Source of the DNA: Bacteroidota bacterium | GTDB lineage: Bacteria > Bacteroidota > Bacteroidia > Bacteroidales > UBA932 | Length of the DNA: 45,294 bases | NCBI GenBank assembly: GCA_029567375.1 | Contig: JAKQLB010000369.1 | Coordinates: forward strand, 1 to 45,294 | Direction: 5' to 3' | In this document: one piece after another, positions 1-45,294 of the stretch | How positions within the stretch are numbered: the stretch's first letter is position 1 | Layout of the letters: each line of letters opens with the position of its first letter | The notes under the pieces: generated by a model | What the model saw: only the letters and a program-made list of their open reading frames with translations | Databases searched by the model: none | Told to the model about the DNA's origin: nothing | Program-made: the position numbers and the translations under genes

Positions 1-1281
1 AGTTTTATTGAATTTCACCCTTTTGAAATAATAAAAAAAGATAGTTCCTATATAAACAATACCGGCTACCACATGAGTAATCGATGCACCTGTTGCTTTA
101 TATTTGGGAATCAATAGAAGACTCAACGACAAGGTGGTAAACCCAACAATCCATGAACTGTTACGCAACGCCTTGCCATCACCCTGTGAGGCAAGATACC
201 TTGAAATGAAATCCGATAAACTATACAACAATGTACCGATGCTTGTAATAAAGGTGAGAAAAATAACCGGTTTAAAGTCGGGTGTATAAAAAAGATTCAC
301 AAATGGTCCCACGATAACCCATAAACAAATCAATCCAAAAAGGGAAAAAGCCCCTGTAACTAAAAACAGTTTTTTGGGGATTGTATTGTAGGTAGCAAAC
401 TTGGCATAGTGAGAAGTTGCAATCACAATAGGAATATAGGATAAAGGTGATGACAGCATAAGTGAAAGGGAATAAAATCCGACATCTACATTGTCGGCAC
501 TAAACCGGCTGATTAAAAGAGGCATCAATGCAGTAAATGCGGTAGAGAACAAATCACCAAAGTAAACGTGGATACCATACTCTTTATTATACCTGAACGC
601 TTCACGCAATCTCTCTTTCAGGTGAGTAAATTTGGGTCTAAGCCTGAATAGTACATAAAGGTAAATAAATAACTGTGTGGTAAGAAAGAACGACCAAACC
701 ACAATAACCGGATTCAGAGTATCGTTGCCTTTGAACAACCAATATATCACACCGGAACAGACGAAAAAGGCAATTCTAGGATAATAACGTGCAATGATGA
801 GCAAGTCGATACGGTTGTTTGCCGGCAATATCTGTTCATAGAGGTGCTTGAAATAATAGATGAAACAAAAGGGGACTATACATAAAAATATTTCTTTAAT
901 ACCTTTCTCGGAGAAATTGGGCATTATGAAAGCCGCCAATACCAGGGAGATGACAATCAATAGATATATCGCACCTAAGTACAATAATCCTATACCATAA
1001 TATTCTCTTCTTTTTTCTTCCGTATCAGCAAGTAATACGGCGCGATTGATAGAGCGAAAAAGACCAAAGTTTAGAACGATAATTGCAAATTCCAGCACGC
1101 GCTGAATATAGAGATAATTGCCATACTGCTCCGCCCCCATATACCTGGTAACCACAATATTGGTCACAAAGCTGAGTGGAAGTGCGATGAAATTCCATAT
1201 GAGCAGACGAAAAGCCTGCTTCGCCTGAAGATTAGCCTTATATCTCTCTTTAAATCCGGATAGTATCTCCTTTACCGACAT
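1..1281 (-). CDS. wzx: Wzx-type oligosaccharide flippase, C-terminus beyond window
   Basis: Open reading frame of 427 codons on the minus strand with no stop before the left edge, so the C-terminus is missing. It begins MSVKEILSGF and is rich in hydrophobic segments, for example around residues 25-45, 85-115, 125-150 and 165-185. The N-terminal 'GAEQYGNYLY' stretch is typical of polysaccharide-export flippases of the MOP superfamily. The family moves undecaprenyl-linked repeat units across the inner membrane. The ATG (1279-1281) shares one base with the TAA stop of the upstream dehydratase gene, indicating translational coupling in one polysaccharide operon. The partner polymerase and most glycosyltransferases would lie to the left of the window. 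The substrate cannot be read from the sequence. Confidence 0.85.
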   Translation of the reverse strand, partial: MSVKEILSGFKERYKANLQAKQAFRLLIWNFIALPLSFVTNIVVTRYMGAEQYGNYLYIQRVLEFAIIVLNFGLFRSINRAVLLADTEEKRREYYGIGLLYLGAIYLLIVISLVLAAFIMPNFSEKGIKEIFLCIVPFCFIYYFKHLYEQILPANNRIDLLIIARYYPRIAFFVCSGVIYWLFKGNDTLNPVIVVWSFFLTTQLFIYLYVLFRLRPKFTHLKERLREAFRYNKEYGIHVYFGDLFSTAFTALMPLLISRFSADNVDVGFYSLSLMLSSPLSYIPIVIATSHYAKFATYNTIPKKLFLVTGAFSLFGLICLWVIVGPFVNLFYTPDFKPVIFLTFITSIGTLLYSLSDFISRYLASQGDGKALRNSSWIVGFTTLSLSLLLIPKYKATGASITHVVAGIVYIGTIFFYYFKRVKFNKT

Positions 1282-2351
1282 TATTCAGAACGAATGGCCT
1301 CTAATTGAGTTCTGGGAATAAGCCCGAGATCCTCTTTAATGAAACGAAGTTTGAGGAGGAGCTCTATCATCCCTTCCACGTCTAACCTGCGTGTGTTGTG
1401 GCTATTATATGGCTCGACCATTTTGGACATAGGGCCTTCAAAATAGGATTTGTCATAATTGAGATCTCGCGCATCACATGGAATGCGATAGTAATCACCC
1501 ATATCTACAGCTTGTGCCATCTCTTCACTGGTAACAAGAGTTTCATATAGTTTCTCACCATGACGGGACCCTATGATTTTAATCTCAGTTGCGCCAAATT
1601 TGGGATCAACTTTAGCGTAAACTGATCTGAGTGCGTGAGCAAGAGTCGTCAGCGTTGCCGCGGGTGCTTTTTGAACGAACATATCACCATTATGACCATG
1701 TGTAAAAGCGTAAACAACCAAATCTACGGCGTCATCAAGAGTCATCATAAACCTAGTCATCTCAGGGTTGGTAATGGTAATGGGATTGCCCTGTTCCATT
1801 TGCTCCACCCAAAGAGGAATAACTGATCCGCGGGAAGCCATTACATTTCCATAACGCGTACAACATATCTTAGTACGAGCTCCATCACCTAACTCGCGTC
1901 CCTTTGCAATAGCTACCTTTTCCATCATTGCCTTGGAAACACCCATCGCATTTATGGGATATGCAGCTTTATCGGTGCTCAACACAACTACATTTTTCAC
2001 ACCATGTTGAATGGCGGAATCCAACACATTTTCAGTGCCCAGAACATTTGTGCGCACTGCCTGCATGGGAAAAAACTCACATGAAGGCACTTGCTTCAGT
2101 GCTGCCGCTTGAAAAACATAATCCACTCCGGTCATTACATTATCCACACTTCGCTTATCTCGCACATCTCCGATATAGAACTTCACTTTCGGATTTTGCA
2201 ATCGATGACGCATATCATCCTGCTTTTTTTCATCTCTACTAAAAATACGAATCTCTTTAATATCTGTATCCAGAAAGCGCCTTAAGACTGCATTCCCGAA
2301 TGATCCGGTGCCTCCTGTAATTAGGAGCGTTTTATCTGTAAAGGGTGTCAT
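1281..2351 (-). CDS. CapE/WbjB/FnlA-type UDP-GlcNAc 4,6-dehydratase (SDR)
   Basis: An extended short-chain dehydrogenase of about 356 residues. The NAD(P)-binding motif GGTGSFG is at residues 13-19 and the STDK motif at 125-128. The usual YxxxK is replaced by MGVSK (136-140). This Met-for-Tyr change is characteristic of the CapE/WbjB/FnlA enzymes that dehydrate and epimerise UDP-GlcNAc in the first step towards UDP-FucNAc, and separates them from PglF/PseB dehydratases. I start at the ATG at 2349-2351, because the conserved fold begins there; an in-frame ATG twelve codons upstream lies in AT-rich DNA. The FnlB and FnlC partners are not in the window, so the end product is open. Its stop overlaps the wzx start. 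Confidence 0.85.
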   Translation of the reverse strand: MTPFTDKTLLITGGTGSFGNAVLRRFLDTDIKEIRIFSRDEKKQDDMRHRLQNPKVKFYIGDVRDKRSVDNVMTGVDYVFQAAALKQVPSCEFFPMQAVRTNVLGTENVLDSAIQHGVKNVVVLSTDKAAYPINAMGVSKAMMEKVAIAKGRELGDGARTKICCTRYGNVMASRGSVIPLWVEQMEQGNPITITNPEMTRFMMTLDDAVDLVVYAFTHGHNGDMFVQKAPAATLTTLAHALRSVYAKVDPKFGATEIKIIGSRHGEKLYETLVTSEEMAQAVDMGDYYRIPCDARDLNYDKSYFEGPMSKMVEPYNSHNTRRLDVEGMIELLLKLRFIKEDLGLIPRTQLEAIRSE

Positions 2352-2421
2352 ATTTTTATTTATTTTAATTATATTTCGTAATAGCAAATTTCGATATTCT
2401 TACCTTCCCTATCGTAATTGT

Positions 2422-3435
2422 TTATTTCAAGTTATTCCAATACCATTCACAGGCCTGTTCAAACCCTTCCAAAGCACTATATTGCGGATTATACCCCAAA
2501 ATTCTTTTAGCTTTCTCAATAGATGCTTGTGAATGGGGTATATCTCCTTTTCTGTTTTCTCCAAAGACTGGCTGTATAGAGGCTATTTCAGGATCAAACT
2601 TAGATAAGTTTGTCCTGAGACAATCAAAGAGTTGCAATAAGGTAGTATTGCCCCCATAAGCTATATTAAAAACCAGGTCCAACGAAGCATTTAAGGGTAA
2701 ATTCATATTATATAGCCCCGAATGTTTTACAATAGTCTCCTTAGGTGTAATCATCGCCAGTTCATTGGCTTGTATTACATTATCAATATATGTAAAGTCT
2801 CGCGAATAGGTACCGTCACCATTTATAATAGGAGATTCATGATTGATAAAAGCTTTAACCCATAATGGGATAACGGCTGCATAAGCTCCATTTGGATCTT
2901 GCCTGCGACCAAAAACATTAAAATAACGCAGTCCTATCGTTTCCAAACCATATAAGTCAGAGAACACATTGGCATACAATTCGTTCACAAATTTTGTAAT
3001 GGCATAGGGCGAAAGGGGACGTCCGATATTGTGTTCTATTTTAGGCAACTCTTTGCTATCGCCATAAGTTGAAGAGCTTGCAGCATAAACAAATCTCTTT
3101 ATACCGGCATCTCTTGTGGCTACGAGCATATTAAGAAAGCCATCTATGTTGGTGGCATTTGTCGCTATCGGATTGTTGATGCTACGCGGCACTGAGCCAA
3201 GTGCTGCCTGATGAAGTACTGCATCACAGCCTTTTACTGCCTTTTTGCAAACTTCCATGTCACGAATATCTCCCTCAACAAAAGTGAAGTTGGGCTCAAT
3301 CAGCAACGGTTCTATATTGCGCTTAAATCCTGTAGCGAGATTATCCAAACAAACAACATCGTAACCTTTTTGTACAAAATATTCGCAAAGATTACTCCCT
3401 ATAAATCCGGCACCCCCGGTTATTAGTATTTTCAT
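2422..3435 (-). CDS. wbpP: WbpP/TviC-type UDP-N-acetylhexosamine 4-epimerase
   Basis: An SDR nucleotide-sugar epimerase of about 337 residues. GGAGFIG is at residues 7-13, an AALGSVPRS stretch at 77-85, the catalytic Ser in AASSSTYG (118-125) and the YAITK dyad at 144-148. The GSVPRS and SSSTYGDS signatures point to the WbpP/TviC/Gne branch, which interconverts UDP-GlcNAc and UDP-GalNAc or their uronic acids, rather than to GalE. An ATG four codons upstream (3447) is also possible; I prefer the one that opens MKILITGG. In the operon it probably supplies a galacto-configured amino sugar. The exact substrate (UDP-GlcNAc, UDP-GlcNAcA or the diacetamido uronic acid) is not fixed by sequence alone. 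Confidence 0.85.
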   Translation of the reverse strand: MKILITGGAGFIGSNLCEYFVQKGYDVVCLDNLATGFKRNIEPLLIEPNFTFVEGDIRDMEVCKKAVKGCDAVLHQAALGSVPRSINNPIATNATNIDGFLNMLVATRDAGIKRFVYAASSSTYGDSKELPKIEHNIGRPLSPYAITKFVNELYANVFSDLYGLETIGLRYFNVFGRRQDPNGAYAAVIPLWVKAFINHESPIINGDGTYSRDFTYIDNVIQANELAMITPKETIVKHSGLYNMNLPLNASLDLVFNIAYGGNTTLLQLFDCLRTNLSKFDPEIASIQPVFGENRKGDIPHSQASIEKAKRILGYNPQYSALEGFEQACEWYWNNLK

Positions 3436-3473
3436 TGTTTTATTCATTTGTATCGGATATTCAGACCGTTTTC

Positions 3474-4988
3474 TTACTGACTCCTCTTCCCTTTCACCAC
3501 AATATTACGTAATATTTTCCAAAAGTACCTCCAATCGGTACGTATTGGGCTTTTAAAATATGCATTTAAATATTTCCGTTCGCTCTCTTGTATCTCTTCC
3601 AAGGTTTTCGGCATATCTGCATAGAAAGGTGGCAGAAGTCCCGGTTTGGTTTTGATTCGCAACTCTTTCAAATCTTCATCATAAAGATTGAGATAATGAG
3701 CACTTAATGGACGCACCCCTACTATTTTAAGTTCACCTTTCATCCAATTGATCAACATGGGCAGTTCATCCATCCAGGTTTTCCGCAAAAAACGACCTAA
3801 GGGAGTTACCCTGTAATCGTCTAATATCTTTCCTCCTGTTGCAAGCCCCTGCTGTTTATAAATATAGGGTTGCAAATATTCGGAATAGGCATACATGGTT
3901 CTGAATTTATAAACACCTATGATCTTGCCTCCCTTTCCCTGTCGCTGCAGACGAATCAACATGCCGTTTGAAGGTTTATCGTCACGAATAGGCTCTTTTA
4001 TCTTGGTGGCAACCATATAAAATCGTCCGTTGTACACCTCTTCATGTATTACCTCAAATCCTGCCCGATATAGTCTTCCCAACACTTCTACACGTGTCAA
4101 TACCCGCGACCTGCCGCCCGTAACCCAAAAATAGAAAGGGCGTGTAAATGAAAGTTTTGAACAGACACGATGCCAGAAAAAATCCAACGCATAGACCATT
4201 CTATTGATAACCGGCGGACTTTGTCGTAAGACCTTTTCACGATGCAATGCAGATGTTACACAGTGACAGGCGATGCGCCCTCTGTCTGACAAACTCTGAT
4301 TGATATTTGCAAATAATGTGTTGATATGCCTGATTCTGTTTAATGAGCGCAAATATACAACCAAATGTGGGTCTTTCAGCCTGGAATAGAGTACCACTTC
4401 CGGATTGCTGCTTTCTAAAAACATGGTGTCATCGGAAAATAGATGTTCCATTGCCCTCATCTTATCTCCAAAATTGTCAATATCCCGCGGCATTTCCCAA
4501 ATAAGGGATATTATTTTTTCCACATCTCCATTTATAGGAGCCTCCTTCTTATCTTCCAAAGGATTTACACCTTTCTCCTGCACATCATCCAAAACGGGCT
4601 CTTCGTAAAAATATGGTATCTTTTGATATACAAATCTTCTGAAAAGGGCATAAAGCAACACCTCCAGAAGTATAGTAATCACCAATACGGTAACCATGGA
4701 GTAATGGTATTGCCATCCCGGGATAATAAGTCTGTAAAGCAGAAAAATGAGAAAACCTGCAAAAACCGTTTGCAGAAATATCCCCATCCATGCATACCAC
4801 ATTCGTTTATAATAACTGAAGCGCAATTTTTGTGAAATAACCCCTAAAATCACCCATAACAAAGCAGATAATAGAGGGTAATACCAATGAGGCAATTTGC
4901 CAAATTGATATAGTAATCCAAAGGCAAATAGGGCAATTATAAAATCGCTGACTAAAATAAGAATCTTATGTCTCGTAACTCTTATCAC
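3474..4988 (-). CDS. Chimeric polyprenyl-phosphate sugar-1-phosphate transferase
   Basis: A 504-residue inner-membrane protein. Four hydrophobic helices lie at about 8-28, 36-53, 65-89 and 95-120. A soluble middle region follows (about 155-330) whose last part (about 225-330) resembles the C-terminal half of a SAM-methyltransferase Rossmann fold without an obvious SAM-binding start. The C-terminal catalytic core of bacterial sugar transferases (PF02397) spans about 340-500, with KFRTM (361-365), DELP (407-410, the catalytic Asp-Glu pair) and VGVRP (423-427). The re-entrant membrane helix that normally opens this core (the KRxxD...P...IK segment) seems absent; the middle region runs straight into the QRxGKGG loop. 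The expected role is to load the first sugar phosphate onto undecaprenyl phosphate. It overlaps wbpE by four bases (ATGA). Confidence 0.8.
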   Translation of the reverse strand: MIRVTRHKILILVSDFIIALFAFGLLYQFGKLPHWYYPLLSALLWVILGVISQKLRFSYYKRMWYAWMGIFLQTVFAGFLIFLLYRLIIPGWQYHYSMVTVLVITILLEVLLYALFRRFVYQKIPYFYEEPVLDDVQEKGVNPLEDKKEAPINGDVEKIISLIWEMPRDIDNFGDKMRAMEHLFSDDTMFLESSNPEVVLYSRLKDPHLVVYLRSLNRIRHINTLFANINQSLSDRGRIACHCVTSALHREKVLRQSPPVINRMVYALDFFWHRVCSKLSFTRPFYFWVTGGRSRVLTRVEVLGRLYRAGFEVIHEEVYNGRFYMVATKIKEPIRDDKPSNGMLIRLQRQGKGGKIIGVYKFRTMYAYSEYLQPYIYKQQGLATGGKILDDYRVTPLGRFLRKTWMDELPMLINWMKGELKIVGVRPLSAHYLNLYDEDLKELRIKTKPGLLPPFYADMPKTLEEIQESERKYLNAYFKSPIRTDWRYFWKILRNIVVKGKRSQ

Positions 4989-6109
4989 ACGTATGATACT
5001 ACAAATTTACAAACCTTCTCTATATCCTCTCTTGTGATATAGGGGTGTATAGGCAATGACAGCACCGTACCACATATCCTTTGTGTAACCGGATTGCTGT
5101 CGGCAGGATAATTTAAATCTTTATAGGCAGTTTGACCATGCATAGGGGTTGGATAATAAATCATACTGGGAATACCCTGTTCTTTCAGATAGGCCTGTAG
5201 GCCATCTCTCTGTTCTCTGTTTTTCAACTGAATGGTGTATTGCGCCCAGCTGGAGTAGTACCCTTCCGGGATTACGGGTGTTTTTACTATGCCTTTCAGT
5301 TTCTCCGTATAGAGAGCCGCAGCTTTGTTTATATCTTCCACTTCATATTTTTTAAAAGCGTCAAACTTCACTTGCAGAATGGCAGCTTGCAGAGTATCCA
5401 ATCTGGAGTTTAAACCGATGCGAACATTGTCGTATTTGAATGAACCCTTGCCATGTACCCTCAAAGAATCCATGATTTTGGCCCACTCATCATTATTGGT
5501 GAACACTGCTCCGCCATCGCCATAGCAACCGAGCGGTTTTGCAGGGAAAAATGAAGTTGTAGAGATATCTCCGAAACTGCAAGCCATGCGATCGTTTATT
5601 TTTCCGCCAAAGCCTTGTGCTCCATCTTCCAAAATGAGCAAATTGTACTTGTCTGCGATTTTCTTTACAGCATAATAATCGGCAGGGAGTCCGAATAAAT
5701 CCACTGTAATAATCACCCTGGGAGTCAGCTTCCCTTCTTTTATGGTTTTTTCAATGGCTTTTTCAAGACTTTTTACATCTATGTTGAATGTATCTTCGTC
5801 TATATCTATAAAAACGGGTGTAGCACCCTCTAAAGAGACAACTTCAGCCGATGCAAAGAAGGTGAAATCGGGTACGAATACGGCATCGCCTGCTCCAATG
5901 CCCCAGGCTTTAAGAGCAAGAGTAAGTGCATCCGTTCCGTTGGCACACGAAATGCAGTACTTGACGCCCACATATTCCGCCAAAGAAGCCTCCAACTCTT
6001 TTACTGCTTTACCCATAATGTAGCCGCCAGAAGCAGCCGTATCTATCATAGCCTTATCTATTTCCGGCTTTAAGACATTATACTGTTTTACTAAATCTCT
6101 GAATTGCAT
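4985..6109 (-). CDS. wbpE: WbpE-type PLP aminotransferase (DegT/DnrJ/EryC1 family)
   Basis: A sugar aminotransferase of 374 residues. The ANGTDAL cofactor-phosphate motif is at 56-62, EDGAQGFGG at 161-169, and the Schiff-base Lys191 lies in FFPAKPLGCYGDGG, the signature of the WbpE/PorR branch. The family transfers the amino group of glutamate to C3 of UDP-3-keto-GlcNAcA, giving UDP-GlcNAc(3NH2)A. Its place between WbpD and the sugar transferase, and the WbpA and WbpB genes upstream, support that substrate. The Porphyromonas gingivalis homologue PorR is needed for A-LPS and for anchoring type IX secreted cargo. Four bases separate it from wbpD and it overlaps the next gene by four bases. Confidence 0.92.
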   Translation of the reverse strand: MQFRDLVKQYNVLKPEIDKAMIDTAASGGYIMGKAVKELEASLAEYVGVKYCISCANGTDALTLALKAWGIGAGDAVFVPDFTFFASAEVVSLEGATPVFIDIDEDTFNIDVKSLEKAIEKTIKEGKLTPRVIITVDLFGLPADYYAVKKIADKYNLLILEDGAQGFGGKINDRMACSFGDISTTSFFPAKPLGCYGDGGAVFTNNDEWAKIMDSLRVHGKGSFKYDNVRIGLNSRLDTLQAAILQVKFDAFKKYEVEDINKAAALYTEKLKGIVKTPVIPEGYYSSWAQYTIQLKNREQRDGLQAYLKEQGIPSMIYYPTPMHGQTAYKDLNYPADSNPVTQRICGTVLSLPIHPYITREDIEKVCKFVVSYV

Positions 6110-6113
6110 GGTT

Positions 6114-6680
6114 TTATTTGATGTCTTTTAATCCGTTATTTGATTCTTTATATTTTTTTCCACATTTGGGACAAACTAAATTGTCAGGCAGACGTTCTCC
6201 ACATTCACATACCCAGCCAATCTGCTTGGCAGGTACTCCTGCCATAAGTGCATGGTCTTTGACATCTTTGGTGACTACCGCTCCGGCAGCTATCAATGCA
6301 CACCGCCCTACAGTGTGTCCGCAGACGATGGTTGCATTTGCTCCAATTGAGGCTCCCCATTTAACCAGAGTTTTATCATAAACCCCGTGAACAGGATAGT
6401 GGGCACGTGGTATGGTCACGTTGGTAAATACGCATGAAGGGCCACAGAAAACATTGTCCTCCAATTCCACACCCTCATATACCGAAACGTTGTTCTGTAT
6501 TCGCACTCCGTTTCCAATCTTTACATTGTTGGCCACATTCACATTTTGTCCGAGCGAACAATTTTCACCCAGTATGGCATTTTTTTGAATATGACAGAAA
6601 TGCCAAATTTTTGTACCCTTTCCTATTGTTACATTTTCATCGATGTAACTGCTTTCGTGAACAAAATAATCCTTTTCCAC
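6114..6680 (-). CDS. wbpD: WbpD-type N-acetyltransferase with C-terminal zinc ribbon
   Basis: A 188-residue left-handed beta-helix acyltransferase: hexapeptide repeats run from about residue 12 to 150, ending in the typical MAGVPAKQIGW turn. The family acetylates the C3 amino group of UDP-GlcNAc(3NH2)A using acetyl-CoA, the last step to UDP-GlcNAc(3NAc)A. After the helix there is a short tail with Cys158, Cys160, Cys170 and Cys173 (CxC...CxxC), which looks like a small zinc ribbon. The start is GTG at 6678-6680, overlapping the TAG of wbpB by one base, so translation is probably coupled. No in-frame ATG nearby would keep the conserved N-terminus. Confidence 0.9.
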   Translation of the reverse strand: MEKDYFVHESSYIDENVTIGKGTKIWHFCHIQKNAILGENCSLGQNVNVANNVKIGNGVRIQNNVSVYEGVELEDNVFCGPSCVFTNVTIPRAHYPVHGVYDKTLVKWGASIGANATIVCGHTVGRCALIAAGAVVTKDVKDHALMAGVPAKQIGWVCECGERLPDNLVCPKCGKKYKESNNGLKDIK

Positions 6681-7636
6681 TATTGTTTTTCGTCAATTAA
6701 TTCCTGTGCCTTCTCCAGTACCTTCACCACTTCATACCCTGACCGTCCATCGGCAATTTCAATTTTTTTATCCAGATTCTCCACAAAATATTTTAACTCC
6801 TCGGTAAGAGGTTGCTTTTTTTCATATGGAATAATCTCGGTCGGATTTTCAACCTTAATCGGAATCCCCTGTTCAAACTCGATATGTTTGTTGTAGAATT
6901 TGATCTCTTTTTCAGGCGATGAATCTTCGAAAGAAATCATACCTCTGCTTCCAATTACCACCATGCGGTGTTCTTTGAAGGGATGAAGCCAGGAGACAAA
7001 AATATGAGCGTGAATATTATTTGGGTAGGTCAGTTGCGTTATAGTGTAGTCATACACATTTTTCTGCAAAAACTTTGCTCCTTTAGATTCGATGCACTGA
7101 GAGACCTCTCCGACAAAATAGTTCAAAACTGAAATGTCGTGCGGCGCAAAAGACCAAAACACGTTTTCCTCAGTTCGTACCGTACCCAAATTCAATCGAT
7201 TGGAGTAGATATAATAGAGTTCTCCAATTTTTCCGTTATCTATCAACTCTTTAATTTTGACAATTGCAGGATGAAAGAGCAGGACGTGACCCACCATAAG
7301 TTGCGCACCTTTCGCTTTGGCTAACTCTACCAATTCGAGCGAAGTTTCGGAAGAGAGCGTCATAGGTTTTTCCACCAATACGCTTTTTCCGTGTTCCAAC
7401 AACAGTTTGGCGATATCGTAATGAAGCGGCGCAGGTGCAGCTATTGTAAATCCGTCAAAATTCTCTTTAAGAGCCATTTCTACATCCTGAAAACCTTTTA
7501 CCGGATATTGCTCCAAAAGTTCTCGCAATCTTTTAGGATTGGCCTCGACGATGCCACCCAAATTTCCCATTTCAAAGAGTGTACGGATGTGATTCTCTCC
7601 CCATCTGCCACCACCTATTACGCAAATGTTCTTCAT
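6680..7636 (-). CDS. wbpB: WbpB-type UDP-sugar 3-dehydrogenase (Gfo/Idh/MocA family)
   Basis: A 318-residue oxidoreductase. The Rossmann motif GGGRWGENH is at residues 8-16, the family EKP motif at 89-91, and the FAPHD catalytic-site His166 and Asp167 follow. WbpB enzymes oxidise C3 of UDP-GlcNAcA to a ketone, working with the aminotransferase WbpE. The enzyme is unusual because its NAD is recycled during turnover with 2-oxoglutarate. The adjacency of wbpD, wbpE and wbpA makes this assignment much stronger than the broad family alone. A hairpin with a T-run lies in its leader (7656-7684), so its expression may be separated from that of wbpA. Confidence 0.9.
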   Translation of the reverse strand: MKNICVIGGGRWGENHIRTLFEMGNLGGIVEANPKRLRELLEQYPVKGFQDVEMALKENFDGFTIAAPAPLHYDIAKLLLEHGKSVLVEKPMTLSSETSLELVELAKAKGAQLMVGHVLLFHPAIVKIKELIDNGKIGELYYIYSNRLNLGTVRTEENVFWSFAPHDISVLNYFVGEVSQCIESKGAKFLQKNVYDYTITQLTYPNNIHAHIFVSWLHPFKEHRMVVIGSRGMISFEDSSPEKEIKFYNKHIEFEQGIPIKVENPTEIIPYEKKQPLTEELKYFVENLDKKIEIADGRSGYEVVKVLEKAQELIDEKQ

Positions 7637-7655
7637 AGTTATGAATCATTACATT

Positions 7656-7684
7656 AATTAAAAAGACGTGGTCGCCACGTCTTT
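7656..7684 (-). terminator. Intrinsic terminator or attenuator between wbpA and wbpB
   Basis: On the minus strand a perfect 10-bp stem (AAAGACGTGG paired with CCACGTCTTT) with a three-base CGA loop is followed directly by more Ts (TTTTTAATT). It lies just after the wbpA stop and 20-50 bases before the wbpB start. This is the form of a Rho-independent terminator for wbpA transcripts. Because the downstream wbp genes appear to belong to the same pathway, partial read-through or a second promoter is likely. Confidence 0.75.
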
Positions 7685-7690
7685 ACAATA

Positions 7691-9004
7691 TTACAATAGC
7701 TCTATGTTTTGCCTATTTACAACACTTTTCATTGCGTTTTTGGTGTCAAAAATAAACTTTGAGTGTTGTTGTACAAAATCGTAATCGACATTAGTGTGAG
7801 CAGCTGTTACCATCACCAAATCGGCAGATTCAAGGAGTTCTTTGGTCAATTTCTTTTCACCTTGATTTTTTTCTCCTTTATATTTATATTCGAAAATATA
7901 GGGGTCATAATATTTTATATTCGCTCCCTTTCCTTTCAGAATATCAATTACCACCAAAGCGGGACTTTCACGATAATCGTCAATATCTTGCTTATAGGCC
8001 ACACCGAGAACCAGTATAATTGAACCCTTCAACGATTTTTCATATCTATTTAGAATATTAGCGGCTCTCTCCATGCAATATTCAGGCATACGGTCATTTA
8101 TCATCATAGATGATTCAATCATGGAGGTGTGGAATCCAAACTCCCGAGCCTTCCAGGAGAGGTAATAAGGGTCAAGAGGAATGCAGTGACCACCCAATCC
8201 CGGACCGGGATAGAAAGCCTGAAATCCATAGGGTTTTGTCTTTGCTGCATCAATTACCTCCCAAAGATTGATATTCATTTTATTACAAAGAATCGCCAAC
8301 TCGTTTACCAATCCAATATTGATATTACGGTAGGTGTTTTCGAGAATTTTCTCCATTTCGGCAATCGCTGGACTCGAAACCGTATGTACATCACTTTCAA
8401 GGACCGCTCTGTACATGGCAGCAATTACTTCAAGTGCATCTTCGCCGATTGCTCCAACCACTTTAGGTGTATTTTTGGTCTTATAAATCAGGTTACCCGG
8501 GTCAACTCGTTCAGGTGAAAAACCGAGGTAAAAATCTTCTCCGCACTTTAGTCCTGAACCTTCTTCGAGAAGTGGTTTTATCAACTCTTCAGTAGTTCCG
8601 GGATATGTGGTAGACTCCAAAACCACCATTGTTCCCCTCTTCATATATTTGGCAATGGACTTAGTGGAAGATTTCACATAACTTATGTCGGGTTGCTGAT
8701 AAATATCAAGAGGAGTAGGCACACAGATAGCTACAAAGTCGACATCTTTGATAAAGCTGAAGTCTGAAGTAGCCGACAGCAATCCTTTTGAAACGATCTC
8801 TTTCAAATCTTCATCCACTACGTCTCCTATGTAGTTATGTCCGGCATTTACCATATCAACCTTTTGACTTTGAATATCGAAACCGATGGTTTTAAATCCT
8901 GCTTTTGCCTTTTCCACTGCCAGAGGCAGTCCGACATAACCGAGTCCGACAACTCCGACTATGATCTCTTTGTTTGAAATTTTGTTTAATAATTCTTGTT
9001 TCAT
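7691..9004 (-). CDS. wbpA: WbpA-type UDP-GlcNAc 6-dehydrogenase
   Basis: A nucleotide-sugar dehydrogenase of about 437 residues. GLGYVG is at 20-25 and the catalytic Cys274 lies in GPGLGGHCIPLDPYY. The central dimerisation segment and the C-terminal UDP-binding domain (GVAYKQDIDDYRESPA) are present. WbpA oxidises the C6 hydroxyl of UDP-GlcNAc in two steps to the uronic acid. WecC and UDP-glucose dehydrogenases share the fold; the neighbouring wbpB, wbpD and wbpE favour WbpA. I use the ATG at 9002-9004, since the extra 16 codons of the longer frame are unlike the family and overlap the probable leader. It is the first gene of the locus in this window. Confidence 0.92.
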   Translation of the reverse strand: MKQELLNKISNKEIIVGVVGLGYVGLPLAVEKAKAGFKTIGFDIQSQKVDMVNAGHNYIGDVVDEDLKEIVSKGLLSATSDFSFIKDVDFVAICVPTPLDIYQQPDISYVKSSTKSIAKYMKRGTMVVLESTTYPGTTEELIKPLLEEGSGLKCGEDFYLGFSPERVDPGNLIYKTKNTPKVVGAIGEDALEVIAAMYRAVLESDVHTVSSPAIAEMEKILENTYRNINIGLVNELAILCNKMNINLWEVIDAAKTKPYGFQAFYPGPGLGGHCIPLDPYYLSWKAREFGFHTSMIESSMMINDRMPEYCMERAANILNRYEKSLKGSIILVLGVAYKQDIDDYRESPALVVIDILKGKGANIKYYDPYIFEYKYKGEKNQGEKKLTKELLESADLVMVTAAHTNVDYDFVQQHSKFIFDTKNAMKSVVNRQNIELL

Positions 9005-9056
9005 GATAGATATTATAAATAATTTAGTTTCCCTCGTAAAAAATATTTGCACACAA

Positions 9057-9087
9057 CATAAATAATATCCCGCGAATATACAACAAA
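9057..9087 (-). promoter_or_regulatory. Candidate Bacteroidota promoter for wbpA
   Basis: On the minus strand TTTG (9084-9087) is followed after 19 bases by TATTTATG (9057-9064), one mismatch from the -7 consensus TAnnTTTG. The spacing fits the -33/-7 promoters of Bacteroides. It would give a leader of roughly 45 bases before the ATG at 9004. Confidence 0.4.
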
Positions 9088-9175
9088 TCTTTTAACCAAA
9101 TGTCTAAATGTTGAAAAAAATATAACGTTGAGGGGCTATTTTATAATTTTAACAAAATATACAGGCAGTTGGAAT

Positions 9176-9604
9176 TTACAAAAACCAACGTCTTTTCTTT
9201 TTAGATTCAGGCATTGCTGAGCCCGATGCCATTGTTTGCAGTGCATCGCCTCCATCGAGCGCAACCTTTACCGCATTATAGATAACTCCCCAGTCCGGTA
9301 ATCCTCCCAGGTTCTTGTCATCTATAAACATATCAGCGTCGAGCTTACGATGATATTCACCCGGCTGCAACTCCTCCACTTCTCCCCTGTAGTTTTCGTT
9401 TTCTGCATAGAAGTATAGTCCTCTCTTAGCGCAGTAGTCTATAGCCTCTTGCAAGAGGTCTCCGGTACGAACAGTCCATAAGATAAGCCTGTGCCCATCT
9501 TTCTGCATCTGCAGTAGGGTATCAATGGCAAAAGGAATTGGTTTACCTATTGCGGGATAAGCATGCTCTACAATGGTGCCGTCAAAGTCAATAGCTATAA
9601 TCAT
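9176..9604 (-). CDS. Small HAD-superfamily hydrolase
   Basis: A compact 142-residue HAD protein. The nucleophile motif DFDGT is at residues 6-10, LWTVRTG (motif II region) near 42-48, and the motif IV pair in ADMFIDDKN near 90-98. There is no cap domain of any size, so it may act on an accessible phosphomonoester or phosphoprotein. The C-terminus is a short basic tail (SKKKRRWFL). It overlaps the preceding alpha/beta hydrolase gene by four bases (ATGA), so the two are co-translated; no functional link is evident. The true substrate is unknown. Confidence 0.8.
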   Translation of the reverse strand: MIIAIDFDGTIVEHAYPAIGKPIPFAIDTLLQMQKDGHRLILWTVRTGDLLQEAIDYCAKRGLYFYAENENYRGEVEELQPGEYHRKLDADMFIDDKNLGGLPDWGVIYNAVKVALDGGDALQTMASGSAMPESKKKRRWFL

Positions 9605-10965
9605 TTCTTTATGGATTTAACAAATTCGAGCATCAGCGCCAGCACCTCTTCGGAAATAGTCTCCTCAATGGTGGCATATTCGGTTGGGAGGCCTGTGGTA
9701 GCATGCTGGAAGAGATGATTTAGCCCCTCGAGCTCCACGATCTGCATATTATCTCTGCCTGTCTCTTCAGCTATTTGACGGTAAACAGGAATATTTTGAT
9801 AGGATACCACCTGTTTATCAAGCGTGCCGTTGAGAATCAAGGCCGGTACGGTAACTTCGCGGATAGCCGGGGCCGGATCATATTTGAGGAAATAAAACAT
9901 CCAGGGAGAGCTGTATTGGTCAATCATAGGAACTGCGACATCATCAGGCATTCCCACAGACGCAAGATAACTCAGTGCTTCTTTGCGGAAATTCTCATCC
10001 GGAGCATCATATTTCTCCACTATGGCAAAAAATTGCTCTGAAATCACTCTGTTTTGCTCGATGGCCTGCTCAGGCATACCCATTCCTCGATATACTTCAA
10101 CCTGCTGGAGTTTGAGAACCTCTGCACCTGTCACTGCCGGACCTCCGAGTGAAATAAGAAAAGCAACGTCAGGCCGCCTTTGAGCCACCATGAAGTTTAT
10201 AAAACCCCCTTCGCTATGGCCGGTAATGCCGCAAAGTGAAGGAATTACCTCTTTCCTGGAGAGCAGATAATCAAAAGCCGCCTCCGCATCATAGGAAAAG
10301 TCAAAGGAGGTACCGTCAGGATTGCCGGGCTCGGAAGCTCCTACTCCGCGATCATCAAATCTTAGGACAGCCACTCCGTTGCGGGTAAGATAATCTGCAA
10401 TCACGGCAAAAGGCTTATGATCCATCAATTCCTCGTCACGATTCTGGGGACCGCTTCCGGTGACCAGGATCATTGCCGGAAAAGGACCCTCTCCTTCGGG
10501 AATAGTCAAAGTGCCGGCAAGCGTAAAATCCTCCCTGGTATTTTTGAAAAATACCTCTTCAGACTTGTAAGGGAATGGAGGTTGGGGTTCCTGGGGACGC
10601 TTGGGTTTTGCCGCTTTTTCGCCTTTGATGAGAGTAAGAGGAAGCGACATGCCCATCTGTGTAAATTCGCCCACTATATTATTAAGCACAAGTGTACCTT
10701 CGTATGATGCGCTTATTGCTTCTATCGCAATTGTCAATTTCATCATTTCAAATGAAATAGATGTAACGGGAATGTCGTATGCTCCCTGAGCAGGTACATC
10801 CATCGTGGCGGATAGGGTACCGTTGGTTTCCTTAATGTCAAAACAGAGTTCAAGCTCGGTCGGGCCTAAACTGAGGGTACCTTTCCAGTAACCTATAATA
10901 TTCTGAGCAATGCTGACATTTGCCAGCATGCAGAATAGTGCAGAAATCAATAAAAGCCTTTTCAT
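9601..10965 (-). CDS. Secreted alpha/beta hydrolase with N-terminal beta domain
   Basis: A 454-residue protein with a signal peptide (MKRLLLISAL to about residue 20, cleavage near IAQ). Residues 22-115 form a lipocalin-like beta domain beginning IIGYWKGTL, followed by a Pro/Lys-rich linker. The serine-hydrolase domain spans about 135-454: an oxyanion loop GSGPQNRDEE at 170-179, nucleophile Ser251 in GHSEGG, Asp383 in NGTLDKQV and His417 in EGLNHLF. This architecture is common in Bacteroidota and usually annotated as an S9/S33-like hydrolase or esterase of the periplasm. Substrate unknown. Its likely -7 box is at 11022-11029, and its leader contains part of a heptamer repeat region. Confidence 0.85.
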   Translation of the reverse strand: MKRLLLISALFCMLANVSIAQNIIGYWKGTLSLGPTELELCFDIKETNGTLSATMDVPAQGAYDIPVTSISFEMMKLTIAIEAISASYEGTLVLNNIVGEFTQMGMSLPLTLIKGEKAAKPKRPQEPQPPFPYKSEEVFFKNTREDFTLAGTLTIPEGEGPFPAMILVTGSGPQNRDEELMDHKPFAVIADYLTRNGVAVLRFDDRGVGASEPGNPDGTSFDFSYDAEAAFDYLLSRKEVIPSLCGITGHSEGGFINFMVAQRRPDVAFLISLGGPAVTGAEVLKLQQVEVYRGMGMPEQAIEQNRVISEQFFAIVEKYDAPDENFRKEALSYLASVGMPDDVAVPMIDQYSSPWMFYFLKYDPAPAIREVTVPALILNGTLDKQVVSYQNIPVYRQIAEETGRDNMQIVELEGLNHLFQHATTGLPTEYATIEETISEEVLALMLEFVKSIKK

Positions 10966-11021
10966 GATATGTATTTATAATTTTTTATCTAAATATTCTT
11001 CGCTACCAACTATTCAAACTC

Positions 11022-11029
11022 CAAAGCTA
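11022..11029 (-). promoter_or_regulatory. Bacteroidota -7 element for alpha/beta hydrolase operon
   Basis: On the minus strand the sequence is TAGCTTTG, an exact TAnnTTTG, 56 bases before the ATG at 10965. No well-spaced TTTG -33 element is visible. Confidence 0.45.
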
Positions 11030-11034
11030 TAAAA

Positions 11035-11080
11035 AATAACCCAAAACTCGAAACTCAATAACTAGCCCGTAACACTACAC
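11035..11080 (-). repeat. Degenerate heptamer repeat at the 3' end of the amylase gene
   Basis: Roughly seven-base units such as AAAACTC, GAAACTC, AATAACT and AACACTA run up to and into the amylase stop codon (TAG, 11075-11077). The words AACTC, CCCGTAAC and CACTACAC recur in the arrays near 40940 and 42250. The periodicity here is weaker than in the other arrays. Confidence 0.5.
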
Positions 11081-12562
11081 CAAATTCAGTCGCATATAAT
11101 CATTCGCTCCTACTTTGAGACGCACCCTCTCCCCTGCTTTTTTAATACCGAAAAAGGAGTAAGCTTCGGAAGGAATATTTACTTCCATTTCCACGGGACG
11201 GCCATCAAAATTGGCCACCACAAGCATACAGGCATCCTCATATCCGCGCATGAAAGCAAACTGACGATTACCGTTGAAGCGCTCGGAATCGGGATTGGCA
11301 TACATAAGATCGAATGTCTCACCATGGGCGAAAATAGCATCTGAGGTAGCTATCTTCAACAGACGGCTATACTCCTTATAAACCACCAATTCATCAACGG
11401 TCAGACGGTCGAGCAGCCATCGTCTTATCGAAGGTACATTGCAATAATCAAAAATAGAAGTGCGACCATCCAATCCGCTAAATCCCTCCTGCTCCATCCC
11501 TCGCTCACCGAACTCCTGCCCGAAATAGAGCATGAAAGGAGCCTTGTTGAAAAGCAGAGAGACCGCCAGAGCAGGGAATGCCGCCCTACCCGAACCTGCA
11601 AAGAAATCCGATGCAATTCGCTGCTCATCGTGATTTTCCAGAAAGTTGAGCATCCTGGGTTGAAGGTCGCCGAGAAACTGCCATTCTCCGGTAAGTAGTC
11701 GGGTACTTACCCCCTCGCACATAATATTTCTCAAGGTGTCGTAGAAGCCCGATTTGTCATACAAAAGGTCAAAGCCGCCTATCTCATAATAGCGTCTGTA
11801 ATTCTCCTTACCGTAAACCTCTGCAATGAAAAAGGTATTAGGATAGATATATTTTATCTCATTGAAAGCCCAACCGAAAAATTCCGCCGGCACCATTTCC
11901 ACCATGTCGCAACGGAAACCGTCCACCCCTTTTGCAGCCCAGAATTTGAGCACGTCGAGCATTTTTACCCAGGTATCATGGTTGTCGTAGTTGAGCTTAA
12001 CCGTATCGTACCAGTCATTGATAGAGGGAGATGTGTGAAATACATCGTTGCCGGTAGCCTTGGCGGGGTTTTCGACATAATCGGAATTGAGAGACTCCGG
12101 CAGGATGAGCGGCCCGTCGAGAATATGAAAATTGTCCCTAGTAAAATAGGTGTCATACTGACGAAACACATGGTTAGGCACAAAATCGATAATAACCTTC
12201 ATGCCTGCCTTGTGTGTTCTGCGGACAAGTGCTTCAAATTCCGCCATCCGGTTGTCATGGTTGTTTGCGAGTGCGGGACTTACATCGAAATAGTTGCGGA
12301 TGGCATAAGGAGAACCCGCTTCGCCTTTAACTATGGAGGGGTTGCAATCTTTTATGCCGTGAAAATGGGTTTTAGTGGCGTGTGAGATGACTCCGGTGTA
12401 CCAGATGGCGCTGACCGAGAGCTTTTTGATCTTTTTGAGAACTTCATCGGTTATGTCGTCAAACTTGCCGCTGCCGTTTAAGTTATAAGAGCCTCCGGAT
12501 ACGCTCTTGCGTTTGCCGAAAGCTCTCAATAACAGTTGGTATATGACCACCTTCCCTTCCAC
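11075..12562 (-). CDS. GH13 alpha-amylase family enzyme, cytoplasmic
   Basis: A 495-residue GH13 enzyme with the four conserved regions: DFVPNH (126-131), GFRCDMVE (nucleophile Asp219), FIAEVYGK (acid/base Glu248) and FLENHDEQ (Asp312). A small C-terminal beta domain follows (about 410-495). There is no signal peptide, so it acts on internal alpha-glucan or imported maltodextrin. The subfamily cannot be fixed by eye. The start is GTG (12560-12562), two bases after the stop of the phosphofructokinase gene, so the pair forms an operon linking alpha-glucan breakdown with glycolysis. The last codons lie inside a heptamer repeat. Confidence 0.88.
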   Translation of the reverse strand: MEGKVVIYQLLLRAFGKRKSVSGGSYNLNGSGKFDDITDEVLKKIKKLSVSAIWYTGVISHATKTHFHGIKDCNPSIVKGEAGSPYAIRNYFDVSPALANNHDNRMAEFEALVRRTHKAGMKVIIDFVPNHVFRQYDTYFTRDNFHILDGPLILPESLNSDYVENPAKATGNDVFHTSPSINDWYDTVKLNYDNHDTWVKMLDVLKFWAAKGVDGFRCDMVEMVPAEFFGWAFNEIKYIYPNTFFIAEVYGKENYRRYYEIGGFDLLYDKSGFYDTLRNIMCEGVSTRLLTGEWQFLGDLQPRMLNFLENHDEQRIASDFFAGSGRAAFPALAVSLLFNKAPFMLYFGQEFGERGMEQEGFSGLDGRTSIFDYCNVPSIRRWLLDRLTVDELVVYKEYSRLLKIATSDAIFAHGETFDLMYANPDSERFNGNRQFAFMRGYEDACMLVVANFDGRPVEMEVNIPSEAYSFFGIKKAGERVRLKVGANDYMRLNLV

Positions 12563-12564
12563 AG

Positions 12565-13797
12565 CTACCAGTTTAAAATCTTGTGGAAGTCGTACTCTTC
12601 AGGGTTGCTGAGGTACTCCCTCGCAGCCTCATAGTCGTTAGGTGTGATAAATTGTACTATATGTTTATAGATGCCCTGTGCCTGGTCGCCCTCAATGTCC
12701 ACACGACGAGGAGGGATTTTTCCTGTCTTGGGATCCTGGAAGTCTTTCAGATAGAGGGGTTTGATACGACCGATGGTGTCCACATAGACCATACATCCCG
12801 ATTCTCCGCGGGTATATAATTCATAAACTCCGCAACCGAGTTGAGTACAGTAGAGCAGGTCGTAAGAGATGGGAGCCTGACATCTGATATCATAGCCGAT
12901 CTCAATGGGACGCATCTTTACATTCATTCCCAACTTTTTAAGCTCAATCTCAAGAATATCGTTGAAGAGCTGTGCCTTGGGAATTTTACCAAGTTCCGGA
13001 TGCCCGTGCTCGTCAAAAGTAAATTTGACTCCTGTCGCTGTCAACTCATCTTCATCGAGAAGGTGGAATACACCCTCTGAAAGCATTATACCGCCATACG
13101 GAATGCCCATCAATTTTCTCTTGACTATTGATGATATTGAGAGTTTGATGATTTTGTCAACGGTAATTTTGGTTTTGTTGAACATTTCGGGGATAATGAT
13201 CATCGGATAGTGACAGGAAGAGCCGATACCGATAGCCAAATGGCCGGCGGAGCGCCCCATCGCAGCTACGATAAACCAGATGCCGGAAGTCCTCGCGTCC
13301 TCATAAACGGTGGTAGCGATACGGGTACCCTCGGCTTTAGCGGAGTGATAACCGAATGTAGGTGTGTTAAGGGGGAGCGGAAGGTCATTGTCAATGGTTT
13401 TCGGCACGTGAATGTTGGAGATTTTGTAATTTCTCGCCTGAAGGAATTTCGTCACCCTATTGGCGGTAGAAGCTGTGTCATCACCACCTATCGTAACAAG
13501 TAATTTAATGTTGTTGTCTAGGAAAAGACCGTGGTTAAAATTCCCTGCATAATCCTCCTCTGTGGGTTTATATCGGCTCATCATGAGGTAGGAACCACCT
13601 CTGTTGAAGATGGTATCCGCCATCACGAAATCTATCTCAGTATATGATGGATTGGGAGTAAAAAGCCCTTTGTAACCCCCATGTAGACCGAGAACCCTGT
13701 ATCCTCTTGCCAAAAATGCCTTTGTTATGCTTCCTATAACCGTGTTTATTCCGGGAGCGGGTCCTCCTCCGGTCAAAATAATGATAGATTCTTTCAT
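12565..13797 (-). CDS. pfp: 6-phosphofructokinase, probably pyrophosphate-dependent
   Basis: A 410-residue phosphofructokinase that opens with ILTGGGPAPGINTVI. The phosphate-donor site reads GGDD (104-107), where ATP enzymes usually have GGDG, and PKTIDND (132-138), where ATP enzymes have a small residue instead of Lys. Both changes are known markers for use of pyrophosphate. The enzyme converts fructose 6-phosphate to the 1,6-bisphosphate reversibly. It is co-transcribed with the amylase, fitting a low-energy fermentative use of glucans. The ATG at 13797 is 28 bases from an exact -7 box, and ligA diverges. Confidence 0.88.
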   Translation of the reverse strand: MKESIIILTGGGPAPGINTVIGSITKAFLARGYRVLGLHGGYKGLFTPNPSYTEIDFVMADTIFNRGGSYLMMSRYKPTEEDYAGNFNHGLFLDNNIKLLVTIGGDDTASTANRVTKFLQARNYKISNIHVPKTIDNDLPLPLNTPTFGYHSAKAEGTRIATTVYEDARTSGIWFIVAAMGRSAGHLAIGIGSSCHYPMIIIPEMFNKTKITVDKIIKLSISSIVKRKLMGIPYGGIMLSEGVFHLLDEDELTATGVKFTFDEHGHPELGKIPKAQLFNDILEIELKKLGMNVKMRPIEIGYDIRCQAPISYDLLYCTQLGCGVYELYTRGESGCMVYVDTIGRIKPLYLKDFQDPKTGKIPPRRVDIEGDQAQGIYKHIVQFITPNDYEAAREYLSNPEEYDFHKILNW

Positions 13798-13825
13798 AAA
13801 ATGTTTGTGTTTGTATTTCAGGCTG

Positions 13826-13833
13826 CAAATGTA
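13826..13833 (-). promoter_or_regulatory. -7 element for the phosphofructokinase-amylase operon
   Basis: The minus strand reads TACATTTG, an exact TAnnTTTG, 28 bases before the start codon. It sits only 22 bases from the opposing ligA -7 box. Confidence 0.5.
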
Positions 13834-13855
13834 CTACTTTTTGATAAAATTATAC

Positions 13856-13863
13856 TAATTTTG
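13856..13863 (+). promoter_or_regulatory. -7 element for the ligA operon
   Basis: TAATTTTG is an exact TAnnTTTG, 25 bases before the ligA ATG at 13889. A TTTG lies only 12 bases upstream (13840-13843), closer than usual for a -33 element. Confidence 0.5.
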
Positions 13864-13888
13864 TAAGTTATTAGTGAATTAACCGGAT

Positions 13889-15919
13889 ATGGCTAAAATT
13901 ACCAAATCATTTGCAAAGGAGAGGATAGAGCAGTTGCGACATGAACTCGAAGAGCACAACCGCAATTACTATATCCTTGCTACTCCTGTCATATCCGATT
14001 TCGAATATGATATGCTGATGCTGGAACTCCAGGGCCTGGAGGCCAGATTTCCCGAATTCGCAAGCGAAGACTCTCCTACCCGCAAGGTGGGTAGCGACCT
14101 TACGGATACAAATGAGGGCTTCACACAGGTAGAGCATCGTTATCCGATGCTTTCACTCGGTAACACCTACAACGAAGAGGAGTTATACGAATTCCACCAA
14201 AGGGTGGCTAATGTGGCCCGGGTGCCCTTTACTTACTCCTGCGAGCTCAAATTTGACGGTACTGCCATCTGTCTTATCTATAAGGAGGGCAGGCTGGCAC
14301 AGGCAATTACACGGGGTGACGGCATCAAAGGCGACGACGTTTCGCGCAATATCGTCAGCATCGAATCCATACCTCATATTCTCCATGGCAAAAACATTCC
14401 GGCCGAATTTGAAATCAGAGGCGAGATTTTCATGCCCTATGAAGCCTTTGAACGTCTCAATGCAGATAGGACTGCTGCAGGTGAAGCACCTTTCGCAAAT
14501 CCCAGAAATGCTGCTTCCGGTTCCCTCAAACTGCTGGATCCCTCCAAGGTTAAGGAACGCGGACTCGACTGCATCCTATACCATCTTCTCGGAGAAGATC
14601 TGCCCTTCAGCACTCATAGCGAGGCAATTGAAGCAGCGGCCTCATGGGGATTTCATGTCTCGGAAAACAGCATTGAAGCCAAAGACATAGAGGAGGTCAT
14701 ATGTTATATAGAAAAGTGGGAAAAGCAGAGGAAAAACCTCCCCTATGCCACTGACGGCATAGTGATCAAAGTCAATCAGCTCGATCTTCAGCGTCAGCTG
14801 GGCTATACGGCCAAATCTCCACGCTGGGCCACTGCATTCAAGTTTAAGCCGGAACAGGCGCTAACCGAAGTCCTCTCCATAGATTATCAGGTGGGCAGGA
14901 CCGGTGCGATCACTCCGGTGGCCAATCTCGAACCCGTGCCCCTCTCAGGCACCACGGTGCGACGTGCCTCACTCCACAATTTCGATCAAATGGAGTTACT
15001 TGATATAAGGGTTGGCGATCTGGTATATGTGGAGAAGGGTGGTGAGATCATTCCCAAGATTACCGGCGTAGAGTTTTCAAAGCGCCATGCCGATGTACAA
15101 AAGCCAATTTTCCCCTCCATTTGCCCCGATTGCGGTACTTATTTGGAGAGAGATCCCGAGCAGGCACGCCACTATTGCCCTAACAGTGACGGCTGCCCCA
15201 CTCAGATTAAGGGACGCTTCATCCATTTCGTTTCCCGTAAGGCAATGGACATACTCGCAGGTGAGGCGACCATCTCGCTTTTCTACGACAAGGGACTTAT
15301 TCGCACTCTCCCCGATCTGTACCGTCTGAAAGCGGAGGATATATTGGGACTCGATGGATGGCAGCAGAAGTCGGTTGACAACCTTTTTTCAAGCATAGAA
15401 CAATCCAAGCAAGTGCCCTTCTCAAGGGTCCTTTACGCATTGGGCATCAGACATATCGGCGAAGCTACCGCCAGGATGGCCGCCAATACATTCGGAAGTA
15501 TTGATGCTCTGGCTTCAGCAACAAGGGAAGATTTGATGCAGGTGGAGGATTTTGGAGAAATAATGGCGGAGAGCGTGGTGACATACTTTGCGAATGACGC
15601 CAATAGGCGTATGATAGAAGAGTTGCGCAGTTTCGGGCTGCAATTTGCCCTCTCCGAAGAGGAAGAAAGTCCGTTATCCGACCGACTCTCCGGTACCACG
15701 ATAGTGATTTCGGGTAATTTTTCCATTTCACGCGAAGAGATGAAGGCTCTCATAGCCGCCCACGGCGGTAAAAATGTGAGCTCCGTGAGCGGAAAGACCA
15801 CATATCTGCTGGCCGGAGAGAAGAGCGGCCCGGAAAAGCTCAAAAGAGCCGAGAAACTCGGCATCAAAGTGATAACCGAGGAAGATTTTCTCAAAATAAT
15901 TGAGGGAGAGAAGGCATGA
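13889..15919 (+). CDS. ligA: NAD-dependent DNA ligase
   Basis: A full-length bacterial LigA of 676 residues. The Ia domain is at the N-terminus, adenylation Lys121 lies in CELKFDG, and an OB fold follows around 320-400. The four-Cys zinc finger (CPDCG ... CPNSDGC) spans about 407-430, then helix-hairpin-helix repeats and a C-terminal BRCT domain from about 598. It seals nicks in replication and repair using NAD+. It is the first gene of a long plus-strand run and overlaps the following membrane-protein gene by four bases (ATGA). No key residue is missing. Confidence 0.97.
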   Translation: MAKITKSFAKERIEQLRHELEEHNRNYYILATPVISDFEYDMLMLELQGLEARFPEFASEDSPTRKVGSDLTDTNEGFTQVEHRYPMLSLGNTYNEEELYEFHQRVANVARVPFTYSCELKFDGTAICLIYKEGRLAQAITRGDGIKGDDVSRNIVSIESIPHILHGKNIPAEFEIRGEIFMPYEAFERLNADRTAAGEAPFANPRNAASGSLKLLDPSKVKERGLDCILYHLLGEDLPFSTHSEAIEAAASWGFHVSENSIEAKDIEEVICYIEKWEKQRKNLPYATDGIVIKVNQLDLQRQLGYTAKSPRWATAFKFKPEQALTEVLSIDYQVGRTGAITPVANLEPVPLSGTTVRRASLHNFDQMELLDIRVGDLVYVEKGGEIIPKITGVEFSKRHADVQKPIFPSICPDCGTYLERDPEQARHYCPNSDGCPTQIKGRFIHFVSRKAMDILAGEATISLFYDKGLIRTLPDLYRLKAEDILGLDGWQQKSVDNLFSSIEQSKQVPFSRVLYALGIRHIGEATARMAANTFGSIDALASATREDLMQVEDFGEIMAESVVTYFANDANRRMIEELRSFGLQFALSEEEESPLSDRLSGTTIVISGNFSISREEMKALIAAHGGKNVSSVSGKTTYLLAGEKSGPEKLKRAEKLGIKVITEEDFLKIIEGEKA

Positions 15920-16953
15920 AATTGTTTATTCAAAGATTGAAAGAGCTCTACCGGATTATTTTCAAATTTGTCACAAGAGATATCTGGAGGCTGGATTTCA
16001 GCGAGTTTGGAAAGGGCCGCAGAAGAGCCATACGCTACCTGAAGGCACTTATTATCACCTTTAAGGGATTTTCAGGACAGCGGATCGCACGTGAAGCCGT
16101 TGCACTGAGTTATTTCGGATTAATGGCTATCGTACCGATTGTGGCACTGATCCTATTTGTGGCCAGCGGCTTCAAACTTGACAAAATGCTTTCTGATCTG
16201 CTTTACTCCTCCTTCCCCACCAGCACTCAGATGATTGACGCCGTACTCAACTTTGCAAACAATATTCTGGTTACCACGAAAAAGGGGACTTTCGGATGGA
16301 TCAGCTTCGGAGCGTTTGCCTGGTTGGTAATCTGGTTGATGATAAATGTCGAATCGGCATTCAACCGAATCTGGATGGTTAAGGAATATACGGGTATCGG
16401 CAAAAGGATAGTAGCTTATCTGGCCATTCTCCTGCTCTCTCCTTTCATGATAATACTCTTCCTCTACGGATGGGGATATTATATCAGATTCCTCACCTCA
16501 GCAAGTGAGAACCTCGGGGCCTTCAGTTTCCTTACCACAAACCTTTTCTGGGTGGTATTCTACGGAGTGGCCGTACTGGTATTTTCACTACTCTATAAAT
16601 TCATTCCCCACACGAAGGTAAGATATAGTTCGGCCATAAAGGGCGCCATCGTATCAGGAGTGGCATTTGTGGCAATACAGTACGTTTACTTGAACACCCA
16701 GCTGATGGTGACACGCCTGAGCGGTGTTTATGGTGCTCTGGCTGCGATACCGCTGCTTATGATATGGATGAATCTTTGCTGGGGCGTAATTCTATTCGGA
16801 GCCCAGCTTTCATACGGATTCCAACAAGTGGATTACGAACATCCGGTCAATCCCCTGTGGCTGGAGGAGAGCAGCGACAATGAAAATCATGAAACAGAAA
16901 TAATTCTTGAACAACATATTAAACCAATAAAAAATGGAAAAAAAATACATTGA
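15916..16953 (+). CDS. YihY/UPF0761 family inner-membrane protein
   Basis: A 345-residue integral membrane protein with about six hydrophobic helices between residues 55 and 300 and the characteristic YihY features: an early ALSYFGLMAIVPIVAL helix and a late MNLCWGVILFGAQLSYGF helix. The N-terminal 50 residues and C-terminal 40 residues are charged and probably cytoplasmic. The family was once labelled ribonuclease BN, which is not supported; the real function is uncertain. It overlaps ligA by 4 bases and hydG by 20 bases, so the three are likely one transcript. Confidence 0.88.
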   Translation: MKLFIQRLKELYRIIFKFVTRDIWRLDFSEFGKGRRRAIRYLKALIITFKGFSGQRIAREAVALSYFGLMAIVPIVALILFVASGFKLDKMLSDLLYSSFPTSTQMIDAVLNFANNILVTTKKGTFGWISFGAFAWLVIWLMINVESAFNRIWMVKEYTGIGKRIVAYLAILLLSPFMIILFLYGWGYYIRFLTSASENLGAFSFLTTNLFWVVFYGVAVLVFSLLYKFIPHTKVRYSSAIKGAIVSGVAFVAIQYVYLNTQLMVTRLSGVYGALAAIPLLMIWMNLCWGVILFGAQLSYGFQQVDYEHPVNPLWLEESSDNENHETEIILEQHIKPIKNGKKIH

Positions 16954-18331
16954 TTTTATTAATGAAGACCATCTCCATTCCCTGATAAGGGATACAAAGG
17001 AGGATAAGGAGGCAATAAGGGCTATTTTTGCCAAAAGCAAGGCAAAAGAGCCGCTGACTCTCTCCGAATGCGCACAATTGCTCGCAATAGAGTCAGAGGA
17101 TATGAAACAGGAGCTCTTTGAAACGGCAAGAGAGCTCAAAAGGGCTATCTATGGCAACAGGATCGTACTCTTTGCACCTCTTTATATTGGCAACCACTGC
17201 ATCAACGATTGCAAATATTGCGGATTCCGCCGCTCGCTCCGTACTGCAGTACGCAAAACCCTAAGCGATCAGGAATTGATTAACGAGGTAATCAATCTCG
17301 AAAACATAGGTCATAAACGCTTGATACTGGTATACGGAGAGCATCCGATGTACTCACCGGAATTTATCGCCCATACGGTAAGACTCTGCTACCAGACTAA
17401 GGTAGGCAATGGAGAGATCCGTCGCGTCAATATCAACGCCGCCCCTCAAGAGATAGAGGGCTACAAGATTATTAAAGAGGCAGGCATCGGCACCTATCAG
17501 GTATTTCAGGAGACATATCATCGTGAGACCTACGCAAGGGTACACCCGAAAAACACTCACAAGGGAGATTATATGTGGAGACTGCATGCTATGGACCGTG
17601 CATTTGAAGGAGGAATCGACGACATGGGTATAGGAGCCCTTTTCGGACTTTATGACTGGCGTTTTGAAGTGCTGGGGCTCGTAGCTCACGCAATTCATCT
17701 CAAGGAAACTTATGGAGTTGGACCTCACACCATCAGTTTCCCCCGTATTCAGCCGGCTCACGGAATGGATATGGATCTCCCCTGGCGAGTAACCGACGAA
17801 CAATTTAAGATGCTGGTGGCAATTCTGCGCCTCAGCGTACCTTATACCGGACTCATTATGACTGCCCGCGAAAGCAGTGAGGTCAGGAATGATGTGATAG
17901 ATTTCGGGGTTTCCCAGATTGATGCCGGCACCAAACTCGAGATCGGTGGTTATCAGAAAGAGGAATATGAGCAGCAACTCGATAAAGAACAGTTCAGGAT
18001 CGGTGACACCCGTGACCTGGACGAAGTGATCAGATGGCTCCTCACCAGAGAATATATTCCAAGTTTCTGTACCTCCTGCTACCGCCTGGGACGTACAGGA
18101 GAGCATTTCATGGAATTTGCCATCCCCGGATTCATCGGCAATTTCTGCACTCCCAATGCAATTATCACCCTTTCCGAGTATCTGGAGGATTACAGCTCGG
18201 AAGAGACCAAAAAGGTGGGATATGCTCTTATTGAAAAAGAAGTGGCCAAGATGCCCGAAGGAGATAGAAAAGAACTTGTTAAAAAGAGAATAGAACTGGT
18301 TAAACAAGGTAAGAGAGACCTCTATTTTTAA
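16934..18331 (+). CDS. hydG: [FeFe]-hydrogenase maturase HydG (radical-SAM tyrosine lyase)
   Basis: A 465-residue radical-SAM enzyme. The cluster motif CINDCKYC (Cys89, Cys93, Cys96) is the CX3CX2C form. A second C-terminal motif CTSC...C (Cys379, Cys382, Cys405; CX2CX22C) binds the auxiliary cluster and distinguishes HydG from ThiH. HydG cleaves tyrosine to give the CO and cyanide ligands of the hydrogenase H-cluster. The ATG lies inside the last codons of the yihY gene. HydE, HydF and the hydrogenase are not in the window, so this copy stands apart from a maturation cluster. Its presence implies an [FeFe]-hydrogenase elsewhere in the genome. Confidence 0.95.
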   Translation: MEKKYIDFINEDHLHSLIRDTKEDKEAIRAIFAKSKAKEPLTLSECAQLLAIESEDMKQELFETARELKRAIYGNRIVLFAPLYIGNHCINDCKYCGFRRSLRTAVRKTLSDQELINEVINLENIGHKRLILVYGEHPMYSPEFIAHTVRLCYQTKVGNGEIRRVNINAAPQEIEGYKIIKEAGIGTYQVFQETYHRETYARVHPKNTHKGDYMWRLHAMDRAFEGGIDDMGIGALFGLYDWRFEVLGLVAHAIHLKETYGVGPHTISFPRIQPAHGMDMDLPWRVTDEQFKMLVAILRLSVPYTGLIMTARESSEVRNDVIDFGVSQIDAGTKLEIGGYQKEEYEQQLDKEQFRIGDTRDLDEVIRWLLTREYIPSFCTSCYRLGRTGEHFMEFAIPGFIGNFCTPNAIITLSEYLEDYSSEETKKVGYALIEKEVAKMPEGDRKELVKKRIELVKQGKRDLYF

Positions 18332-18343
18332 TGGTAGTAGAGT

Positions 18344-20578
18344 ATGTTTACAGAAGAGGATTATAAAGTCATAAATAGGGAACTTGAAACGCTGAAGATG
18401 TCCAGTCTCAAGCGCTGCGCCAATCAGGAGGAGTTTGAACTGGTGCTCAAGGCCTTTGATTTTGCCAATGAGGTTCACAAAGGCGTAAGGAGACGTTCGG
18501 GAGAGCCATACATTCTCCATCCTATAGCCGTAGCGAGGATTGTGGTGCAAGAAATCGGGCTGGGATACAAATCCATCTGTGCAGCGTTGTTGCACGACGT
18601 AGTGGAGGATACAAACTACACGGTCGAGGATATCAAAAACCATTTCGGCCAAAAAATTGCCTCCCTGGTAGATGGTTTGACCAAGATCAAGACGGCTCTT
18701 GACAGCGACAACATTACCTATTCGAAGAGTATGCAGGCCGAAAATTTCAAACGTATCCTGCTTACTCTCAATGACGATGTTCGGATAGTACTCATAAAAC
18801 TGGCGGACCGTCTGCACAATATGCGCACCATCCGGTTCATGCCCGAATACAAAAGGGATAAGATCCTCAGTGAGACAATGTATATCTTCATTCCGCTTGC
18901 ACACCGTCTCGGTCTCTATAGCATCAAATCGGAGATGGAAAACATCTGGCTGGTTCATAGGGAGCCGGAGGCTTACAGGGAGATCGAAGCAAAGCTCGAG
19001 ACAGTAATGGAGGAGCGTGCAGGTAGTATCGACAGCTTTGTAGTTCCCATCGAAAAAGAGCTGGAGGCAATCGGGTACAAAGTTGAGATACTCAAACGTC
19101 TCAAGACTCCCTACTCCATCTGGAAAAAGATGACCTCCAAAAATGTTCCATTCGAGCAAATATTCGACATATATGCCGTTCGCATCATTTTCGAAGCCAA
19201 ACAAGGTTTAAGCGAGAGGGAACAATGCTGGCAGATATTTTCCCTTATTACTGAAAGATACCAGTACAAGCCCGACAGGACACGTGACTGGGTCAAAGAA
19301 CCCAAAAGCAACGGATACGAGGCATTGCACCTGACTGTAATGGGTCCCGGTGGCAAATGGATAGAAGTTCAGATCCGCAGCGAAAGGATGAACTCCATCG
19401 CCGAGAGAGGAGTAGCTGCACACTGGATGTATAAAAAAGGAGAGAGCTCTCCCTCCGAAGAAGGAGAAATAGACTTATGGCTCAAGCATGTACGAGATAT
19501 CCTCGAAGATCCCGACTCCAACGCACTGCAATTTCTCGACAACTTCCACAAAGAACTGCTTAGCTCCGACATATATATATTTACGCCCAAAGGCGAATCG
19601 AAGACTCTGCCCAAAGGCTCAACTGCACTCGATTTTGCCTACATTATCCACTCAGAAGTGGGCAACAGGGCGATAGCGGCGAAGGTCAACCAGAAACTGC
19701 TGCCACTATCTCATGTTCTCTCCAGCGGAGACCAGGTGGAGATAATAACCTCGGATAGCAGTAAGCCGAAGAGGGAGTGGCTGGACTTCATCCGCACCAA
19801 CAGGGCGAGAAATTTTATCCTCGACTCCATCAAGGCTGAAACCAAAGACAGCATCAAAGAGGGAATGCGCTTCCTCACATCCAAACTCAAGGAGCGGAAC
19901 ATCACCTCCAAGAGCCGTGTACTCAAAAAGCTCATTGACTACTACAAGGCAGGCAGCAAGGACGAACTCTACCACAAGATAGGTATCGGGCTGATAGACC
20001 TTTCTGACCTGGAAACGGCACTTAAAACCAATGTTGAGAAACGCAATGTGCAAATGTGGGGAGTGAAACTCCTTACCCCGGTTCGCAACACAGGCAAAAT
20101 TGACAAACAACGAGACTACGAACTCAGAGAGGACCTCTCAAAAGGTACTATAACATTTACTATAGCCGAGTGCTGTTCCCCTATTCCGGGTGACAATGTC
20201 GTTGGATTCATTGAAGACGACGGTAGTGTACTCGTACACAAGAAGAGCTGCCAGAAAGCTACCGACATTGCAGCCAAACAGGGCGATAGGATAGTCTCGG
20301 CAAGATGGAGCAAACACTTCATGATGTCATATCTGGCACGGATTTCCATTACAGGTCTGGATAGGATGGGTATTATCAGTGATATGTCCAAAGTAATCTC
20401 ACTTCAGCTCGGCGTGAATATGCGCAAAATATGTATCGAAACCCACGACGAAATATTTGAAGGGACCGTAGATCTATATGTGCGCAATACTGACGACCTT
20501 GATAAGCTCATCAAGTCACTCTCGGCCATAAAGGGAATCGAGAGCGTTAAACGTGTTGAACTTAACTTTAATGGATAG
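18344..20578 (+). CDS. rel: Bifunctional RelA/SpoT (p)ppGpp synthetase/hydrolase
   Basis: A 744-residue stringent-response enzyme. The N-terminal HD hydrolase domain is intact (ILHP at 57-60, LLHDVVEDT at 82-90). The synthetase domain spans about 235-360 (FEQIFDIYAVRI and the IEVQIRSERMNSIAERG region). The TGS domain lies around 405-465 (FTPKGESKTLPKGSTALDFA), and a C-terminal ACT domain covers about 668-744. An intact HD site suggests both making and breaking (p)ppGpp. It follows hydG by 12 bases, and its TAG overlaps the next gene's likely ATG (ATGGATAG). Confidence 0.96.
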   Translation: MFTEEDYKVINRELETLKMSSLKRCANQEEFELVLKAFDFANEVHKGVRRRSGEPYILHPIAVARIVVQEIGLGYKSICAALLHDVVEDTNYTVEDIKNHFGQKIASLVDGLTKIKTALDSDNITYSKSMQAENFKRILLTLNDDVRIVLIKLADRLHNMRTIRFMPEYKRDKILSETMYIFIPLAHRLGLYSIKSEMENIWLVHREPEAYREIEAKLETVMEERAGSIDSFVVPIEKELEAIGYKVEILKRLKTPYSIWKKMTSKNVPFEQIFDIYAVRIIFEAKQGLSEREQCWQIFSLITERYQYKPDRTRDWVKEPKSNGYEALHLTVMGPGGKWIEVQIRSERMNSIAERGVAAHWMYKKGESSPSEEGEIDLWLKHVRDILEDPDSNALQFLDNFHKELLSSDIYIFTPKGESKTLPKGSTALDFAYIIHSEVGNRAIAAKVNQKLLPLSHVLSSGDQVEIITSDSSKPKREWLDFIRTNRARNFILDSIKAETKDSIKEGMRFLTSKLKERNITSKSRVLKKLIDYYKAGSKDELYHKIGIGLIDLSDLETALKTNVEKRNVQMWGVKLLTPVRNTGKIDKQRDYELREDLSKGTITFTIAECCSPIPGDNVVGFIEDDGSVLVHKKSCQKATDIAAKQGDRIVSARWSKHFMMSYLARISITGLDRMGIISDMSKVISLQLGVNMRKICIETHDEIFEGTVDLYVRNTDDLDKLIKSLSAIKGIESVKRVELNFNG

Positions 20579-22388
20579 TAAAAAGAGATCAATGCAAGAG
20601 AATAGAAGAGTATTGACAACTGCGCTGGCCCTTGCCGGATTTGTGTTTTGCCTATTTTTTTCCAAATCGTGCGCTAATACCACCACACCGCCGAGCGGGG
20701 GACCTAAAGATACTATACCACCCGTTCTTTTGAAGGTAAACCCCGATTTCAATACCACGAATTTTCCCAGATACGATGGAAAAATATCCCTTACCTACGA
20801 CGAATATACCGTGGTTAAAAATGCCGGAGACATCTATCTCTCACCGCCGATGAGAAAGAGAATCACCCATAAGATAAAGGGTAAAAATATAGTTTTTTCC
20901 ATCCCCGATACTCTGGCAGAAAACAGAACTTACACCATTGATTTCGGCGAGGCTCTGGCTGACAACAATGAGGGCAACATAGCTCCCAGACTTGTCTATG
21001 CCTTTTCGACAGGTGACACTCTGGATTCTCTCTATATCACCGGCAATATCATCGACTGCCAGACTCTTCAACCGGTTAAAAAGGCACTAGTGGCGCTCTA
21101 TACAGATCACTCCGACTCTGCTTGTTTCAAGGTATTCCCCGATGCGGCTACAAAGAGTGACGAATGGGGGTTTTTCTCCATCAGAAATATACGGGACACT
21201 TTCTATCGCATTATTGCGTTTACAGATAGTGACAATGATAGCAAATATGATCCGATAAAGGACCAAATTGCTTTTCTGGATACACTAATCCGCCCTATGG
21301 ATGTAGTCAGCGACTCAATCTACGAACTGAAATCTTTCGATAAAAAAGACACACTCGCCTGCCTGGAAAGACATTCCATGTATGAACTCCTGATGTTTAC
21401 AGAGCAACAAAGCATCCAGTTTCTTAAAAATAGCGGCATGAGAAGTGAAAAATCGGGATTCCTCTCCTTCAACGCTCCCGATGTCGAAATATCGGGTATG
21501 GACTTTTTCGGAGTGGCAGACAGTTGCGTCATAGTCCAATACTCTCCTGCAAAGGACAGCCTTGATTTCTGGATCAATACACGATATAGGCTCGAAGATA
21601 GTCTTTTGCTCAAATTGAGCTATAAGAGAACCGACTCCACGGGACATCTTCGTGACACCATAGAAAATCTCTCCCTGGCAGTTCCCAGACCTCAGACTCC
21701 CACCGGCGGACAGCAGCGACAAGAACAGCCAAAAGATACCGTTTTCAAGTTCAATGTAGCTGCAAAGAATGAAACCATAGCACAGGATGGCATCAGTCTC
21801 ACATCCGTACTTCCTATACTGCGTTGGAATAGAGAAATGTCCTTTCTGACCGAGACCAATCCTCGACACCAGACGGATACCATAACATTTAAGTTTGAAC
21901 AGGATCCTCAGGAAATCCGACGTTTCACAATGTATATGGATAGGGAAATCAAAGATGGCCATGAATATGAGTTTACGGTACCACAGGGTGCCTTTGTCAA
22001 TCTTGACAATCTCCCAAATGCAGAGGTAAAGACCAAATTCACTCTTCCAAAGAGTGAGGATGCCTGCTCCATCACTCTAGTACTGAACGGTGTCGATACC
22101 AGATACATTGTCGAGCTTGTGGATAAAGACCGAAAGAACGTCTTCAGAAAATACAACATTTCAAGGGATACTTCGCTTCTTTTCCCCTATCTCAAACCAC
22201 AGGACTATTCGGTGAGAATTACTGAAGACCGCAACAGCAATGGATTGTTTGACTCGGGCAATTTCCTCGACAGAAGGCAGCCCGAGAAAGTACGGATGTA
22301 CCAGCCTTCGCCCGGAGTCTATATTCTGACATTACCTGAGCTGACGGACCTCGAACAAACCATTGACATAAAGGAGATGTTCAAATGA
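20571..22388 (+). CDS. Big_5 Ig-like domain lipoprotein
   Basis: About 605 residues from the ATG at 20571, which overlaps the rel stop; another plausible ATG is at 20592. A hydrophobic N-terminal helix is followed by SKSCANTT, a loose lipobox with Cys34. Then comes the TPPSGGPKDTIPP stretch and an Ig-like Big_5 domain (about 48-140). This order is a recognisable Bacteroidota family of outer-membrane-associated lipoproteins. Carboxypeptidase-regulatory-like beta domains (TGNIIDCQTLQPVKKALVAL, and near the C-terminus DYSVRITEDRNSNG) frame the rest. Function is unknown. It overlaps the following barrel-protein gene by four bases. Confidence 0.75.
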   Translation: MDSKKRSMQENRRVLTTALALAGFVFCLFFSKSCANTTTPPSGGPKDTIPPVLLKVNPDFNTTNFPRYDGKISLTYDEYTVVKNAGDIYLSPPMRKRITHKIKGKNIVFSIPDTLAENRTYTIDFGEALADNNEGNIAPRLVYAFSTGDTLDSLYITGNIIDCQTLQPVKKALVALYTDHSDSACFKVFPDAATKSDEWGFFSIRNIRDTFYRIIAFTDSDNDSKYDPIKDQIAFLDTLIRPMDVVSDSIYELKSFDKKDTLACLERHSMYELLMFTEQQSIQFLKNSGMRSEKSGFLSFNAPDVEISGMDFFGVADSCVIVQYSPAKDSLDFWINTRYRLEDSLLLKLSYKRTDSTGHLRDTIENLSLAVPRPQTPTGGQQRQEQPKDTVFKFNVAAKNETIAQDGISLTSVLPILRWNREMSFLTETNPRHQTDTITFKFEQDPQEIRRFTMYMDREIKDGHEYEFTVPQGAFVNLDNLPNAEVKTKFTLPKSEDACSITLVLNGVDTRYIVELVDKDRKNVFRKYNISRDTSLLFPYLKPQDYSVRITEDRNSNGLFDSGNFLDRRQPEKVRMYQPSPGVYILTLPELTDLEQTIDIKEMFK

Positions 22389-23071
22389 AAAAGCTACTCT
22401 TGACACTCTTTGCCTCACTACTCTTTTTCCCGCTGTACGGCCAGGAGAATGTAATCATTGGTGATCTTGACGATGATTTTGCCAGTATAGATACCATTGC
22501 ACCTCCGCAAAAATACAAAAGCATTCATATGTTGGGAGTCAGATATGGTTACAGTTTCTGTACGGTGAGTTCCTCCCCTACGGTAGGCGAAGAGTATATA
22601 TACTGCCCCATGAATTTTTCCCTGCTCTATACCTACTACCACGCACTTTGGGATCAGCTCTTCAACTTTGGTGTTCAGTTTGGTGTTAAATATGGCGAGG
22701 AGGGCTATGCTTCGAAATATGAGCAGTGGGGGGAAAGATATAAGATTGTTGAAGTTCCATTGGTTTCACAGTTCAAAATCGACTTTTCCAGGTTCAGACT
22801 ATTGGTAAACGCCGGCGGGTATTATGGATATCGTCTTTCAACGGAAAGGGAGAGCGGATGGGACCGGTATGATCTTCGCCATGACTATGGCATCCTGGCA
22901 GGAGCCGGTCTGGCTGTGGTTTTTAAGCCCTTTGAAATTCAGATTGAGGGCAATTACAAATATTCGCTCTGCAGCATCTATCACACAAACAAATTCAGCG
23001 ACGAATACTGGATGCTGTGCTATCCTCGTAACATAATGCTTAGCGTTGGACTATTCGTCCATCTTTGGTGA
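22385..23071 (+). CDS. Predicted outer-membrane beta-barrel protein
   Basis: A 228-residue protein with a clear signal peptide (MKKLLLTLFA to about residue 20, PLYGQ cleavage region). After it, alternating hydrophobic strands rich in Tyr, Phe and Gly suggest an eight-strand barrel, ending in an aromatic residue (VGLFVHLW). It resembles the broad OMP_b-brl families of Bacteroidota. No enzymatic motif is visible. Four-base coupling to the Big_5 lipoprotein gene suggests the two act together in the outer membrane, which is inference only. Confidence 0.7.
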   Translation: MKKLLLTLFASLLFFPLYGQENVIIGDLDDDFASIDTIAPPQKYKSIHMLGVRYGYSFCTVSSSPTVGEEYIYCPMNFSLLYTYYHALWDQLFNFGVQFGVKYGEEGYASKYEQWGERYKIVEVPLVSQFKIDFSRFRLLVNAGGYYGYRLSTERESGWDRYDLRHDYGILAGAGLAVVFKPFEIQIEGNYKYSLCSIYHTNKFSDEYWMLCYPRNIMLSVGLFVHLW

Positions 23072-23082
23072 TAATTCAAATT

Positions 23083-24363
23083 ATGAAGAAAGTTGCGTTT
23101 GAAATTGGCGGCGTACGCATCGGAGGAGGAGCTCCTGTATCGGTTCAGACAATGTGCAATACCGATACACGTGATATTGCTGCTTCTGTGACACAGTGCC
23201 GTGAAATGGCTGCTGCGGGTGCGGATATCATCCGCCTTACCACTCAGGGACTCAGAGAGGTGGAAGCTTTGCGCCGGATCAAGGCACAACTGCGTTCCGA
23301 GGGTATAATGACGCCACTTGTTGCAGACGTTCACTTTTCAGCCAATGTGGCTCTTGCAGCTGCTGAGGTTGCAGACAAGGTACGCATCAATCCGGGCAAT
23401 TTTGCTCCGGTTCACGAAGAGGCCTGTAGCAAGTTTTCACAACTGCTGGACAAATGCCGTGAACATGGTACGGCCATCAGGATCGGACTCAACCACGGTT
23501 CTCTCGGCACGCGGATTACCGAACTCTATGGTAACACCCCGTTCGCAATGAAAGAAGCTGTGATGGAGTGGCTTCAAATGTGCATTGAAAAGGATTTCCA
23601 CAAGGTGGTTATCTCACTCAAAGCCAGTAACACCAGAGTTATGACCGATGCCTACCGCCTTCTCTATGAAGAAATGGAGAAGATAGGAAGGATTTATCCG
23701 CTCCATCTGGGAGTCACAGAAGCCGGTAACGGCGATGAGGGACGTATCAAGTCAGCCGTAGGCATTTCCGCGCTTCTGAGTGCGGGAATCGGAGACACCA
23801 TCCGCGTCTCCCTCACCGAAAATCCGGTCAATGAGATAGCGGCGGGCAAGGAGATTGTCAAATCCTGCCAAATGGCTACCGAAGGGCCTGTGACTGCAGA
23901 AAACTGGAATGATTGGATAATCCGTGCCTCCTGCAAATATGGTCCTGCACTGCTTGACTGCAAGATTGATGATATTGACCTTACAGGAGCTACCATTGCC
24001 GGTAAACCACTCTCAACAGAGAAGCAACACTATTTCCGAGATATTTTGATGCAGGCTAGTCGCAGGAAGTTTACCAGACCGGAGTATATAGCCTGTCCGG
24101 GCTGTGGCCGTACACAATACAATCTGGAAGAGACATTCAATGAAGTGAAACGACGTACATCCCACCTCAAAGGTCTTCGCATTGCGATAATGGGCTGTAT
24201 CGTCAATGGTCCGGGTGAAATGGCGGACGCAGATTGGGGTTATGTTGGCGAAGGTGGAGGCAAAGTAACCCTTTACCGTGGGAAAACACCGGTAATGCGC
24301 TCCGTACCCCAGGAAGAGGCCATCGACAAACTTCTCGAACTAATCGAGAAGGAGAAAGAATAA
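23083..24363 (+). CDS. ispG: IspG, 4-hydroxy-3-methylbutenyl diphosphate synthase, short form
   Basis: An MEP-pathway iron-sulfur enzyme of about 426 residues. A TIM-barrel domain (about 1-260; VRINPGNF at 100-107) is followed by the cluster domain with CPGC (Cys338, Cys341), Cys372 in MGCIVNGPGE and Glu379. Sequence details such as EAGNGDEGRIKSAVGI and the MADADWGYVG end place it in the plant/chlamydia/Bacteroidota branch, whose members usually carry an extra A* domain of about 250 residues. Here only about 70 residues separate the two domains, with a remnant of the A* end (ALLDCKIDDI, ILMQASRRKF). The ATG at 23083 fits the family better than a frame six codons longer. Confidence 0.94.
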   Translation: MKKVAFEIGGVRIGGGAPVSVQTMCNTDTRDIAASVTQCREMAAAGADIIRLTTQGLREVEALRRIKAQLRSEGIMTPLVADVHFSANVALAAAEVADKVRINPGNFAPVHEEACSKFSQLLDKCREHGTAIRIGLNHGSLGTRITELYGNTPFAMKEAVMEWLQMCIEKDFHKVVISLKASNTRVMTDAYRLLYEEMEKIGRIYPLHLGVTEAGNGDEGRIKSAVGISALLSAGIGDTIRVSLTENPVNEIAAGKEIVKSCQMATEGPVTAENWNDWIIRASCKYGPALLDCKIDDIDLTGATIAGKPLSTEKQHYFRDILMQASRRKFTRPEYIACPGCGRTQYNLEETFNEVKRRTSHLKGLRIAIMGCIVNGPGEMADADWGYVGEGGGKVTLYRGKTPVMRSVPQEEAIDKLLELIEKEKE

Positions 24364-24380
24364 CCTGCCCTAATCCAGAC

Positions 24381-25172
24381 TTATATCAGCATAGCGCTAC
24401 GGAAAGAATCGCGCAATTCATCGCTTATTCTGAGAGCCTCTCTAAAAAAAACTTCGATTGAGCCGTAATCATTTTCAATTCCCTCGTATAGGCCTTTGAG
24501 ATACTCCGGTGCTGCAATCGAGCCACGCCAAACCTTTTTTGCTACAACCCTATCCCGTTTGAAAAACAGTATAAGCAATGTATCACGCCATGCTTTGCGT
24601 TTGACGGCTCTGTTAGTGAAGAGATAATCTTTCAAAATATCGTGCATACCTACTCCCAGAAGCGAAAGAAGAAATGCTGCCATGACCCCTACCCTATCCT
24701 TACCCCAGGAACAGTGAAAAAGCGTAGCCTTTCCCTCCATAACATTGGAGATTATTTGTCGAAAGGCCTTACCTGTCATCTCTACTACGGAGCTTTCTTT
24801 CAGTATGCCGGAGTAAAGGATATCGATATCGGGGATAGCATTCCTTAAAACCTCTTTATCACGTGTGTTGATGATGAATTGACGGTAATTTGAGCCAACC
24901 TCCTTGGTTATGCCTATTACTGACTCCTTAAATATAGGAATATGGAGATATTCCACCCCTTCGGGTACATTATAGTGATTATCTTTAATCTCCTGAGATG
25001 TACGGAGGTCAATAATCGTATCGATTCCAAACTCCATCTTCAATTTGGCCATCTCATCATCCGGCACTTTAACCGGTACTTCGCTACGAAATATAAGCCC
25101 CTTTCTCAGATGCTTCTTCCCCGCCCTTATCCCACCCAGATCACGAAAATTTTTCAATCCTTTTATCTTCAT
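24381..25172 (-). CDS. Tyrosine phosphatase family protein (Y_phosphatase3)
   Basis: About 263 residues. The phosphatase signature HCSWGKDRVG carries Cys154 and Arg160 (CX5R), and the N-terminus has the family's NFRDLGG motif (8-14). Such enzymes hydrolyse phosphotyrosine or lipid phosphates in the cytoplasm; the target is unknown. No signal peptide is seen. I start at the ATG at 25170-25172, but an ATG at 25193 is possible; a longer frame reaching 25232 would run into the heptamer repeat and is unlikely. It converges with ispG, 17 bases apart. Confidence 0.85.
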   Translation of the reverse strand: MKIKGLKNFRDLGGIRAGKKHLRKGLIFRSEVPVKVPDDEMAKLKMEFGIDTIIDLRTSQEIKDNHYNVPEGVEYLHIPIFKESVIGITKEVGSNYRQFIINTRDKEVLRNAIPDIDILYSGILKESSVVEMTGKAFRQIISNVMEGKATLFHCSWGKDRVGVMAAFLLSLLGVGMHDILKDYLFTNRAVKRKAWRDTLLILFFKRDRVVAKKVWRGSIAAPEYLKGLYEGIENDYGSIEVFFREALRISDELRDSFRSAMLI

Positions 25173-25220
25173 ACTTAATACTCCATTCTTCATAACTAAC
25201 TCAATAAACAAACCTCTCCA

Positions 25221-25269
25221 CACACTATACACTACACACTACATACTACATACTACATACTACATACTA
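25221..25269 (-). repeat. Seven-copy heptamer tandem repeat
   Basis: Seven units of seven bases on the plus strand: CACACTA, TACACTA, CACACTA and four times CATACTA. On the minus strand each unit reads TAGTRTR. The stop codon of the C69 dipeptidase gene (25260-25262) is part of the sixth unit, and its last Ser-Met codons come from the seventh. The rest occupies the gap before the phosphatase gene. Confidence 0.9.
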
Positions 25270-26876
25270 CGAATAAATATTTCCAACATCTTTCCTTTCA
25301 GTTCGCGCCAACGGGCCATTACGGAGGCTGCGAATGAACTTGTATGTTTGTTGAGCAACTCTGTTACTTCTTCATTTTTGCCCTCTTTGAGAAGAGCAGC
25401 AGCCTGATCTTCCACCATGGCATTTGAGGCCATCATATTGCGTTCGTATGCAGCAATCTCCGGTTCGATTATCTTTCTTGTCTTGTCCCAGTTGATGGTG
25501 GCGATACGGTTTGTCTCCCTGAATGCCCAGATCGCGGCATCTTCACGATAACGATGTTGTCCGCACACTCCGAAACTCTGTGGCAATTCCGTAGCTCCGG
25601 CATAAATGGGAATCCTGGGGCTTTGAGCGGGATTGTCGAATGCGAAATAGGCTACGCCGCCGATTTCATCCGGAAGCCAGTTGCGGAGGCGGATGACATG
25701 CGAATATGAGCACTGGATAACGGCAATAGTACGCTGACGCTCTATAATGCCGGGGTTGATCTCGTTGAGCATATTCATAAGATCGCGTGGCATGAATGCA
25801 GAGAGAGGATAGACTTTTTCATCATACTCCTTGTATGAACCGTCAGCCTGACGTTCACGGCGGTGGGCTGTATAGGAGAGATTTTTCACCATATCATACT
25901 CGGTACCGTCATATGTTGCACGATAAAGTTCAAACACCATTTCCGGAGTCACCTTTTTATCGGGTTTTACAGAGAAAGGCAGTTCTTCAGCATCATAACT
26001 CAGACCGAGTGAAGGTGCAAGAGTCGAAAAGACATAGAATTCCCGTATGGAAAAGGGTTTTCTTCCCGACACCACCTTGTGAAAAATAAAATCCTCTTTC
26101 CCATCCCAAAATCCGGTTTTCTTCGCATTTGCCTTTAGGTCACGGCTATACATAAAATTCTCTTTATCATTGAAATCCACCTTACCGATTCGGGGAATAT
26201 TAGCTGAAATGCCTACGTGATCGTCGGGAATCCTCTGAGCTACCCACATTGCACTTGGGTTACCCGGGCCGGAACCATATATCTCAAAATGCCATACCTC
26301 ATTTTTATCGGCTACGGTAAGACATTCACCCCAATCGGCATAACCGTACTCTTCCCCAAGACGTCCCATCAATGCAATGGCTTCGCGTGCGGTTGTGCAA
26401 TATTGAAGCGCCATCCTTTCAAGCTCTTCGATATAAAACATACCTGCCGTATTACGCAATTCCGGTCGTCCACTGGTAGTGGTCTCACCGATGGCTAGCT
26501 GTTTTTCATTCAGGGAGGGATATGCCACATTCAAAAATCTGTAAGTTTCTGTTCCAACCACGGGAATACGTCCCTTCTCTACCACATTGCGCATGTCCCA
26601 GGGCTCCTCATTGTGCATCATTCCTTCATAGACCGGCTCCATATCGCCAAGCGAAAATCTCTTACGAGGCTCCATCGTGAGCCAGGTACGGTAATTGGCA
26701 TCACAAGTGTGACCTATCATCACTGACCCATCGGATGAGGCCCCTGAGGCTACCATGATTGAAGTACAACTCTCCTTATATTGATCATCCGTACGATCGT
26801 AAAGCTCCTGTGCGTAAAGATTCCCGGTAAAGAGAAGAAGAGATATGAGCAATAGTATGGAATTTTTGAATTTCAT
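25260..26876 (-). CDS. Secreted C69-family dipeptidase
   Basis: A 538-residue N-terminal nucleophile hydrolase. A signal peptide covers about residues 1-22 (cleavage near LYAQ), followed by a short propeptide. Cys37 in ESCTSIMVASGASSDGS is the expected autoprocessing nucleophile, and IGHTCDANYRTW follows. The family (PepD-like) releases dipeptides in the cell envelope, fitting a peptide-using anaerobe. An exact -7 box lies at 26917-26924. The last codons and the stop are formed by a heptamer tandem repeat, so the C-terminus may differ between strains. Confidence 0.9.
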   Translation of the reverse strand: MKFKNSILLLISLLLFTGNLYAQELYDRTDDQYKESCTSIMVASGASSDGSVMIGHTCDANYRTWLTMEPRKRFSLGDMEPVYEGMMHNEEPWDMRNVVEKGRIPVVGTETYRFLNVAYPSLNEKQLAIGETTTSGRPELRNTAGMFYIEELERMALQYCTTAREAIALMGRLGEEYGYADWGECLTVADKNEVWHFEIYGSGPGNPSAMWVAQRIPDDHVGISANIPRIGKVDFNDKENFMYSRDLKANAKKTGFWDGKEDFIFHKVVSGRKPFSIREFYVFSTLAPSLGLSYDAEELPFSVKPDKKVTPEMVFELYRATYDGTEYDMVKNLSYTAHRRERQADGSYKEYDEKVYPLSAFMPRDLMNMLNEINPGIIERQRTIAVIQCSYSHVIRLRNWLPDEIGGVAYFAFDNPAQSPRIPIYAGATELPQSFGVCGQHRYREDAAIWAFRETNRIATINWDKTRKIIEPEIAAYERNMMASNAMVEDQAAALLKEGKNEEVTELLNKHTSSFAASVMARWRELKGKMLEIFIRSM

Positions 26877-26916
26877 ATTGCAGTATTGTTTCTGATTTTG
26901 GTAAACTGTTAGGCGG

Positions 26917-26949
26917 CAAAAATAATGAAAAAATCATACAAGTCACAAT
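26917..26949 (-). promoter_or_regulatory. Promoter of the C69 dipeptidase gene
   Basis: The minus strand has TATTTTTG (26917-26924), an exact -7 element, 40 bases before the start. ATTG (26946-26949) lies 21 bases upstream as a near-consensus -33. Confidence 0.5.
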
Positions 26950-26957
26950 GAAATGAC

Positions 26958-26965
26958 TATCTTTG
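26958..26965 (+). promoter_or_regulatory. -7 element for carAB
   Basis: TATCTTTG is an exact TAnnTTTG, 24 bases before the carA ATG at 26990. The box includes the TTG at 26963, which therefore cannot be the carA start codon. Confidence 0.55.
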
Positions 26966-26989
26966 CACAATCTTAAACCGCATCGCACA

Positions 26990-28084
26990 ATGCAACTGCT
27001 CAACAGATCCCGATCTATCGTTCAATTGGATAATGGCCTTGAATTTCAAGGCTATTCGTTTGGTTATATGGCCCCTGCGGATGGTGAAGTGGTATTTTCC
27101 ACCACTATGACCGGCTATCCTGAATCTCTTACCGATCCATCTTACGAAGGTCAGATACTCTGCTCTACATATCCCCTGATAGGCAATTACGGAGTACCCA
27201 AGGCGATAACTGTCGGAGGAGTCCAACAATATTTCGAGTCTGAGAGGATTCACGTCCGTGGTCTGATCATATCCGACTATTCATTGAAATATAGTCACTG
27301 GAGCGCAGTAAAAAGCCTTGACCATTGGCTCCGCGAAAACAGGATACCTGCCATTTACGGAGTGGATACACGCGAACTCACAAAAGTGATCCGTGACAAC
27401 GGTTCGATGCTCGGAAGGATTATTCCCGAGGGCGAATCTCCCCAATGGGATGTGGAAGACCCCAACACCACAAGCCTCGTGGCCAGAGTGAGTTGCAAAG
27501 AGGTAATCACCTACCCCGGACCGATACGATCCAAAAGAGTAGTGCTAATAGATTGCGGAGTCAGACACAGCATACTGCGATTTCTCATCTCCAAAAACAT
27601 CGAGATAATAAGGGTTCCCTGGGATTATGATTTCAACGACGGCTCAATCGGACGTTATGACGGCCTTCTTATCTCCAGCGGTCCGGGAAACCCCGAATTT
27701 TGCACTGCCACGCTAAGCCACATCCGCCATACAATGACGCTCGGCAAACCTATATTCGGCATTTGTATGGGCCATCAGCTCCTCGCAATGGCGGCAGGCG
27801 CCAAGACATTCAAACTCAAATACGCCCATCGCAGTCACAACCAGCCTGTCAAGGCTACAGATAACAACAGATGCTACATTACCGCACAGAATCATGGTTA
27901 TGCAGTGGACACGAATACACTCAGCAAGGATTGGGAGCCCATTTTTACCAATATGAATGACGGCACTAATGAAGGTATCCGGCACAAGAGCAAAAAATTC
28001 TTCTCCACCCAATTCTATCCCGACATGACCGAAAACCCCAAAGACACAAGCTACCTTTTTGACATTTTTCTGACAGCACTATGA
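26990..28084 (+). CDS. carA: Carbamoyl-phosphate synthase small subunit, altered glutaminase triad
   Basis: A 364-residue protein with the CPSase small-chain N-domain (AGEVVF-like and TGYPESLTDPSYEGQ motifs) and a class I glutamine amidotransferase domain. Nucleophile Cys259 lies in FGICMGHQ and His302 in QNHGYAVD. The place of the catalytic His and Glu (normally HPE) reads QFYPDM, so Tyr343 and Asp345 replace them. Family knowledge says the His is needed to hydrolyse glutamine while ammonia-driven synthesis can persist. The ATG at 26990 is chosen because the promoter box overlaps the upstream TTG. It overlaps carB by four bases (ATGA). Confidence 0.93.
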   Translation: MQLLNRSRSIVQLDNGLEFQGYSFGYMAPADGEVVFSTTMTGYPESLTDPSYEGQILCSTYPLIGNYGVPKAITVGGVQQYFESERIHVRGLIISDYSLKYSHWSAVKSLDHWLRENRIPAIYGVDTRELTKVIRDNGSMLGRIIPEGESPQWDVEDPNTTSLVARVSCKEVITYPGPIRSKRVVLIDCGVRHSILRFLISKNIEIIRVPWDYDFNDGSIGRYDGLLISSGPGNPEFCTATLSHIRHTMTLGKPIFGICMGHQLLAMAAGAKTFKLKYAHRSHNQPVKATDNNRCYITAQNHGYAVDTNTLSKDWEPIFTNMNDGTNEGIRHKSKKFFSTQFYPDMTENPKDTSYLFDIFLTAL

Positions 28085-31000
28085 TAGATACAAGCATCAA
28101 GAAAGTCCTCCTTCTGGGTTCAGGCGCACTTAAGATCGGTGAGGCAGGCGAATTTGACTATTCAGGTTCCCAGGCCCTCAAGGCAATGAAGGAAGAGGGT
28201 ATATATACAGTTCTGATCAACCCCAATATCGCTACCGTGCAGACATCCGAAGCTGTTGCAGATAAAATCTATTTTCTCCCTGTTACCCCTTACTTTGTGG
28301 AAAAGGTAATAGAAAAAGAGCGTCCCCAGGGTATTTTGCTGGCATTCGGAGGCCAAACGGCCCTCAACTGCGGGGTAAAACTTTTCCAGGCGGGGGTATT
28401 CGAGAAATATGGCATCAAGGTACTTGGAACGCCTGTCCAAACAATAATCGACACTGAAGACAGGAATCTCTTCAATAAAAAGATGGGGGAAATCGGCATC
28501 AAGATTATAGAGAGCCACGCAGTGGAGAATATTGAAGATGCGCGCAAAGCGGCTGCCGAGCTCGGTTATCCGGTAATTCTCAGGTCAGCTTATGCACTCG
28601 GTGGCCTCGGCAGCGGATTCTGCGAAAATGAGGAGGAGCTCAATATCCTTGCGGAAAAGTCATTTTCCTACTCTCCACAGGTGCTGGTGGAAAAATCGCT
28701 TAGAGGCTGGAAAGAGATAGAATATGAAGTGGTGCGCGACAAATACGACAACTGCATCACCGTCGCCAATATGGAGAATTTCGATCCGCTTGGCATCCAT
28801 ACCGGGGAGAGCATTGTGGTAGCCCCTTGTCAGACGCTCGATTACCACGACATCTCGATGCTCAAAGAGCTATCAATAAAAATAGCGCGTCATGTCGGTA
28901 TAATCGGCGAGTGTAACGTTCAGTTTGCATACGACACTCAATCTTACGATTATCGAGTCATAGAGATAAACGCACGCCTTTCAAGGAGTTCCGCTCTGGC
29001 TTCAAAGGCCACCGGTTATCCCCTCGCCACGGTTGCGGCAAAGCTTGCTCTCGGCTACGGACTATTTGAGCTCAAAAATTCCGTTACCCGTACCACCTCT
29101 GCATTTTTTGAACCTGCTCTCGATTATGTGATCTGCAAAATCCCGCGCTGGGACCTTTCCAAATTTCACGGAGTCTCGAGAGAGATTGGCAGCAGCATGA
29201 AAAGCGTCGGGGAGGTTATGGCCATAGGCCGAAATTTCGAAGAGGCAATTCAAAAGGGTCTTCGAATGATCGGACAGGGAGCTCATGGATTTGTGGCCAA
29301 CAAGGAGATTGTGGTACCCGACATAGACAAGGCATTGCGCGAACCCACAGACAACCGCATTTTCGTTATATCCAAGGCTTTTCAGAAGGGTTATACGGTG
29401 GATGAGATATGTGATCTCACAAAAATCGACAAATGGTTTCTTGAAAAGTTATATAACATAGTTGTATTGTCCAAGGAGTTGGAAAAGGCCAATAAACCCG
29501 AGGAAGTTGATTTAGAACTCCTAAAACTCGCCAAACAACTTGGTTTTTCCGATTTTCAGATAGGCCGCCTTGTGTTCAAGGATAGGTTGGATACTGAAGA
29601 ACAGGTTATTCGCATACGCAAATACCGCAAATCGCTCGGCATTGTACCCTATGTAAAACAAATCGATACCCTGGCGGGCGAGTTTCCGGCACAGAGCAAC
29701 TATCTCTACCTCACCTACAATGGGCAGGAACATGATGTAGAATATAAAAATGACCGCAGGTCAATTATCGTGCTCGGCTCCGGAGCTTACCGCATAGGTA
29801 GCTCTGTAGAGTTTGACTGGTGCAACGTAAATGCGCTCCAGACTATCCGTAAATTGGGATGGAGAGGCGTTATGATCAATTATAATCCTGAAACCGTCTC
29901 TACCGACTACGATATATGCGATCGTCTCTATTTCGACGAGCTGACATTCGAAAGGGTGCTGGATATATACGAACTGGAATCACCGCACGGCATCATTCTC
30001 TCCGTAGGAGGACAGATTCCAAACAATCTGGCCCTACGTCTTGACGAAAACGGTGTCAACATCCTGGGAACCTCCGCAGCAAGCATTGATAGAGCCGAAG
30101 ACAGACACAAATTCTCTTCAATGCTCGATTCCATCAAAGTTGACCAGCCCAAATGGCAGGAACTGACCACCCTCGACGACATTCACAAATTTGTAGAATC
30201 AGTCGGATTCCCCGTTCTGGTGCGCCCCTCTTATGTGCTTTCAGGTGCGGCAATGAATGTTTGCTCCAATGAAGGTGAGTTGGACAGGTTCCTCTCCCTG
30301 GCAGCCAATGTTTCAAAGAAACATCCTGTAGTGGTTAGCGAATTTATAGAAAATGCAAAGGAAATCGAGTTTGACGCTGTGGCCAATCGCGGCGAAGTGA
30401 TAGCTTACGCAATATCCGAACATATAGAGTTTGCCGGAGTACACTCCGGTGATGCCACCATACAATTTCCTCCTCAAAAACTCTACGTAGAGACCGCAAG
30501 AAGGATCAAGAAGATTGCCCGCACTATTGCAGCGGAACTCGATATATCCGGCCCCTTCAATATCCAGTTCCTTGCAAAAGAGAACGATATAAAGGTGATA
30601 GAATGTAACCTGCGCGCATCGAGGAGTTTCCCATTTGTTTCTAAAGTTCTAAAGATCAACTTTATCGAACTTGCCACAAGAGTGATGATTGGAGAAAATC
30701 CCGTACCCCCCTCCAAAAGTGCTTTTGACCTCGATTATGTCGGCATCAAGGCCTCCCAATTTTCATTCTCGCGTTTACAGAAGGCGGACCCCGTACTGGG
30801 CGTGGATATGGCATCCACAGGAGAAGTTGGCTGTATTGGCGATGATACAAACGAAGCCATTCTGAAATCGATGCTCTCAGTTGGTTACACCATTCCTAAA
30901 AAGAACATCCTTCTCTCCACCGGAGATGCACGCCAGAAGGCCGAAATGCTCAATGCATCCCGTCTGCTGGTACAACACGGCTACACACTCTTTGCAACGG

Positions 31001-31308
31001 ACGGTACCTACAAATTCTTTGTACAAAATAATGTGCCCGTCACCAGAGTTCTCTGGCCAAGCGAGAGCGGAAATGAGCGCAGTGCATTGGATATGATACA
31101 GAACAAGGAAATAGACTTTGTAGTAAACATTCCCAAAAATCTTACCGAATCAGAATTGAGCAACGGTTATAAAATACGTCGCGCGGCAGTGGACTTCAAC
31201 ATTCCGTTGATCACCAATACCCGACTGGCTACTGCTTTCATCATCTCGTTCTGCAATCTGCCCATTGAGGAGATTCAGATCAAGAGTTGGGACGAATATG
31301 CATCATAA
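28081..31308 (+). CDS. carB: Carbamoyl-phosphate synthase large subunit
   Basis: A 1075-residue protein of standard length. It has two homologous halves, each with a pre-ATP-grasp and ATP-grasp domain: the first opens KKVLLLGSGALKIGEAGEFD, the second RSIIVLGSGAYRIGSSVEFD near residue 560. A C-terminal MGS-like regulatory domain follows from about 935 (LLSTGDARQKAEMLNASRLL). It forms carbamoyl phosphate from bicarbonate, ammonia and two ATP for pyrimidines and arginine. Both GGQ nucleotide motifs (AFGGQTALN and SVGGQIPNN) are present, so the synthetase looks intact despite the altered CarA. Confidence 0.97.
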   Translation: MIDTSIKKVLLLGSGALKIGEAGEFDYSGSQALKAMKEEGIYTVLINPNIATVQTSEAVADKIYFLPVTPYFVEKVIEKERPQGILLAFGGQTALNCGVKLFQAGVFEKYGIKVLGTPVQTIIDTEDRNLFNKKMGEIGIKIIESHAVENIEDARKAAAELGYPVILRSAYALGGLGSGFCENEEELNILAEKSFSYSPQVLVEKSLRGWKEIEYEVVRDKYDNCITVANMENFDPLGIHTGESIVVAPCQTLDYHDISMLKELSIKIARHVGIIGECNVQFAYDTQSYDYRVIEINARLSRSSALASKATGYPLATVAAKLALGYGLFELKNSVTRTTSAFFEPALDYVICKIPRWDLSKFHGVSREIGSSMKSVGEVMAIGRNFEEAIQKGLRMIGQGAHGFVANKEIVVPDIDKALREPTDNRIFVISKAFQKGYTVDEICDLTKIDKWFLEKLYNIVVLSKELEKANKPEEVDLELLKLAKQLGFSDFQIGRLVFKDRLDTEEQVIRIRKYRKSLGIVPYVKQIDTLAGEFPAQSNYLYLTYNGQEHDVEYKNDRRSIIVLGSGAYRIGSSVEFDWCNVNALQTIRKLGWRGVMINYNPETVSTDYDICDRLYFDELTFERVLDIYELESPHGIILSVGGQIPNNLALRLDENGVNILGTSAASIDRAEDRHKFSSMLDSIKVDQPKWQELTTLDDIHKFVESVGFPVLVRPSYVLSGAAMNVCSNEGELDRFLSLAANVSKKHPVVVSEFIENAKEIEFDAVANRGEVIAYAISEHIEFAGVHSGDATIQFPPQKLYVETARRIKKIARTIAAELDISGPFNIQFLAKENDIKVIECNLRASRSFPFVSKVLKINFIELATRVMIGENPVPPSKSAFDLDYVGIKASQFSFSRLQKADPVLGVDMASTGEVGCIGDDTNEAILKSMLSVGYTIPKKNILLSTGDARQKAEMLNASRLLVQHGYTLFATDGTYKFFVQNNVPVTRVLWPSESGNERSALDMIQNKEIDFVVNIPKNLTESELSNGYKIRRAAVDFNIPLITNTRLATAFIISFCNLPIEEIQIKSWDEYAS

Positions 31309-31423
31309 CTGCCGTAGTTTTTCCCGGATATTATTGGGCTTATCTTTGTCAACCGGATTCACTTTTGGCAACACAGCCTATGTCAATTTATTGCATAATC
31401 TGTGGTTTGTATAGGTTTTTTGT

Positions 31424-31431
31424 TAACTTTG
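31424..31431 (+). promoter_or_regulatory. -7 element for the hdr-cysteate synthase operon
   Basis: TAACTTTG is an exact TAnnTTTG, 21 bases before the ATG at 31453. TTTG at 31406-31409 lies 14 bases upstream, shorter than usual. Another exact box (TATCTTTG, 31341-31348) lies further up in the same 144-base gap. I see no terminator after carB. Confidence 0.5.
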
Positions 31432-31452
31432 TTCGACTAAAACCTAACTTGT

Positions 31453-32148
31453 ATGGGCAAACTATACGAACAATTAATCCGGGATTACCGCATAAAAGAG
31501 GGGCTGAAAGCCTGTATAAACTGCGGCACCTGTACGGCCATCTGCCCTGCTGCCGAATTCTACAAATACAACCCAAAAAACATAGTCAACATCGTTCAGA
31601 GCCAGGATGACGCTCAGATTGAAGAACTGCTAAAAGGCGAACAGATCTGGTACTGCGGCGAATGTATGTCGTGTGTGACACGGTGTCCGAGGCGCAACGC
31701 TCCGGGACTTGTAGTCATGGCGTTAAGATCGCTCTCCATTGATTTGGGCTATTTTGTAGAAAGCGAAAAGGGACGACAGATGCTCCCTCTCACACGCCGT
31801 ATGCAGAGCAATATCCTAAACTACGGCTACTGTGTCTATCCCCGCACATTTCTCTACAAAGATCACCCCGAATATGGCCTCACCGGTAAGTGGGTGATTG
31901 AAAATATGGAAGATGTATATGAACGTCTCGGTGCAAATCTCGATGGGAAAGGCCCCGGAATTTTGAGAAAAATTCCCGACGAATCTCTCGCCGAGCTCAA
32001 GGCAATATTTGATGAAACCGGTGCTACACGCCGTATGGAAATCATCGAAGAGGCCTCCAAACTTAAAGCAAAAGAGATGGGTATCCCCTACGACGAATAT
32101 GAAAGAAAGGCATTTGAGGATACCGAAAAGGACCATCTCAACCATTAA
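31453..32148 (+). CDS. HdrC-like 4Fe-4S protein
   Basis: A 231-residue soluble protein with two classic [4Fe-4S] motifs: Cys21, 24, 27, 31 (CINCGTCTAICP) and Cys68, 71, 74, 78 (CGECMSCVTRCP). The first matches the HdrC subunit of heterodisulfide reductase, where the clusters pass electrons between the flavin subunit HdrA and the catalytic HdrB. The C-terminal 130 residues carry no cysteine motif and are mostly helical; they extend it beyond a minimal HdrC. It is the first gene of the operon, with an exact -7 box upstream, and hdrB follows after 18 bases. Confidence 0.88.
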   Translation: MGKLYEQLIRDYRIKEGLKACINCGTCTAICPAAEFYKYNPKNIVNIVQSQDDAQIEELLKGEQIWYCGECMSCVTRCPRRNAPGLVVMALRSLSIDLGYFVESEKGRQMLPLTRRMQSNILNYGYCVYPRTFLYKDHPEYGLTGKWVIENMEDVYERLGANLDGKGPGILRKIPDESLAELKAIFDETGATRRMEIIEEASKLKAKEMGIPYDEYERKAFEDTEKDHLNH

Positions 32149-32166
32149 TTTGAAAACAGCATCAAA

Positions 32167-33237
32167 ATGATATTTCAGGGAAAACAGAAAATATGGTCCG
32201 ACTATCAGAAAGAGATTCCTGATGACCACTGGTTTTATGTGAGAAGCTGCATTCGCCAAGGGTTTTTCCCGGGTTCGGAAGTGGCATTTCTCGACATATG
32301 TCGTAACAAACTTGGCAAAGATTTCTTCGAAACAGAGCACCACACCACTTGCGGAGGAATTGCATACCATGCCGAGGCTCTTCCGCAGGAGACCATGATG
32401 ACCATTATCGCCCGCCAATTTGCTCTGATGGGTGAACACGGCTACAAGAACTACGTATGTTCCTGCATAACCTCATTCGGTCTCTATACCGAAGTGTTGG
32501 AGGACTGGAGGACCTTTCCGGATCTTGAGGATAAAATTCGGGAACATCTCTGGAAGTCATGCAGACGCGAATTGACAAAACCGGAATATCTGGCCCACGC
32601 CAGCGACATTATTTATAAATTCCGCAATGAGATAGCAGCCAAGGCAAAACACCGTCTGGTCAACAAGTTTACAGGTGAACCGCTAAGAGTTGTAGAGCAT
32701 ATCGGATGTCATTATTCCAAGATGTTTCCCTCCAAAGGCGTAGGCGGAGCGGAATATCCCTATGTTCTTGCCGGCATGATTGATTCCTGGGGAGGAGAAG
32801 TGATAGATTATCCCGAACGCAGGCATTGCTGCGGATTCGGTTTCAGACAATATCTGGTTAAGGCCAACCGCGGCTACTCGATGTCCAACACCCACAAAAA
32901 GTTTGAATCGATGGAGCCCTACAAGCCTGACATGATCATAACGAACTGTCCGGGATGCCCCTATTTCATGGACAGATGGCAATATGTGATAGCTGAACAA
33001 ACAGGCAAGACTTATGGTGAAAACGGATATGGCATTCCCGTATTCACCTATGAGGAGGTTGCCGGTCTGGTGCTGGGGTATGACCCCTGGGATCTTGGAC
33101 TCCAGATGCATCAGGTAGCGGTTGAACCCCTGCTGGATAAAATGGGCGTTAAATACAACAAAAAAGATAAATACAAAGGTAGCGGAGGCAAAATCCTCAA
33201 GATCCCGGAATTTCCCATGAACATCAAGTGTTGTTGA
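32167..33237 (+). CDS. HdrB-like CCG-domain protein
   Basis: A 356-residue protein with two cysteine-rich CCG domains. The second is complete: Cys181, Cys221-222, Cys261 and Cys264 (CX39CCX38CX2C), the pattern that holds non-cubane iron-sulfur clusters in HdrB. The first is degenerate: Cys28, a single Cys62 where CC is expected (TTCGG), and Cys98/Cys100. In methanogens HdrB reduces the CoM-S-S-CoB disulfide with both cluster sites; one altered site suggests a different substrate or a single cluster. It is flanked by hdrC and hdrA-like genes with gaps of 16-18 bases. Confidence 0.87.
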   Translation: MIFQGKQKIWSDYQKEIPDDHWFYVRSCIRQGFFPGSEVAFLDICRNKLGKDFFETEHHTTCGGIAYHAEALPQETMMTIIARQFALMGEHGYKNYVCSCITSFGLYTEVLEDWRTFPDLEDKIREHLWKSCRRELTKPEYLAHASDIIYKFRNEIAAKAKHRLVNKFTGEPLRVVEHIGCHYSKMFPSKGVGGAEYPYVLAGMIDSWGGEVIDYPERRHCCGFGFRQYLVKANRGYSMSNTHKKFESMEPYKPDMIITNCPGCPYFMDRWQYVIAEQTGKTYGENGYGIPVFTYEEVAGLVLGYDPWDLGLQMHQVAVEPLLDKMGVKYNKKDKYKGSGGKILKIPEFPMNIKCC

Positions 33238-33253
33238 TATAATATCTGACTAA

Positions 33254-34267
33254 ATGAAACGAAATGTACTTATAATTGGCGGAGGTCCTGCCGGTATGGA
33301 AGCCGCACGCAGAATACGCGATTACGGCCACACCCCGATTCTTATCGAAAAAGAGTCCCGTCTCGGAGGTCATCTGGCAAAGTGGCACAAACTCTTTCCC
33401 GAAGGTGAGTCAACGGAGGAACTTCTGACTTCCCTGACAGCCGATATGGAAGGAATCAACTACTTTACAGATACCAATATCGTCTCTATCAACAAACTTA
33501 AGAATCTCTATGTGGCTATCTTTTCCAATGGCATTTCAGTACAGGCGGATGCCATTCTTTTTGCAACGGGGTTTTCCATGTTCCCTGCTGAAAAAAAGGA
33601 AGAATATGGCTACGGCATATATAACCATGTTATTACAAATGCTGACCTTGAGCATTTTTTCAATACCGGAAAAGACCCAAGGATTAAAGAACCAAAGGTT
33701 ATAGGATTTGTTCACTGCGTCGGCTCAAGAGATGAAAAAGCCGGCAATCGCCAGTGCTCTAAAGTGTGCTGCGCCACAGCTCTCAAACAGGCTTGCGAGA
33801 TGAAGGAACTCTATCCGGATGCCACCATCTACTGTTTTTATATGGACTTGAGAATGTTCGGCCGCAAATACGAGGACCTCTATCTGAACGCCCAGCGTAA
33901 ATATGGGATATTATTCGTCCGTGGCAGGGTTTCAGAGGTATCTGAAGATATTGATGGAAGACTTGTCGTAAAGGCGGAAGATACTCTGGTAGGCAAACCT
34001 ATACGTATTACTATGGACCTGCTTGTACTTATGGCCGGTATGTCTCCATGCGTGGAGAACCCTAAAATTGCCTCTATGACCGGAGTACATATCGGAGAAG
34101 ATGGATTTTTCATGCCCAGGGATTTACTTTACCGGAGCGTGGAGAGCCACAGCAAAGGGATCTTTTTTGCCGGTGCCGCCACCGGCCCCAAGACCATTCC
34201 TGAAACTCTCAACGAAGCCAGAGCAGCAGCTATGGCCATTGATCACTATTTCAAACAAAAGGCTTAA
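33254..34267 (+). CDS. Minimal HdrA-like FAD oxidoreductase
   Basis: A 337-residue flavoprotein. The FAD-binding motif GGGPAG is at 9-14, a second ATG-type flavin motif at 104-106, and a C-terminal flavin site reads GIFFAGAATGP. The HdrA-specific cluster motif is present: Cys155 in HCVGSRD and Cys168, Cys172, Cys173 in QCSKVCC. Methanogen HdrA is about twice as long, with N-terminal and C-terminal ferredoxin domains; these are missing here, so electron entry must come from other subunits. The size is closer to QmoA of sulfate reducers. Its TAA overlaps the next ATG by one base. Confidence 0.88.
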   Translation: MKRNVLIIGGGPAGMEAARRIRDYGHTPILIEKESRLGGHLAKWHKLFPEGESTEELLTSLTADMEGINYFTDTNIVSINKLKNLYVAIFSNGISVQADAILFATGFSMFPAEKKEEYGYGIYNHVITNADLEHFFNTGKDPRIKEPKVIGFVHCVGSRDEKAGNRQCSKVCCATALKQACEMKELYPDATIYCFYMDLRMFGRKYEDLYLNAQRKYGILFVRGRVSEVSEDIDGRLVVKAEDTLVGKPIRITMDLLVLMAGMSPCVENPKIASMTGVHIGEDGFFMPRDLLYRSVESHSKGIFFAGAATGPKTIPETLNEARAAAMAIDHYFKQKA

Positions 34268-34593
34268 TGATAGATTTCGGATATAGTCTCACCCCAAGTT
34301 CGACAATTGAAATAGACGATGCTGACATGAGTCTATTTGATGAATTATGCGCAGTAGAACCCGATGCCATTAAGTGTATGTCATGCGGATCTTGCGCTGC
34401 CAGTTGTACCGCGGGCGTTTTTACTGATCTCAATCTGAGAAAGGTGCTGCTCGGCCTTCAGCGCGGGTGCGAAGAAGATGTGCTCCCACAACTCAAATCC
34501 TGTATGCTTTGCGGTAAATGCCATATAGTCTGCCCCAGAGGCATCAACACCCGGCATCTGATTCTTTCAATTTGCAAGATTTACAATATCTGA
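34267..34593 (+). CDS. Second HdrC-like dicluster ferredoxin subunit
   Basis: A small protein of 108 residues with two [4Fe-4S] motifs: Cys37, 40, 43, 47 (CMSCGSCAASC) and Cys79, 82, 85, 89 (CMLCGKCHIVC), followed by the PRGINTRHLI segment typical of HdrC. It is translationally coupled to the HdrA-like gene (TAATG) and lies four bases before the membrane subunit. I infer that it wires the flavin subunit to the HdrE-HdrD fusion. It is the second HdrC of the operon and much shorter than the first. Confidence 0.87.
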   Translation: MIDFGYSLTPSSTIEIDDADMSLFDELCAVEPDAIKCMSCGSCAASCTAGVFTDLNLRKVLLGLQRGCEEDVLPQLKSCMLCGKCHIVCPRGINTRHLILSICKIYNI

Positions 34594-34597
34594 TACT

Positions 34598-36442
34598 ATG
34601 ATGAGGGAAAGATTCATATCGGGTTACGACCATTTTGTACTACCATTCATGGTGGGCATGATATTCGTTCTCCTCTGGTGCATTATCGGAGTTATCAAGA
34701 TTATGGTCCAGCTTGAGCGCAAAGATCGCATCAAAGTTTATAAGTCTTTGGTCAATCCCGTGATAATGGGTAAGAATGTTCGCGACTGGTTTGGAGATTG
34801 TCTGTTCCACGTTAAGCTCTGGAGACGCAATAAGGTGTTGGGATATATGCACTCCAGTATTGCTTTCGGCTGGTTTATGCTCATAGTCATCGGTCATATC
34901 GAGACATTCCTCTATATTCCCGAAAGAGGCGGATTGTTCTATTATCCCATATTTTTCCGCTACTTCATGGCAGTCGAAAGTACAACCCTCAAGGGTTCGC
35001 TACTCTTCTTCCTTATGGACTTTTTCCTGCTTGTGGTTCTCAGCGGTATAATTCTGGCCATTATCAAACGTTTCCGTTCCAAGTTGATGGGAATGCGTAG
35101 AACCACAAAGCTCACTCTCCTGGATCGCGTCGGCCTCTATTCACTCTGGGCAATATTTCCATTGAGGCTGATAGCGGAAGGATTTACCGCAGGTGTAGGT
35201 GGTGGAAGTTTCCTCACCGTACCTGTCAATTGGCTCTTTGCCAGTATCCTCAGCAAACCGGAGAACTTCACGATCGCCTGGTGGGCCTACTCGATAGCAC
35301 TGGGCACCTTTATGATAGTGCTGCCATATACCAGATATATGCATATTCCCGCGGAGTTCTTCTTGATTCCTCTCAAAAACGCCGGCATTAAAGTACGCAG
35401 ACCGCGCAAAGGCTACGCTTTGGCAGAACTCTACTCCTGCCCCAGCTGCGGAGTTTGTCTGGATGCCTGCCCTATGAGTGTCGATAAAGCGGGACTCAAG
35501 AATACCACCGTCTATTATATACGTCAGGTCAAAAGAAGAAATCAGCCGCGTGCGCTGGCAATTGCCGATAAGTGTCTGATGTGTGGCAAGTGTTCTGTTC
35601 TCTGCCCCATCAATATCTCAGCCATCGATCTCCGTTTGGCGCTACGCAAGCAACAGCCCTACAATATAGAACACGACTTCAGCTACCTCGACAAAATCCC
35701 TAATGAAGCATTGACATCAGCAATCTCAGTCGGCGGAGAAAAAGTACTCTACTATTCCGGCTGTATGAGCTCTTTGACACCGATGGTGTCTCAATCAGTA
35801 CAGAAGGTGCTCACAACGGCGGGGATAGATTTCACCCTAATGGATGAGCAAGGAACTATATGTTGCGGAAGACCGCTGTTGCTCTCAGGCCGCACGGAAG
35901 AGGCAAAGGCACTTATAGAGAAGAATGAACAGATAATTAAGGAAAGCGGTGCTCCTATACTGCTGGTATCTTGTGCTATCTGTTACAGAATATTCAAAGA
36001 GGATTATGATCTGAATGGAGTTCAGGTGATGCACTATACCGAGTATTTTGAACAACTGGCTGCTGAAGGAGTCATAAAGTTAAGAAAACAGGAGAAGCTT
36101 AAATATGTATATCATGATCCCTGCGAACTAGGTCGTGGCTGCGGCATCTATGAGGCTCCCCGCAAGGCTCTGGCCAGGGTTGCCAACCTCGTACCGGCTG
36201 CAAAAGAACGTAAGGAAAGTATATGCTGCGGAGGCTCTCTTGGCAGTCTGACGCTAACTCATGAAGAGAGAGGACGCATCACGGAGAATTCCATCCGCAA
36301 CCTTACCGCCAACTCTCCCGATAGGATTGTGACTGCATGTCCGCTCTGTATGAAGACCTTCAGCAGACAATCAGAGATTAAAGTTGTAGACTTTGCCCAG
36401 GTAATTGCCGAGAATTTGGTCGAAAAAGAAAAAGAAGAATAA
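34598..36442 (+). CDS. HdrE-HdrD-like fusion, membrane heme/iron-sulfur subunit
   Basis: A 614-residue fusion. Residues 1-250 hold about five membrane helices (near 14-36, 83-105, 133-157, 178-198, 227-246) resembling HdrE/NarI cytochrome b, with His85, His100 and His249 as possible heme ligands. A dicluster ferredoxin region follows (Cys281, 284, 287, 291; Cys326, 329, 332, 336). Two full CCG domains then match HdrD: Cys389, 422-423, 459, 462 and Cys509, 543-544, 581, 584. In methanosarcinas HdrE and HdrD are separate and reduce heterodisulfide with methanophenazine; here menaquinone is the likely partner. It sits 12 bases before the cysteate-synthase gene. Confidence 0.88.
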   Translation: MMRERFISGYDHFVLPFMVGMIFVLLWCIIGVIKIMVQLERKDRIKVYKSLVNPVIMGKNVRDWFGDCLFHVKLWRRNKVLGYMHSSIAFGWFMLIVIGHIETFLYIPERGGLFYYPIFFRYFMAVESTTLKGSLLFFLMDFFLLVVLSGIILAIIKRFRSKLMGMRRTTKLTLLDRVGLYSLWAIFPLRLIAEGFTAGVGGGSFLTVPVNWLFASILSKPENFTIAWWAYSIALGTFMIVLPYTRYMHIPAEFFLIPLKNAGIKVRRPRKGYALAELYSCPSCGVCLDACPMSVDKAGLKNTTVYYIRQVKRRNQPRALAIADKCLMCGKCSVLCPINISAIDLRLALRKQQPYNIEHDFSYLDKIPNEALTSAISVGGEKVLYYSGCMSSLTPMVSQSVQKVLTTAGIDFTLMDEQGTICCGRPLLLSGRTEEAKALIEKNEQIIKESGAPILLVSCAICYRIFKEDYDLNGVQVMHYTEYFEQLAAEGVIKLRKQEKLKYVYHDPCELGRGCGIYEAPRKALARVANLVPAAKERKESICCGGSLGSLTLTHEERGRITENSIRNLTANSPDRIVTACPLCMKTFSRQSEIKVVDFAQVIAENLVEKEKEE

Positions 36443-36454
36443 AATAAAAACGCT

Positions 36455-37741
36455 ATGAAGAATTTCAAACCCACAAAGTACGTACTTGAAAATTTGGCTA
36501 CCGGCCGCAGATTTGAAGACACAGGTTGGCTTCTGGAAGACCCACAAGGGGAAGGACCCTCACTCATCAGAGCCATTTACGAAAAGAAACAGATAGAATT
36601 TGGAAGTCAGGAAGAGGGCATCTACCGTTTTGCCGACTGGCTTCCCATCAACCACACACTCAAAGGTTCTGCTGCAACACAAACCTACAAAAGTAAGGCC
36701 CTTGCTTCGGAACTGGGTCTACCCAATCTCTATATTTCTTTTTCCGGCTACTGGCCGGAGAAGGGTGCATTTATGACCACCGGTTCATTCAAGGAGACAG
36801 AGGCCTATTCTGTATGTGGCAGGCTCTCTCACAATAAGAAAGGGGTATTGGTAGTGGCCTCGGCAGGTAACACGGCCAGATCATTTGCAAAAGTATGCTC
36901 CGAAAACAACATTCCGCTACTATTAAGTGTTCCTGAAGACAATATTGATGCTTTGTGGTTTGAAAAACCTATCAACGACTGCGTTAAGCTTATCTCCTCA
37001 CCCAAAGGCAGCGACTATTACGACGCCATAGCTCTTGCCGACAAAGTCTGCACATCCGAGATGTTTTTTGCCGAAGGCGGAGCAAAGAATGTAGCCCGCA
37101 GGGATGGTATGGGTACGACCGTGCTTTCTGCGGCTGAGGTAATCGGACGTATTCCCGACTGCTATTTCCAATCCATAGGAAGTGGCACAGGCGCTATTGC
37201 CGCCTGGGAGGCCAATTTACGTCTGATAGAAGACGGCCGTTTCGGCAACCATAAGATGAAACTTTTCCCCTCGCAAAATATTCCCTTCACACCCATGTAT
37301 GATGCGTGGAAAGCCGGCAGCAAAACCCTCCTGCCGATGAATGACGAAGAGGCGCGCATTAAGGCAACTGCTATCGATGCCAAAGTGCTTTCCAATAGAA
37401 GACCTCCTTACGCTGTGCGTGGAGGCCTCTATGATGCAATGTGCGATGCTGGAGGAGATGTTGAACTGGCGGATAACAACGATATCAAAGAGATGCAGGC
37501 ACTCTTCCTGCGTACCGAGGGGATCGATATTCATCCGGCATCTGCCGTAGCCACAAAAGGTATGATCAATGCCTTTAATGCAGGTAAAATGCCGAAAGAT
37601 GCGATTACTATGCTAAATATTACGGGCGGAGGAGAAGAGCGTTTCAAACGCGACCATAAGATTGTTTACCTCAAGCCCTCCCTCATCGCGCTGGCTTCAG
37701 ACGAAGGAATAATCACCAGAGTTGAAAATCTGTTTAAGTAA
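36455..37741 (+). CDS. Cysteate synthase homologue (PLP, threonine-synthase fold)
   Basis: A 428-residue fold-type II PLP enzyme. Lys113 in TTGSFKETE is the Schiff-base residue, SAGNT (136-140) and GSGTG (242-246) bind substrate and cofactor phosphate, and GYWPEKGAF, EGGAKNVARRDGMGT and NRRPPYAVRGGLYDA agree with the cysteate synthase family as I recall it from Methanosarcina. That enzyme makes L-cysteate from O-phosphoserine and sulfite for coenzyme M. The N-terminal cysteine-rich strand of the archaeal protein is absent. In Bacteroidota cysteate feeds sulfonolipids such as capnine. It is the last gene of the hdr operon. A plain threonine synthase is less likely given these motifs. Confidence 0.87.
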   Translation: MKNFKPTKYVLENLATGRRFEDTGWLLEDPQGEGPSLIRAIYEKKQIEFGSQEEGIYRFADWLPINHTLKGSAATQTYKSKALASELGLPNLYISFSGYWPEKGAFMTTGSFKETEAYSVCGRLSHNKKGVLVVASAGNTARSFAKVCSENNIPLLLSVPEDNIDALWFEKPINDCVKLISSPKGSDYYDAIALADKVCTSEMFFAEGGAKNVARRDGMGTTVLSAAEVIGRIPDCYFQSIGSGTGAIAAWEANLRLIEDGRFGNHKMKLFPSQNIPFTPMYDAWKAGSKTLLPMNDEEARIKATAIDAKVLSNRRPPYAVRGGLYDAMCDAGGDVELADNNDIKEMQALFLRTEGIDIHPASAVATKGMINAFNAGKMPKDAITMLNITGGGEERFKRDHKIVYLKPSLIALASDEGIITRVENLFK

Positions 37742-37745
37742 TCTC

Positions 37746-39482
37746 TTAAAGAGTAGATTTCTTTTTCTGTTCGCTTATCATCACTATCTCGGTAGCTTTG
37801 GCCAGAGCAGGGATGATGTGTGAGAATACATGATCTCTGCCTATTTCATGAAGTAAACCGAACTTTTCTATGGAGTCATAGACATTGTCCTGGACGCCGG
37901 AAAGAATAAGCTTTATGCCGGCCTTTTTTGAACGTTTGTAGAGGCTGCGAAGGTTATTGATTCCGGTCGAATCGATGAAAGGCACCTTGCGCATGCGTAT
38001 GATACGAACTTTGAGATGACCTTTTTTGGTAGAGCGGTCAACCTCGTCGATCTTACTGGCAAGTCCGAAAAAGAAAGGTCCGTCGATTTCAAAAATTTCC
38101 ACACCATCAGGAACGGATAGTTGTTCGGTACTCTCCAGTTGGGCTCTTTCTTCATTCTCGGTTGCAGCCAGATAGTCACTCTCGAGAACCGTGATTGAGG
38201 AGGTTTCGGAAACACGCTTAACAAAGAGAATGATAGCCATCAAGAGCCCCACCTCAATTGCAACTGTCAAATCGACCAATACGGTCAGGAAAAATGTAAT
38301 CAGCAACACTATCACATCTGCTCGGTCTCCTTTGAGCAAATACTTGAATGTCCTCCATTCACTCATATTGTAGGCCACCATGACCAGGATTGCTGCAAGA
38401 CAAGAGAGCGGAATATAGATGGCATAGGGCATGAGGAAAAGGAAAATCAGCAGAAGCACGAGGGAGTGAATAATACCAGCGACAGGAGTCTTTCCACCGT
38501 TGTTGATATTGGTCATTGTACGTGCAAGAGCTCCGGTTGCCGGAATACCGCCGAAAAGAGGGGTAATGATGTTTGTTATACCCTGTCCTATGAGCTCAGT
38601 ATTGGAATTGTGACGCTTGCCGGTGGCACCGTCCGCAACCATTGCTGCAAGAAGCGACTCTATTGCACATAGAAAGGCAATGGTAAATGCAGGCTGGAAG
38701 AGTTTGACAGCTGTATCAAGAGTAATTTTGGGAGCTACGGGCTCGGGAATGGCTATTCCGCCCGCAAGTTCGGGAAATTTGCTGCCAATTGTGGCAAATT
38801 CGAGTCCGGCAAAACGGGAAAGTATCAGCGAAATGAATGTTCCCACAATAATGGCAATCAGTGAACCGGGCACTTTCTTAGTAACTCGAGGCCAGAAAAT
38901 GATTATCGCTAAACAGAATAGTGACATCAGGGTTTCTGCGATGGAGATCGATCCCAGATTGCTGAAATAGCAACCCCACTTGGCCAGGAAACTTGAAGGT
39001 ACTTCCGCTATTGTCAGTCCGAAGAAATCTTTAATCTGGGTGGAGAATATAGTTACGGCAATACCCGAAGTAAAACCTATTACTATGGGATAAGGAATAA
39101 ACTTGATTAACGTACCGAGTTTGAAAACGCCCATTAGCACCAGCATGATACCTGCTAATATGGTGGATATTATCAACCCCTGAATGCCGAAGTCACCAAC
39201 AATACCGGCTACTATTACGATAAAAGCTCCGGTAGGACCTCCTATTAAAAAATTGGAACCTCCCAAAAGTGATGTGAGGAAGCCCGCGACGACGGCAGTA
39301 ATCAGACCCTGCTGAGGGGTAACTCCCGAAGCAATACCAAAAGCAATTGCTAGCGGTAAAGCCACTATACCTACAATTACACCTGCAATGAAGTCCTGTA
39401 TAAAGGTCTCTTTATTGTAATTACCTTTCTTAAAAAGTTCGAAAAATTTGGGCCTGAAGAGCTGTGACAGTCTGGTTTTCAT
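37746..39482 (-). CDS. SulP/SLC26 family anion transporter with STAS domain
   Basis: A 578-residue permease. The sulfate-transporter domain (about 25-420) has ten or more hydrophobic helices, beginning DFIAGVIVGIVALPLAIAFGIASG. A cytoplasmic STAS domain covers about 455-570 (IFEIDGPFFFGLASKIDEV and the PFIDSTGINNL loop). The family moves sulfate, bicarbonate, fumarate or other anions; the substrate cannot be told from sequence. It converges with the cysteate-synthase gene with only four bases between stops. An exact -7 box lies 43 bases upstream of its ATG, facing the atoE promoter. Confidence 0.9.
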   Translation of the reverse strand: MKTRLSQLFRPKFFELFKKGNYNKETFIQDFIAGVIVGIVALPLAIAFGIASGVTPQQGLITAVVAGFLTSLLGGSNFLIGGPTGAFIVIVAGIVGDFGIQGLIISTILAGIMLVLMGVFKLGTLIKFIPYPIVIGFTSGIAVTIFSTQIKDFFGLTIAEVPSSFLAKWGCYFSNLGSISIAETLMSLFCLAIIIFWPRVTKKVPGSLIAIIVGTFISLILSRFAGLEFATIGSKFPELAGGIAIPEPVAPKITLDTAVKLFQPAFTIAFLCAIESLLAAMVADGATGKRHNSNTELIGQGITNIITPLFGGIPATGALARTMTNINNGGKTPVAGIIHSLVLLLIFLFLMPYAIYIPLSCLAAILVMVAYNMSEWRTFKYLLKGDRADVIVLLITFFLTVLVDLTVAIEVGLLMAIILFVKRVSETSSITVLESDYLAATENEERAQLESTEQLSVPDGVEIFEIDGPFFFGLASKIDEVDRSTKKGHLKVRIIRMRKVPFIDSTGINNLRSLYKRSKKAGIKLILSGVQDNVYDSIEKFGLLHEIGRDHVFSHIIPALAKATEIVMISEQKKKSTL

Positions 39483-39525
39483 CTGAAATGCTAAATAAGT
39501 CCGGTTATTTTTGAGAATTTGAGCA

Positions 39526-39533
39526 CAAAAGTA
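39526..39533 (-). promoter_or_regulatory. -7 element for the SulP gene
   Basis: The minus strand reads TACTTTTG, an exact TAnnTTTG, 43 bases before the start at 39482. Confidence 0.5.
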
Positions 39534-39545
39534 TCCAATTTAAAC

Positions 39546-39553
39546 TAACTTTG
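39546..39553 (+). promoter_or_regulatory. -7 element for atoE
   Basis: TAACTTTG is an exact TAnnTTTG, 26 bases before the atoE ATG. A TTTG at 39518-39521 lies 24 bases upstream, slightly long for a -33 element. The divergent SulP box is only 12 bases away. Confidence 0.5.
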
Positions 39554-39579
39554 AAAATTAATTATCAAAAGCCTGTATT

Positions 39580-40932
39580 ATGTTCAGAAAAATGGTCAAC
39601 GCCAGTGTGCGCTTAGTACAGAGATATTTGCCGGAGCCTTTCATTTTTGCTCTGTTGCTGACTTTTATTTCATTTGCGGTGGCGATGCCTGTATGCCGAC
39701 AGACACCTTTGGAAGTATTGACCAATTGGGGCAATGGAGTATGGGGATTGCTTGCTTTTTCGATGCAAATGGCACTTGTCCTCGTATGCGGTTCTACTTT
39801 AGCCGATGCACCGGCCATTAAAAAGGGACTTAACAAACTGGCTTCCATGCCCAAAAGACCTGTTGGGGCGATTGCTCTGGTTTCTTTAGTTTCGGCACTT
39901 GCCTGCTGGATCAACTGGGGTTTCGGCCTTATCATAGGAGTCGTATTCGCAAAGTCCATTGCACGCAAAATGCGTGGTGTAGATTATCGTCTGCTGATTG
40001 CCTCTGCATATAGCGGGTTTGTGGTATGGCACGGAGGTATCTCCGGTTCCATTCCTTTGGCACTCGCCACGCCGGGCGATGCACTGGCTACGGTTACAAT
40101 GGGTGTAGTTACGGAACCGATTGCCATCAGTAATACCATTCTCTCGCTTTACAACCTGGCAATTTCCGCAATTGTCATCATTTCCTTGGTAATGGTCAAT
40201 TCTCTCATGCATCCGAAGGGCAAAGGTGTGGTAGAGGTAGATCCGAGACTCCTTGAAGAAGAAGAGGATGAGAGATCATTCAAACCTTCAACTCCGGCCG
40301 AGAAGGCCGAAAACAGTATGGTAATTTCCATTATCATATCTTTAATGGGATTTGCCTTCCTGATAATGAAGCTCTTCGTACGCGGTGAATCTCTGGATTT
40401 AAACTCTGTGATAATGCTATTCCTTTTCCTCGGAATTGTATTTCACAAAACCCCTATAGCCTATGTCAAATCACTCAATAAAGCAGCCGTAGGCAGTGCG
40501 GGTATCTTGCTCCAATTTCCATTTTATGCCGGTATCATGGGTATAATGACGGGAACTTCTGCAGAAGGTATTTCACTTGCAGGAGAGATCAGCCATCTTT
40601 GCGTCAGTGTTTCCAACGAACATACATTCCCTCTCCTGACCTTTCTAAGCGCAGGTCTGGTTAATATATTCATTCCTTCCGGCGGAGGACAATGGGCCGT
40701 TCAGGGACCTATTATGATGCCGGCCGGAGCTGCCCTGGGAGTTTCTCCCGCCATTACGGGAATGGCGATTGCCTGGGGTGATGCCTGGACAAATCTGATA
40801 CAGCCTTTCTGGGCCATTCCCGCACTTGCAATAGCCAAACTCGGAGCCAGAGATATAATGGGATATTGCCTGATAAATCTTTTGATTTCAGGCATAATTA
40901 TCTGTTTGGGATTCTTACTCTGGGCTCTCTGA
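39580..40932 (+). CDS. atoE: AtoE-type short-chain fatty acid permease
   Basis: A 450-residue integral membrane protein of the short-chain fatty acid transporter family. It opens with RYLPEPFIFALLLTFISF, has the GNGVWGLLAFSMQMALVLVCG segment and the family's WHGGISGSIPLALATPGD and NIFIPSGGGQWAVQGPI motifs. A hydrophilic loop around residues 208-245 divides the two halves. It would carry acetoacetate, butyrate or related acids across the inner membrane, which fits a fermenter. Length matches the family and no key segment is missing. It is a single-gene unit; a heptamer repeat region begins at its stop codon. Confidence 0.92.
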   Translation: MFRKMVNASVRLVQRYLPEPFIFALLLTFISFAVAMPVCRQTPLEVLTNWGNGVWGLLAFSMQMALVLVCGSTLADAPAIKKGLNKLASMPKRPVGAIALVSLVSALACWINWGFGLIIGVVFAKSIARKMRGVDYRLLIASAYSGFVVWHGGISGSIPLALATPGDALATVTMGVVTEPIAISNTILSLYNLAISAIVIISLVMVNSLMHPKGKGVVEVDPRLLEEEEDERSFKPSTPAEKAENSMVISIIISLMGFAFLIMKLFVRGESLDLNSVIMLFLFLGIVFHKTPIAYVKSLNKAAVGSAGILLQFPFYAGIMGIMTGTSAEGISLAGEISHLCVSVSNEHTFPLLTFLSAGLVNIFIPSGGGQWAVQGPIMMPAGAALGVSPAITGMAIAWGDAWTNLIQPFWAIPALAIAKLGARDIMGYCLINLLISGIIICLGFLLWAL

Positions 40933-41034
40933 CTCCGGACCCGGAACTCGGAACTCAGGACTCTCCGACTCCGGACCCGGAACTCGGAATTCGGAGCTCA
41001 GAACAACATATTCAGAACTACATACTCTGAACTC
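40931..41034. repeat. Heptamer-like repeat block in a convergent gap
   Basis: The whole gap between the atoE and M19 dipeptidase stops is repetitive, with recurring seven-base units such as GGAACTC, AGGACTC, CGGAACT and CGGAATT. A perfect 23-base direct repeat occurs at 40931-40953 and 40967-40989. The minus strand is rich in GAGTTC words. There is no clear simple hairpin terminator. Confidence 0.8.
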
Positions 41035-42123
41035 TCATCGCTGCTCTTCAGCGTACCGTTCTACTTCTTCAAACACTCGGAGAAAATTGGCTCCCCAAAT
41101 TTTTATGATCTCTTCATCGGAGAAACCCTCTTCGATAAGACGTTTTGTCAGATTGTGATACTCACTCATATCCTTGCAACCGATGACTCCGCCACCGCCG
41201 TCAAAATCACTGCCGACTCCTACATGATCAATCCCCACAAGGTCTATGATATAATACAGGTGATTCATGAAATCATCCAACGAAGCAGCACTGTAATCAG
41301 GGCCGTAACGAAGTAGCCAGGCATCAAGGGCCAGATGTACCACGCCGCCCTTTTCAGCAATGGCGACAATCTCTTCATCAGTAAGATTGCGTGAGAGTTC
41401 ACGCACGGAGAAAGCACAGGAATGACTTGCAATAATGGGCGTTTTGCTCACCTGCGTGGCCTGAAGCGTAGCATCTCTCGAAGCGTGCGACAAGTCAACC
41501 ACAATACCGAGACGATTCATCTCGGCAATTGCCGCTCTTCCGAAATCGGAAAGGCCCCCGTGCAATTTAACTTTTGTGGTTCCTGCATCGGCTATGGCAT
41601 TATTGCCGTTGTGTGTAAGCCCTATCATTCTCACCCCTTGGTCATAATAGTATTGAACCAGCGGAAGTGAATCGCCCAGACAGCAGGCATTCTCTATCGA
41701 AAGAAAAAGTGAAACCTTCCCTGACTTCTTAAGAGCCTTCATCTCCTTTATAGAGGTGGCAACAGCCCCGAGTTCGCTGTTCTGCTCCGCATATTGCTTG
41801 AGTAACAATATCAATGTATCGGCATATTCGCGCGCAAAACGGTGAAACTCCGGGTCGATAGGTCCCTGGTCCTGATAGGCTGCAAAGAAAGCAGCATCCA
41901 ATCCACCATCTTGCATCTGCTGAAATGAGACCTGTCCTCCTTTAACGCCGAAATCACCATCCGGATGAGCAAGCCACATTGAAAAATCGTTGTGAGTATC
42001 AATTGTGAACATCTTTTTGTGAAGGCGCGCAACTCTTGCATCAACCGTCTCCTCAGCGCAACCCGAAGAAAACAACGCTGTTAAAACCACTAAAACTACC
42101 GAAATAAATCTTCTCTTTTGCAT
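41035..42123 (-). CDS. M19-family membrane dipeptidase, lipoprotein
   Basis: A 362-residue lipoprotein: a signal peptide ends in LFSSGC with lipidated Cys22. The renal-dipeptidase zinc site is present: His44 and Asp46 in DTHND, the Glu of SIENAC, and His residues in LSHAS and ASHSC. GLTHNGNNAIAD and GVGSDFDGGGG are also family signatures. It cleaves dipeptides, including some with D-residues, at the cell surface or in the periplasm. Together with the C69 enzyme it points to dipeptide scavenging. The 148-base gap upstream is AT-rich, then carries a repeat; I see no exact -7 box there. Confidence 0.93.
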   Translation of the reverse strand: MQKRRFISVVLVVLTALFSSGCAEETVDARVARLHKKMFTIDTHNDFSMWLAHPDGDFGVKGGQVSFQQMQDGGLDAAFFAAYQDQGPIDPEFHRFAREYADTLILLLKQYAEQNSELGAVATSIKEMKALKKSGKVSLFLSIENACCLGDSLPLVQYYYDQGVRMIGLTHNGNNAIADAGTTKVKLHGGLSDFGRAAIAEMNRLGIVVDLSHASRDATLQATQVSKTPIIASHSCAFSVRELSRNLTDEEIVAIAEKGGVVHLALDAWLLRYGPDYSAASLDDFMNHLYYIIDLVGIDHVGVGSDFDGGGGVIGCKDMSEYHNLTKRLIEEGFSDEEIIKIWGANFLRVFEEVERYAEEQR

Positions 42124-42221
42124 TACTGTTTATTATATTAAATATTACTAACTGAAGCTTATTAATTATTTACTTAAAATAACTTAGCTTTAATTACTTA
42201 TTGCTAACTTTACTTACTCTA

Positions 42222-42288
42222 CCCCCCCCTCTCAACCCTTAACTCGTAACCCGTAACCCGCACCGCCCCTACTACACACTACACACTA
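42222..42288 (-). repeat. Poly-C tract and heptamer repeats at the folC 3' end
   Basis: A run of eight C (42222-42229) is followed by seven-base units TAACTCG, TAACCCG, TAACCCG, CACCGCC, CCTACTA, CACACTA and CACACTA (42240-42288). The folC stop codon (42272-42274) lies in the CCTACTA unit, so the last three residues of FolC (Cys-Ser-Val) are encoded by repeat. The CACACTA units are the same as those near 25221. Confidence 0.85.
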
Positions 42289-43612
42289 TCTCCAATACCT
42301 CTGCTACAACGAAGTTGCTGCCGCAAATAAATATCAAATCCTCTTCTCCTGCCAATGAATCTGCCATCTCCAGCGCCTCCTTGACGGAAGTGGTTATGCG
42401 ACCGTTGATGCCATGATCTAAAAGTAGATTTGCCAGTTTTGCCACAGGCAAAGCCCTCTCCCCTATACTATTTGTAAAAATGAAGTGTACATCTCTGGGA
42501 AGATACATGGCTATGCTATCTACATCCTTGTCAGCTACGACGCCCAAGATAAAAAATATATTGTCATAATCGCAGGAAATCTTGTCTATTTGTTCGCGTA
42601 CCCAGCGTATGGCGTGGGCATTGTGAGCCGTATCACATATGATGGGAGCTTTACCGGGAATCCCACCCTCATTTGCCGCCTTTCTGAGACTCTCCCATCT
42701 TCCACGCAGACCCGTATAAGTGGCAGCGTTTGAGACCCCGTTTGACAATTTCTCCATATAAAGCCCCAAATCAGGCATGTTGAGCAATCCTTTCTTATAT
42801 ATCCATGCAAAAATAGCCGAAACAGTCCTAAGATTAAGGTGCTGATAATCTCCTTTGAGATCTATTTTATCAGGAGAAAGAAGTAAGAAAGGCGGAAATT
42901 CCTCAGCAAAAAAGAATTCCGAAGCTCCCACATCAGTGGCGACCTGTTCAAAAACCGAACGTGTCTCCGGTATTCTCTCTCCTACAAGTACAGGTGTTTC
43001 CGGTTTGATGATACCGGCCTTCTCACGGGCAATCTCTTCAAGCGTATGACCAAGGTATTCGCAATGTTCCAATCCTATATTGGTAATGACGGAGAGCAGC
43101 GGATTGACGACATTTGTGGAGTCCAGACGGCCTCCAAGGCCACATTCGATTACAGCAATATCAACACCACTACTACGGAACCAGTCAAACGCCATTGCCG
43201 TTGTGATTTCAAAGAATGAGGGATTATAATTATCAAGGAATTCGCGGCACCTTTCCATAAAAGCAAAGACTTCTTCTTTTGAAATCATCTCATAGGAACA
43301 TCCTGAATCGGTTTTCGATATGATTTTCATCCTCTCTCGAAAATCCGTCAGATGAGGCGACGTGTAGAGTCCCACTCTCATCCCACAGCATGCAAGAGCG
43401 GAAGCAGTCATATGCGACACAGAACCTTTTCCGTTGGTGCCTGCCACATGGATTACCTTATATTGCAATTGGGGAAATTCCAGCCATGAAATGAATGCAC
43501 GCATTGTATCAAGCCCCGGCTTGAAAGCCCTGTCTCCGACCCTTTGGTAAGAGGGAAATCGCGTGAAAAGCCACTCAAGCATCTCGTCGTATGCACTCTC
43601 TGAATATTGCAT
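42272..43612 (-). CDS. folC: FolC, dihydrofolate/folylpolyglutamate synthase
   Basis: A 446-residue Mur-ligase-family enzyme. The ATP-binding P-loop GTNGKGS is at 58-64, the TSPHLTDFRERMKI motif near 84-97, and GLGGRLDSTNVV further on. The C-terminal domain carries the DTAHNAHA motif. It adds glutamate to dihydropteroate and to reduced folates in the cytoplasm. Length is normal. A near-consensus -7 element (CAATTTTG on the minus strand, 43639-43646) with TTTG at 43670-43673 lies about 26 bases before the ATG. Its extreme C-terminus is encoded by a heptamer repeat. purL diverges from it. Confidence 0.93.
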   Translation of the reverse strand: MQYSESAYDEMLEWLFTRFPSYQRVGDRAFKPGLDTMRAFISWLEFPQLQYKVIHVAGTNGKGSVSHMTASALACCGMRVGLYTSPHLTDFRERMKIISKTDSGCSYEMISKEEVFAFMERCREFLDNYNPSFFEITTAMAFDWFRSSGVDIAVIECGLGGRLDSTNVVNPLLSVITNIGLEHCEYLGHTLEEIAREKAGIIKPETPVLVGERIPETRSVFEQVATDVGASEFFFAEEFPPFLLLSPDKIDLKGDYQHLNLRTVSAIFAWIYKKGLLNMPDLGLYMEKLSNGVSNAATYTGLRGRWESLRKAANEGGIPGKAPIICDTAHNAHAIRWVREQIDKISCDYDNIFFILGVVADKDVDSIAMYLPRDVHFIFTNSIGERALPVAKLANLLLDHGINGRITTSVKEALEMADSLAGEEDLIFICGSNFVVAEVLEIVCSV

Positions 43613-43679
43613 TTGATATCTTGTTTATATCCTTGTCACAAAATTGGGTAATAAAACTGATATATCTCTCAAAAAGCAC

Positions 43680-43687
43680 TATTTTTG
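43680..43687 (+). promoter_or_regulatory. -7 element for purL
   Basis: TATTTTTG is an exact TAnnTTTG, 27 bases before the purL ATG at 43715. No well-spaced -33 TTTG is visible. Confidence 0.5.
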
Positions 43688-43714
43688 TGTGATATATTCC
43701 AAATCTCTAATGAT

Positions 43715-45294
43715 ATGATTTCATTCTTCAGATGTACTACAGGCACTATCATAGCCGTTAAAAGTATCAATGCACTCGGTAATGATGATATTCAGGCTCT
43801 CCAATGGCTTTTCTCAGGAGCAGAACACCTGGGTACTGATAATTTAAAAGGATATTTTGCAGGTCCAAGAAGGGAAATGATAACTCCTTGGAGTACAACC
43901 GCCACGGAAATTACGCACAATATGAATATAGAAGGCATTGTGAGAATGGAAGAGTATTTTCCGGTATCCGGCCCCGGGGCCGATATCGATAAGATGCTCC
44001 AGCGTCTCTACAACGGGCTAGACCAGGAAATTTTCACTACAGACAACATATTTGAACCTGTAAGACATATCACTGATTTAGAAAGATACAACATCGAGGA
44101 AGGATTGGCACTTTCGGAGGATGAAATTGGCTATCTACACGATCTTAGCGACCGTATTGGCAGACCTTTGACCGACTCCGAAGTATTCGGTTTTTCACAG
44201 GTCAATTCGGAACATTGCCGCCACAAGATTTTCAACGGTACGTTCATCATTGACGGAAAAGAGATGCCCTCATCCCTTTTCAACCTGATCAAGAAGACTT
44301 CTAAACTCAATCCTGGCCGGATTGTTTCTGCTTACAAAGACAACTGCGCATTTGTCGAAGGGCCCCTTGTACACCTTGTCCATCCCGCATCAGGTGACAA
44401 GCCCGATTATTTTGTTAAAAGCAAACATGAGACCGTCATTTCGCTGAAAGCGGAAACACACAATTTTCCCACAACAGTGGAGCCCTTCAACGGAGCGGCG
44501 ACAGGAACGGGAGGTGAGATCAGAGACCGCATAGCCGGTGGTAAGGGAGCATTTCCCATAGCGGGAACTGCGGTCTATATGACCTCCTATCCCCGTTTCG
44601 AAGGTGAAACTCAAAGAGTATGGGAGTGCAGACCTCCACGGAAGTGGCTCTACCAGTCTCCCCTTGAGATCCTCATCAAAGCCTCCAACGGCGCGTCCGA
44701 TTTCGGTAATAAATTTGGGCAACCCCTCATCTGCGGCTCTCTTTACACCTTCGAACACTCGGAAGAGGGGCGTGATTACGGCTTTGACAAGGTGATAATG
44801 CTCGCAGGAGGTGTAGGTTTTGGTAAAAAGAAAGACTCGCTCAAGGACTCCCCTGAAGCAGGAGATGAAATAGTTCTACTCGGAGGTGACAATTACCGTA
44901 TCGGAATGGGTGGAGGTGCCGTATCATCGGTGGCTACGGGCGAATTTGGCCACGCTATTGAACTCAATGCTATTCAACGCTCCAACCCTGAAATGCAAAA
45001 ATGCGTCTATAATACCATCAGAGCTGTTGCAGAGAAGGAACACAACACTATCATATCTGTACATGACCACGGTGCCGGCGGACACCTGAACTGTCTCTCG
45101 GAGCTTGTAGAGGAAAGCGGAGGTACCATAGACATCAGTTGTCTCCCCATCGGCGATCCTACACTTTCAGCCAAAGAGATTATAGGTAACGAATCCCAGG
45201 AACGCATGGGTCTGGTAATGAAGAGCGAGGATGTGGATGAACTCAGCAGAATCGCTGAAAGAGAGCGAGCTCCATTGTATAGAATAGGCAAGAC
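43715..45294 (+). CDS. purL: Phosphoribosylformylglycinamidine synthase, C-terminus beyond window
   Basis: An open frame of 526 codons running off the right edge, starting MISFFRCTTG. It matches the N-terminal half of the large, single-chain PurL (about 1200 residues or more in this phylum). The linker and first synthase domain show SEVFGFSQVNSEHCRHK, KAETHNFPTTVEPFNGAATGTGGEIRD and SVHDHGAGG. The enzyme turns FGAR into FGAM with glutamine and ATP in purine synthesis. The earlier ATG at 43710 meets a stop at once, so 43715 is the start. The glutaminase domain lies outside the window. Confidence 0.95.
   Translation, partial: MISFFRCTTGTIIAVKSINALGNDDIQALQWLFSGAEHLGTDNLKGYFAGPRREMITPWSTTATEITHNMNIEGIVRMEEYFPVSGPGADIDKMLQRLYNGLDQEIFTTDNIFEPVRHITDLERYNIEEGLALSEDEIGYLHDLSDRIGRPLTDSEVFGFSQVNSEHCRHKIFNGTFIIDGKEMPSSLFNLIKKTSKLNPGRIVSAYKDNCAFVEGPLVHLVHPASGDKPDYFVKSKHETVISLKAETHNFPTTVEPFNGAATGTGGEIRDRIAGGKGAFPIAGTAVYMTSYPRFEGETQRVWECRPPRKWLYQSPLEILIKASNGASDFGNKFGQPLICGSLYTFEHSEEGRDYGFDKVIMLAGGVGFGKKKDSLKDSPEAGDEIVLLGGDNYRIGMGGGAVSSVATGEFGHAIELNAIQRSNPEMQKCVYNTIRAVAEKEHNTIISVHDHGAGGHLNCLSELVEESGGTIDISCLPIGDPTLSAKEIIGNESQERMGLVMKSEDVDELSRIAERERAPLYRIGK

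Follow-up and report, generated by a model that had tools for sequence, protein, structure and literature searches.

An Hdr-like complex in some Bacteroidales probably supplies sulfite for sulfonolipids where the sulfate route is missing. Its genes lie in a 45,294-nucleotide stretch of a Bacteroidales genome (hereafter the window), and we give a probability of roughly 0.55 to the reading that they encode a menaquinone-linked, sHdr-like membrane complex dedicated to sulfonolipid (capnine-type) synthesis, which would make the sulfite for cysteate.

Six co-directional genes encode Hdr-like proteins and a cysteate synthase

Six open reading frames (ORFs), all on the + strand, occupy positions 31453-37741 of the window, with intergenic gaps of 18, 16, −1, 4-7, and 12 bases in the ORF listing. 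The tight six-gene operon of the preliminary description was thereby confirmed, every gap being at most 18 bases or an overlap. The first gene (31453..32148, +) encodes an HdrC1-like protein of 231 aa with two [4Fe-4S] motifs, whose C21, C24, C27, C31, C68, C71, C74, and C78 were invariant in 88/88 aligned rows, which were not deduplicated. It is followed by an HdrB-like protein (32167..33237, +; 356 aa) with one canonical CCG site, formed by C181, C221, C222, C261, and C264, and a first CCG site of which C28, C62, and C100 remain; each of these cysteines was invariant in 89/89 rows. The third gene (33254..34267, +) encodes an HdrA-like flavoprotein of 337 aa, a short form without ferredoxin domains, in which C155, C168, C172, and C173 were invariant in 108/108 rows, and the fourth (34267..34593, +) encodes an HdrC2-like two-[4Fe-4S] protein of 108 aa with eight cysteines invariant in 112/112 rows. 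When compared with the methanogen Hdr models (NF041778-NF041780, NF040770), HdrC1 scored 85 bits against a cut-off of 350, HdrB 134 against 450, and HdrA 259 against 1100 and 207 against 1400. Because these scores fall far under the cut-offs, the proteins are Hdr-like; the gene families first described stood, with "Hdr" changed to Hdr-like and "HdrE-HdrD" to an EtfD-like fold. The top PDB match of HdrA was 6tjr (228 bits, residues 4-328), and the runners-up were partial matches to long HdrA. We take 6tjr, which is recorded as a flavoprotein domain protein, to be the sulfur-oxidising sHdrA of Hyphomicrobium.

The fifth gene (34598 or 34601..36442, +) encodes a membrane HdrE-HdrD (EtfD-like) fusion of 614 aa, termed HdrED or ED, which combines cytochrome-b-like helices with two [4Fe-4S] motifs and two complete CCG sites. 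His70, His84, His248, and 18 cysteines were invariant in 113/113 rows, and a b heme is presumed. Foldseek placed its AlphaFold2 model (mce55daa72100; pLDDT 82.2, pTM 0.77) closest to PDB 9ojn, the EtfD of Mycobacterium smegmatis (E 9e-19; TM 0.70 by query length), and the model predicts the architecture of EtfD and EMO proteins, in which one chain holds a membrane domain together with ferredoxin and CCG domains. EtfD is described as handing electrons to menaquinone (PMC13083937). Since HdrED folds like EtfD, menaquinone is the likely partner of the predicted membrane redox complex, which supports the earlier proposal of such a complex.

The last gene (36455..37741, +; 428 aa) is, as judged from its sequence, a cysteate synthase (CS, TIGR03844), a PLP enzyme. 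It scored 461.2 bits against the TIGR03844 cut-off of 324.9 and at most 53 bits with threonine synthase models, and it matched PDB 9k3c, "Cysteate synthase," at full length (581 bits, query residues 1-427). The motifs FKETEA, SAGNT, and GSGTG were invariant in a 20-row alignment (A2), and K113 would be the PLP lysine. In a tree that combined CS, CS-like, and further PLP rows, CS split from CS-like, and nine CS-like rows, the five Hdr-adjacent ones included, formed one group (100/100); the tree, in which the outgroup branches were very long with undecided joins and three other rows stood in for the threonine synthases mostly missed by the motif filter, was used solely for this grouping. The convergent neighbor (37746..39482, −) encodes a SulP-family permease (TIGR00815, 394 bits, cut-off 380) that is possibly associated; among the 49 named loci that carry CS, 10 have a SulP permease at most about 1.1 kb from it.

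Upstream of HdrC1 lies a weak candidate for a Bacteroidota −7 box, TAACTTTG (31424..31431, +), of the TAnnTTTG type. A TTTG occurred just 14 bases upstream of it, a pattern scan gave no match to the full Bacteroidota promoter pattern at this position, and sigma-70-type matches were at chance level (13 found versus a shuffled mean of 13.6), leaving the earlier claim of one promoter weak. A search of the whole window found no RNA families or tRNAs.

The Hdr-like genes share arrays with sulfonolipid genes in several loci

All five Hdr-like genes, in an unchanged order, were found in 65 of 80 named loci. Thirteen of the other 15 loci were cut by a contig end, and two (L107 and L109) retained A-C2-ED and lacked C1 and B despite room for them. 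CS lay within 300 bases of the Hdr genes in 45 of the 80 loci, so their co-location extends beyond the one genome in which it had been noticed. Adjacency to a true CS is not order-wide: in a sample of 198 genomes of the order, ED and true CS were weakly associated (both in 22/198; p = 0.084), and 2 of these 22 genomes had them within 15 kb. A phylum sample of 247, taken beyond the order, contained ED in the window's own genome alone. Loci without CS, of which there were 31, were considered as a separate system and rejected as such; CS occurred elsewhere in 9 of the 16 such genomes searched, five had a distant CS relative alone, and two had none; a seventeenth genome in this search, that of L094, carries CS next to Hdr. 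Where CS was not linked to Hdr, no constant pathway partner stood beside it.

Several loci join the Hdr-like genes to a cysteate fatty-acyltransferase (CFAT) gene and a short-chain reductase-type (SDR) gene, the presumed ketocapnine reductase. L094 and L079 each hold a single co-directional array in the order VOC-CFAT-SDR-HdrC1-B-A-C2-ED-cysteate synthase. L052 has the co-directional array CFAT-CSlike-SDR-VOC-C1-B-A-C2-ED, L142 has CFAT-CSlike-C1-B-A-C2-ED, L141 has CFAT-CSlike-C1-B-A-C2-ED-SDR-VOC, L172 has C1-B-A-C2-ED-CFAT, and L143 and L144 have CFAT-CSlike-SDR plus a rearranged Hdr set. Hdr thus stands in one co-directional array with CS or its distant relative, CFAT, and SDR in L094, L079, L052, L141, L143, and L144.

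A cysteate acyltransferase, which the preliminary description had proposed to seek elsewhere in the window's genome, is indeed present there, on a contig other than that of Hdr (G000:C349; 72% to P0001). This CFAT and that of L094 matched PDB 28eh, "Cysteate-C-fatty acyltransferase," and 7u7h with more than 540 bits. It carries a QIYAKSLP motif with K at the position of SulA Lys281, whose role is described in the SulA paper (PMC9304779); the SulA-type K was present in six of seven CFATs, and the CFAT of L144 lacks the SLP anchor. The evidence is strong that the Hdr cluster is linked to the sulfonolipid pathway. The complex had been proposed to be tied to a sulfonate, and because CFAT and SDR are co-located with hdr, that sulfonate can now be named as a sulfonolipid.

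ED accompanies CFAT across the order

In the same 198 genomes, ED occurred in 62 of 141 CFAT-positive genomes versus 3 of 57 others (p = 1.5e-8, or 3.3e-5 with one genome per family, a repeat that is the sole handling of kinship in these p-values). Conversely, CFAT was found in 62/65 genomes with ED versus 79/133 without it, and 79 of the 141 CFAT-positive genomes had no ED. Among CFAT-positive genomes with CS or a CS-like gene, 16 of the 30 that have ED lacked cysH, as did 4 of the 44 that have no ED (p = 3.9e-5, or 0.0015 with one genome per family). Overall, ED and cysH were unassociated (p = 0.35), cysH being also present in 45/65 ED-positive genomes. In the window's genome, cysD, cysH, and sat were all without a match, and all 19 genomes with CFAT and ED and without cysH, the window's included, gave no cysD or sat match. 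Sulfate adenylyltransferase was tried as an alternative source and rejected, with 0/19 genomes. We know of no other sulfite source for these 19 genomes. Ten CFAT-positive genomes lacked both ED and cysH; therefore, another sulfite source must exist.

Thirteen clusters of CFAT with a CS-like gene (within 15 kb) were found, four of which hold ED, six cysH, none both, and three neither; for each genome, CFAT was placed by its best match and cysH by matches exceeding the cut-off, whereas 12 genomes with weaker cysH entered the presence count alone. These data bear on the doubtful alternative that the complex is a general menaquinone-linked electron module with an unrelated substrate, which would share regulation or neighborhood with the pathway since both are membrane functions. 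Consistent with this, the genes are mostly not adjacent, ED lying within 15 kb of CFAT in 5/62 pairs and of CS in the 2/22 mentioned above, and 16 Hdr regions (L145-L160) had other, varying neighbors. These regions came from the 32/65 ED-positive genomes that have neither CS nor a CS-like gene, and they showed no CFAT nearby. Against a general module stand the bias of CFAT toward ED-positive genomes, arrays from several families that put Hdr between pathway genes, and cysH in Hdr's place in sister clusters.

Comparison with known systems and proposed function

The Hdr-like cluster resembles sHdr in keeping the gene order of the C1-B1-A core, in having C2 plus a CCG-domain partner, and in a short HdrA nearest 6tjr (taken as the Hyphomicrobium sHdrA), and sulfite is the proposed product of both. 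It differs in its order C1-B-A-C2-ED, in which the membrane EtfD-like fusion replaces B2/B3, and in its association with biosynthesis, alongside cysteate synthase and CFAT genes. The syntenic core of sHdr is given as shdrC1B1AHC2B2 (type I) or C1B1AHB3 with etfAB (type II) (PMC11582611). Going by the order of the genes and the ORFs that were assigned, the window's cluster and those of L079 and L094 have no unassigned gene that could be sHdrH, B2/B3, or etfAB. The lipoate-binding protein LbpA is called essential to sHdr in one report (PMC10332631). One GCV_H protein was found in eight of nine genomes and none in G053, and none lay inside the arrays; the single copy is presumably GcvH, not LbpA. 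In common with EtfD and EMO proteins (FadF, DgcB) and archaeal HdrDE, HdrED carries two [4Fe-4S] motifs and CCG sites on the same chain as its membrane helices, whereas no ETF genes were assigned in its cluster, its partner is the HdrCBAC set, and both its CCG sites keep all ten cysteines. The sulfonolipid pathway of Alistipes, Odoribacter, Capnocytophaga, and Chryseobacterium (cysteate synthase, CFAT/SulA/CapB, and CapC/KCR) is matched here by CS, CFAT, and an SDR-type reductase, with Hdr in the operon as the difference. An archaeal-type cysteate synthase is noted for Alistipes and Odoribacter in a review (PMC10191378).

The following scheme, including the sulfite-forming reaction and the way it runs, the source of the sulfur, the electron-accepting quinone, and the assembly of the complex, is inferred. 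HdrB, HdrC1, HdrA, and HdrC2 would oxidize thiol- or carrier-bound sulfur (persulfide, sulfide, or similar) to sulfite, and the electrons would exit to menaquinone via the EtfD-like HdrED, with its two CCG sites, two [4Fe-4S] sites, and presumed b heme. Cysteate synthase would then convert sulfite and O-phosphoserine to cysteate, CFAT (SulA/CapB) would join cysteate and an acyl thioester to 3-ketocapnine, and the SDR would reduce the latter. The Hdr complex would stand in for sulfate reduction via cysD/N and cysH, a route that searches of this genome did not reveal. An earlier remark that sHdr systems yield sulfite, the co-substrate of cysteate synthase, has become the best hypothesis. Several observations count against it: the absence of LbpA and of a candidate sHdrH gene inside the cluster, cysH in 45/65 ED-positive genomes, the weak tie of ED to true CS, the 32/65 ED-positive genomes with neither CS nor a CS-like gene, the 79 CFAT-positive genomes without ED, the ten without both ED and cysH, the separate contig of CFAT in the window's genome, the 16 Hdr regions with no CFAT nearby, and the L107 and L109 loci without B and C1.

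A reductive role is unlikely. Here, a rhodanese-type enzyme would strip the sulfane sulfur from thiosulfate, freeing sulfite, and Hdr would reduce the resulting persulfide or disulfide with menaquinol electrons. This would likewise account for the gene arrays, as well as for the lack of LbpA, and both CCG sites are intact in the HdrD half, sites of the type at which noncubane clusters are described as cleaving the disulfide in archaeal Hdr (PMC13083937). However, the L094 and L079 arrays have no unassigned same-strand gene and therefore no rhodanese within them, and HdrA resembles the sulfur-oxidising type, taking 6tjr as sHdrA. Furthermore, menaquinol-driven reduction of thiosulfate or persulfide is energetically uphill. 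It is improbable that the complex, instead of making sulfite, serves to dispose of surplus sulfite or persulfide as a toxic by-product or to recycle a pathway thiol; the association with CS and CFAT suits any sulfite-handling role, but this would leave the 19 genomes with CFAT and ED and without cysD, cysH, and sat lacking any sulfite source that we know of. Finally, a role in coenzyme M metabolism, as in methanogens, where Hdr reduces CoM-S-S-CoB and, in Methanosarcinales, cysteate synthase starts coenzyme M synthesis, can be set aside as very improbable despite the similar subunit types (HdrABC/HdrDE) and cysteate synthase family, for ComE (TIGR03846) had no match at E 1e-5 in the window's genome and none above the cut-off in 17/17 genomes, the Hdr proteins score far under the methanogen equivalog cut-offs, and it is CFAT that accompanies CS. 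Two 93-bit ComE matches (G003 and G154), under the cut-off, sit in longer open frames.

Sulfite production for sulfonolipids by the Hdr-like complex, the reading we prefer, appears to be new. Neither of the words sulfite and heterodisulfide appears in the body of the SulA paper (PMC9304779), and a literature search, which for Hdr, Bacteroidetes, and menaquinone covered part of the titles, found no published link between Hdr and sulfonolipids and no literature joining capnine, cysteate, and sulfite; the origin of sulfonolipid sulfite seems not to have been asked about before. Sulfonolipids are bioactive, sulfur-containing membrane lipids of Bacteroidota, and the proposed function, if true, would identify the sulfite source of genomes without sulfate reduction and make the Hdr array a genomic marker for sulfonolipid producers. 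It would also move the sulfur chemistry of Hdr-type enzymes out of energy metabolism and into biosynthesis, through an sHdr-like architecture that dispenses with the lipoate-binding protein. The wider picture, to which we give slightly less than even odds, is that Bacteroidales, presumably as anaerobes, would use an LbpA-independent, menaquinone-linked Hdr complex for anabolic sulfur oxidation, in which reduced sulfur would yield sulfite, with neither sulfate nor oxygen needed, for a membrane lipid's sulfonate head; the complex would be interchangeable with sulfate reduction in otherwise similar sulfonolipid clusters and would couple lipid synthesis to the quinone pool.

Conservation of an Hdr-like cluster in Bacteroidales

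As the preliminary description had placed them, six open reading frames lie on the plus strand at 31453-37741 of the window, with intergenic gaps of 18, 16, -1, 4-7, and 12 bases. NCBIfam and Pfam assigned the first four products as HdrC-, HdrB-, HdrA-, and HdrC-like (the two HdrC-like proteins being HdrC1 and HdrC2), and the fifth, the membrane HdrE-HdrD fusion (ED), as an N-terminal part followed by CCG and ferredoxin domains. The families named earlier were right, but the scores were far below the methanogen equivalog cut-offs, and the proteins are therefore called Hdr-like here. The last product was indeed a cysteate synthase (TIGR03844; 461 bits versus a cut-off of 324.9 in NCBIfam); it matched PDB chain 9k3c, "Cysteate synthase," with 581 bits over residues 1-427, and the best threonine synthase chain with just 46 bits. 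At E 0.001, it was the family's only match in the window's own assembly (400 contigs, 3.38 Mb, 89% complete), of which the window is contig 305.

Scanning genome contigs with ED as query confirmed 112 stretches, and the best 80 of the 112 were retained as loci. The titles of 79 of these named either Bacteroidales or Bacteroidia, or else a Candidatus genus that presumably belongs to Bacteroidales; the exception, L108, was titled "uncultured bacterium." All five Hdr genes were present in unchanged order in 65 of the 80, while a contig end cut 13 of the remaining 15, and HdrC1 and HdrB were absent from L107 and L109 despite room. These two loci (isolates Gx485 and Gx481) carry HdrA-HdrC2-ED without HdrB or HdrC1 nearby, and G076, the source genome of L107, gave no cysteate synthase match. 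Cysteate synthase was present in 49 of the 80 loci and lay at most 300 bases from ED in 45, showing that its co-location with hdr genes is not confined to the window's genome. It was not found downstream in 25 loci with at least 1.5 kb of room, and six had less room. When 16 genomes from these 31 loci were searched, nine carried the synthase elsewhere, five a distant relative only, and two neither; among 61 relatives, the window's genome counted in, 26 had it over the cut-off. The flanks were more variable than the Hdr core, carB (25 loci) and carA (23) being the most frequent neighbors.

In genome G059, the Hdr cluster is directly preceded by a second HdrA-like and HdrC-like pair of greater length (L147:2-2634). 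In six loci without cysteate synthase at that place (L041, L042, L043, L046, L047, and L100; families read on L042), ED is followed by an acyltransferase and a long-chain acyl-CoA ligase on the opposite strand. Peptidase C10 and NAGLU-family genes, assigned by Pfam on L044 and by similarity in other loci, lie between ED and cysteate synthase in L037, L038, and L044, and around the synthase in L124-L126 and L130, genomes of the window's genus included. In L112-L116, the unlinked synthase has a gene for a calcium/sodium antiporter as its neighbor (assigned to TIGR00367 by a scan of L113). A SulP permease gene (37746-39482 in the window) adjoins cysteate synthase in 10 of the 49 synthase-bearing loci, including L065, L083, L087, L089, L099, and L106. 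The window's genome gave no matches to the sulfate activation/reduction genes cysD, cysH, or sat, and this permease is perhaps a carrier for something besides assimilatory sulfate.

Hdr genes stand with sulfonolipid genes

In five genomes of loci without cysteate synthase, the distant relative (CS-like, ~115 bits) was the sole match of this type, and in the two of them whose region was examined (L117:9104-10327 and L118:9377-10600) it adjoined a PLP acyltransferase and an SDR-type reductase. Because this acyltransferase scored >560 bits to PDB 7u7h and 28eh versus 216 to serine palmitoyltransferase, we consider that, judged by sequence, it is a cysteate fatty-acyltransferase (CFAT; SulA/CapB), which would convert cysteate to 3-ketocapnine. 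The 28eh record is named "Cysteate-C-fatty acyltransferase," and 7u7h, a 7-keto-8-aminopelargonate-synthetase-like enzyme, is presumably Alistipes SulA. A cysteate acyltransferase, suggested earlier as something to be sought elsewhere in the window's genome, was found on contig C349, away from the Hdr cluster; it is 72% identical to the L117 protein and matches both chains, and the K of its QIYAKSLP motif takes the place of SulA Lys281, whose role is treated in a passage of PMC9304779. In Alistipes and Odoribacter, an archaeal-type cysteate synthase serves sulfonolipids, according to the review PMC10191378.

The CS-like clade of PLP proteins scored 107-134 bits to TIGR03844 in an order sample of 198 genomes, under the cut-off, and its L117 member, scanned against all NCBIfam, was also under the threonine synthase cut-offs. 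CS-like genes were also found in L141-L144, L161-L171, and L176-L178. Of the 34 order genomes that carry one, 13 have it no more than 15 kb from CFAT, and the clade is a candidate second type of cysteate synthase.

Nine genes stand on one strand in L094 (uncultured Bacteroidales RUG152): VOC (2696-3772), CFAT (3846-5114; matching 7u7h and 28eh), SDR (5114-5911), HdrC1 (5875-6603 from the first ATG, the homologous part from 5908), HdrB (6609-7679), HdrA (7681-8694), HdrC2 (8691-9008), ED (9001-10806), and cysteate synthase (10857-12140). L079 (Candidatus Colimorpha) has nine genes identical in kind and order, and both SDRs are adh_short proteins. In L052, a CFAT truncated by the end of the contig is followed by CS-like, SDR, VOC, and the five Hdr genes; a single array in L142 holds CFAT, CS-like, and all five Hdr genes, as does one in L141, with SDR and VOC behind ED; CFAT, CS-like, and SDR adjoin a rearranged Hdr set in L143 and L144, with an intervening VOC seen in L143; and in L172 the Hdr set is followed by CFAT. 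Thus, Hdr genes and CFAT are found together in four sample families (f27, f41, f81, and f108) and in three further loci (L094, L079, and L052), and the synthase partner is either true cysteate synthase or its distant relative. Unlike these L094 and L079 arrays, none of the 47 order-sample genomes with both genes had the best-match CFAT within 15 kb of true cysteate synthase.

The VOC/glyoxalase-type protein (~357 aa) recurs beside CFAT in Hdr-type as well as cysH-type clusters (also L079:152-1225, L052:2917-4092, L117:11597-12673, L143:8169-9239, L161, and L163-L166). A bifunctional acyltransferase, akin to OlsF and GlsB/GlsA and scoring under the OlsF cut-off, occurs near ED (L058, L059, L060, L063, L081, L085, and L088) or beside cysteate synthase (L111:7646-9457) and is a candidate capnine N-acyltransferase or aminolipid enzyme.

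ED, CFAT, and cysH across the order

Among the 198 genomes, 141 gave a CFAT match (E at most 1e-90, a threshold set in this analysis), 133 cysD, and 127 cysH; we detected ED in 65, true cysteate synthase (over the cut-off) in 51, and CS-like in 34. ED occurred in 62/141 genomes with CFAT versus 3/57 without (p 1.5e-8). When each family was represented by one genome, CFAT occurred in 36/37 ED-positive versus 53/83 ED-negative genomes (p 3.3e-5). The three ED-positive genomes without CFAT were G209 and G217, under 85% complete, and G057, 99% complete. The association of ED with true cysteate synthase over the order was weak (22 genomes with both, p 0.084), the two being adjacent in 2 of the 22, both of the window's family. 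Neither synthase type was found in 32 of the 65 ED-positive genomes, and the Hdr regions examined, from 16 of these 32, showed no CFAT nearby; CapA, described in part of PMC10191378 as another cysteate synthase type, may serve there. A link of the Hdr cluster to sulfonolipids is highly probable (about 0.9).

The 13 genomes with CFAT and CS-like at most 15 kb apart had ED there in four (G094, G134, G161, and G238), cysH in six (G109, G115, G138, G157, G198, and G220), neither in three, and both in none; in G115, G220, and G157 the cluster includes cysD and an adjacent cysN, putative from its first residues. ED and cysH showed no association overall (p 0.35; cysH in 45/65 ED-positive genomes). 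Among CFAT-positive genomes with cysteate synthase or CS-like, cysH was absent from 16/30 with ED versus 4/44 without (p 3.9e-5), or, with one genome per family, 11/18 versus 4/28 (p 0.0015). Ten CFAT-positive genomes lacked both ED and cysH, four of them carrying cysD. The 19 genomes with CFAT and ED and without cysH, the window's among them, should need sulfite, yet matches to cysD (0/19) and sat (0/19) were lacking as well. Since the window's genome is 89% complete, it matters that matches to cysD, cysH, and sat were equally lacking in the 99-100% complete G078, G134, G161, G238, and G094.

In our searches, ED was confined to Bacteroidales (65/198 order genomes; in a phylum sample 1/247, the window's genome). 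In the open-licence literature, cysteate synthase and heterodisulfide reductase occurred together only in papers on archaea, judged by title, and no such system appeared in the titles among the matches listed for Hdr/HdrE, Bacteroidetes, and menaquinone. That literature yielded no joint mention of sulfonolipid and heterodisulfide reductase, nor a joint treatment of capnine biosynthesis, cysteate, and sulfite, or of sulfonolipid, Bacteroidales, and sulfite.

A proposed oxidative supply of sulfite

The window's HdrA is a short form whose best PDB match is 6tjr (residues 4-328), which we take to be sHdrA of Hyphomicrobium. The sHdr system oxidizes sulfane sulfur, and strains with it excrete sulfite, according to passages in PMC11582611 and PMC10332631. 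One complete and one reduced CCG site are conserved in HdrB, and eight ferredoxin-type Cys in each of HdrC1 and HdrC2; ED retains His70, His84, and His248, together with ten Cys of the CCG sites and eight of ferredoxin type, in 113/113 rows, duplicates included. The structure nearest to the ED model (pLDDT 82) was EtfD (9ojn, TMq 0.70; runner-up 0.31), described in part of PMC13083937 as an electron wire leading through Fe-S clusters and b heme to menaquinone.

Because of the likeness of HdrA to 6tjr and of ED to EtfD and the conserved Cys and His sites, we propose that the HdrCBAC part would oxidize thiol-bound sulfur to sulfite, that electrons would pass via ED to menaquinone, and that cysteate synthase would trap the sulfite. 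The potentials, about -0.12 V for sulfite/sulfide and about -0.08 V for menaquinone, would leave the reaction nearly neutral, and therefore this trapping would have to pull it. The cluster is not classed as sHdr, since, judged by gene order and assigned ORFs, its arrays do not show the conserved sHdr gene set that includes sHdrH and B2/B3, and the lipoate-binding protein LbpA, essential to sHdr according to PMC10332631, was not identified in the nine genomes searched. We slightly favor the view that the Hdr complex supplies sulfite oxidatively; by analogy, the cluster would act like sHdr, but with an EtfD-type outlet.
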